Both the position numbers and the translations under genes were made by a program. Shown here in pieces: positions 1 through 36,552 of a stretch of 36,552 nt of DNA. Under the pieces are notes generated by a model. The model searched no databases. It was not told the origin of the DNA and saw nothing but the letters and a program-made list of their open reading frames with translations. The DNA comes from Acidimicrobiia bacterium. Lineage in GTDB: Bacteria; Actinomycetota; Acidimicrobiia; Acidimicrobiales; CAIXPF01. How positions within the stretch are numbered: the first letter of the stretch is position 1; the number at the start of each line of letters is the position of its first letter. The DNA lies in assembly GCA_009377505.1 (NCBI GenBank), contig WHTX01000011.1, positions 1 to 36,552 of the forward strand, written 5' to 3'.

Positions 1-1
1 C

Positions 2-297
2 GAAGACCGCGATGTGGTTGCCGTCATGCCCGGCATGGTGGCGAGGGCCAGCTTCCTCGCCGATCTGGGACTGCGTCCCGCGGAGCATCCGTCGGGCCTC
101 GGTGAGCACGTCCCGCCGACGAAGCCGGCCGCTCGGAGGTTCCCGGCGTCTGGGTCGCCGGCAACGTCACCGACATCGCCGCCCAAGTCGGTGCCTCCGC
201 GGCCGCGGGCGCCTTCGCCGCCGCGCAGGTCAACGCCAACCTCGTCGACGAGGAGGCGCGGGCCGCGTTGGAGACGCAACGCTCGTCGTCCAAGTCC
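2..297 (+). pseudogene. Thioredoxin-reductase-like FAD/NAD(P) oxidoreductase, C-terminal fragment, frameshifted
   Basis: The plus strand encodes the tail of a pyridine-nucleotide-disulfide oxidoreductase of the thioredoxin-reductase-like type. The diagnostic stretch is VWVAGNVTDIAAQVGASAAA, the usual FAD-domain end (AGD/AGN with a following helix), then NANLVDEEARAAL. The upstream part, MPGMVARASFLADLGLRP, lies in frame 2 and the GNVTD part in frame 1, so about one base is missing near 110-115 in a GC-rich run. No stop closes frame 1 where such proteins normally end; it reads through into the next fragment. The 5' part lies outside the window. It is either a true pseudogene or an assembly indel in a real gene that has also lost its stop. 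Confidence 0.6.
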
Positions 298-369
298 GCC
301 CTGGCGACTGCGTGCCGTGTACTCGACCGCGATCGGGGTGGGCGACGGCGAGGTCCGTACGATGATCGG

Positions 370-618
370 ATGGCGCTCGCGCTCTTCGCCGAGATCCACG
401 TGCGGGACTTCCAGTCCGCGAAGGCGTGGTACGTGCAGCTCCTCGGTGAGTCCTCCTTCGTCGCCCACGGCACCGAGGAGGTGTGCGAGCTCGCCGAGAA
501 CCGTTCGATCGCCGTCGAGGAGCAGCCGGAGAACGCCAGTCACGGGGCTGTCACCGTCTTCGTGGACGACCTCGACGCTGTGGTGGACGTCCCGCCGGGA
601 GCGCTCGTGCAGCTCTGA
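370..618 (+). pseudogene. Truncated VOC/glyoxalase-superfamily protein
   Basis: From the ATG at 370 the product begins MALALFAEIHVRDFQSAKAWY, the typical first beta-alpha of a vicinal-oxygen-chelate domain. It continues with EVCELAEN, AVEEQP and AVTVFVDDLDAVV, the strand and the 'VDDLDA' helix start found midway in such domains. It then stops after 82 residues, whereas single-domain VOC proteins usually have about 115-130. The last residues (DVPPGALVQL) do not continue the fold. The reading frame is shared with the oxidoreductase fragment upstream, with no stop between. I read this as a broken gene; a short functional half-module is less likely. The substrate cannot be predicted. Confidence 0.55.
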
Positions 619-684
619 TCGCTCGATCGCGCCTCGACCGCCCTCAACTGCCCCAGCAGCCCGGGCCGCCTGGCCGGTCGGGGC

Positions 685-1530
685 TCAGGGCTTGGTGGCG
701 ACGAGGGCGAGGTAACCGGCGTCCCCGCGGGCGACGACGTCGCCGACGCTGCGGGTGATGTCGATGGCGCGGCGGAGGTCGAAGCTGCGCAGGAGCGGGA
801 GGTCGAGCAGTCGGAGGGCGCGGAGCCGGGTGGCGACGAGCTCGACCGTGGCGGCAAGTACGTCGTCGTGGCGCTCGACGTGGTCGACGCGCAGGCCCGC
901 GGCCTCGAGCAGAGCGCGGACCTCGGGGATGGGTCGGGCATCGGCGATGCAGGCGATGCGACCGGCGATGTTGGAGAGGTCCGGCTCCAGCCGGTCAGGG
1001 TGGAGCCAGACGTCCGTGAGGCCGAGCCGGCCACCGGGACGCAGCACCCGGGCGGCCTCCCGTGCTGCGGTCGGCTTGTCGGGGAAGGTGCAGAAGGCGC
1101 ACTCGCTCACGAGCACGTCGAAGGTGCCGTCGTCGAACGGGAGGCGTTCGGCGTCACCGACCTCGAAGCGGACGCGATCGGCGACGCCGGCGGCGGTGGC
1201 CCGGGTGGCGGCCCTGGCGACCTGGGCGGCGCCGAGGTCGATGCCGACCACGCAGGCACGGCGTTCGGCCGCGAGGAGCACGGCGGTGGTGCCCACCCCG
1301 GAGGCGACGTCGAGGACGTGGTGGTCGGCCTCGAGGGCGAGGAGCTCGGCGAGCCGGCGGGTGAGCTCGACGCCGCCGGGGTGGTAGCTCTCGCCGAGGA
1401 ACAGGCCGACGAGGTCGATGCCGTACACCACCGCGCAACAGGACTTCGCGGCCTCGGCGTCGCCGGCCGTGCCGGCCTGGTAGGCGGCGACGACATCACC
1501 GAGCACGGCGAGCGAGGGGATCGTGCTCAT
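685..1530 (-). CDS. Class I SAM-dependent methyltransferase with N-terminal CysCys pair
   Basis: A 281-aa protein with a Rossmann methyltransferase core: motif I VLDVASGVG at about residues 72-80, an acidic motif II (VVGIDLG), GDAERLPF, and VLRPGGRLGLTDVW (post-motif region). The N-terminus carries KSCCAVVYG, with C31 and C32 adjacent, recalling the CysCys found near the N-terminus of arsenite-methyltransferase-like enzymes. Metalloid binding is only inference. The ATG at 1530 overlaps the TGA of the radical SAM gene as ATGA, so it is the last, translationally coupled gene of the minus-strand operon. Its partner should act on the same substrate or product as the Tes-like enzyme upstream. Alternatives are a UbiE/COQ5-type or lipid-head-group methyltransferase. 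Confidence 0.85.
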   Translation of the reverse strand: MSTIPSLAVLGDVVAAYQAGTAGDAEAAKSCCAVVYGIDLVGLFLGESYHPGGVELTRRLAELLALEADHHVLDVASGVGTTAVLLAAERRACVVGIDLGAAQVARAATRATAAGVADRVRFEVGDAERLPFDDGTFDVLVSECAFCTFPDKPTAAREAARVLRPGGRLGLTDVWLHPDRLEPDLSNIAGRIACIADARPIPEVRALLEAAGLRVDHVERHDDVLAATVELVATRLRALRLLDLPLLRSFDLRRAIDITRSVGDVVARGDAGYLALVATKP

Positions 1531-3137
1531 CGCAGCTTCCGTCCGAGGTTGACCTGCACCGCGCCGACGGTCGACCCTGCGTGGGGGTCGACGGTGCGCG
1601 AGCCGTGCCGGGAGGGCACGAGCAGGTCGGCCAGCTCGGCAGCGTTGGGGACCACGGCCGGCACTGGCGCCCCGGAGAGCTGCTCGCGCACCTGCTCGCG
1701 ATAGCCGACCGAGTTGTAGGCGCAGAACGGGATGAGCCGCCCGTCGGGGGTGATCTCCTCGACGCAGCATTTCATGAGCTGCTTCACGTTGAGGGTGTAG
1801 GGGTCCTGGAAGTCCTGGATGACGATCATGAAGGCCTTCGACGCGAGGCCGGCGAGGGCGGCGGGGAAGTCGATGCCGCAGGCCGCGCAGGACTCGAGCG
1901 CGGCGGCGGTGACCGCGTTGAGGTCGCCGGTGAGGCCGAGGGAGCCGAGCGCGGTGGTGAGCCGCTCGACCATGTCCTCGGAGCCCGGGATGGCCGACGC
2001 GCTCCACAACCCCTCGAGCGCGGTGCGCACCGAGGGGTCGGGCAGCGCCCGGTTGGACACGTAGTCGAGGTAGGTGTCCATGGGGAGCAGTCGCGGGATG
2101 GGCACGACGTCCTCCTCGTCGGCGAGGAGGTAGGTGACCGACCGGCACGTCGGGAAGCAGCACGGCACCGGGAAGAAGTCCGAGGGCCGGAACCAATCGC
2201 CGCACTGCTCGACGAGCGCCCGGATGACGTCGGGGTTGGTGAGCCGCTGGAGCGGGTCGAAGGTGGGCGTGCGCCCGGCGTGGGTGACGGGTTGGAACAC
2301 CACGCCGCGCACGGCGGGATGGGCGATGCCGTGACGGACGATGTCGCCGACCTTCTCGAGGTTGACGTCGGCGTCGACAGCGGCGACCAGCAGCACCCCG
2401 AGACCGGCCGCGGCGCAGCGGTCGAGCGCCTTCGCCTTGGCCTGGCGCAGGTCCCTGCCCCGGAAGGCCAGGTGCGTCGAGGCGTCGAGCCCGTCGAACT
2501 GCAGGTAGATCCGCACGTCCAGCTGCGCCAGTGCGAGGGCGAAGCTCGGGTCGTGGGCCAAGCGGATGCCGTTGGTGTTCAGCACCACGGAGCGAACCCC
2601 CTTGGCGCGGGCGATGGCGCAGAACTCCAGGATCTGGGGGTGGATCGACGGCTCCCCTCCCGAGAACATCACCACCTCGGGATCGCCTTCCGCCGCCACG
2701 AGTGCGTCGAGACCCGCCTCGACCTGCTCGAGGGTGAGGGAGAAGCCGTCGGGGTGGTGACCGGAGTCGGCGAAGCACGCCGGGCAGGCCAGGTTGCAGG
2801 CGGTGTTGACCTCGATGAGCCCGACGCAGGCGTGCTGCTTGTGGTCCGGGCACAGCCCACAGTCGAGCGGGCAGCCGTCGTGCACCTCGGTCTGGGTCTG
2901 CAGCGGCAGCGTGCCCGGCTTGTTGAACCGCATCGACGCTGCGTAGGCCTCGGCGTCGCTGTAGACGAGCGCCTCGAAGCGGCCGTGCTCCCGGCAGCGC
3001 TTGCGGAGGAACACCTTGTTGTCGCGGACGTTCACCTCGGCGTCGACCACCGCCTTGCACACCGGGCAGATGCTCTTCGTGTACTCGAGGAACACCTCGT
3101 CACGGTCGATGCGTTCACGCGCAGGGATGACGGCCAC
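1527..3137 (-). CDS. Tes/MJ0619-like radical SAM enzyme
   Basis: A 536-aa iron-sulfur enzyme. In order: an N-terminal CPVC (C24, C27) with CREHG (C48), a GCPLDCGLCPDH block (C89, C93, C96), then the radical SAM triad CNLACPAC (C114, C118, C121) and FSGGEP, where SAM is bound. Later come PCCFPTC, ESCAACG and MKCCVEEITPDGRLIPFC, which supply further cluster ligands. This Cys layout is that of the family that includes archaeal tetraether lipid synthase (Tes) and MJ0619, which couple or methylate unactivated carbons. It is unlike ArsS or the SPASM peptide enzymes. The ATG at 3137 follows an AGGAG-like stretch. The stop overlaps the downstream methyltransferase start (ATGA). In Bacteria the substrate of this branch is not obvious; lipid chains are one possibility (inference). 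Confidence 0.88.
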   Translation of the reverse strand: MAVIPARERIDRDEVFLEYTKSICPVCKAVVDAEVNVRDNKVFLRKRCREHGRFEALVYSDAEAYAASMRFNKPGTLPLQTQTEVHDGCPLDCGLCPDHKQHACVGLIEVNTACNLACPACFADSGHHPDGFSLTLEQVEAGLDALVAAEGDPEVVMFSGGEPSIHPQILEFCAIARAKGVRSVVLNTNGIRLAHDPSFALALAQLDVRIYLQFDGLDASTHLAFRGRDLRQAKAKALDRCAAAGLGVLLVAAVDADVNLEKVGDIVRHGIAHPAVRGVVFQPVTHAGRTPTFDPLQRLTNPDVIRALVEQCGDWFRPSDFFPVPCCFPTCRSVTYLLADEEDVVPIPRLLPMDTYLDYVSNRALPDPSVRTALEGLWSASAIPGSEDMVERLTTALGSLGLTGDLNAVTAAALESCAACGIDFPAALAGLASKAFMIVIQDFQDPYTLNVKQLMKCCVEEITPDGRLIPFCAYNSVGYREQVREQLSGAPVPAVVPNAAELADLLVPSRHGSRTVDPHAGSTVGAVQVNLGRKLR

Positions 3138-3232
3138 GTTGTAGCTCCTCTCTCGGCGGGCGGTGACAGACGGGTCGGGAACCCGGCCGCCGTGCCTCCC
3201 ATTCCAGCCGGTCCCCGGGCGTCCCGCCTCTC

Positions 3233-3406
3233 CTACGTGCCGGTGCTCTGGTCCGGCTCGTCGGAGTCGACGACAGCCCCGTCGGCGAGCTGCTGACCGA
3301 AGGCCCGGAGCCGCGCCAGCGCGTCGTCGACCCGGCCCCCGCTGCGGCGGGCCGAGCTCGCCTCGATCTCGGCGTCGGCGCGGCCGCAGGCTGCCGCGTC
3401 GCTCAC
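3233..3406 (-). CDS. Small hydrophilic protein of the radical SAM operon
   Basis: A 57-aa reading frame whose GTG at 3406 overlaps the TGA of the oxidoreductase (GTGA), the same coupling used by its neighbours. The product is charged and partly helical (DDALARLRAFGQQLADG) with an acidic tail, one Cys (CGRAD) and no membrane segment. I do not recognise a family. It is followed by a gap of about 95 bp before the radical SAM start. The overlap and G/C-rich third positions argue for a real gene, but its shortness keeps this uncertain. It might be an accessory or chaperone of the enzymes on either side. Confidence 0.5.
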   Translation of the reverse strand: MSDAAACGRADAEIEASSARRSGGRVDDALARLRAFGQQLADGAVVDSDEPDQSTGT

Positions 3407-4788
3407 GCCGGCTCGCCCCCAGGGCGGGCCCGTCGGGCGGTCCGTCCGTCGTAGGTCATGAAGAACTGGGCTGCCGCCTGCTGGACGGCCGTCGACCACG
3501 TCGGGTAGGCGTGGGTGGTCTGGGCGAGCCGGCCGGTGAAGAGCCGGGCCCGCATGGCCAGCGCCACTTCATGGATGAGCTCGCCCGCCCTGGGCGCCAC
3601 GATCGTGGCGCCCAACAGCCGGCCGCCGCCCACGTTGCCCAGGCCCGGCCGGGGCCCGGCGATGAGCTTGACGAAGCCGCGGGTGGCGCCCGTGACCACG
3701 GCCCGGTCGACGGCACTGAGGGGCACATAGGCGACGCGACCGCCATGGCCCGCCGCCTCGGCTTCGGTCATACCGACCCGGGCCACCTCGGGATGGGTGA
3801 AGGTCACCCAGGGGATCGGCGTCGGGTCGAAGCGCTGCTTGGCGACCCGGGCCCACGGGGAGAGGGCGTTGCGAACGGCGATGCGGGCCATGTGGGCGGC
3901 GGCGTGGGTGAACGGCATGCGGCCCGTCACGTCGCCCACGGCCCAGATCCCCGGCACGGTGGTCGCCAGCGAGGCGTCGGTCCGCACGTAGCCCTGCTCG
4001 TCCACGACGACGCCGACCTCCGCGAGGCCGAGCCCGGCGGTCGCCGGGGCCCGCCCGGCGGCCACCAGGACCCTGTCGGCGGCCACGTTGCCCCCACCGG
4101 CGAGGCGGAGGCACCAGCGCCCGTCGGACTCGTCGACGGCCTCCAGCGCGGTGCGGCAGCGGACGTCGACGCCACACTCGCCGAGCGCCTCGGCAAGGGC
4201 GGCCGATGCCTCCGGCTCCTCCCCGGGCAGCAACCGGCCGGCCGCCTCGATCATCGTCACGGCGACACCGAGCATGGCGAACGCCTGGGCCAGCTCGACG
4301 CCCACCGCCCCGCCGCCCAGCACCGCCAGGCGGTCGGGCCGCTCCCGCTGGCCGAAGACCGACTCGGTGGTCAGGGGCCGGGCCTCGGCCAGGCCCGCCA
4401 CCGGGGACACGACCGGCCCTGCCCCCGTGGCCAGGACGATCCGCGACGACCGCAGCCGGGCGTCGCCCACCTCGACGACGCCGGCGCGAGCGAGCCGGGC
4501 ACGCCCGGCGATGACCTGGATGCCCTCGGCCTGCAGCACCGGCGCATTCTCGGTCCGGGCGACCCGCTCGACCGCACCGCGCACCGCAGCCATGGCTTCG
4601 TCGAACGAGAGGCCACGCTCGGCGGCGGCGAGCAGGGCCTTGGACGGCACGCAGCCGGTGTGGGTGCAGTCCCCGCCGAGCGGCCCGTCGCTCACCAGCG
4701 CCGTGCGGGCGCCTCGCCGCGCGGCCTCCCGAGCCGCGGTGAGCCCCGCCGCACCGCCGCCGACCACGACGACGTCGAACGCGCTCAC
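3403..4788 (-). CDS. Mercuric-reductase-like pyridine nucleotide-disulfide oxidoreductase
   Basis: A 461-aa flavoprotein. VVVGGGAAGLTAA (about residues 7-19) binds FAD. The redox-active disulfide is in GGDCTHTGCVPSK (C41, C46), the lipoamide dehydrogenase/mercuric reductase pattern. LAVLGGGAVGVELAQ binds NAD(P)H, and GIWAVGDV is the second FAD motif. The C-terminal dimer domain (TFTHPEVARVGMTE, then AYPTWSTAVQQAAAQ) lacks the HxxxxE of dihydrolipoamide dehydrogenase and the terminal CysCys of MerA. There is no N-terminal HMA domain. So it is an uncharacterised member that should reduce a small disulfide, thiol adduct or metal(loid). GTG at 4788 is chosen because it forms a GTGA overlap with the glutaredoxin-like gene and starts right at the FAD motif. 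Its stop overlaps the next small gene. Confidence 0.85.
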   Translation of the reverse strand: MSAFDVVVVGGGAAGLTAAREAARRGARTALVSDGPLGGDCTHTGCVPSKALLAAAERGLSFDEAMAAVRGAVERVARTENAPVLQAEGIQVIAGRARLARAGVVEVGDARLRSSRIVLATGAGPVVSPVAGLAEARPLTTESVFGQRERPDRLAVLGGGAVGVELAQAFAMLGVAVTMIEAAGRLLPGEEPEASAALAEALGECGVDVRCRTALEAVDESDGRWCLRLAGGGNVAADRVLVAAGRAPATAGLGLAEVGVVVDEQGYVRTDASLATTVPGIWAVGDVTGRMPFTHAAAHMARIAVRNALSPWARVAKQRFDPTPIPWVTFTHPEVARVGMTEAEAAGHGGRVAYVPLSAVDRAVVTGATRGFVKLIAGPRPGLGNVGGGRLLGATIVAPRAGELIHEVALAMRARLFTGRLAQTTHAYPTWSTAVQQAAAQFFMTYDGRTARRARPGGEPA

Positions 4789-5093
4789 CCGGGACCGGTC
4801 CCGGCCGGCGGGCACCCTCGGGGCCGGGCCCGCAAGCGACGCCGCGCCGCGTCCACGGCGGCGACGGCGCCGGCATCTGCCCAGAGGCCCCGCCAACGCA
4901 CCGTCGCGCCGGCCTCGGCGAGGGCCATCCGCATCGACCAGCACGCGCCGCAGCCGCGGTGCCAGTACACCTCGAGCGGAACCTCGGTCGAGCTCACGAG
5001 ACAGCAACCCTGCACGACCTGCCTGCCATTCCGCAACGGATGCCAGACGATCACCCCCGTCGGCCCGGCCGGCGCCGCCGCCTCGACGGCCAT
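4785..5093 (-). CDS. Glutaredoxin/thioredoxin-fold-like small protein (CGAC)
   Basis: The recognisable part is EVYWHRGCGACWSMRMALAEAG, whose YW-x-x-x-CxxC-x-x-x-x-x-AL pattern matches mycoredoxin/glutaredoxin-like proteins, followed by VRWRGLWAD. The active-site pair is the two Cys of CGAC. The chain ends about 30 residues later, shorter than a full glutaredoxin, so the cis-Pro part of the fold is missing or divergent. The ATG at 5093 gives 102 aa; a GTG at 4997 would give 70 aa and start just before the fold. The stop overlaps the oxidoreductase start (GTGA), suggesting the two work as a reductase/redoxin pair. Confidence 0.6.
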   Translation of the reverse strand: MAVEAAAPAGPTGVIVWHPLRNGRQVVQGCCLVSSTEVPLEVYWHRGCGACWSMRMALAEAGATVRWRGLWADAGAVAAVDAARRRLRARPRGCPPAGTGPG

Positions 5094-5211
5094 CTCGGCG
5101 CTGATCTTGCGTGGGGCTGGCGTGTCGGGCCTGAGGCGCGAGCGTGCTGGCCCGCTGGCGGAACCAGCCCACGGGTGACGACTGGCTGACGGAGCAGTGA
5201 TGGCCGCGGCG

Positions 5212-6015
5212 TCACAGCCGGCCGAGCACGACCCGCCGGAGGGGGATCCCCACGACACCGCCGGTGCGGCGTCGCAGGAGCTCGAGGGCCGCCGCCCGCT
5301 CGCGAGGGCTGACGTCGGGCAGGTAGAGCGAGTCGATCAGCGTCTCAGCATCGCCGCCGACCTCGAGTGGCAGCTCGAACGCCCGGCGACGGTCCTCGAC
5401 GACGTGGAGCCCGTGGCGCGCCGCCAGTACCCGGAGGCGCCCACGGCCGAGCGCCCGGTCGTTCGGGTAGCGGACCCGCCTGCGCAGCCGCGCCTGCAGC
5501 CGCACGTAGAGCACCACGTCGCGGAGGGGCAAGGGTCGCCCAGCCGGCAGGAGCACCACCACCGCTCCCCCCGCGCGGACGACTCGGGCCAGCTCGACCA
5601 CCATCGCCTCCAGCGGCTGCAGCACCTGAAGGCCCATCGACGACACCACGGCGGCACAGGACCCGTCGCGGACCGGCAGCCAGTTGCCGAGGGCCTGCAC
5701 CAGCGGCCCCCGGCCGCCCGCCCGGGCGGCCGCCAGCTCCTCGCCCGAGCGGTCCACGCCGATCCAGGAGCTGACATGGGAGGCCATGGGGCCGCTCCCG
5801 CACGCGACGTCCAGCACGGGCCCGACCGCAGCCCCGCCAGCCGCGCCCGGGAGAGCCTCGGCGCACCAGGCGTAGGGGTCCAGGCCACCGCCTCGGGCCC
5901 GCGCCAACACCCGCTCGGTGATGCCCGCAAGCCCACGATGGAACGACACCACGTACCGGTCCCACCGGAGGTCGGCCTCGTTCCCGCCTCCCCGCGCGCC
6001 ACGATCGCCCGTCAC
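5212..6015 (-). CDS. Class I SAM-dependent methyltransferase
   Basis: A 267-aa methyltransferase. VLDVACGSG is motif I, followed by SSWIGVDRS (motif II acidic residue), LPVRDGSCAAVVSSMG (motif IV region) and VVRAGGAVVVLLP. The C-terminal third is Arg-rich and predicted helical (VRLQARLRRRVRYPN), possibly a lid for a lipid or anionic substrate (inference). GTG at 6015 is used; a GTG at 6090 would add 25 residues and sit 17 bp after the DUF3179 stop. It lies between the DUF3179 lipoprotein and the redox genes on the same strand and is probably in the same transcript. It is not closely similar to the other methyltransferase at 685-1530. Confidence 0.75.
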   Translation of the reverse strand: MTGDRGARGGGNEADLRWDRYVVSFHRGLAGITERVLARARGGGLDPYAWCAEALPGAAGGAAVGPVLDVACGSGPMASHVSSWIGVDRSGEELAAARAGGRGPLVQALGNWLPVRDGSCAAVVSSMGLQVLQPLEAMVVELARVVRAGGAVVVLLPAGRPLPLRDVVLYVRLQARLRRRVRYPNDRALGRGRLRVLAARHGLHVVEDRRRAFELPLEVGGDAETLIDSLYLPDVSPRERAAALELLRRRTGGVVGIPLRRVVLGRL

Positions 6016-6106
6016 GGCAGCGAACCTGGCGGCGACCGGCGCGGACGTCAACCTCGCCCCTCTGTTGCCGATGCCCGCGAGGATGGCCACACGGGGCACG
6101 CGGCCG

Positions 6107-7341
6107 TCACCCGAGCACGGTGGTAGCAGGCTGGAACGCGGCCCAGGCGAACCAGAAGGTGTCGACGTGGGCCACGGCCTCCAAGCGCCGGCCGGCCAGG
6201 AGCCCCTCGGTGGCCGTGCCGAACACGTCCCAACGCGAGCCGGTCTCCCGGTCCCGGAACCCGCCGCCCGCCAGTGCCTCGAAGGACAGCACGTGCCCGT
6301 CGACGCGGGCGTCGAGGACCGCGGTGGTGCCCACGTCGCGACCGTCCGCCACCGTGCCGGCGTCGAGTGCGGAAGCCGTGCCCGGTTGCCACCACACGAC
6401 GAGCGGCCGGCCGCCTCGACGAACACGACGCGGTCGGCGGCGAGCCGATCGGCGGTCACGGCGAACGCCGCCCCCTCGAGCTGGACGCCGATGACGCGGG
6501 TCTTGGCCGCGTAGCGCCCGTCGACCTCGCCGTCGTAGAGGAACGGCGGGCTCCCCACGTCGTCGTAGCCGGGGTAGGGGTTGCGGCCGTAGTCCTTGGC
6601 GAACCCCGTCTCCCGGGAGAGGATGAGGCCGTCGGGGTGGGCGGCGGCGAACTCGGCCCACGACGCCAGCGCAACCGGGAAGGGGTCGAGGCGCACGCCG
6701 GCGAGCACCCCGAGGATGCCCTCCCCCGTGAAATGGCCCCACAGCGAGCTGGTCTGGCGGTCGTACATGACCAGGGAGCTGTTCCACAGCGCCCCGGACA
6801 CGCCGAAGTCGAGCACCCGGCCGTCGTGCCGACGGTCGTAGGCGAACGCCGAGTTGCACAGCGGGCAGTAGGTCACGGCGACCGGGATGCCGGCCACGGT
6901 GTCGTTCACGATCTCGTGCCAGGTCAGGATCTGCAGCGGGTAGGCACGGGCGTCGCCGTCGATCTCCAGCACGAACACGGGCTCGCGATCACTGAGAAAG
7001 TCCACGTCGTCGACGTTGTGGAAGCGGGGCTCGTCGATGGCCGGGATGCCGTCGGGGGGCGGGCCACCCGGGCGCAGGTCGCCCGACGCGACGGCCGGGG
7101 GGCCGAAGCTCGGGTCCTCGAAGCGGATCGTGGTGGGGATGTCGGGGATCTCGGAGATCTCCAGCGCCGGCACCACCGCCTCCCGCGGCGACGGCGGCAC
7201 CTGCTCGACCGCGAAGGCCTTGACGGCCGGGGCGTCGCTGCGGGTCCCCTCCTCTCCCGGCGGCGCGGAGCCGGTGCCGCTCAAGCAGGCCGCCGCCGCG
7301 ACCGCCACCACGACGCCCAGCCCGACCAGACGGCGCGGCAT
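6107..7341 (-). pseudogene. DUF3179-family lipoprotein with one frameshift
   Basis: The ATG at 7341 starts a lipoprotein signal (MPRRLVGLGVVVAVAAAAC, lipobox AAAC). It is followed by a DUF3179 domain: YPLQILTWHEIVNDTVAG, TYCPLCNSAFAYDRR, FGVSGALWNSSLVMYDRQ, LWGHFTGEG, LSRETGFAKDYG, NPYPGYDD. At about 6412, in a GGCCGGCCGC run, the frame changes by one base. The remainder (PLVVWWQPGTASALDAG to HVDTFWFAWAAFQP) completes the family's C-terminus and ends at 6107. Apart from that indel the gene is well preserved, so it may be intact in the organism. The molecular function of DUF3179 is unknown. It is the first gene of the operon. Confidence 0.7.
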
Positions 7342-7696
7342 GCGGCCGCGCTGCGAGCGGCGGTGCTCGACGACAGCAGGCACGCGGCCATCGCCGTGGG
7401 CTGGCACCGGGCAGGCGCTGGCGGCGAGGATGCCGGCTGCATCGGCCATCGTCGAGCTCCTCGACATCGGGATGTGAACTCAGTCACGGAACCCGTCCGC
7501 GCCCCGGCGTCATTCCCCCGTGTTCGCGGGCCACGAGGCTCCTCTGGAGCGCCGCTCGGAGACGGCTCGCAGGCCCCGGCCGACGTCGGCGACGTGGTCG
7601 CGCCGGTGCCGTCCTGGGCGATGAGCTCCGCTGGTCGGCGGGCGCGCGTTTCTCTCCGGCGGCGGGGCCGGGTGGGAGCTGACGCAGAGAACCGCC
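7342..7696. other. Intergenic region upstream of the DUF3179 operon
   Basis: No convincing gene. It separates the minus-strand operon from decayed plus-strand material and must hold the operon promoter, but I could not pick a clear -35/-10 pair. No hairpin of note was seen. Confidence 0.4.
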
Positions 7697-7807
7697 ATGA
7701 AGCACGACGTGGTGGGCCACCTGCGGCAGCTCATCGACTGCGCCCGGGAGGCGGGCATCCCGATCCTCTACGCGCCGATGGCCTACACGGCGGAGGACTA
7801 CGCCTGA
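7697..7807 (+). pseudogene. Isochorismatase-like cysteine hydrolase fragment
   Basis: Thirty-six codons from ATG 7697 read MKHDVVGHLRQLIDCAREAG followed by IPILYAPMAYTAEDYA, then TGA. This matches the segment of isochorismatase-family hydrolases just after the catalytic Asp strand, where a helix of the 'LIAAAREAGIPI' type leads into a strand. The N-terminal DxQ strand and everything after the second strand, including the catalytic Cys, are absent. It is a relic. Confidence 0.5.
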
Positions 7808-7999
7808 CGTAGAACGCTGTTGGTGGCCATCGCGACTTGCCCAATGACGGCCAATGCCTGGCAGAGGCTGGCTACCACCGTGAGTGGTCAATGACCGTCG
7901 AGGCGGTAGCCCTGAGCCGGCGGTCTGGGACGCCCGTGGCGTCGCGCCGCTCGCCAGGAGGGCCACCTCGGCGCTCAGCCTCGGGTCGACGTAGGCACA

Positions 8000-8611
8000 C
8001 CGAGGTGGCTGAGCCCGAACCGACCGCGGTGCGCCGCGGCGCGGCCGAGCAGGGGCTTGGCAACGTCGACTGCCGCGTGATGGATGCACAGAGACTCGAC
8101 CTCGACGACGCCAGCGTTGACGGGTGCTCTGCCGTCTGGGGTTCATGCTGATGCCCGACCCGGCTGCCGCGTTTCGCGAGGTACGCCGTGTCCTGCGCGA
8201 CGGGGGTCGTTTCGCGTACGCGGTCATCGGCTCGCCGCCGGCGAACCAGTGGATGGGTCTGATGATGATGGGGCTCGTCCAGCGGGGCCACGCCCCGGTG
8301 GGAGATCCCCTTCGGCCCGGGTGGGCCGTTCTCGCTGTCTGACCACGACCGCAACCGCGCGTTGCTGGCGGAGGCCGGGTTCAACGGCATCGAGGTCACT
8401 GAGCTCACCGGCGCCATGCCGTTCGACAGCCCTGCTGCGTACTGGGACCTGCAGTCGCAGGTGGGAGGGCCGATCCCGGCGATCGTCGCTGGCCTTCCAG
8501 TCGACGAGGTCGTCGAGATCCGCGCGACCGTCGAGGCGATGGTTGAGGAGTTCGCCACAACGTGACGGCTACGCGGTGCCGTCGTCGCTGGTTGCGGGCG
8601 CCGCGCACTGA
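8000..8611 (+). pseudogene. Decayed UbiE-type methyltransferase
   Basis: Pieces of one methyltransferase occur in order on the plus strand but in different frames. Frame 1 has NVDCRVMDAQRLDLDDASVDG (about 8064-8127). Frame 3 has VLCRLGFMLMPDPAAAFREV through VLRDGGRFAYAV to GHAPVGDP (about 8127-8308). Frame 1 again has PFGPGGPFSLSDHDRNRALL through VEEFATT (to 8565). Frame 2 has RDGYAVPSSLVAG (to 8611). At least three frameshifts are needed, and motif I upstream is not recognisable. The order and content match methyltransferases that end with a helical 'AYWDLQ' region. This is a clear pseudogene. Confidence 0.75.
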
Positions 8612-8703
8612 GCCGCACTCATGTCGTACAGACGACATGCGTCCGCAACCCGGCGGTATGGGGCAGGTGACCGCCGAGCGAGGAGCGGGCTCGAACGCAT
8701 GAC

Positions 8704-8734
8704 AAGGCCGCATCTCCCACGCAGGGGCGGCCTT
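8704..8734. terminator. Hairpin between the decayed methyltransferase and the DAC gene
   Basis: A perfect 8-bp inverted repeat, AAGGCCGC (8704-8711) and GCGGCCTT (8727-8734), with a 15-nt loop. It sits between a plus-strand relic and the 3' end of the minus-strand DAC gene, a position suited to a terminator. The plus-strand right arm ends in TT but there is no longer T-run. Confidence 0.5.
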
Positions 8735-8796
8735 CGGTGACGCCAGCGTGGCCGCTCGATCGACGGGTCGGCCGGCGTGGTTTCGAGCCGTGGCGG

Positions 8797-9771
8797 TCAG
8801 GCCTCCCCGATGATGGGCTCGCCAGCGCGGTAGACGGTCACGGGGCCATCGGAGCTGACCACCGCGACGATCGCTTCTGGGTGGTCGAAGCTCCAGCGTT
8901 GGGCGGAGCGGTGTCGCATCCCGTGGTCGTTGCCGACCTGGGCCTCAGCCGTGGCAGTCGAGAGCAGGCCCACGCCGATCGTCTGGATCGCGCCCTGGGT
9001 GTCGATGAGCGTGGCGAGGTCTCGTTGCATCAGGCATGACAACAACGGTGGGAAGTGCCGGCGGTCTGTCAGCGTGAGCGCCGGCGGAGGGACGGCGCCG
9101 GAGGTGTCGAACGAACTGTCCGCAACGCCCCGGTGCACGACGAGCGTGGCACCGGCGCGCGCAGGGGCCAGCCAATGGATGGCCAGCGTCAGCAGCCCGT
9201 GAGCAACGGCGGGCTCCAGTTCAGGGGCTCGCTCCTGCAGGCCGGGTAGCAGGCTGCGAGCGGTTGCCCGGCCGGACCAGGATCGACCGTCCCAGGACAC
9301 GACCTGGTCGTGCTCGAACAGCCGGGTGACACCGAAGACGGGGGTGCGCTGCACGACGAGCGCACCGGTTGCTTCCTGCAGCAGGACGAGGTCGGCTTCG
9401 AACAGGAGGGGCCGATCGAAGCACGCGACGGCGATCCGCTCGGGATCGGCGGGGTTGCGGACGAGGTAGCAGGCGCGGCCATCTGCGAAGCTGCGTGCGT
9501 CCTCGAGGTTGCAGCTTGCGTCGACGACGTCGACGCCGACGTCGGACCAGGACTGCAGGTTCTCCGGGGCGGTGGTGATCATGGCGCCGTAGACGGGCCG
9601 TCGACCCTCGAACATGGGGGTCCGCCGGGCGTAGTCGAGCTCTTCGACGACGACCGAACCGGTGGCGTCGTCCCCGGGCAGGCCGATGCGGTCGTCTTCG
9701 AGCTCCTCCGCCAAGCGCCGCTGGGACCGGCTGGTGCGGTCGGCGTCTGTCATCGCGGCGATCGTACCCAT
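8797..9771 (-). CDS. DisA_N/DAC-domain (diadenylate cyclase-like) protein with altered DGA motif
   Basis: A 324-aa protein. Its C-terminal part (from about residue 235) is a DAC domain: LLSCLMQRDLATLIDTQGAIQTIGVG, then GNDHGMRHRSAQ and AIVAVVSSDGPVTVYRAGEP. DAC enzymes make cyclic di-AMP from two ATP using a DGA motif and an RHR motif. Here RHR is intact (R286-R288), but the Asp of DGA is Gln (Q259-G-A), with an Asp two residues earlier (D257). The first ~235 residues (RPVYGAMITTAPENLQSW, CYLVRNPADPERIAVACFD) look like a separate sensory domain I do not recognise. No membrane segment. ATG 9753 is an alternative start. It may be a catalytically altered or inactive nucleotide sensor; that is inference. 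Confidence 0.75.
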   Translation of the reverse strand: MGTIAAMTDADRTSRSQRRLAEELEDDRIGLPGDDATGSVVVEELDYARRTPMFEGRRPVYGAMITTAPENLQSWSDVGVDVVDASCNLEDARSFADGRACYLVRNPADPERIAVACFDRPLLFEADLVLLQEATGALVVQRTPVFGVTRLFEHDQVVSWDGRSWSGRATARSLLPGLQERAPELEPAVAHGLLTLAIHWLAPARAGATLVVHRGVADSSFDTSGAVPPPALTLTDRRHFPPLLSCLMQRDLATLIDTQGAIQTIGVGLLSTATAEAQVGNDHGMRHRSAQRWSFDHPEAIVAVVSSDGPVTVYRAGEPIIGEA

Positions 9772-10151
9772 GGCTCATGGAGCCGATCCGGGGTCGTCAC
9801 AGGCCGGTGCGCCTCTCGATGGCCTCGGCGTGCGGTCACCGGTCCGGTCACGGCTCGACCAGGACCTCGAGCAGGTCCCGGTCGTTCATGGCCAAGGTCC
9901 TCGCCGACGCCGGCGGCGGCGTCTACCTGACCGCCGAGCAGGCCAGCCGCCACCGGCGCTCTGCTTGTGGTGCCTGACCGCGACAGGGGCGTCCCTGGCG
10001 ATGGTGCCCCAGGTGCTGACCGAGGCCCGCCTGGCGCTGCGCCGGGCACTGCCCTGGCCCTGATCGCCCGTCTCGTCGCCTCGAGGGGCTACGCAGCAAG
10101 CGGTGCGATGGTTGGGCGATCGGCGGTGACGATGAGGTCCAAACGCCGCAG
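9772..10151. other. Gene-poor region between DAC gene and truncated rhodanese
   Basis: About 380 bp with no gene I can support. It includes the promoter side of the DAC gene and a small GGCTC-ATG-GAGCC inverted repeat (about 9773-9785) near that start. Short frames on both strands here have no recognisable domain. Confidence 0.4.
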
Positions 10152-10232
10152 TCACCACCTCCGCTTGGCGCTGAGCTGCGCGCCGTCGGCGACCAGCCGC
10201 TGGAGCTGGGGCCGGTCGATCGGTTGGGGCAC
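10152..10232 (-). pseudogene. Rhodanese-like gene truncated after 26 codons
   Basis: After a strong AGGAGG site, GTG 10232 begins VPQPIDRPQLQRLVADGAQL. This is the characteristic opening of single-domain rhodanese proteins (helix ELQRLLAEGAQLVEVLP). The frame then changes character (SAKRRW) and stops. The rest of the domain, including the active-site Cys loop, is not found downstream in any frame. The good start signal and the 24-bp spacing from the anti-sigma gene suggest it was the third gene of the sigma operon. Its truncation probably marks a deletion junction. Confidence 0.6.
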
Positions 10233-10238
10233 GGGTGA

Positions 10239-10244
10239 CCTCCT
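10239..10244 (-). promoter_or_regulatory. Ribosome-binding site of the truncated rhodanese
   Basis: A perfect AGGAGG on the minus strand, 6 nt before GTG 10232. It decides the start of the rhodanese remnant and shows that the gene was once translated. Confidence 0.7.
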
Positions 10245-10256
10245 CTCTCGAGTGGC

Positions 10257-10559
10257 TCAGGTCCCTGCGGTCCCCCCGGCCGCGTCCTCCTCCGGAGGGG
10301 GCCCTTCCCGGAGGAGCTGCTCGGCGAACTGGCGCAGGCGGACGAGCACGTCGCTGGGGACGTCGTCTCGGCGGGCGAGGCTGGCCTTGATCGCGGTGTA
10401 GGCGACGACTTCCAGCCCACAGCGCCGGCAGTCCTCGAGGTGGCGGAGGATGCGGCGGGCGGTGAGGTCGTCGACCTCCCCGTCGAGGTACCGCTGCAGG
10501 CGGCGCCCGACCTGCATGCAGTTCATGGGCCGCTCGCTGCGCGGGCGGAAAAGGCTCAT
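10257..10559 (-). CDS. RsrA-like zinc-binding anti-sigma factor
   Basis: A 100-aa cytoplasmic protein, with no membrane segment. It has an N-terminal Cys (MNCMQVGRRLQRYLDGEVDD) and the zinc motif HLEDCRRC (H-x3-C-x2-C), the full ligand set of the ZAS family typified by RsrA and RshA. Such proteins hold their sigma factor through a helix after the zinc site and release it when disulfide stress oxidises the Cys thiols. The ATG at 10559 overlaps the sigma factor stop as ATGA, fixing the pair as cognate. Thiol sensing here is inferred from family knowledge and from the SigR-type promoter upstream. Confidence 0.85.
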   Translation of the reverse strand: MSLFRPRSERPMNCMQVGRRLQRYLDGEVDDLTARRILRHLEDCRRCGLEVVAYTAIKASLARRDDVPSDVLVRLRQFAEQLLREGPPPEEDAAGGTAGT

Positions 10560-11116
10560 CGGGTGCTCCTGGGGGCGAGACCGGCGGCGGCCAGTCGCTG
10601 TCGGATCCGGCGGCGGGCGCGGTGCAGCCGGCTCATGATCGTGCCGGTCGGCACGCCGAGGACGTGAGCGGCCTCCGCGTAACTGAGACCGTCGATGTCG
10701 ACGAGCTCGACGGCGCGCCGGAATGCGTCGGGCAGGGCTTTGAAGGCGTCCTCGACGACGGCGTCGAACGTGGCGCCCACGACGAGGGACTCCACGCCCT
10801 GGCTCTCGTCGGCGGTGCCGGCTTCCGTCGCCATCGTGCGGTCGGGGTCGTCGAGCAGCTCGGGGCGACGGCGGCGCGTCCGGTTGATCTGTGTGTTGCG
10901 CAGGATGGTCAACAGCCAGGCTCGTGGGTGGGCGCCGTCGAAACGTTCGATCCCCCGGTACGCGCGCACCAGCGTGTCCTGGACGAGGTCCTCGGCGTCG
11001 GCGTGGTGGGGGGTGAGCGTGCGCGCCACCCGGAGCAGCACCTCGATCTCGGGCAGTACGTACTTGGCGAACCGCTCGTCGGAGCCGGCCTCTGGGGTGC
11101 TCGCCGAGCCCGTCAT
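10556..11116 (-). CDS. ECF sigma factor, SigR/SigH-like
   Basis: A 186-aa group-IV sigma factor. Region 2 is visible in LPEIEVLLRVARTLTPHHADAEDLVQDTLVRAYRGI and FDGAHPRAWLLTILRN (core binding and -10 recognition). Region 4 is FKALPDAFRRAVELVDIDGLSYAEAAHVLGVPTGTIMSRLHRARRRI (helix-turn-helix for the -35 element). The 'HPRAWLLTILRNT-IN' and 'DAEDLVQDT' wording is that of the SigR/SigH oxidative-stress group. A GGGAAT/GTT promoter lies directly upstream, consistent with autoregulation. The ATG at 11116 is about 10 nt from the predicted -10 element, so the mRNA may be leaderless. It is co-translated with the zinc anti-sigma factor. Confidence 0.9.
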   Translation of the reverse strand: MTGSASTPEAGSDERFAKYVLPEIEVLLRVARTLTPHHADAEDLVQDTLVRAYRGIERFDGAHPRAWLLTILRNTQINRTRRRRPELLDDPDRTMATEAGTADESQGVESLVVGATFDAVVEDAFKALPDAFRRAVELVDIDGLSYAEAAHVLGVPTGTIMSRLHRARRRIRQRLAAAGLAPRSTR

Positions 11117-11125
11117 CGAGGACGG

Positions 11126-11153
11126 AACCCGGTCGGGTGAAGGACCATTCCCG
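11126..11153 (-). promoter_or_regulatory. SigR-type promoter of the sigma factor operon
   Basis: On the minus strand: GGGAAT (11153-11148), 19 nt, then GTT (11128-11126). This is the SigR/SigH promoter pattern (GGGAAT-N18/19-GTT). It ends about 10 nt before the sigma factor ATG. The -35 shares the palindrome TTCCCGGGAA with the divergent promoter. Confidence 0.7.
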
Positions 11154-11180
11154 GGAAGGCCCCCGTCCGGTCATCGTGTT
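11154..11180 (+). promoter_or_regulatory. SigR-type promoter of the divergent zinc-finger gene
   Basis: On the plus strand: GGGAAG (11154-11159), 18 nt, then GTT (11178-11180), 10 nt before ATG 11191. It lies back to back with the sigma operon promoter, the two -35 boxes forming ATTCCCGGGAAG. Confidence 0.65.
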
Positions 11181-11190
11181 CCCGACGGTG

Positions 11191-11469
11191 ATGCACTGCC
11201 TCGCGCGCCGCCGCATGAAGCACACCGTGTCAGCGTTCCTCGACGGCGAGCTCGAACCCTCCGTCATGGCGAAGGTGGAAGCGCACTTGCGCCGCTGCTG
11301 GGAGTGCAGCAGCGACTACGAGCTGGGTCGCCTGGTGAAGTCATCGCTGCGCAACCTCGCCACCCGCGACCGGGACGCGCTCGCGGCGATGCGCCTCCGC
11401 CGGTTCGCCGCCCGCCTCGGGCGGAGAGGTACCGGCGGGCGTCCTGGCCCGCGCGGGCGGGCTTCGTGA
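11191..11469 (+). CDS. Second RsrA-like zinc-finger (ZAS-type) protein
   Basis: A 92-aa protein beginning MHCLARRRMKHTVSAFLDGELEP, with the zinc motif HLRRCWEC (H-x3-C-x2-C). The N-terminal Cys plus HxxxCxxC repeat the ligand set of the anti-sigma factor across the divergent promoter, though the rest differs. The C-terminus is Arg/Gly-rich. ATG 11191 is chosen because it lies just past a SigR-type GTT -10 box; upstream in-frame starts would fall inside the promoter. It may be a second anti-sigma factor, a decoy, or a regulator of another sigma factor. Confidence 0.7.
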   Translation: MHCLARRRMKHTVSAFLDGELEPSVMAKVEAHLRRCWECSSDYELGRLVKSSLRNLATRDRDALAAMRLRRFAARLGRRGTGGRPGPRGRAS

Positions 11470-11756
11470 CGGTGCCCTGGGATGCCGTCGATGCCCGGTT
11501 CGAGGAGGACGAGCGGGTGCCAGCGGGCACGATCTCATAGCCGCCGGCGCCTTACCCCGGGGCCACGGGAAGCCCTGACCCCTGAGCCCGGGTTCCCAGT
11601 TCGTCCGAGCGTGCCGTCACGGCCCAGCTCCCCACCTGGGGGACCACGACACGAGCGAGCGCGCGAGGCGAATGCGTGGTCACGGTTCGCATGGCGGCGC
11701 CACTCGTCCCCGCGTCAACGCTGACCGACCAGCGACCGGAGCAGGGGGAGACGACC
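11470..11756 (+). other. Intergenic stretch before the membrane protein gene
   Basis: No gene I can support. A protein-like piece at about 11457-11540 (GFVTVPWDAVDARFEEDER, then a TAG stop) has no start or recognisable family and may be a relic. A GGGGGAG ribosome site (11744-11750) serves the next gene. Confidence 0.4.
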
Positions 11757-12296
11757 ATGTCGCAGAAGAGGCCCAACCCGGCGACGACACCGGAGGCGCC
11801 GCCGACGACGGAGACGACGGAGGAGATCGGCGAGGCGGGCCGGACGAGTTGGATGGGCCGATGGGTCGCTGGTGCGCTGGCGGGTGGTGTCGCCGGTGTG
11901 CTCTTCGCCGTGGTGATCCCACCCGAAGAGCTGATGCCGATGGTGGCGTCCCTCTATGGCCTCGAGGGCGTGGTCTGGGGATGGGTCTTCCACCTGCTCC
12001 ACAGCCTCGTGTTCGGCCTCCCTTTCGCGGTGCTCCTGTCACTCCTCGGCCCGCGGGCCGCGATGACCGAGGACCTCCTGGCCCGAGCGCTGGTCGGCGC
12101 GGTCTACGGAGTGGTCGTGTGGTTGGTCTTCGCCGCCTTCGTGATGCCTGCCTGGATCGGAGGCGTCACCGACATGGAACCTCCGGTCCCGGACTGGAAC
12201 CGCTTGAGCCTCGTCGCCCACATCGTGTACGGGACGGTCCTCGCGACCTTCCTCCCGATGGTGGGGCAGGCCAACCGCCGACGTGGGGCCGCCTGA
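11757..12296 (+). CDS. Four-helix integral membrane protein of unknown function
   Basis: A 179-aa protein with a Thr/Pro/Glu-rich N-terminal tail (about 35 residues) and four predicted membrane helices: WVAGALAGGVAGVLFAVVI, VWGWVFHLLHSLVFGLPFAV, LVGAVYGVVVWLVFAAFV and VAHIVYGTVLATFLPMV. A His in helix 2 (FHLLHS) and one in helix 4 (AHIVYG) are in or near the membrane. Start at ATG 11757 follows GGGGGAG at good spacing. I do not recognise a named family; the repeated 'xG(V)xxG' helices with short loops suggest an internal two-fold repeat. It ends at a strong bidirectional hairpin. Confidence 0.8.
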   Translation: MSQKRPNPATTPEAPPTTETTEEIGEAGRTSWMGRWVAGALAGGVAGVLFAVVIPPEELMPMVASLYGLEGVVWGWVFHLLHSLVFGLPFAVLLSLLGPRAAMTEDLLARALVGAVYGVVVWLVFAAFVMPAWIGGVTDMEPPVPDWNRLSLVAHIVYGTVLATFLPMVGQANRRRGAA

Positions 12297-12422
12297 CACG
12301 CCGGGGCCTCCGTGGGCGCCACGGACGTCGGCTCGCCGGTACGGCGGTTTCCGCCGGCATGTGCCGCCGGCCAGCTTCGGCCGGGGCGAGGCTGCGCCGG
12401 GGGGCGAGGCCGGGCCCGAGCG

Positions 12423-12456
12423 GCCCGGGCCTCACCGTGTGGGGTGAGGCCCGGGC
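12423..12456. terminator. Bidirectional terminator hairpin
   Basis: A perfect 14-bp stem, GCCCGGGCCTCACC (12423-12436) and GGTGAGGCCCGGGC (12443-12456), with a 6-nt loop. It lies between the converging membrane-protein gene and secreted-protein gene. There is no T-tract, as is common in high-GC actinobacteria. Confidence 0.8.
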
Positions 12457-12475
12457 GGAGGGCAGCATCGTGGCA

Positions 12476-12994
12476 TCAGCCGGATGGCTCGAGGTCCTCG
12501 GGCAGGCAGTACCAGGTGGTCTCGTAGCCGACGACGAAGAGCCCGTCGTCGTCGTAGACGGGCTCTTCGAAGGGCGAGAGGAAGGTGCCCTCCGGGCAGC
12601 GGGCACCCAGGATGGGCCCCATCCCCCTGGACTGCGCCTTGGGGGCGGCGGCGAGGGCCCGGCCGTCGGGCACCGAGGCCTCGACGTTGTCGTCGCAGTA
12701 GCCGTGCGTGGGCTCGCCGGCCCCGTTGACCTCGTCGTAGACGAAGATGCCTGCGCACAGGTCGCCGACGACCAGGCACTGGAGGTCGCCGTGGCACCAC
12801 GTCACGACGCCCACCTGGTCGCCCTCGGTGGTGAGGCCCCCGGGCCCCCCAGGAGGCACGGTGGTGGTCGGCGCAGCGACGGCCGAGGCCGCCGCCCGCG
12901 GGGCGGCCGTCGCGCTGGCGCTCAGCCCGATCACGGCCATAGCCGGCGCCAGCACGCCCAATGCGGTGAGCTTCACTACCCGGTCCAGTTGCAT
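12476..12994 (-). CDS. Secreted Cys-containing protein of unknown function
   Basis: A 172-aa protein with a Sec signal peptide (VVKLTALGVLAPAMAVIGLSASATAA, cleavage near ATAAP), an Ala/Thr/Pro linker, and a compact C-terminal region with an even set of Cys: WCHGDLQC, GDLCAG, YCDD, ARCPEG, WYCLPED. These are likely to form disulfides outside the cell. No known domain recognised. ATG 12994 is chosen at the signal peptide. It is divergent from the SARP-receiver gene. Three 11-bp-phased repeats lie 49-79 bp upstream, so it is a plausible target of that regulator (inference). Confidence 0.7.
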   Translation of the reverse strand: MQLDRVVKLTALGVLAPAMAVIGLSASATAAPRAAASAVAAPTTTVPPGGPGGLTTEGDQVGVVTWCHGDLQCLVVGDLCAGIFVYDEVNGAGEPTHGYCDDNVEASVPDGRALAAAPKAQSRGMGPILGARCPEGTFLSPFEEPVYDDDGLFVVGYETTWYCLPEDLEPSG

Positions 12995-13042
12995 CGCGCT
13001 CTCCTCGTCTCGTCGGTGTGCGGCCCCACATGGACCACGCGG

Positions 13043-13073
13043 CGAGTGAAGGACGGGTGAGGTTCGGGTGAGG
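13043..13073. promoter_or_regulatory. Three direct repeats with 11-bp period (candidate SARP site)
   Basis: CGAGTGAAG (13043-13051), CGGGTGAGG (13054-13062) and CGGGTGAGG (13065-13073) recur exactly every 11 bp. Direct repeats with one-turn phasing are the hallmark of SARP-family binding sites, and a SARP gene begins just downstream. The site lies between that gene and the divergent secreted-protein gene. Confidence 0.6.
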
Positions 13074-13098
13074 CCCGGCACAGCCCGTTGGGGAGGCC

Positions 13099-13119
13099 GG
13101 GGAACGAGGGATGTTCCCC
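13099..13119. promoter_or_regulatory. Inverted repeat GGGGAAC-N7-GTTCCCC
   Basis: A perfect 7-bp inverted repeat with a 7-nt spacer. It covers the first possible ATG (13111) of the SARP gene, so it is either an operator, which would favour a later start (13144 or 13156), or a hairpin over the start codon. Confidence 0.5.
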
Positions 13120-14433
13120 ATCCGCCGTGCGCGCCCGCTCGCCATGCTGGCCTGCATGCCGCCAGGTGTGGTCCGCACCTCCAAGCCCGCGGCTCGCGTC
13201 GAGCTCGGGCTGCTGGGGCCGCTCTCCGTCTGCGTCGAGGGGCGCCCGACCGCGGTGCCGGGTCGTCTCGCCCGGGCGTTGCTCGCCATCCTCGCGCTCG
13301 ACACCGGACGGTCCCTGTCCGTCGCCGCCATCATCGAGCGCCTGTGGGACGAGCCCCCGACGAGCGCGAGGAACACGCTGCAGACCTATGTGGCGCACCT
13401 CCGGCGGGTGCTCGAACCATGGCGGGCGCCAGGTGGCCCGAACGCCGTCCTCGAGACGGCGGGCGACGGCTACCGTCTCGTTGGTTCCGCCGTGGCCGTC
13501 GACGTGGCGGACTTCGAGGAGCTCATGGTCGCGGCTCGAACCGCCGACGAACCGGCCGAGCAGCTGGCGACGGCCGAAACGGCGCTGGCGTTGTGGCGGG
13601 GGGAACCCCTCGCCGACCTCGGCCCCGTGCGCTACGCCCACGGCGAACGGGCGCGCCTCGGCGAGCTCGAACGCGATGCGCATCAGTTGCGGGCGGAGGC
13701 GCTCATGGCCCTCGGCCATTCCCATGCGGCGATCGCCGCCGCCGACGCCGCACTCGGCGCGAACCCCTACGACGAGGCCATGTGGGGCCTCGGCATCCTC
13801 GCCCGCTACCGGGCGGGCCGGCCCGCCGATGCATTGGCCGCCTACCACCGGGCACGCGACGTCCTCGCCACCGACCTGGGGCTCGAGCCGTCAGCCCCCC
13901 TGCGGGCGCTCGAGGCTGCCGTGCTCGCCCACGACCCGACCTTGCTCCCCGGCCCCGAGCGCCCGCCGCGTGCGACCGCCAGGCCGACCTGTCGGTCAGC
14001 CCCCCTCAGGGTCGTCGTCGGGGAGGACGACCTCCTCGTGCGCGAGGGGCTGCTGCGGTTGCTCGCCCGCTCCGGCGACGTCACCGTCGTTGCGGCGACG
14101 GCGACCTACGACGAGGCCCTCGACGCCGTCGAGCGTCACCGACCGGACGTGCTGATGACCGACATCAGGATGCCCCCACACCAACGTGACGAAGGCATCC
14201 GCATCGCCGGCGAGCTGCGCGTGCGCCGACCCGACGTCGGAGTGGTCCTGCTCTCCCAGCTCGCCGACCCGCACTACGCACGTCAGGTGTTCATGCCCAC
14301 GGCGACCCGGCGCGGCTACCTCCTCAAGGAGCACGTCGGGCGACCGGACCAGTTGCTCACCGCGCTGCTGACCGTGGCGATCGTCGACCTCCTGGTCACT
14401 TCCGGTGAAGGCGAGGGCCGGCACCGGCCATGA
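13111..14433 (+). CDS. SARP-BTAD transcription factor fused to a C-terminal receiver domain
   Basis: A 440-aa regulator. An OmpR-type winged helix (LGLLGPLSVCVEG to RLWDEPPTSARNTLQTYVAHLRRVL) is followed by a BTAD helical repeat domain (ALWRGEPLADLG to LARYRAGRPADALAAYHRARDVLATDLGLEP). After a Pro/Arg linker comes a receiver domain: VVVGEDDLLVREGLL (acidic pocket), VLMTDIRMPP (phospho-acceptor Asp), VVLLSQ (Ser) and YLLKEHVG (Lys). The receiver resembles NarL-type regulators, but the LuxR helix-turn-helix that should follow is missing, so DNA output is at the N-terminus. ATG 13111 overlaps an inverted repeat; 13144 and 13156 are alternatives. The stop overlaps the kinase start (ATGA), so the kinase is the likely phosphodonor. 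Confidence 0.87.
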   Translation: MFPIRRARPLAMLACMPPGVVRTSKPAARVELGLLGPLSVCVEGRPTAVPGRLARALLAILALDTGRSLSVAAIIERLWDEPPTSARNTLQTYVAHLRRVLEPWRAPGGPNAVLETAGDGYRLVGSAVAVDVADFEELMVAARTADEPAEQLATAETALALWRGEPLADLGPVRYAHGERARLGELERDAHQLRAEALMALGHSHAAIAAADAALGANPYDEAMWGLGILARYRAGRPADALAAYHRARDVLATDLGLEPSAPLRALEAAVLAHDPTLLPGPERPPRATARPTCRSAPLRVVVGEDDLLVREGLLRLLARSGDVTVVAATATYDEALDAVERHRPDVLMTDIRMPPHQRDEGIRIAGELRVRRPDVGVVLLSQLADPHYARQVFMPTATRRGYLLKEHVGRPDQLLTALLTVAIVDLLVTSGEGEGRHRP

Positions 14434-15635
14434 GCGCCGAGGTGCGCCGCCACCCGATCGAGACGTTCCTCCGCTACGACCAGGCCACCTGCGGCTTGGG
14501 GGTCGCGGCGCTGTTGGCCGTCCACGTTTTCCTCGCCCCCCATCCGTTGCTGGTGGTCGAAGCCGTGGCCGTGGCCGTGGGCGGCGCGGCCCTGGGGGCG
14601 GCGCGGCGGCCGTTGGGGCGCGACGACCCCGCCCGGGCCGTCTCCGTCATCGCTGTCGTGAGCTGGCTCACCCTGCTGGCCCCCGCTGCCGTCACCCCCT
14701 TCGTCGAACCCGTCCTCGTCGTCGCCGCCTTGCTGCCCGTCGTGTTGGCGATCCCCTACGTGAGCCCACGCCACCTGGCCGTGCTCGTGGTCGGCTCGAC
14801 GAGCGTGGCCGGGGCCGTGGCCGTCATCACCGCCGGGGCGGGGGGCGGTGTCATGGACCAACTGCCAGGCTGGCTCCCCACCGTGGTCGTCGCCGCCTTC
14901 CTCCCTGCGGCGACCGGGATGATCGGGCTTCTCAGCGGTCACAACCACCAGGCGATGGCAGCCAGCCGGGCACGGCTGGTCGCCAGCACGGACCAGGCTC
15001 GGCGCGGGATCGAACGTGACTTGCACGACGGCGCCCAGCAGCGGCTCGTGTCGGTGGCCATGCAGCTGGGGCTGGCGAGGTCGCTCGTGGAGGAGGACCC
15101 CGACGGGGCCGTCGAGCTGCTGGCGGACCTGGAAGCGCAGGCGCACCTCGCCCTTGCGGAGCTGCGGGACCTCTGCCTCGGTGTCTACCCCGCTGCGCTC
15201 ACGGACTTCGGCCTCGCCGCGGCGCTGACGGCCGCGGCGCGGCCGCACGGGCGACGATGCCGGCTCGAGATGTGCGACGTCGGCCGGCTCCCCGAGGCCA
15301 CCGAGAGCGCCGTCTACTTCTCCTGCCTCGAGGCGCTGCAGAACGCGGTGAAGCACGCCGGGCCCGACGCGGTCATCACCATCCGCTGCGAGCGGACCCG
15401 ACCCGACCGGCTGCGCTTCTCCGTGCGCGACGACGGGGCCGGCTTCGACCCGACCCGGGCCCGAGCCGGCGCCGGGCTGGCCAACATCGCCGACCGGGTC
15501 AGCGCGATGGGAGGCAACGCCCGCATCACCTCGGCCCCCGGGCACGGGACCTGCGTCGCTGGCGAGGTCCCGCTGCCCCAGCGCGGCCGGCCCCACGGCG
15601 CCGGCGCGGTCATCGCTGGCGAAGCGCAGACGTGA
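14430..15635 (+). CDS. NarL-family sensor histidine kinase (HisKA_3/HATPase_c)
   Basis: A 401-aa membrane kinase. The N-terminal half has about five or six hydrophobic segments (for example LGVAALLAVHVFLA and VLVVAALLPVVLAIPYV) and no large extracellular domain. The HisKA_3 dimerisation motif RRGIERDLHDGAQQRL holds the phospho-His near residue 200. The ATPase domain shows EALQNAVKHAG (N box), VRDDGAGFDP (G1) and GAGLANIADRVSAMGG (G2). It overlaps the SARP-receiver gene by 4 nt and should phosphorylate it. The signal is unknown; the compact sensor suggests a membrane or envelope cue. The stop overlaps a further small frame (GTGA). Confidence 0.9.
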   Translation: MSAEVRRHPIETFLRYDQATCGLGVAALLAVHVFLAPHPLLVVEAVAVAVGGAALGAARRPLGRDDPARAVSVIAVVSWLTLLAPAAVTPFVEPVLVVAALLPVVLAIPYVSPRHLAVLVVGSTSVAGAVAVITAGAGGGVMDQLPGWLPTVVVAAFLPAATGMIGLLSGHNHQAMAASRARLVASTDQARRGIERDLHDGAQQRLVSVAMQLGLARSLVEEDPDGAVELLADLEAQAHLALAELRDLCLGVYPAALTDFGLAAALTAAARPHGRRCRLEMCDVGRLPEATESAVYFSCLEALQNAVKHAGPDAVITIRCERTRPDRLRFSVRDDGAGFDPTRARAGAGLANIADRVSAMGGNARITSAPGHGTCVAGEVPLPQRGRPHGAGAVIAGEAQT

Positions 15636-15817
15636 TCGAGCCCGTCCGCACCGTCCATGTCGACCGATCGTCGCTGGGGCGCCGCCTTCTGGCCTACGAC
15701 GTCGTCGAGGCCGGGTGTGGTGCACGCGCCCCAGGAACGGGCTCCGGACCGGCCCGAACCTGTGGCACGGACGAACCCGGTTCTGCTGATGCCAGCCGCC
15801 CTCGCACCAGCGCCTAG
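15632..15817 (+). CDS. Small ORF coupled to the histidine kinase
   Basis: A 61-aa frame. GTG 15632 overlaps the kinase TGA (GTGA). It begins VIEPVRTVHVDRSSLGRRLLAYDVVEAG, which looks like real coding sequence, then turns into a Gly/Arg/Thr/Pro-rich tail with two Cys. It could be a genuine small protein or the start of a longer gene truncated by decay. Its TAG stop shares the tetranucleotide CTAG (15814-15817) with the stop of the converging small gene. Confidence 0.35.
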   Translation: MIEPVRTVHVDRSSLGRRLLAYDVVEAGCGARAPGTGSGPARTCGTDEPGSADASRPRTSA

Positions 15818-15948
15818 CGGCGGGGCCTTGCCCGCTTCGCCGCCCTGCTGAACGTGGCCTTGGCGGCGAGCAGCAGCAGCGTCCCGCTGCTCGCCAGGAA
15901 CGGGACCAGCAGTTCCTCGATCGGCGCTCCTCCGATGTGGCCGGTCAT
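15814..15948 (-). CDS. Single-pass 44-aa membrane peptide
   Basis: ATG 15948 to TAG 15814. The peptide has a polar N-terminus (MTGHIGGAPIEE), one hydrophobic helix (LLVPFLASSGTLLLLAA) and a strongly basic tail ending ARPRR, a topology with the C-terminus inside. The ATG overlaps the stop of the preceding 29-aa frame (ATGA), which argues that both are translated. Function unknown; it resembles small membrane proteins that modulate a larger partner (inference). Confidence 0.55.
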   Translation of the reverse strand: MTGHIGGAPIEELLVPFLASSGTLLLLAAKATFSRAAKRARPRR

Positions 15949-16034
15949 CGGTCCGGGTACTCGTCGTGACGGCGGAACCACGAACCGGTCCCGTCATTGC
16001 CGCCCTTCAGCGCCCGGTCGAGCCACTGGTACAT
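15945..16034 (-). CDS. 29-aa micro-protein coupled to the membrane peptide
   Basis: ATG 16034 to TGA 15945. The peptide starts MYQWLDRALKGGNDG and ends RRHDEYPDR. Its dense aromatic and charged residues and lack of low-complexity runs look like a genuine selected protein. The only in-frame start is this ATG, since a TGA closes the frame upstream. Its stop overlaps the start of the 44-aa membrane peptide (ATGA). No family recognised. Confidence 0.45.
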   Translation of the reverse strand: MYQWLDRALKGGNDGTGSWFRRHDEYPDR

Positions 16035-16333
16035 GCCCCAGAGCCCGTCGACGCCCCCGGGTGAACGGCCGCCAAGTCATCGCGCCGCCCGGTGCGAGGG
16101 CGCTCGGCCCCGGCCGGCCGGGGGCCGGGCGCCACTCGAGCTGTTCTCGGTCGGCAGCGCCTCGCATGTGAGAGAGATCCGACCGAGAACGGGGGCGAGC
16201 CTGCCGGCCGGCTAGCGACAGGCGTCCTGGGTGCACCTGATGCCGCCCAGCGGGCAGGGGTGCACCCAGAACGGGCCGGTCAGAGGCCTGGCGCGCTCAC
16301 CACGGCGCGCCGCACCGGGGTCGGGCCACGGCG
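16035..16333. other. Intergenic region downstream of substrate-binding protein 1
   Basis: About 300 bp with no supported gene. It holds the 11-bp-stem hairpin at 16227-16269 and must hold the promoter of the two small minus-strand genes. Confidence 0.4.
16227..16269. terminator. Hairpin downstream of substrate-binding protein 1
   Basis: CTGGGTGCACC (16227-16237) and GGTGCACCCAG (16259-16269) form a perfect 11-bp stem. The 21-nt loop may pair internally (GCCGC with GCGGGC). It follows the stop of the minus-strand SBP gene by 65 nt and is likely its terminator. Confidence 0.6.
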
Positions 16334-17896
16334 TCAGCCGCAGCGGGAGCCGGCCTGGTCCCAGGCGCACAGGGGTGTGCGGCCGGGCAGGTCGGCGATG
16401 CTGTCCTGCACCCAGGTCTGCTGCTCGGCGTCCCAGTACGAGACGTCGGAGCCCTCCACGAGGTAGGCGTCCTCGTTGCCGTCCATGTTGAAGGTGATAC
16501 CGGGCAGCAGCATCGGGTGGGTCATCTCCAGGCTGCGCAGCGCCAGGATGAGGTTCGTGCGGGTCAGGCCGCCGTCGAGTTGGCCGGCGATCTGGAGCGC
16601 CTGGCTCAGGGCCCAGCTGTAGTACAGGCCGAGGTTGTACGACGGCGTGAGCTCGTAGCCAGCCTCGTCGATGAACTCCCGGGCAGCGACGATGAACGGG
16701 TCGTCGTCGTACTCTTCGGTCAGCGCGTCCTTGAGGCCACCGCCCACGCTCCACCAGCCGTCGGAGTCCTCGCCGACCACGTCCCGGGTCACCGGCCCGG
16801 TCGCCTTGCACGCCGAGCTCATGAACTTGTAGTCGACGCTCTCCTTCATGCCGTTCAACGCCGACTCGGTCACGAACTGCGTGCACGTCGACCCGGTGCT
16901 CATGCCGATGAACACGTCGGGGTCCTCGGCGGCGAGGGTCGTCATCTCGTCCTTCAGCGTCGCCGCCGCGGGCTCGAAGGACTCGGAGACGTACTCGATG
17001 TCGTCCTTGCGGGGGGAGTCGGCGAAGTACGCCTCGAGGGCGGCGTGGTACGAGGCGCCGAAGTCGTTGTTCATCCGCAGGCTCGCCACCTTGGCCTTCC
17101 CGCCGAGCTCGTCGAGGTGCTGCTCGACGAAGACGCCCCAGATGACCGCCTCGGTCGAGTAAGAGATCGAGCTCGCCGTCGTCCACGGGTGGTTGACCGG
17201 GTCGCCGAAGGCAGGGTGGCCGGACGCCACGAGGGGCTGGGGGATGCAACGCTCGTTGAGCTTGTCGTAGGTGCGCAACGTGCTCGGCGTGCCCAACGTC
17301 TCCACAGCGAAGACCTTCTCGGAGTCGATGAGCTCGTCGACGAGGGGGATCGTGCGGGCCGGGTCGTAGGCGTCGTCCCGCAGTAGCATCCTCACCTGGC
17401 GGGTCTTGTCGTTGACGTCGGTGTAGACGCCCTGCTCGTTGTAGTGGCGGAACAACGCGTCGTGCGCCCGGCCGATGCCGCCGGCCTCGGCGTTCGGGCC
17501 CGACTGGGCGACGGGGTAGCCGATCTTCACCTCGGTGTCGGTCATGCCCTCGGTGTCGCTCCAGCTCGCAGGGCACCGGGCGAGGTCGATCGTGAAGCCG
17601 CCCGGCCCGACGAGCTGGGAACCGTCCTCCTTCACGCCCCAGCCGTTCTCCTGGATGCGGGCGACGACGGCGGCGCGCTCTTCGGCCCACAGCGCCTCCC
17701 ACCCCTCCATCGAGGTGGGCTGGTCGGCGGGCCCGTCGCCTGCCGTGGTGGCCGGGGCCGCGGTGCTGGCCGGCGCCGCCGTGGTGGCCGTCTGCGCCGT
17801 CGTGCTCGCGCTGTCGTCGGTCCCGTCCGAGCTGCACGCCGTGACACCGATGAGGCCCAGCACGAGCGCGCCGCAGCCAAGGACACGTGTCCTCAT
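16334..17896 (-). CDS. Branched-chain-type ABC substrate-binding lipoprotein (paralog 1)
   Basis: A 520-aa lipoprotein: signal MRTRVLGCGALVLGLIGVTAC (lipobox VTAC), a Ser/Thr/Ala linker, then an unusual segment (SMEGWEALWAEERAAVVARI, NGWG, GFTIDLARCPASWSDTEG). A type-I periplasmic-binding fold (Peripla_BP_6) follows: VKIGYPVAQSGPNAEAGG, RMLLRDDAYDPARTIPLVDELI, TLGTPSTLRTYDKLNERCIPQ, NHPWTT, then YNLGLYYSWALSQALQ. The C-terminus (QTWVQDSIADLPGRTPLCAWDQAGSRC) has a paired Cys. It is larger than LivJ/LivK because of the N-terminal addition. GGGGAG before ATG 17896 supports the start. No permease gene is adjacent; it probably feeds a HAAT transporter elsewhere. Close paralog of the protein at 19161-20705. 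Confidence 0.9.
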   Translation of the reverse strand: MRTRVLGCGALVLGLIGVTACSSDGTDDSASTTAQTATTAAPASTAAPATTAGDGPADQPTSMEGWEALWAEERAAVVARIQENGWGVKEDGSQLVGPGGFTIDLARCPASWSDTEGMTDTEVKIGYPVAQSGPNAEAGGIGRAHDALFRHYNEQGVYTDVNDKTRQVRMLLRDDAYDPARTIPLVDELIDSEKVFAVETLGTPSTLRTYDKLNERCIPQPLVASGHPAFGDPVNHPWTTASSISYSTEAVIWGVFVEQHLDELGGKAKVASLRMNNDFGASYHAALEAYFADSPRKDDIEYVSESFEPAAATLKDEMTTLAAEDPDVFIGMSTGSTCTQFVTESALNGMKESVDYKFMSSACKATGPVTRDVVGEDSDGWWSVGGGLKDALTEEYDDDPFIVAAREFIDEAGYELTPSYNLGLYYSWALSQALQIAGQLDGGLTRTNLILALRSLEMTHPMLLPGITFNMDGNEDAYLVEGSDVSYWDAEQQTWVQDSIADLPGRTPLCAWDQAGSRCG

Positions 17897-17907
17897 GACG
17901 TTCTCCC

Positions 17908-17942
17908 CTGCAGGCCCGTCGTGGGGGGGGTACGGCCTGCAG
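17908..17942. promoter_or_regulatory. 9-bp inverted repeat next to the SBP1 ribosome site
   Basis: CTGCAGGCC (17908-17916) and GGCCTGCAG (17934-17942) with a 17-nt spacer. On the minus strand the second arm runs directly into the GGGGAG ribosome site of SBP1, so a leader hairpin or an operator could control it. Confidence 0.5.
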
Positions 17943-17985
17943 AGCGGGGACCCTACAACTCGCCGAACCGCCATTCACGTCACCT

Positions 17986-17998
17986 TGACATACTGTCA
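17986..17998. promoter_or_regulatory. Palindrome TGACA-TAC-TGTCA
   Basis: A perfect 5-3-5 inverted repeat of the size bound by TetR- or GntR-type dimers, midway in the divergent promoter. On the plus strand it also contains TTGACA, a consensus -35 hexamer. Confidence 0.5.
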
Positions 17999-18169
17999 GC
18001 GCCACCTGCCGGGCCGGGCGCGATGCGGAGGTAGGGTTCGCCGGCGTGCCTCGGCCTCGGCCTCGGGGTGGGATGCTTGCCCTGATCTTTTCATGAGGCT
18101 CGCGGCCAGGCCCCTGACCAGGACGGCAGCTGGCCCGGGCGAGCGATGCGGGCAATTGCCTGACCAGCT

Positions 18170-18183
18170 CGAGCGAGCTCGAA
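18170..18183. promoter_or_regulatory. Palindrome TCGAGC-GA-GCTCGA
   Basis: A perfect 6-2-6 inverted repeat 45 bp before the LLM oxidoreductase start. A possible operator for that gene. Confidence 0.4.
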
Positions 18184-18227
18184 TGAAAGATTGGGGCTTG
18201 GAGTGACGTCAGCGACCTGGGGGGACC

Positions 18228-19148
18228 ATGCGCGATCAGTCGGACGGTGTCGAGTTCGGGCTCTCGATGCGCTTGTTGAAGGAGGTCCGGGCCGAGGCGC
18301 ACCTCGCCGAGTCGCTCGGGTTCGACTATCTGCTCACGGGTGAGCACATCAGTTTCCACGGGCCGACGCCGAACACGCTGATCTCGTTGTCGGCGGCTGC
18401 TGCGGTCACCGAGCGGATCCGGTTGCTGAGCGGCATCGTGCTGGTGCCGCTCTACCCGCCAGCGCTGCTCGCCAAGCTCATCGCCACGCTCGACGTGATC
18501 AGCCACGGCCGGTACTGCTTCGGCATCGGCATCGGTGGTGAGAACCCCCGGGAGTTCGACGCGGTCGGCGTGCCCGTCAAGGAACGCGGCGCCCGCACGA
18601 ACGAGGCGCTCGAGGTGATCGACCGCCTGCTGACCGAGGACAAGGTCTCCTTCGAGGGCCGCTTCACCTCGCTGTCCGGCATCACGATCGCCCCCAGGTC
18701 CAAGGAGCGGCCGCCCTTCTGGGTCTCGGGCCGCAAGGAAGGCGCGATGCAACGCGCCGCCCGCTACGGCGACGCCTGGATGCCCTACATGTACACACCG
18801 GAGATGCTGGCCGACTCGATGGCGAAGATCGCCGCGTTCACCGAGGACGCCGGCCGACCGGCGGGATCAGTTCGGGGCGCGGCGTTCGCGTTCACATGCG
18901 TGCACGAGGACCGCGACACAGCACTGCAGATGGCCAACAAGGTGCTGTCCACCACCTACAACCAGGACTTCACCGACCTCGTCGGCAAGTACGCGATCGC
19001 CGGCTCCCCCGACGTGTGCCGAGCGCGCATCCAGGATTACATCGACGCCGGCGCTCGCACGGTCATCTTCGCCCAGGGCTGCCCGGCCGGCTACATCTCC
19101 GAGAACGCCCGCCTGCTGGCCGAGGAGGTCATGCCTGCCTTCAGGTGA
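18228..19148 (+). CDS. LLM-class (luciferase-like) F420/flavin-dependent oxidoreductase
   Basis: A 306-aa TIM-barrel enzyme of the bacterial luciferase superfamily: VEFGLSMRLLKEVRAEAHLAESLGFDYLLTGEHI (strand 1/helix 1 with the 'GEH' motif), ERIRLLSGIVLVPLYPPALLAKLIATLDVISHGRYCFGIGIGG (the classic LLM core), FEGRFTSL, PFWVSGRKEGAMQRAARYGDAWMPY and a C-terminal AIAGSPDVCRARIQDYIDAGARTVIF. The 'ATLD-xSxGR-xxFGIGxG' pattern favours F420-dependent members in actinobacteria. Start ATG 18228 follows GGGGG. It sits between two substrate-binding paralogs, suggesting catabolism of the imported compound. Its 3' end is only 12 bp from the converging SBP2 stop. Confidence 0.9.
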   Translation: MRDQSDGVEFGLSMRLLKEVRAEAHLAESLGFDYLLTGEHISFHGPTPNTLISLSAAAAVTERIRLLSGIVLVPLYPPALLAKLIATLDVISHGRYCFGIGIGGENPREFDAVGVPVKERGARTNEALEVIDRLLTEDKVSFEGRFTSLSGITIAPRSKERPPFWVSGRKEGAMQRAARYGDAWMPYMYTPEMLADSMAKIAAFTEDAGRPAGSVRGAAFAFTCVHEDRDTALQMANKVLSTTYNQDFTDLVGKYAIAGSPDVCRARIQDYIDAGARTVIFAQGCPAGYISENARLLAEEVMPAFR

Positions 19149-19160
19149 GCCCGCACCGGC

Positions 19161-20705
19161 TCAGCGGCAGCGCGCCTCGGACTGGTCCCAGGCGCAGTTG
19201 GGGGTCTGCACGTCGAGCTCGACGATGCTGTCCTGCACCCAGGCCTGCTCGTCGGTGCTCCAGTACGAGATGTCGGAGCCCTCGAGCATGAAGGCGTCGG
19301 CGTTGCCGTCCATCTTGACCTTCAGGCCCCCGACCAGCATCGGGTTCGTCATGTCGATGCTGCGCAGCGCCAGGATCAGGTTGCTGCGGGTGAGGCCGCC
19401 GTCGAGCTGACCGGCGATCTGCAGGCCCTGGGCCAGCGTCCAACCGTAGTAGAGGCCGAGGTTGTAGGACTGGCTCACCTCACGGTCGATATCGGCGACC
19501 CACTGGCGGGCGGCCACCGCGAAGGGATCGTCGTCGTAGGCCTCGACGTCTACGTCCTTGAGGGCGCCTCCGACGGTCCACCAGCCGTCGGAGGCGTCGC
19601 CGAGGTCCTGGACCGGGGTCGTGACCTTGCACGCCGAGCTGAGGAACTTGTAGGGCACGTCCTCCTTCATGCCGTTGATCGCCGCCTCGCTGACCATCTG
19701 GCTGCAGGACGACCCCGTCGTCATGGCGATGAACATGTCGGGCGACCCGGCGGCGAGGGTGGTCATCTCGTCCTTCACCGTCGCCGCCGTCGGCTCGATC
19801 GTCTCCGAGACGTACTCGATGTCGTCCTTGTGCTCGGAGGTCTCGAGGTAGGCGGTCAGCGCAGCGTGGTAGGAGGCGCCGAAGTCGCTGTTGATGCGCA
19901 GCGCGGCGATCTTGGCCTGGCCGCCGAGCTCGTCGAGGCGCTCCTCGAGGAAGGTGCCCCACAGGACGGCTTCGGTGGCGTAGTTGATCGAGCTGGTCGT
20001 GGTCCACGGGTGGTTGACCGGGTCGCCGAACGCCGGGTGCCCGCTCCCCGGCAGGACCTGGGGGATGCAGCGCTGGTTCAGCTTCTCGTAGGTGCGCAGG
20101 GTGCTGGGCGAGCCGGTCGTCTCGATGGCGAAGACCCGTTCGGAGTCGATCAGCTCGTCGACGAGGGGGATCGTGCGGGCCGCGTCGTAGGCGTCGTCGC
20201 GCAGGAACATCGTGACGTTGCGGGTCTTGCCGTTGACGTCGGTGAACGCGCCTTGCGCGTTGTAGTGGGCGAAGAGCGCCTCCTGGGAGTAGCCGAGGCC
20301 GCCCGACTCGGCCGCCGGGCCCGACTGTGGCAGCGGATAGCCGATCTTGATCTCCGTGTCGGTCAGCCCCTCGGTGTCGCTCCAGCCGGCGGCGCAGGCG
20401 GACAGGTCGATGGTGAAGCCCTCGGGCCCCGTCAGCTGCGTCCCGTCGGCCGACTTGCCCCAGCCGTTCTCCTCGATCCGAGCGACGACGGCGGCCCGCT
20501 CCTCGGCCCAGAGCGCCTCCCACGCCTCCATGGAGGCTGGCCCGTCGTTCGTCCCGCCCACACCGGCGGCGGTCGACGACGTCGAGTCCACCTTCCCTGC
20601 GCTGGTCGCCGCGCCTCCGGACGTTTCGCTGTCGTCACCGCCGCACGCCGTGGCGGCGCTGACGGCGGCCACGAGCACGACTGCGGCCAAGGTGCGCGAG
20701 ACCAT
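19161..20705 (-). CDS. Branched-chain-type ABC substrate-binding lipoprotein (paralog 2)
   Basis: A 514-aa lipoprotein: signal MVSRTLAAVVLVAAVSAATAC (lipobox ATAC) and a low-complexity linker, then the same N-terminal addition as paralog 1 (SMEAWEALWAEERAAVVARI, NGWG, GFTIDLSACAAGWSDTEG). The Peripla_BP_6 fold follows (IKIGYPLPQSGPAAESGG, TGSPSTLRTYEKLNQRCIPQ, NHPWTT, YNLGLYYGWTLAQGLQIAGQLDGGLTRSNLIL). Both proteins end in a WVQDSI motif followed by CAWDQ and RC. GGGGAGG before ATG 20705 sets the start. The two probably arose by duplication and bind related ligands. Divergent from the Baeyer-Villiger-type monooxygenase gene. Confidence 0.9.
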   Translation of the reverse strand: MVSRTLAAVVLVAAVSAATACGGDDSETSGGAATSAGKVDSTSSTAAGVGGTNDGPASMEAWEALWAEERAAVVARIEENGWGKSADGTQLTGPEGFTIDLSACAAGWSDTEGLTDTEIKIGYPLPQSGPAAESGGLGYSQEALFAHYNAQGAFTDVNGKTRNVTMFLRDDAYDAARTIPLVDELIDSERVFAIETTGSPSTLRTYEKLNQRCIPQVLPGSGHPAFGDPVNHPWTTTSSINYATEAVLWGTFLEERLDELGGQAKIAALRINSDFGASYHAALTAYLETSEHKDDIEYVSETIEPTAATVKDEMTTLAAGSPDMFIAMTTGSSCSQMVSEAAINGMKEDVPYKFLSSACKVTTPVQDLGDASDGWWTVGGALKDVDVEAYDDDPFAVAARQWVADIDREVSQSYNLGLYYGWTLAQGLQIAGQLDGGLTRSNLILALRSIDMTNPMLVGGLKVKMDGNADAFMLEGSDISYWSTDEQAWVQDSIVELDVQTPNCAWDQSEARCR

Positions 20706-20734
20706 CGGTCCTCCCCCGAGGGCGGGCTGTCTCA

Positions 20735-20761
20735 GGTGCGATCGCCCCCGACGATCGCACC
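20735..20761. promoter_or_regulatory. 10-bp inverted repeat upstream of SBP2
   Basis: GGTGCGATCG (20735-20744), 7-nt spacer, CGATCGCACC (20752-20761): perfect arms, 30 bp before the SBP2 ATG, within the divergent promoter shared with the monooxygenase gene. An operator or a leader hairpin. Confidence 0.55.
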
Positions 20762-20898
20762 GGCCCGGACGGCCCCGGACCCTAGTGCCATGCCCACCAA
20801 CGTTCGCCGCGTTCAGGCCGCGCGCGGGGCGCCTGCCGGCCCGCGCCACGCGACCCGCTCGCCGCCATGTCCCTGCGCGCGCGAGGATCAGAGGAGAA

Positions 20899-22866
20899 AT
20901 GAGCGCCGATTCAACCTCCGAGGGGGAACCCGTGGCCCACACGACGGCATCCGGAGCAGACGAGCAGCAGTTCACCGATGCGGTGGCCAGCGCCAACATC
21001 CCGACGCTGCTGATGGTGCTCGTCCAGCTCACGGGCGAGCTCCACTGGCTCGAGGAGCCGTACCGGCCGAAGCGCCAGTCGGGCATGGGCGACAACGACA
21101 GCGGAGGGCTCGCCCCCGAGCACCAGGCCGAGGTCCGCGACGCGGCCCTCGAGGCGATCCTCGCTTGGCGGGCCGGGCGGCCGGTGGCCATCTCCGAGCC
21201 CTCCGAGGAGCTGCTGGTCAAGATGCTCAGCGTCGCCATGGGCGAGCGGGTGCCCGAGGAGTACGGGTCCTTCACCGCCGCCCAGCTCGGCACGAAGTCG
21301 CTGCTGGCCGAGCCGATCGCCGTGCCCGAGGGCTTCAAGGTCCTGGTCATCGGCGCCGGCGTGTCCGGCATCTGCACGGCCGTCAACCTGCAGGCCGCCG
21401 GCGTGCCCTTCGAGATCATCGAGCGCAACCCCGAGGTCGGCGGCGTCTGGTGGGAGAACAAGTACCCGGGCGCCGGCGTCGACACGCCGAACCACCTCTA
21501 CTCGTTCTCCTTCGCCGAGTACGACTGGAACGCGTACTTCTGCCTGCGCGACGAGCTGCACGGCTACCTCGAGCACGTCGCCGACCACTTCGACCTGCGC
21601 AAGTACATCACCTTCGACACCGCGGTCGAGCGCATCACCTACCACGAGGCCGCCCAGTCCTGGTCGGTGGAGACGCGTGACGCGAAGGGCAACGCCGAGG
21701 TACGCGAGGCCACCGCCGTGATCAGCGCGGCGGGGCTCTTCAACCCTCCGGTCGAGCCGAACATCCCCGGCCTCGACAGCTGGGCCGGCGACCGGTGGCA
21801 CTCCGCCCGCTGGCCCGACGACAAGAGCATCGCCGGCAAGCGGGTGGCGATCATCGGCAACGGCGCCAGCTGCATGCAGATCGCCCCGGAGATCCAGGAC
21901 GACGTCGAGTCGCTCACCATCTACCAGCGGTCGAACCACTGGGCGGCACCCTTCGAGCAGTTCCGCAAGCCGGTGCCCGACGCCCTGCGCTTCCTGTTCC
22001 GCGAGTGCCCGCTGTACCGCGCCTGGTACCGGGTTCGCCTGGGGTGGACGTTCAACGACCGCATCCACTCGGCCTTGCACAAGGACCCGAACTGGGAGCA
22101 CCCGGAGCGCTCGCTCAACGCCCAGAACGATGCCCACCGGGCCTACTTCACCAAGTACGTCACCGAGGAGCTGGGCGACAAGGCCGACGAGCTGCTGCCC
22201 AAGGTGCTGCCCACCTACCCGCCCTTCGGCAAGCGCATGCTCATGGACAACGGCTGGTACCGCATGCTGCGCAACCCGAAGGTCGAGCTGGTCGACGACC
22301 GCATCGACCACATCGAGCCGAACCGCATCGTCACCGTCGACGGCATCCCCCGCGAGGCCGAGACGCTCGTGCTCGCCACCGGGTTCGACGTGCTCCGGGT
22401 CGTCAACACCTACGAGACGGTCGGCCGCGACGGGCAGACCCTGCGCGAGGCGTGGGAGGACGACAATGCCCAGGCCTACATGGGCACCGTGGTCCCGGGC
22501 TTCCCGAACTACTTCGTGCTCTACGGCCCCAACCTGCAGCCCGGCCACGGCGGCAGCCTCATCTTCGTGGTCGAGATGCAGGTGCGCTACATCATGGACA
22601 TGCTGGCCAAGATGGCCGACCAGGGCCTGGGCGCGGTCGAGGTCCGCGAGGACGTGTGCCGACGGTACAACGAGGTCGTCGACGCCGAGCACGAGAACAT
22701 GGTGTGGACCCACCCCGGCATGTCGACCTACTACCGCAACGACCGCGGCCGCATCGTGATCAACTCGCCGTTCCGCAACGTCGACTTCTTCGACATGACC
22801 CGTGAGGTCGACCTCGACGAGTACGACATCGAGCCCCAGCGGCAGGCCGAGCTCGTCGCCGACTGA
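20899..22866 (+). CDS. Baeyer-Villiger-type flavin monooxygenase (HapE-like, with N-terminal extension)
   Basis: A 655-aa flavoprotein. Residues 1-145 form an N-terminal helical extension (ANIPTLLMVLVQLTGELHWL, MGERVPEEYG), as found in 4-hydroxyacetophenone-type monooxygenases. Then KVLVIGAGVSGICTAVNLQ binds FAD (about 150) and GGVWWENKYPGAGVDTPNHLYSFSF is the BVMO loop. GDRWHSARWP (about 295-305) is the BVMO fingerprint GxxxHxxxWP, preceded by W instead of F. RVAIIGNGASCMQIAPEI binds NADPH, and ETLVLATGFDVL is the second dinucleotide-linked motif. It should insert oxygen next to a ketone. A GAGGAG site precedes ATG 20899. It is divergent from SBP2 and ends at a strong terminator. Confidence 0.9.
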   Translation: MSADSTSEGEPVAHTTASGADEQQFTDAVASANIPTLLMVLVQLTGELHWLEEPYRPKRQSGMGDNDSGGLAPEHQAEVRDAALEAILAWRAGRPVAISEPSEELLVKMLSVAMGERVPEEYGSFTAAQLGTKSLLAEPIAVPEGFKVLVIGAGVSGICTAVNLQAAGVPFEIIERNPEVGGVWWENKYPGAGVDTPNHLYSFSFAEYDWNAYFCLRDELHGYLEHVADHFDLRKYITFDTAVERITYHEAAQSWSVETRDAKGNAEVREATAVISAAGLFNPPVEPNIPGLDSWAGDRWHSARWPDDKSIAGKRVAIIGNGASCMQIAPEIQDDVESLTIYQRSNHWAAPFEQFRKPVPDALRFLFRECPLYRAWYRVRLGWTFNDRIHSALHKDPNWEHPERSLNAQNDAHRAYFTKYVTEELGDKADELLPKVLPTYPPFGKRMLMDNGWYRMLRNPKVELVDDRIDHIEPNRIVTVDGIPREAETLVLATGFDVLRVVNTYETVGRDGQTLREAWEDDNAQAYMGTVVPGFPNYFVLYGPNLQPGHGGSLIFVVEMQVRYIMDMLAKMADQGLGAVEVREDVCRRYNEVVDAEHENMVWTHPGMSTYYRNDRGRIVINSPFRNVDFFDMTREVDLDEYDIEPQRQAELVAD

Positions 22867-22880
22867 GCAAGCGCCTCGAG

Positions 22881-22913
22881 CAGACGGGCCGGCGTCCTCG
22901 TCCGGCCCGTCTG
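22881..22913 (+). terminator. Strong terminator after the monooxygenase
   Basis: A perfect 12-bp stem, CAGACGGGCCGG (22881-22892) and CCGGCCCGTCTG (22902-22913), with a 9-nt loop, 14 nt after the stop codon. No T-tract. Confidence 0.8.
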
Positions 22914-23228
22914 CCCGCTCGGCAACGTTCTTCCGGTGCACCACGTACTCCGGGTGCAATGCGCCCCGCCCGGTGGTGCGGAGCAGCTACCGGTGCAACA
23001 CAGGCCCCGAGCAGTAGTTTCATCGCGAGGTCGAGATCGATGTCGGCGCGAACCTGCCGCGGTCCCGGGCGGCCGCGAGCCTGGCCCTGACATCGTCCAT
23101 GGACGGCCGGATCAGGCGCTCTATCGTCGTGCCGCGAGTTCCGGGTCGTCCTGGACGGCGACCATCATCGCCCGGTGGGGCGCTTCCCACGCGGCGTCGC
23201 GAACGCGTGGCTGGTGGCACGTAGCACC

Positions 23229-23370
23229 CGTCGAACGTCGTCCCGAAGGTCGCCCGGTCGAGCGGTCCCAGCCGAAGGAACCGACGCTCGATGACGTGTT
23301 CCTCAGACTGACCGGACGCCTCGCCGAAGCCGACCCTACCGACGAGCTGAGCACGGGGGCGGCAGCGTGA
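23229..23370 (+). pseudogene. DrrA-like ABC exporter ATPase, C-terminal remnant
   Basis: The last 46 codons of a drug-exporter-type ATPase: VERRPEGRPVERSQPKEPTL, then DDVFLRLTGRLAEAD and TGAAA. The 'PTLDDVFLxLTG' box is the C-terminal signature of DrrA/CcmA-type ATPases. Walker A, signature and Walker B are absent upstream. The stop overlaps a permease-like start (GTGA), as in intact drrAB pairs. Confidence 0.65.
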
Positions 23371-23636
23371 GAGCCGTGGCCCTGGACCGCACCCAAGCCC
23401 CACCACCTGACCTGGACTGAGGTCGTCGCGGACAGCCGCGTCGATGGCCGCCCACCAAGCCTCGCGCGAGCCGCCTCTCGTCGTCGCGTTGCCCTCGTGC
23501 AGCTGGTGATGCTGCTGCCGCCGCCGCTGCTGTTCCGCTACGTCTTCGGCGGCGCCATCGACACCGGCGGCCTCGCTACGTCGACGGTCCTCATCCCGGG
23601 ATCATCGACCAGCCGGCGGTCTTGGCGCTCTCATAA
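23367..23636 (+). pseudogene. DrrB-like ABC-2 permease, N-terminal remnant with frameshifts
   Basis: GTG 23367 overlaps the DrrA-like stop, but that frame stops after 17 codons. The next frame has VQLVMLLPPPLLFRYVFGGAI followed by DTGG, the first membrane segment and 'LLFRYVFGGAIDTGG' box of DrrB permeases. A further frame has YVDGPHPGIIDQPAVLALS then TAA (permeases have YVDFLxPGI). At least two frameshifts and loss of the remaining helices make it a relic. Confidence 0.65.
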
Positions 23637-23639
23637 GGC

Positions 23640-24478
23640 CATTGGACTCGGGAGGAGCCAGACTCGACGTCAGTGTCAGTCGATGTATGCGACAACCTCG
23701 ACATCCTTCGTCGCGCAGATGGCAGAGGTGGGACATCTCGGAACAAACCGCCGACCTTTTTCGGGGCCGCCTGGTGCCGAATTCACGATCGTGTCTCGCA
23801 TCGCATGACGGCAATAAGGGCACTCATGGCGTCACCATAGAGCGAGTGGGCCGAACATGTGATGGGCATCATGGCTGCGGCCGACGACGCCGCCGACTCC
23901 CCGGGTGCCCAACATGAGGAAGCGAACGCCTGGATAGCGCGCGCCACTGAACGTGTGGACGGTCGTCGCCAAAGAGGCGCATCGGAACTGGGCCGCCCAG
24001 GCGCAACCATCGAGAGTGGACCATGACAACGTCGTTCCTCGGTGCGCCCGCCGCATCGGCGAGGTCACCCTCGGCCCGGACCGTGTCGCGGTTGACGGAC
24101 GCTATGGGGCACGGCACAATGCCACCTACCGACCGGTCGGTACCCACCTGGGGAAGGTGGAGACGAGGGGGAACCAGCTACCTCGCACTGCGGTGCGGAG
24201 CCTGGGGGACGTCCGGTTCAGTGTGCTGAACTGACGGATGGATGTCGCCATTCGTCCTCGTCGAGCGCGTCCTGGCCTAGCCCAACCACGGCTCATGGAC
24301 GTACTGACCTCGTCGTCCCGAGGAGTTCCATCGAGGCCCCAAGACCCACGCCGTCCGCAACGCCACCGTCGTCGAGATCCCGGGCATGCGGCCACTGCTC
24401 GGAGATCGAGCCCAACCGAGTCCTGAGGGCAGTCTCCGACTTCCTCGGCAGCTGAACCCGCTCCGCCCAGAGGTCGAC
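23640..24478. other. Decayed or anonymous DNA before the second LLM gene
   Basis: About 840 bp of visibly lower GC with no supported gene on either strand. A protein-like piece at about 24318-24395 (EEFHRGPKTHAVRNATVVEI, then PGMRPLL) is in frame with the following LLM gene but is not part of that family; it may be the end of another lost gene. Together with the exporter relics it suggests an old insertion or deletion scar. Confidence 0.5.
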
Positions 24479-25819
24479 ATGCAGATCGTGTATTTTACCG
24501 AGCGCCCGTACCGCGGTATCGAGGAACGCGAGATCTTAAGGAACCGTGCTTTCTTCGGCACCTCCAACAGGCTCTTTGACCACATCAAGGGGTCTCGCCT
24601 CTACAATTACTACTTCGACGAGATGCTCTACGCCGAGGCGCTCGGCTTCGACGGCATCGCCCTCAACGAGCACCATGGCACGCCGTTTTGCATGGGCGGT
24701 GTGATGAACCTCGAAGCGGCGATCCTCGCCCGCATCACCACCACGGCGAAGATCGTGCTCATCGGCAACGCGCTGCCGAGCAAGAACCCACTGCGGATGG
24801 CGGAGGAGCTCGCGACCATCGACCTAATCTCCGAGGGAAGGTTGATTTCGGGATGGGTCAGGGGTTCGGGCTCCGAGCAGTTCTTCAACAACATCAACCC
24901 GGCCCTTAACCGGGAGATGTTCGAGGAGGCGCATGACATAATCGTCCAGGCGTGGTCGCGTCCCGGACCTTGGCGATATGAGGGCAAGCACTACCACTTT
25001 CGCATGGTCAACCCTTGGACGCTGCCCTACCAGAAGCCCCACCCGCCGATGTGGATCCCGGGGCTGTTGAGCCCCGAGACGATCGCCTGGGCGGCGGAGC
25101 GCGCCTACCCCTACGTCGGCCTCGGCACGGCGCTCTCGATGACCTGCGACATGTACGACATGTATGCGGACGTCGCCGCCAAGTTCGGCTACCAGGCGGG
25201 CTCGGAGAACTTCGGCTACCTCGTACCCGTCGTCGTGGCCGACACCGAGGAGCAAGCACAGGAGGTGGGCGCGGGGTTCGTATGGGGTGGCGGCGGCGGG
25301 GCATTCTCGCGCCCCGAGCACACCCTGCCGGCCGGCTACAACTCGAAGACCGCGATCCGGCGACTGGCGACCCAGCCCGGAGGGACCTGGCTAGGTGTCA
25401 GTCGTGACCGGCTCCGGGAGCAGCTGACCGATAGCCGCGCCACCAGCGAGGTCGATGAGGCCGCGATCAAGGCGCGCCTGCAGAGCGGCTACCTGAAGCA
25501 GCAGGCCAACTACCAGCTGGTGGTGGGCACGCCGGACTCCGTCCTGCCGAAGATCCGGACGATCCTCGAAGTGCTGCGGCCCGGCGCCCTCATCATGTTC
25601 GCCGTCCAGGGCGGCGAAGTGTCTGACGCCGACCGGATGCGCAGCCTGCAGCTCACCGGTGAGGTGGTGCTCCCCGAGGTGCGGACCATCGCGTCCGAGC
25701 TCGGGCTCGCCGACGGCTCCGAGCGCGCTCCGGGCTCGGTGAAGCTCCGCCCCGGCGACTCCCGTCATGCCGTCGTCGACCGAGAGCGCCTTGCCGCTGC
25801 GGAGATCCCGCAATCGTGA
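24479..25819 (+). CDS. LLM-class flavin-dependent oxidoreductase (luciferase-like)
   Basis: A 446-aa luciferase-superfamily protein: MQIVYFTERPYRGIEERE, YAEALGFDGIALNEHHGTPF (the 'NEHH' motif), AAILARITTTAKIVLIGNALPSKNPLRMAEELATIDLISEGRLISGWVRGSG (LLM core), NREMFEEAHDIIVQAW, PPMWIPGLLSPETIAWAAERAYPYVGLGT, and a long C-terminus with VVGTPDSVLPKIRTILEVLRPG. The 'EHH' class is usually FMN-dependent and two-component. ATG 24479 matches the family start; the open frame upstream is unrelated sequence. The first ~170 codons include rare TTA, AGG, CTA and ATA codons, unlike its neighbours. It precedes the SBP/ligase/liv operon by 85 bp and may be part of the same pathway. Confidence 0.88.
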   Translation: MQIVYFTERPYRGIEEREILRNRAFFGTSNRLFDHIKGSRLYNYYFDEMLYAEALGFDGIALNEHHGTPFCMGGVMNLEAAILARITTTAKIVLIGNALPSKNPLRMAEELATIDLISEGRLISGWVRGSGSEQFFNNINPALNREMFEEAHDIIVQAWSRPGPWRYEGKHYHFRMVNPWTLPYQKPHPPMWIPGLLSPETIAWAAERAYPYVGLGTALSMTCDMYDMYADVAAKFGYQAGSENFGYLVPVVVADTEEQAQEVGAGFVWGGGGGAFSRPEHTLPAGYNSKTAIRRLATQPGGTWLGVSRDRLREQLTDSRATSEVDEAAIKARLQSGYLKQQANYQLVVGTPDSVLPKIRTILEVLRPGALIMFAVQGGEVSDADRMRSLQLTGEVVLPEVRTIASELGLADGSERAPGSVKLRPGDSRHAVVDRERLAAAEIPQS

Positions 25820-25904
25820 GGCCTGCACCCGTCCATGAGGAGGCCGGCGTGGCCGAGCCGCGACCGAGTCCGTGCACCTGAACCGTGATTGCTGGGGGGA
25901 AGCG

Positions 25905-27209
25905 ATGTTGAGCGAGACACGTGGTTCTGATCTCGATGACGCTGCCAGGCGCCGCGCGCGGCGCAGCTGGCGATGGGCCGGCGTGATGGTCGCCGGCGCT
26001 CTCGCGGCCGCGGCCTGCGGAGGTGACGATTCCGGCTCGTCGAGCAGCGACACGACGGCGGGCGGTGCAGGCGCCACCTCGGCCGGAGGAGAGACCACCG
26101 CCAGCGGTGACCCGTTCGTGATGGGCTGGATCGACTCCCAGACTGGCCCGGCGGGCCCGGGCTACCTCGCCACCGGTCTGGCCGGCTTGCAGACCTACGT
26201 GGATGGCCTCAACGCTCGCGGCGGGGTGTCCGGCCGACCGGTCGAGCTCGACGTTGTCGACGACCGCACCGATCCCTCGGCCGCCGTGACGGGCTTCCGT
26301 CAGCTCGCGGGCGGAGACAGCCTCGCCATCTTCGGCTCCTCCGTCAGCTCGCACGCCGCAGCCCAGGCACCTCTGGCCGAGGAGCTCGGCGTCGCCCTTG
26401 TCGCCGGCGGGGTACCGGACGCGCTCGTCTACCCGCCCCAGAGCTTCTTCTTCGCCTCGAACCTCGCCCACACCGCCTCGGCCCAGGTGCAGCTGGACTT
26501 CGCCGAGGGCCTCATGGAGGAGGAGGGCATCGACGCGCCGAAGGTAGCCATGTTCACGGTGGACACCGCCGCGTCCAAGGAGTTCCGCGAGTACGTCTCC
26601 TCGAAGTTGCAGGACATGGGTTGGACCGAGGTCGACGACCAGGTCTACACGATCGGCGACACGGACTTCTCCGCCCAGATGGCCTCGATCGCCCGCGCTG
26701 AGCCCGACGTCGTTCTGACGCTCGTGGGTAGCACCGATGTGCCGCCCTTCGTCGGCCAGCTCCGCCAGCGGGGCATGGACAAGCCGATCATCAACACCTA
26801 CGCCGGCTCCGATGAGCCGGCCTTCGAACAGGTCAATGACGCGGACTTCTACGCCCCGCGCTCGTTCGTCTGGCCCACGGACGAGGTGGCGTCCGAGATG
26901 GCCGCCCAGGCGGAGGAGAGCGGCCTCGCCGACGAGATGGTGAGTACCTACTTCACCCGTGGCTACGTACTCGGCCAGCTGATTGAGGAGGCGCTGGTGG
27001 CCTGCGGCGAGGGCTGCGACCGCGCCGGGTTCCGTGACGCGCTCGAGACCATCACCGAGCTCGACACGGGCGGCTTGTCCGGCCCCCTCAGCTTCGGCCC
27101 CGAGGACCACCAGCTGGTCTCAAGCGCCCAGATGTTCATCTGGGACCCAGAGGAGGGCCACACCGCGCCGGTGTCGGACTGGATCGATGCCGAGGCCGCG
27201 AGCCGGTGA
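25905..27209 (+). CDS. ABC transporter substrate-binding lipoprotein (HAAT/Liv type)
   Basis: A 434-aa protein. It has an Arg-rich N-terminus, a signal segment WAGVMVAGALAAAACGG (lipobox AAAC), a Ser/Gly/Thr linker, then a Peripla_BP_6 fold: FVMGWIDSQTGPAGPGYLATGLAGLQTYVDGLNARGGVSGRPVEL, DRTDPSAAVTGFRQL, FGSSVSSHAAAQAPLAEELGV, PKVAMFTVDTAASKEF, DTDFSAQMASIARAEPDVVLTLV. A Cys pair (ACGEGC) lies near the end. It lacks the N-terminal addition of the two SBPs at 16-20 kb. GGGGGGAAGCG precedes ATG 25905. It is the first gene of the liv operon, and its stop overlaps the ligase start (GTGA), so it is the receptor for the LivHMFG complex encoded below. Confidence 0.9.
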   Translation: MLSETRGSDLDDAARRRARRSWRWAGVMVAGALAAAACGGDDSGSSSSDTTAGGAGATSAGGETTASGDPFVMGWIDSQTGPAGPGYLATGLAGLQTYVDGLNARGGVSGRPVELDVVDDRTDPSAAVTGFRQLAGGDSLAIFGSSVSSHAAAQAPLAEELGVALVAGGVPDALVYPPQSFFFASNLAHTASAQVQLDFAEGLMEEEGIDAPKVAMFTVDTAASKEFREYVSSKLQDMGWTEVDDQVYTIGDTDFSAQMASIARAEPDVVLTLVGSTDVPPFVGQLRQRGMDKPIINTYAGSDEPAFEQVNDADFYAPRSFVWPTDEVASEMAAQAEESGLADEMVSTYFTRGYVLGQLIEEALVACGEGCDRAGFRDALETITELDTGGLSGPLSFGPEDHQLVSSAQMFIWDPEEGHTAPVSDWIDAEAASR

Positions 27210-29182
27210 GCATGGACGGGAGCGGGCCGGGCGACCCGTCGGCAGCCATCGGCGCAGGGGCGACCGCATTGAGCGGGCGCCCGGGCAGAGGCCGGGCAGC
27301 TACGGCGGGGGGCGCCCAGCCGACTTGGGCAGGTCCGGCGGTGCTGGCGGCGACGCCCCTCGTCCGACACTTTCTGGACCGTACGCACGGGTCTGGAGGG
27401 GACGTCGCCTTCCGCTACAAGGACCTCGGCATCTGGCAGGACGTGACGTGGTCGGTCTACCGGCGTTGCGTCGAGCGGTTCGCCCTCGGGCTCTCCGCCC
27501 TCGGTGTGAAGCGCGGCGACCGGGTGGCCATCATGGCCGACGTCCGGCCGGAGTGGCTCTACGCCGATGTTGCGGTCCAGTCCCTCGGTGCGCTCACGGT
27601 GGGTGTCTACCCCACCGCCCCGCCGGCCGAGCTGGCCCACGTCCTCGCGGACAGCGGGTCCCGGGCCTTCATCGCCGGTGACCAGGAGGCGGTGGACCAC
27701 CTGGCCGAGGCTGGCTACGGCGCCCTCGAGCATGTCGTCGTCATCGACGCCCGAGGCGTCGAGGGGTACGAGGACGTCTGCATCTCGAGTTACGCCGACG
27801 TGGAGAACGTCGGCGACGCCGCCGCCAACCGTGACGGCACCGGTTGGGAACAGATCGCATCCCAGGCAGGGCCGGACGACGCCGTCGGTGTGTTCTACAC
27901 CGTTGGCTCGACCGGCCCTCCCAAGGGCGTCGTCTTGTCGTCCCGCAACCTCGTGCTGTCCTGGGCTGCGTCCGTCACGTCGGCGAGAAGCTCCATGCGC
28001 GCGGAGCGCACCGTGTCCCATCTCCCGCTCGCCTACGTGGCCGAGCGCCAGCTGATCGTCCACGACCCCATCCTCCACGGCAGCATCGCCCACCTTCCCG
28101 AGGACGCCGAGACGGCCAGGCAGGCGATCATCGAGGTCCGGCCGACGCTGGCCATTGGGCCCCCCGGGGAATGGGCCGCGGCCGCCCGGCAGGTGGCTGT
28201 GGGAATGGAACGGAGCGGTCGGCTCGAGCGGGCGGTCTACCGCCTCGGCATGCGCGCCCGGCGCCGAGACGTGAACAGGCGGTGGCACGGAGCGAACCCC
28301 TCTCCGCCCAGCCGGCTAGCCTCCTGGGCCGCCTACTGGGTGGTGTGCCGGCCCGTCCTCGACAAGTTCGGGTACTCACGGCTCGATCGGGTCTTCGCGG
28401 TCGGTGCGCCGCTGCCCACCGAGGTCGCCGAGCGCTGGGAGCTCTGGGGGGTGCGGCTGGTCGAGGCGTACCTTCTGACCGAGGCCGCGGGGATCGTGGC
28501 CCTCCAGCGCTCGCCGACCTCGCCGCCGGGGGCACCACTCGACGTTCTCGCCGGGATCGAGGCCCGCGCCGCGCCCGATGGTGAGCTGCTGCTGCGGGGC
28601 CCCAACCTCTTCGAGGCCTACCGCGGGCCCGGCCGCGCTGTCGACGAAGAGGGCTGGTTCGCCACGGGCGACGAGGCCGAACTCATGGCCGATGGGTGCC
28701 TCCGTGTCCGGGACCGCAAGGGCGACGTGATGGAGATCGGCGGGCACCGCGTCTCGGCCAATGACGTTGAGGTCGTCCTGCGGTCGAGCCCGTTCATTCG
28801 TGAAGCGGTCGCCTGCGGAGACGGACGCGACCAAGTGAGCGCCCTCGTCGAGGTGGACGTCCGTGCGACCGCCGAGTGGGCCCGCGGGCGGGGCATCACC
28901 TTCTCGAGCTACGGAGGCCTCGTGGCGAACGCATCGGTGCAGCAGCTCGTCGGCGAGGAGATCGTGCGGCTCAACACCGTGCTTGCTGAGCGCGCCCTGC
29001 CGCCGGTCGCCGCCCACCGCCCCTTCCCCCACCAGCTCGACCCTGCCGCGGGCGACGAGGTGACGGCCACCAGGACGATCAAGCGCCACTCGATCACGAG
29101 GAAGTACATGGCACTCATCGACGACATGTACGCGACCGCCGCAGCCGGCCCCGCGGGCCGCGCAGGAGGAGGGCGAGGATGA
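27206..29182 (+). CDS. AMP-forming acyl-CoA synthetase (long-chain type)
   Basis: A 658-aa ANL-superfamily ligase that activates a carboxylic acid to its CoA thioester. Motifs: FYTVGSTGPPKGVVLSSRN (ATP loop, about 229-247; the usual SGTTG is VGSTG), YLLTEAAG (about 421-428), GWFATGDEAEL (about 482), DRKGDVMEIGGHRVSANDVE and TRTIKRHSI, whose Lys is the probable A10 catalytic residue. The wide gap between A3 and A5 is typical of long-chain FadD15-like members. A 50-residue Gly/Ala-rich N-terminal tail precedes the domain. GTG 27206 overlaps the SBP stop; ATG 27212 is an alternative. Its place inside a liv operon implies that the imported substrate is an acid (inference). Confidence 0.88.
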   Translation: MSMDGSGPGDPSAAIGAGATALSGRPGRGRAATAGGAQPTWAGPAVLAATPLVRHFLDRTHGSGGDVAFRYKDLGIWQDVTWSVYRRCVERFALGLSALGVKRGDRVAIMADVRPEWLYADVAVQSLGALTVGVYPTAPPAELAHVLADSGSRAFIAGDQEAVDHLAEAGYGALEHVVVIDARGVEGYEDVCISSYADVENVGDAAANRDGTGWEQIASQAGPDDAVGVFYTVGSTGPPKGVVLSSRNLVLSWAASVTSARSSMRAERTVSHLPLAYVAERQLIVHDPILHGSIAHLPEDAETARQAIIEVRPTLAIGPPGEWAAAARQVAVGMERSGRLERAVYRLGMRARRRDVNRRWHGANPSPPSRLASWAAYWVVCRPVLDKFGYSRLDRVFAVGAPLPTEVAERWELWGVRLVEAYLLTEAAGIVALQRSPTSPPGAPLDVLAGIEARAAPDGELLLRGPNLFEAYRGPGRAVDEEGWFATGDEAELMADGCLRVRDRKGDVMEIGGHRVSANDVEVVLRSSPFIREAVACGDGRDQVSALVEVDVRATAEWARGRGITFSSYGGLVANASVQQLVGEEIVRLNTVLAERALPPVAAHRPFPHQLDPAAGDEVTATRTIKRHSITRKYMALIDDMYATAAAGPAGRAGGGRG

Positions 29183-30060
29183 GCTTCGACGTGCTGCCCG
29201 ACGTGCTCGTGAGCTCGATCGTGCTTGCCAGCACCTATGCCCTCGTGGCCCTCGGCTGGGTGTTCATCTTCCGGGCGACCGGCATCCTGAACTTCGCCAC
29301 CGGCCAGTTCCTTGTTCTCGGCGCGTACTTCTTCTTCTGGACATCGATCCAGTTGGAGCTACCGTTCTGGTTGGCGCTGCCCATCGCGCTGCTCATGATC
29401 GCCGCTCTCGGCGCCCTCGTCTACCTCGGGACGCTGCGGCCCCTGGCAGGCCAACCGATGTTCTCGCCCATCATGGTCACGCTCGGTTTGTCGATCATCA
29501 TGACGAGCGCGATGACCATCATATGGGGAGCCCAATCGCGGGTGCTCACACCCCCCATGGACAACAACACCTACCAACTGCCGGGCGATGCCGTCATCAC
29601 GACCTTCGGCATCATAACCATAGCCGTCGCCCTCATGGTCTATGGCGCGCTGATGTCCTTCCTGCGCTTGTCCAAGCGCGGCATCCAGATGCGCGCCACC
29701 GCCGAGAACCCGCTGCTCGCCAGCCAGCGCGGCATCAACGTCGACGTGATCTTCGTGATCGCCTTCGCCGTGGCCGTGAGCGCGGCGGCGCTCGCCGGGC
29801 TCAGCTACTCCTTCTCGAACATCCTGGCCCCCTCGGCCGTGGCCCTCGGCCTCCGCGGGCTCGCGCCTGCCCTCATCGGGGGCATGGACAGCATCGGCGG
29901 TGCCCTCATCGGCTCGGTCGTCGTCGCTTTCATCGAGACCGCCGCGGTGACCCAGTGGGGGGGCGACATCAAGGACATGGCCGCGTTCCTGGTGCTCCTC
30001 GTCGCCCTCGCCGTGCGGCCCTATGGGCTCTTCGGCACACCCGAGATCCGGAGGGTTTGA
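29179..30060 (+). CDS. livH: LivH-type ABC permease
   Basis: A 293-aa membrane protein with about eight helices: VSSIVLASTYALVALGWVFIFRATGILNFATGQFLVLGAY, the signature N-terminus of LivH (helix followed by 'GxxNFAxGxFxxLGAY'), then LPIALLMIAALGALVYLGTLRPL, IIMTSAMTIIWGAQ, and the EAA-like loop GLRGLAPALIGGMDSIGGALIGSVVV near the C-terminus that docks on the ATPases. ATG 29179 overlaps the ligase stop (ATGA). It forms the channel together with LivM. Confidence 0.93.
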   Translation: MSFDVLPDVLVSSIVLASTYALVALGWVFIFRATGILNFATGQFLVLGAYFFFWTSIQLELPFWLALPIALLMIAALGALVYLGTLRPLAGQPMFSPIMVTLGLSIIMTSAMTIIWGAQSRVLTPPMDNNTYQLPGDAVITTFGIITIAVALMVYGALMSFLRLSKRGIQMRATAENPLLASQRGINVDVIFVIAFAVAVSAAALAGLSYSFSNILAPSAVALGLRGLAPALIGGMDSIGGALIGSVVVAFIETAAVTQWGGDIKDMAAFLVLLVALAVRPYGLFGTPEIRRV

Positions 30061-30101
30061 TGCGACGAGCGCGCCGCCCCACCCGAGGGGGTACGAGCTG
30101 A
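30060..30101 (+). CDS. Arg-rich mini-ORF bridging livH and livM
   Basis: A 13-codon frame (MRRARRPTRGGTS). Its ATG shares a base with the livH stop (TGATG) and its stop shares a base with the livM ATG (TGATG). The Shine-Dalgarno-like GAGGGGG of livM lies inside it. It probably acts as a translational relay rather than making a functional peptide; chance cannot be excluded. Confidence 0.35.
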   Translation: MRRARRPTRGGTS

Positions 30102-31186
30102 TGGCGCTCGTACCGTCCGACTACCTCAAGCGGTCGTACCTGGCAGACATGGTGATCGCCGACACGAGGACCCGCAAGCTGGCTGCCCTCGCCCTCATCG
30201 GCGTCGTCCTGGTCGTGCCGGCGTTCGCCAGCGGCTTCGTCGTCACCGTGTTGAACCTCGTGGCGATGGCCACGCTCGGGGCGCTCGCCCTCAACCTGTT
30301 GATCGGCGTGGCGGGCCAGGTGTCGATCGGGTCGGCCGCGTTCCTCGCCATCGGGGCCTTCTCCGCCGCCTACTTCGGTAGCGGGCACGGTGTGCCGTTC
30401 CTCGTCGTCGTGCCGCTCTCGGCCGTCGTGGCGGCGGCGGTCGGCGCAGTCGTCGGCGTCCCAGCCCTGCGCCTGCGGGGCCTGTACCTGCTCATCGCCA
30501 CCCTGGCGCTGCACTACATCGTCGTGTACATCGTGCGGCGGTACCAGGCGGCCGAAGCGGGCGCGGTCGGCTTCCTCATGCCCACGCCGTCGCTCTTCGG
30601 CGTGCGGCTGTCTTCGCCGACGTCGTGGTACTACCTCCTCGTGCCTTGCTCGGCAGCAGGGGCGCTCCTCGTCACGAACCTGTTGCGCAGCCGCTACGGG
30701 CGCGCGTGGATGGCCATCCGCGATCGGGACATCGCGGCCGAGATCATCGGCATCAACGTCAGCTCCTACAAGATCCTCGCCTTCGTCGTGAGCGCCTTCC
30801 TCACCGGCTTCCAGGGAGCCCTCTTCGCCTACTACCTCAAGGTCGTCGACGCCGACGCGTTCACGTTCCACCTCGCGGTGCAATACGTGGCGATGATCAT
30901 CATCGGCGGCATGGGGTCCGTCCTCGGGTCGTACTTCGGGGCGGCGTTCGTGATCGGCCTGCCCTACATGGTGCAGGAGGTCGTCAAGCGGGTCCCTGAA
31001 TCGGCTCCCGGCGCGGACATCCTCCACCGCGACGTCTTCGACATCCAGGCCGCGCTCTACGGCGCCGCCATCGTGCTCTTCTTCCTCGTTGAGCCGCGCG
31101 GGCTCGTCGCCCTCTGGGGCCGTGTGACCACCTACCTGCGGCTGTGGCCGTTCCGTCGGGAAGGAGCCGTGGGCGATGGCAGCTGA
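30101..31186 (+). CDS. livM: LivM-type ABC permease
   Basis: A 361-aa membrane protein. After about 25 residues come LAALALIGVVLVVPAFASGFVVTVLNLVAMATLGALALNLLIGVAGQVSIGSAAFLAIGAF, the LivM hallmark ('ALxLNLxxGxxGQxSxGxAxFxxxGAY'), then VPALRLRGLYLLIATLALHYIV, RYGRAWMAIRDRDIAAEIIGINVSSYKILAF, and the ATPase-docking region MIIIGGMGSVLGSYFGAAFV. ATG 30101 is used because GAGGGGG lies 8 nt upstream. It overlaps livF by 11 nt. Confidence 0.93.
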   Translation: MALVPSDYLKRSYLADMVIADTRTRKLAALALIGVVLVVPAFASGFVVTVLNLVAMATLGALALNLLIGVAGQVSIGSAAFLAIGAFSAAYFGSGHGVPFLVVVPLSAVVAAAVGAVVGVPALRLRGLYLLIATLALHYIVVYIVRRYQAAEAGAVGFLMPTPSLFGVRLSSPTSWYYLLVPCSAAGALLVTNLLRSRYGRAWMAIRDRDIAAEIIGINVSSYKILAFVVSAFLTGFQGALFAYYLKVVDADAFTFHLAVQYVAMIIIGGMGSVLGSYFGAAFVIGLPYMVQEVVKRVPESAPGADILHRDVFDIQAALYGAAIVLFFLVEPRGLVALWGRVTTYLRLWPFRREGAVGDGS

Positions 31187-32060
31187 GCTGGGCACAATCG
31201 GTGCGCCGGAGGCAACATCGGCCACCTCGTCGGCGCCGCCAGCGCCGCGGCCGGCTGGACAGGTCGCCGACCTCGAGTTGCGCCGGGTCGTGGTCACGTA
31301 CAACCGGGTCGCCGTCGCCATCCAGGAGGTGTCCCTGCGCGTGCCGGCCGGACGGGTCGTGGCCGTGCTCGGGGCCAACGGTGCCGGCAAGACCACCACC
31401 CTGCGCGCTGTGAGCGGGTTCCTGCCGGGCGACGGCGCCGCCGTGACCGGAGGCACGGTGCTCTACGGCCACGCGGACCTCACGGGTCGCAAGCCCCACG
31501 TGGTCGCCCGGCGGGGCGTCGTGCTGATCCCCGAACGGCACAAGGTGTTCGCCACACTCAGCGTGGAGGACAACCTGCGCTGCGTGCCCGTGCCGAAAGA
31601 TCGGGGGGACCACGCCGCCACCTTGGCGCTCATCGACGAGCTCTTCCCGGTGTTGTCCAAGCGGCGTCGCCAGCTGGCTGGGTACCTCAGCGGCGGTGAG
31701 CGCCAGATGCTCGCCATCGCCAAGGCGCTGCTGCTCGAGCCGAACGTGCTATTGGCTGACGAGCTCTCCCTCGGCATCGCGCCCGCGCTCCTCACCCGCA
31801 TCCTCGAGGCGGTGCGCCAGATCAACGCCCAGCGAGGCGCCAGCGTGCTGCTCGTCGAGCAGAACGCGGCAGCAGCGCTCGAGATCGCTGACCACGTCTA
31901 CGTGCTCGAGACGGGGCGCGTCGTGCTCGACGGCACACCCGCCGAGCTCACGGAGCACGCCGACGTGCAGAACTTCTACCTGGGCACGAGCGACGGGTCC
32001 GGAGAGAGGAGCTACGCCGACGTGAAGCAGTACCGCAAGGCGCGGCGGTGGGCGCGGTGA
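31176..32060 (+). CDS. livF: LivF-type ABC ATPase
   Basis: A 294-aa ATPase with an Ala/Pro-rich N-terminal tail of about 28 residues. Walker A GANGAGKT (about 67-74), Q-loop region [19 protein letters not shown] (the 'PExRxxFxxLTVxENL' box that separates LivF from LivG), signature LSGGERQ, Walker [15 protein letters not shown] (the usual DEPSLGL reads DELSLGI) and switch region [22 protein letters not shown]. The C-terminus extends about 20 residues beyond the usual end. It pairs with LivG as the heterodimeric motor. Confidence 0.9.
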
Positions 32061-32866
32061 CGGCCTCCGGGCTGCCCCAGCCGAGCGAGTACCAACTGGA
32101 GATCGACCAGGTGAGCTTGGCGTTCGGCGGCAACCAGGCGCTCGACAGCGTCAGCTTCGGGGTGCCCGCCGGCTCGGTCTTCGGCATCGTGGGCCCGAAC
32201 GGCGCCGGCAAGACGAGCCTCCTCAACTGCGTCAACGGCTTCTACCGGCCCCAGTCGGGCCGGATCCTCTTCGAGGGCACGCCCATCACCGGCATGCGCC
32301 CCTACGAGATTGCCCGCCGAGGCGTCGGGCGCACGTTCCAGAACGTGGAGCTGTTCCAGGACGCGACGACGCTCGACAACATCATGCTGGGCCGGCACCT
32401 GCACATGCGCAGCAGCGTGTTCGCCTCCGCCATCCACTGGGGTCGCGGTCGGCGGGAGGAGGCACGGCACCGGCTCGCCGTGGAGCGGGTCATCAAGTTC
32501 CTCGAGATCGAGCACCTCCGAAAGCGGGCGGTCGCCAACCTGCCCTGGGGCATGCAGAAGCTCGTCGAGATCGGCCGGGCACTCTCCACGGAGCCCCGCC
32601 TGCTGTTGCTCGACGAACCGACGTCGGGCATGAACCGAGAGGAGAAGGAGGACGTGGCCCGAGCCATCGTGCGCATGAAGCGGGAGATGGGCATCACCCA
32701 AGTGCTCATCGAACACGACATGCGCTTCGTGTCCGACCTGTGCGACCACGTCGTCGTGCTGGACTTCGGCCGCCAGATCGCGTACGGCACGCCGGCGGAG
32801 ATCAGCCGCGACGAGCGGGTCATCGAGGCCTACCTCGGCCGGGGGCTGCAGAAGGCGACGTCATGA
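32057..32866 (+). CDS. livG: LivG-type ABC ATPase
   Basis: A 269-aa ATPase. Walker [33 protein letters not shown] (the LivG box 'RTFQNxxLFxxxTVxxNV'), Walker [16 protein letters not shown] and switch [19 protein letters not shown]. The signature is LPWGMQK instead of LSGGQ, as in the LPYGxQK subgroup of HAAT transporters. An insertion around [15 protein letters not shown] is normal for LivG. GTG 32057 gives the GTGA overlap seen at other junctions; GTG 32048 would add three residues. Confidence 0.9.
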
Positions 32867-34047
32867 GCGGGTTCTCCGGCACCACCGCCCTCGTCGGCAT
32901 CGGCGAGACCGACTACGTGCGGGGCGCCGACGAATCGCCCCTCGAACTCATGCTGGCCGCCTCGCGCACAGCCATCGCGGATGCAGGGCTCACTCCGGCG
33001 GATGTCGACGGGGTCATCCCCCCGCCCGGCTTCGCTGCCGCCGAGGAGATCGCGGCCCACCTCGGGATCAGCGACCTGCGCTACTCGGTGACGGTGCACA
33101 TGGGTGGGGCGAGCATGACCGCCTCCCTACAGAGCGCGGCGATGGCCCTGACCGCCGGCGTCGCCAAGAATGTGCTCGTCACCATGGGATGGAACGGCTT
33201 CTCGGCGCTCCAGCCTCGACCCGGCGTGCGCCGCCCCCGGCGGGGGCCCGACCCCGGCTCCTTCAGCGGGATCCTGCCCGACTTCTTCGTGCCCTACGGG
33301 CTGCGCTCGGCCGCCCAGTCCTACGCCCTCTACCTCAACCGCTACAAGCAGTTCCACGATGTTCCCGAAGAGGCGGCAGCAGCGATCGCCCTCGCCTGCC
33401 GGCGCCACGCCCAGCTCAACGAACGGGCGCTGATGGCCGGCCGGGAGATGACGATGGAGGACTACCTCGCCTCGCCCGTGCTAGCCGAGCCGCTGCGCAA
33501 GCTCGACTGCTGCCTCGAGACGGACTGCGCCACCGCCGTCGTGCTCACGTCGACCGAACGGGCACGGGACCTGCCCCACGTGCCCGTCGTCTACCTCGCC
33601 GGCGCTGAGGGCCACCCCTACCCCGCCGACGACATCACCAACCGGGCCGATCCCCTGCGCATCGGTCTCCACGAAGCGGCGCCTCGGGCCTTTGCCATGG
33701 CCGGCGTGTCGCCCACCGACGCCGACTTCCTCCAGATCTACGACTGCTTCACCTATGTGGTGCTCGTAGAGCTCGAGGCGCTCGGCCTCGCCGAGCCGGG
33801 CGGCGCCGCCGACTTCGTCGGCGACGGTTCGGTCATCTCCCTCGGGGGACGCTACCCGCTCAACACGCATGGCGGGCTGCTCTCCCAAGGGCACTGCTGG
33901 GGGTTCAATCACGTGGTCGAGGCGGTACGCCAGCTCCGCCACGATGCCGGTCGCGCCCAGGTGGAGGGCGCTGAGGTCGGCGTGGTCACGGGCTACGGCG
34001 ACCTCGGTGACGGCAGCCTTGCCGTCCTCGCTCGGGGAGCTGCCTGA
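32863..34047 (+). CDS. Thiolase-like protein (lipid-transfer/SCP-x thiolase type), nucleophile Cys absent
   Basis: A 394-aa thiolase-fold protein: [113 protein letters not shown] and the C-terminal loop [21 protein letters not shown]. At the usual nucleophile Cys position the sequence is MGGASM (about 80-85), so canonical thiolysis chemistry is doubtful, as in other members of this 'lipid-transfer' group. The GHC of the C-terminal loop keeps His and Cys. The ATG at 32863 overlaps the LivG stop (ATGA). It should form a complex with the DUF35 protein next door, like the Ltp2/ChsH2 type of aldolase or thiolase pairs. Confidence 0.87.
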
Positions 34048-34097
34048 TGGCGCGCCGGACCCGACGACCGCAGGAACGCCAGGAGGGGACGGCGTGA
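34047..34097 (+). CDS. Arg-rich mini-ORF bridging the thiolase and Zn-ribbon genes
   Basis: A 16-codon frame ([16 protein letters not shown]). Its ATG shares a base with the thiolase stop (TGATG), and its TGA overlaps the next GTG start (GTGA). The AGGAGG of the next gene (34081-34086) is inside it. This is the same design as the mini-ORF at 30060. Confidence 0.35.
   Translation: MARRTRRPQERQEGTA
34081..34086 (+). promoter_or_regulatory. Ribosome-binding site of the Zn-ribbon/OB-fold gene
   Basis: A perfect AGGAGG 7 nt before GTG 34094. It decides that start over other in-frame codons. Confidence 0.75.
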
Positions 34098-34513
34098 CCG
34101 GCCCCAACGCAGCGGGGCGCAAGTACGTCCCCCGCCCGACCGGGCTCAACGCCGAGTTCTACGAGGCGGCGAGCGGGGGCGCGCTGCACCTCCAGCGCTG
34201 CAGCGACTGCGGCCGCTTCCGTCACCCGCCGCGCTACTACTGCGCGGCGTGCGGCTCCGGGACGTACGACTGGGCCCAGAGCGACGGCCAGGGGCTGCTG
34301 TTCTCCTGGACCGTGACGCACCGCGCCTACGACTGGGGCTGGGCCGACGACCTGCCCTACGCCACCGGGGTCGTCGACATTGCCGAGGGGGTCCGCGTCG
34401 TCGGCGCTCTCGAGCACGTGGCCCCGGAGGAGTTGGCGATCGGCCTGCCGGTGCGGGCCCACCTCGCACCCGTCGAGGAGGGCTTCGTCTTCATCAGCTT
34501 CCGCCCACGTTGA
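34094..34513 (+). CDS. Zn-ribbon/OB-fold protein (DUF35, acyl-CoA-binding partner of thiolases)
   Basis: A 139-aa protein. An N-terminal helix (LNAEFYEAASGGALHLQRC) leads to a rubredoxin-like Zn ribbon CSDC (from about residue 36) and CAAC (from about 50), then an OB fold: GLLFSWTVTHRAYDWGWADDLPYATGVVDIAEGVRVVGALE and LPVRAHLAPVEEGFVFISFRP. DUF35 proteins bind the CoA ester and complete the active site of a thiolase-like partner, here the gene immediately upstream. GTG 34094 is supported by AGGAGG. A 58-bp gap separates it from the CoA-transferase gene. Confidence 0.92.
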   Translation: MTGPNAAGRKYVPRPTGLNAEFYEAASGGALHLQRCSDCGRFRHPPRYYCAACGSGTYDWAQSDGQGLLFSWTVTHRAYDWGWADDLPYATGVVDIAEGVRVVGALEHVAPEELAIGLPVRAHLAPVEEGFVFISFRPR

Positions 34514-34571
34514 GGCCGAGAATGCCGGCGAACCTGGGTACGACGGCGTACGTACGAGAGGGGAACACACC

Positions 34572-36552
34572 GTGTTGAGTGACGTCAGGGTGCTCGACCT
34601 GACCGACGAGCGGGGTCAGTTCGCGGGCGCGATCCTGGCGCGCCTAGGCGCCGATGTCATCGCCGTCGAGCCTCCCGGCGGCACGTCGTCGCGCCGGCTG
34701 CGGCCCTTTGCCGGCGGTCGGCCCGACATCGAGCGCAGCTTGTGGCACTGGGCGTACAACGGCGGGAAGAAGAGCGTGGTGGTCGACTCGTCCACCGATG
34801 CGGGCCGGGCCGCCGTGGCCCGACTCGCCGCCGACGCCGACATTGTGCTCGACAGCGGAGCGCTCGCCGTCGACCTCGCCGTCCTGCGGCGCAGCTGTCC
34901 GCACCTCGTCACGGTGATCATCCACGGTCTCGGCGCTGGCGGACCGCACGCCGACTGGCACACCACCGACCTCACGGTTTGGGCGGCGAGCGGCGCGATG
35001 CACACGACCGGCGACGCCGATCGGGCCCCCGTGCGGCCTTCGGCGCCCCAGAGCTGGCTGAACGCCTCCGCCGACGCGGCCGGCGCGGCCCTCGTCGCCC
35101 TCGCCGAGCGGGAAGTCTCCGGTCTCGGCCAGCACGTCGACATCGCCGCCCAGGTGTCCTCGATGCAGGCCACCCAGTCCGCGGTGCTCGCCCACGCCGT
35201 CGGAGCGACGCCGAACCGCCGCATGGGAGCGAAGACAGACTACGGGGCCATGAGCTTTCGAGTGTTGTGGCCGGCCAAGGACGGCTGGGTGTGCGCCGGC
35301 ATCCAGTTCGGGGTCTCCCTGGGCGCTTTCACCCACCGCCTGATGAGCTGGATGTGCGAAGAGGGGTTCTGCGACGAGGCGACGCGGGACAAGGACTGGG
35401 TCACCTACGGCATGGCGCTGGAGGACGGGACCGAGCCCGTCGCGGAGTACGAGCGAGTGCAGGCGTGCCTCGAGCGGTTCACCGCGTCGAAGACGAAGGG
35501 GGAACTGCTCGAGGGCGCCCTGTACCGCAAGCTGCTGATGGCACCGGTGTTCACGGTCGGCGAGGTGCTCGAGAACCCGCACCTCGCCGCCCGGGGCTTC
35601 TGGGACGAACTCGAGGTGGACGGCCGCCGTGTCCGCACGCCGGGAGCCCTCTTCCGTAGCGATCGCCCGTTGCCCGCTCCCCTCGGCCGCGCGCCACGCC
35701 TTGGCGAGCACCAAGACCTTCTCACCACTCTCAGCCAGGAGCGGCGCGCCACAGGGGCGCCCGCCGCGCCCACCGAGCCTGGCCCGGCTCGTGCACTCGG
35801 CGGTCTCAAGGTGCTCGACCTCGGGTGGGCGGTCGCAGGACCCTGGTCGACCCGAGTCCTGGCCGACCACGGCGCGACCGTTGTCAAGATCGACTCGAGC
35901 CGCGTCATCGACGCCGCCCGCACTGTCGGGCCGTTCGTGGCCGACCAGCCGGGAGTCGACAACTCCGTCATCTACAACAACGGGGCCGCCGGCAAGCTGA
36001 GCCTCGGCCTCGACATCACAAACCCCGTCGGCCGGCAGGTGCTTCTCGACCTCGTCAGCTGGGCCGACGTGCTCACCGAGAACTTCACGCCCGGTGTCAT
36101 GGCACGCCACGGCCTCTCAGACGCGGAGCTACACGAGCTCAACCCCGGCCTCATTGTCGTACACAGCAGCATGATGGGCCAGAGCGGGCCCATGTCGATC
36201 TTCGCCGGGGTCGGGACCATGGGCGCCGCCATCGCCGGCTTCTACAACCTCACGGGCTGGGCCGACCGCCCCCCGGCCCCGCTCAACGCCTACACCGACT
36301 ACATCACACCGAGGATAGCGCTGGCGGGCCTGCTCGCCGCCCTGCACCAGCGGCGGCGCACGGGCCAGAGCAGAGCCATCGACGTCTGCCACGCCGAGGT
36401 GGCGTGCCACTTCCTCGCGCCAGCGCTGTGGAACTGCGCACTGAACGGGGTCGAGCCGTCCCGCATGGGCAACGACGACGACAACGTCAGCCCGCACGGC
36501 GTGTACCCGACCCGGGGTGAGGACCAATGGGTCGCCCTCGCCTGCGAGGATG
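34572..36552 (+). CDS. Tandem CaiB/BaiF-type (family III) CoA-transferase, runs off the window
   Basis: Open from GTG 34572 (after GAGAGGGGAAC) to the window end, 660 codons with no stop. The first family-III domain runs from VRVLDLTDERGQFAGAILARLGADVIAVEPPGG to about residue 385 (FRSDRPLPAPLG), with GLGQHVDIAAQ at the catalytic Asp position. After a Pro/Ala linker a second domain begins GLKVLDLGWAVAGPWSTRVLADHGATVVKID, continues with YNNGAAGKLSLGLDITNP, DVLTENFTPGVMARHG and GQSRAIDVCHAEVACHF (second catalytic Asp), and is cut at the end of the window. Two-domain versions occur in the family. It would move CoA between acids, avoiding ATP cost, or activate the pathway substrate. Confidence 0.88.
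   Translation, partial: MLSDVRVLDLTDERGQFAGAILARLGADVIAVEPPGGTSSRRLRPFAGGRPDIERSLWHWAYNGGKKSVVVDSSTDAGRAAVARLAADADIVLDSGALAVDLAVLRRSCPHLVTVIIHGLGAGGPHADWHTTDLTVWAASGAMHTTGDADRAPVRPSAPQSWLNASADAAGAALVALAEREVSGLGQHVDIAAQVSSMQATQSAVLAHAVGATPNRRMGAKTDYGAMSFRVLWPAKDGWVCAGIQFGVSLGAFTHRLMSWMCEEGFCDEATRDKDWVTYGMALEDGTEPVAEYERVQACLERFTASKTKGELLEGALYRKLLMAPVFTVGEVLENPHLAARGFWDELEVDGRRVRTPGALFRSDRPLPAPLGRAPRLGEHQDLLTTLSQERRATGAPAAPTEPGPARALGGLKVLDLGWAVAGPWSTRVLADHGATVVKIDSSRVIDAARTVGPFVADQPGVDNSVIYNNGAAGKLSLGLDITNPVGRQVLLDLVSWADVLTENFTPGVMARHGLSDAELHELNPGLIVVHSSMMGQSGPMSIFAGVGTMGAAIAGFYNLTGWADRPPAPLNAYTDYITPRIALAGLLAALHQRRRTGQSRAIDVCHAEVACHFLAPALWNCALNGVEPSRMGNDDDNVSPHGVYPTRGEDQWVALACED

Follow-up and report, generated by a model that had tools for sequence, protein, structure and literature searches.

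Two of about 40 related Liv-type binding proteins of an Acidimicrobiales genome, scattered without transporter genes and possibly sharing one importer

When substrate-binding proteins (SBPs) are encoded with no permease beside them, it has to be asked which membrane complex they serve and what they bind. Both questions are raised by S1 and S2, two lipoproteins encoded in the window analyzed here, the whole 36,552-nucleotide stretch of one contig. A preliminary description of this DNA had recognized two enlarged SBPs, an LLM oxidoreductase between them and a Baeyer-Villiger-type monooxygenase (BVMO). Open reading frames and profile matches confirm all four at their places, and the features used below are as follows.

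16334..17896, minus strand: S1, orphan SBP lipoprotein, 520 aa; PF13458 match, lipobox C21; layout: N-terminal helix about 62-83, Peripla_BP_6 core about 122-460, C-terminal Cys tail 510-519
17897..18227: divergent intergenic region S1/LLM, 331 bp
18228..19148, plus strand: LLM-class F420-dependent oxidoreductase, TIGR03619, 306 aa; profile match
19161..20705, minus strand: S2, orphan SBP lipoprotein, 514 aa; PF13458 match, lipobox ATAC
20706..20898: divergent intergenic region S2/BVMO, 193 bp
20899..22866, plus strand: type I BVMO, 655 aa, with an N-terminal extension of about 140 residues
24479..25819, plus strand: second LLM, 446 aa, of another subfamily than the first
25986..27209, plus strand: classic Liv-type SBP, from outside the S1/S2 family, of a separate complete Liv operon
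29179-30060, plus strand: LivH of the separate Liv operon
30101-31186, plus strand: LivM of the separate Liv operon
31290-32060 and 32048-32866, plus strand: two ATPases of the separate Liv operon

Anatomy of the two binding proteins

S1 and S2 are 66% identical. For S1 the ATG at 17896 is the preferred start, as it gives the lipobox VTAC ending at C21; a longer frame of 546 aa opens upstream at 17974. Both proteins carry an export signal and lipid anchor, VTAC in S1 and ATAC in S2, at C21. The Pfam scan returned PF13458 (Peripla_BP_6) only, at 70.8 and 84.5 bits against a cut-off of 31.7, and so does not place S1 or S2 among the TctC/Bug proteins (PF03401). In both, the match is confined to the central part. 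Because the profile covers only this middle, the additions of about 110 residues at the N terminus and about 55 at the C terminus are real, and the proteins are genuinely enlarged, as had been claimed. We refer to the enlarged SBP family of S1 and S2 as SBPx.

Structure prediction of the N-terminal addition, a check that had been proposed earlier, gave a confident N-terminal helix (residues 63-83) in an AlphaFold model of S1 from six sequences that is moderate overall (pLDDT 66.7). Most of both lobes is also confident, and the Cys tail is not. Foldseek with this model retrieved Liv-type SBPs at E about 1e-12, mostly at 14-20% identity. The nearest folds, with matched chains of about 360-390 residues, are a "fatty acid" SBP of Thermomonospora curvata and aromatic-acid SBPs of Rhodopseudomonas palustris (PDB 4eyg, 4ey3, 4f8j, 4n03). 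A profile search of the PDB gave no match at E 1e-8. The modeled fold would thus fit non-amino-acid ligands for S1, the ligand itself not being transferable from these relatives. In a mapping of LBP ligand contacts, the N-lobe alignment was usable and the C-lobe alignment unusable; positions 223, 224, 242, 422 and 425, highly variable although the core around them is conserved, hint that the cleft has diversified.

A scattered family and a hub with two permease pairs

The preliminary description noted that neither SBP has a permease beside it. This holds for the immediate neighbors, but 5 kb beyond S2 the window does contain a Liv operon that is complete and includes a classic SBP (25986-32866). 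A wider view comes from G000, the window's own genome, a 5.35-Mb Acidimicrobiales MAG of 494 contigs (92% complete, 5.5% contamination) in which many SBPx genes lie at contig ends. Searched with S1, and with gene calls from our own codon-model caller, G000 gave 42 matches; in the loci retrieved, 39 of these encode 250 aa or more, and most copies are 46-79% identical to S1. The two binding proteins of the window come from a set of about 40 relatives scattered without transporter genes in one genome. Strain mixture is an unlikely source of this copy number, given these mostly low identities and the 7-11 copies in the cleaner assemblies G002-G004.

Practically all full-length SBPx have in common an N-terminal WExLWAxER helix, seven cysteines and a C-terminal C-[AS]-[WF]-D...C. 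The lipobox Cys is kept in at least 97% of the SBPx of family f1, to which the window's genome belongs, that cover that position, and at least 97% invariance extends across the signature positions (C21, C108, W112, C217, C338, C363, C510, C519 and others) in hub copies, described below, and orphan copies alike. The common N-terminal addition and C-terminal tail reported for the pair are therefore present, but they mark the whole family, with its roughly 40 members in the genome; an N-terminal addition peculiar to S1 and S2 was rejected.

At E<=1e-60, all six f1 genomes have SBPx matches, numbering 39, 21, 11, 10, 7 and 4, and in an order-wide sample the same threshold was passed in 30 of 397 genomes. 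The sister-family genomes tested (E<=1e-50) mostly have one to six SBPx, with 15 in G722 (f18), several of which are fragments. In a phylum-wide sample, E<=1e-35 was reached in only 5 of 397 genomes. A single-protein scan of genome contigs found four loci only, all from one MAG.

In G000, S1, S2 and roughly 35 further SBPx lack adjacent permease or ATPase genes and so depart from the canonical HAAT operon LivKHMGF. Of the 39 SBPx that reach 250 aa, only 2 adjoin permeases, and the linkage of that operon is seen in these copies alone. They lie in a hub with the order LivG-LivF-LivH-LivM-SBPx-SBPx-LivH-LivM (C372:9053-18747). SBPx and hub resemble the LivKHMGF system in the Peripla_BP_6 core, the BPD_transp_2 permeases LivH and LivM and the LivG/LivF partners. 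They differ in that SBPx are mostly unlinked and about 150 residues longer than LivK/LivJ, and in that the hub has two LivHM pairs per LivGF pair. The hub is kept in five of the six f1 genomes (G000-G004), with one or two SBPx in G001-G004, where the second LivH is 67-68% identical to the G000 copy. It was not recovered in the fragmented assembly G005, which has a LivH1-like gene on C132. Loci with doubled permeases and SBPx occur in four sister families (G490 in f17; G565, G585 and G722 in f18; G029 in f25; G450 in f125), those of G585 and G029 being cut by the contig end. A stand-alone LivH-LivM fusion of 674-754 aa, one in f1 genomes, has no adjacent SBP; its G000 counterpart (C192) is also cut by a contig end. 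G000 has only about ten Liv loci, and the other main ones have their own classic SBPs. Thus, 39 SBPx stand against one hub and one stand-alone LivH-type permease in this genome.

Both the N-terminal helix and the Cys tail are missing from homologues in ordinary LivGFHM-SBP operons (G007, G010, G011, G024, G480), so the added parts correlate with the second permease pair. The hairpin with the DLSxCPxxW motif predates both additions. With rooting on the outgroup, whose copies are encoded in operons, the orphans come out as derived. The orphans form a bushy radiation, in part older than the f1 genera (with orthologous groups across G000-G005) and in part specific to G000; In G722, four SBPx make up a radiation of their own and four others are placed elsewhere in the tree. 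The dN/dS ratios of orthologous orphan pairs are 0.06-0.33, compared with 0.13-0.16 for hub SBPx, which indicates that the orphans are working genes under purifying selection. Moreover, orthologous orphans keep the same neighbors across G002, G003 and G004.

Neighboring enzymes and the ligand of the window subclade

The first LLM of the window passes TIGR03619 (175.3 bits against a cut-off of 166.9) and is convergent with S2, 12 bp away. Genome-wide, LLM genes are enriched near SBPx: of 118 matches in G000, 15 lie within three genes of an SBPx, against about 4 expected (P about 8e-6). Among 92 proteins scanned within two genes of G000 SBPx, LLM (8) and CoA-transferase III (7) are the commonest Pfam families, followed by AMP-ligase, ECH, MFS, BVMO-type and others. 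However, LLM as a conserved partner of SBPx had to be rejected. The LLMs near related SBPx are not orthologous between loci, those at three BVMO loci are unrelated to one another, and almost no SBPx is in an operon with an enzyme, which removes the picture of duplicated SBPs around an LLM. Nor are S1 and S2 a local duplication unit: the closest relative of S1 lies on C359 (79%), and S2 clusters with an SBPx from another genome (G005:C15).

A co-directional, operon-like neighbor was found for only 3 of about 34 SBPx. Since such neighbors are few and some others are housekeeping genes, the neighborhood is suggestive, and neighbors need not be partners. Ribonucleotide reductase and prephenate dehydratase are among the neighbors. 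No shared 8-mer stood above shuffles in the regions upstream of SBPx genes, and the 331-bp S1/LLM region has no word in common with other SBPx upstream regions above shuffles; a palindrome, GTGAC-N4-GTCAC, occurs in four copies against a shuffle maximum of three, too weak for a claim.

The phylogeny proposed in the preliminary description places S1 and S2, although not as sisters, in an eight-member subclade (SH-aLRT 99) with repeated BVMO neighbors. The BVMO of the window is FMO-like, and its best solved relatives in the PDB are type I BVMOs, namely steroid, phenylacetone and cyclohexanone monooxygenases. It has WAGDRWHSARWP at the FxGxxxHxxxW[PD] site, with the first position changed from F to W, and so has the type I fingerprint. 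BVMOs adjoin the subclade at C42, C57 and C260 in G000 and at C15 in G005; in G000 this means a BVMO within two genes at three of five subclade loci. For BVMOs in general, 3 of 18 neighbor genes compared with 12 FMO-like matches in G000 gives P=8e-6, and the subclade against other SBPx inside G000 gives P=0.008; as the linkage was noticed after the fact, these values are somewhat optimistic. Support independent of them comes from the BVMOs themselves. Those of C42, C57 and C260 form, with that of C177, a four-member subfamily of long BVMOs in G000 (SH-aLRT 97), three-quarters of which adjoin SBPx of the window subclade. The BVMO at G005:C15 belongs to a different subfamily. C42 and C57 have the divergent SBPx/BVMO arrangement in common, and at C260 an Abhydrolase_3 esterase precedes the BVMO, which fits expectation for Baeyer-Villiger catabolism.

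These results suggest that the ligand of the window subclade is probably either a ketone or a molecule broken down via a Baeyer-Villiger step; that the ligand and such a step are connected at all we hold with middling confidence, and for this subclade only. The earlier proposal, scavenging and oxidation of related ketones, terpenoids or sterol fragments, finds partial support for the subclade and does not extend to SBPx overall, whose enzyme neighbors are mixed. Indeed, the wider family adjoins CoA-transferases, P450, ECH, SDR, MoCo enzymes and housekeeping genes, so an enlarged SBP is no ketone or terpenoid marker. As to a consistent link with some unrelated substrate class, we found SBPx at large beside many enzyme classes and the window subclade tied to BVMOs.

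A candidate shared importer and its alternatives

We favor, by a modest degree, a hub-and-spoke Liv importer in which about 40 SBPx would deliver different ligands to one shared permease/ATPase set. Orphan genes would have been copied from operon-encoded ancestors and then have settled beside peripheral catabolic genes, the window subclade becoming linked with a BVMO subfamily. Each membrane-anchored lipoprotein would catch its own ligand outside the cell, dock on the hub LivHM and hand the ligand to the shared ABC importer, possibly assisted by the one further stand-alone LivH-LivM permease; enzymes encoded next to the SBPx gene would then start catabolism. A shared distant hub would also explain more generally why S1 and S2 have no permease beside them. 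The conserved added parts are only suggestive as a sign of docking between orphan and hub. A more elaborate "switchboard" version, in which one LivGF pair serves two permease pairs (three with the LivH-LivM fusion) and up to about 40 specialized receptors, with the N-terminal helix and disulfide tail as a docking code, is offered tentatively.

So far, big sets of orphan SBPs that share a membrane partner have been known mainly from the tripartite tricarboxylate transporter (TTT) systems of proteobacteria. TctC/Bug expansions in Bordetella, Cupriavidus and Rhodoplanes comprise tens to hundreds of orphan paralogues with very few membrane components; one of them, TphC, uses the distant membrane pair TpiBA, and orphan SBPs lie beside catabolic genes (PMC5994714, PMC8556258). 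SBPx are alike in their large orphan repertoire, few membrane components and catabolic neighbors. They differ in being PF13458 proteins of Acidimicrobiales with an importer of the ATP-driven Liv type, rather than PF03401 proteins of proteobacteria with a tripartite tricarboxylate transporter; the lipid anchor, N-terminal helix and Cys tail belong to SBPx. Within the Liv class, BraC3 of Rhizobium leguminosarum is an orphan SBP that works with the Bra membrane complex BraDEFG (PMC2978685). The role proposed for SBPx is similar in pairing orphan Liv-type SBPs with a Liv-type membrane complex. However, BraC3 is a single, amino-acid-specific orphan, whereas SBPx number as many as about 40 orphans and their proposed hub has two permease pairs. 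To our knowledge, BraC3 has no enlarged architecture. The principle is thus known from the TctC/Bug proteins and BraC3; what is new here is an ABC/Liv-class variant with doubled permeases, and we found no report of such a Liv-type SBP expansion in Acidimicrobiia in the open-access literature. If the shared importer is real, ABC hubs, too, can become the center of evolving binding-protein repertoires, with an uncultured actinobacterial lineage as the case, and it would account for the large number of SBPs that one expects to find annotated as "branched-chain amino acid" proteins in Acidimicrobiales. Orphan SBPx would then be ready-made markers of which catabolic gene sets import which compounds, the SBPx-BVMO pairs being the first concrete case.

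S1 and S2 might instead serve the Liv operon 5 kb away (LivHM and ATPases, 29179-32866), adding specificities for a local LLM/BVMO pathway. It lies on the same contig with a complete permease set, and the AMP-ligase and thiolase genes of its region suit CoA-based catabolism. We nevertheless consider this improbable: the operon has its own classic SBP from another subfamily, its LivH and that of the hub share only 30% identity, and the other subclade loci (C57, C260, C297, C359) have no such operon alongside. Much the same low probability attaches to a role as sensors or ligand buffers that would offer ligands to kinases or other receptors in the membrane, thereby tuning catabolic regulons; orphan TctC proteins have been proposed to act in this way (PMC5994714). 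S1 does have a histidine kinase and a BTAD/receiver regulator next to it (13111-15635), but the kinase is convergent, at 698 bp. Moreover, among the nearest two neighbors on each side of SBPx, TetR accounts for 3 of 92 and no kinase family appears in the top 25, and sister SBPx copies are still found in transporter operons.

The rarity of operon-like arrangements and the highly mixed neighbors, including the two housekeeping enzymes named above, would also suit a family that is mainly a product of duplication, made up of redundant general scavengers whose neighbor links reflect insertion into catabolic islands. This, too, we regard as unlikely, for the orthologous orphans are under purifying selection and retain their neighbors in G002, G003 and G004, and the window subclade is linked to a specific BVMO subfamily.

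Regulators and other genes of the window

Near S1, an orphan lipoprotein of the enlarged Liv-type substrate-binding family SBPx, lies a regulator gene whose product carries Trans_reg_C and BTAD domains and, at its C-terminus, a receiver domain. It overlaps the gene of a HisKA_3 histidine kinase with a multi-TM N-terminus, and this pair (13111-15635, plus strand) and S1 are convergent. Elsewhere, a single fused protein combines a methyltransferase domain with a DUF3179 domain (5212-7449, minus strand), and another (8797-9771, minus strand) joins a DACNK sensor to a DisA-like DAC domain of the c-di-AMP cyclase type.

Liv loci and the LLM repertoire

The window also holds a complete classic Liv operon (25986-32866, plus strand) comprising SBP, AMP-ligase, LivH, LivM and two ATPases, with an LLM oxidoreductase gene upstream and a thiolase-like gene downstream. 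The whole genome (5.35 Mb) has 118 matches to the LLM family (PF00296), a large F420/LLM repertoire. Two genes lie downstream of its hub, the proposed shared importer operon (L006 13760-15549, G000:C372), one encoding a PLP enzyme of Cys/Met metabolism and the other a CoA_binding_2 protein; equal-sized genes follow the hub in several other genomes of the same family, f1. Each f1 genome has one stand-alone LivH-LivM fusion permease of 674-754 aa (L126 7824-9968; also L127, L128, L129 and L131), with no SBP or ATPase directly adjoining.

A possibly wall-anchored SBPx-like fusion

In sister family f125, a 946-aa protein (L170 6386-9226, G450:C12) fuses an SBPx-like domain to three CW_binding_2 cell-wall-binding repeats, perhaps an SBP anchored to the wall rather than to lipid.
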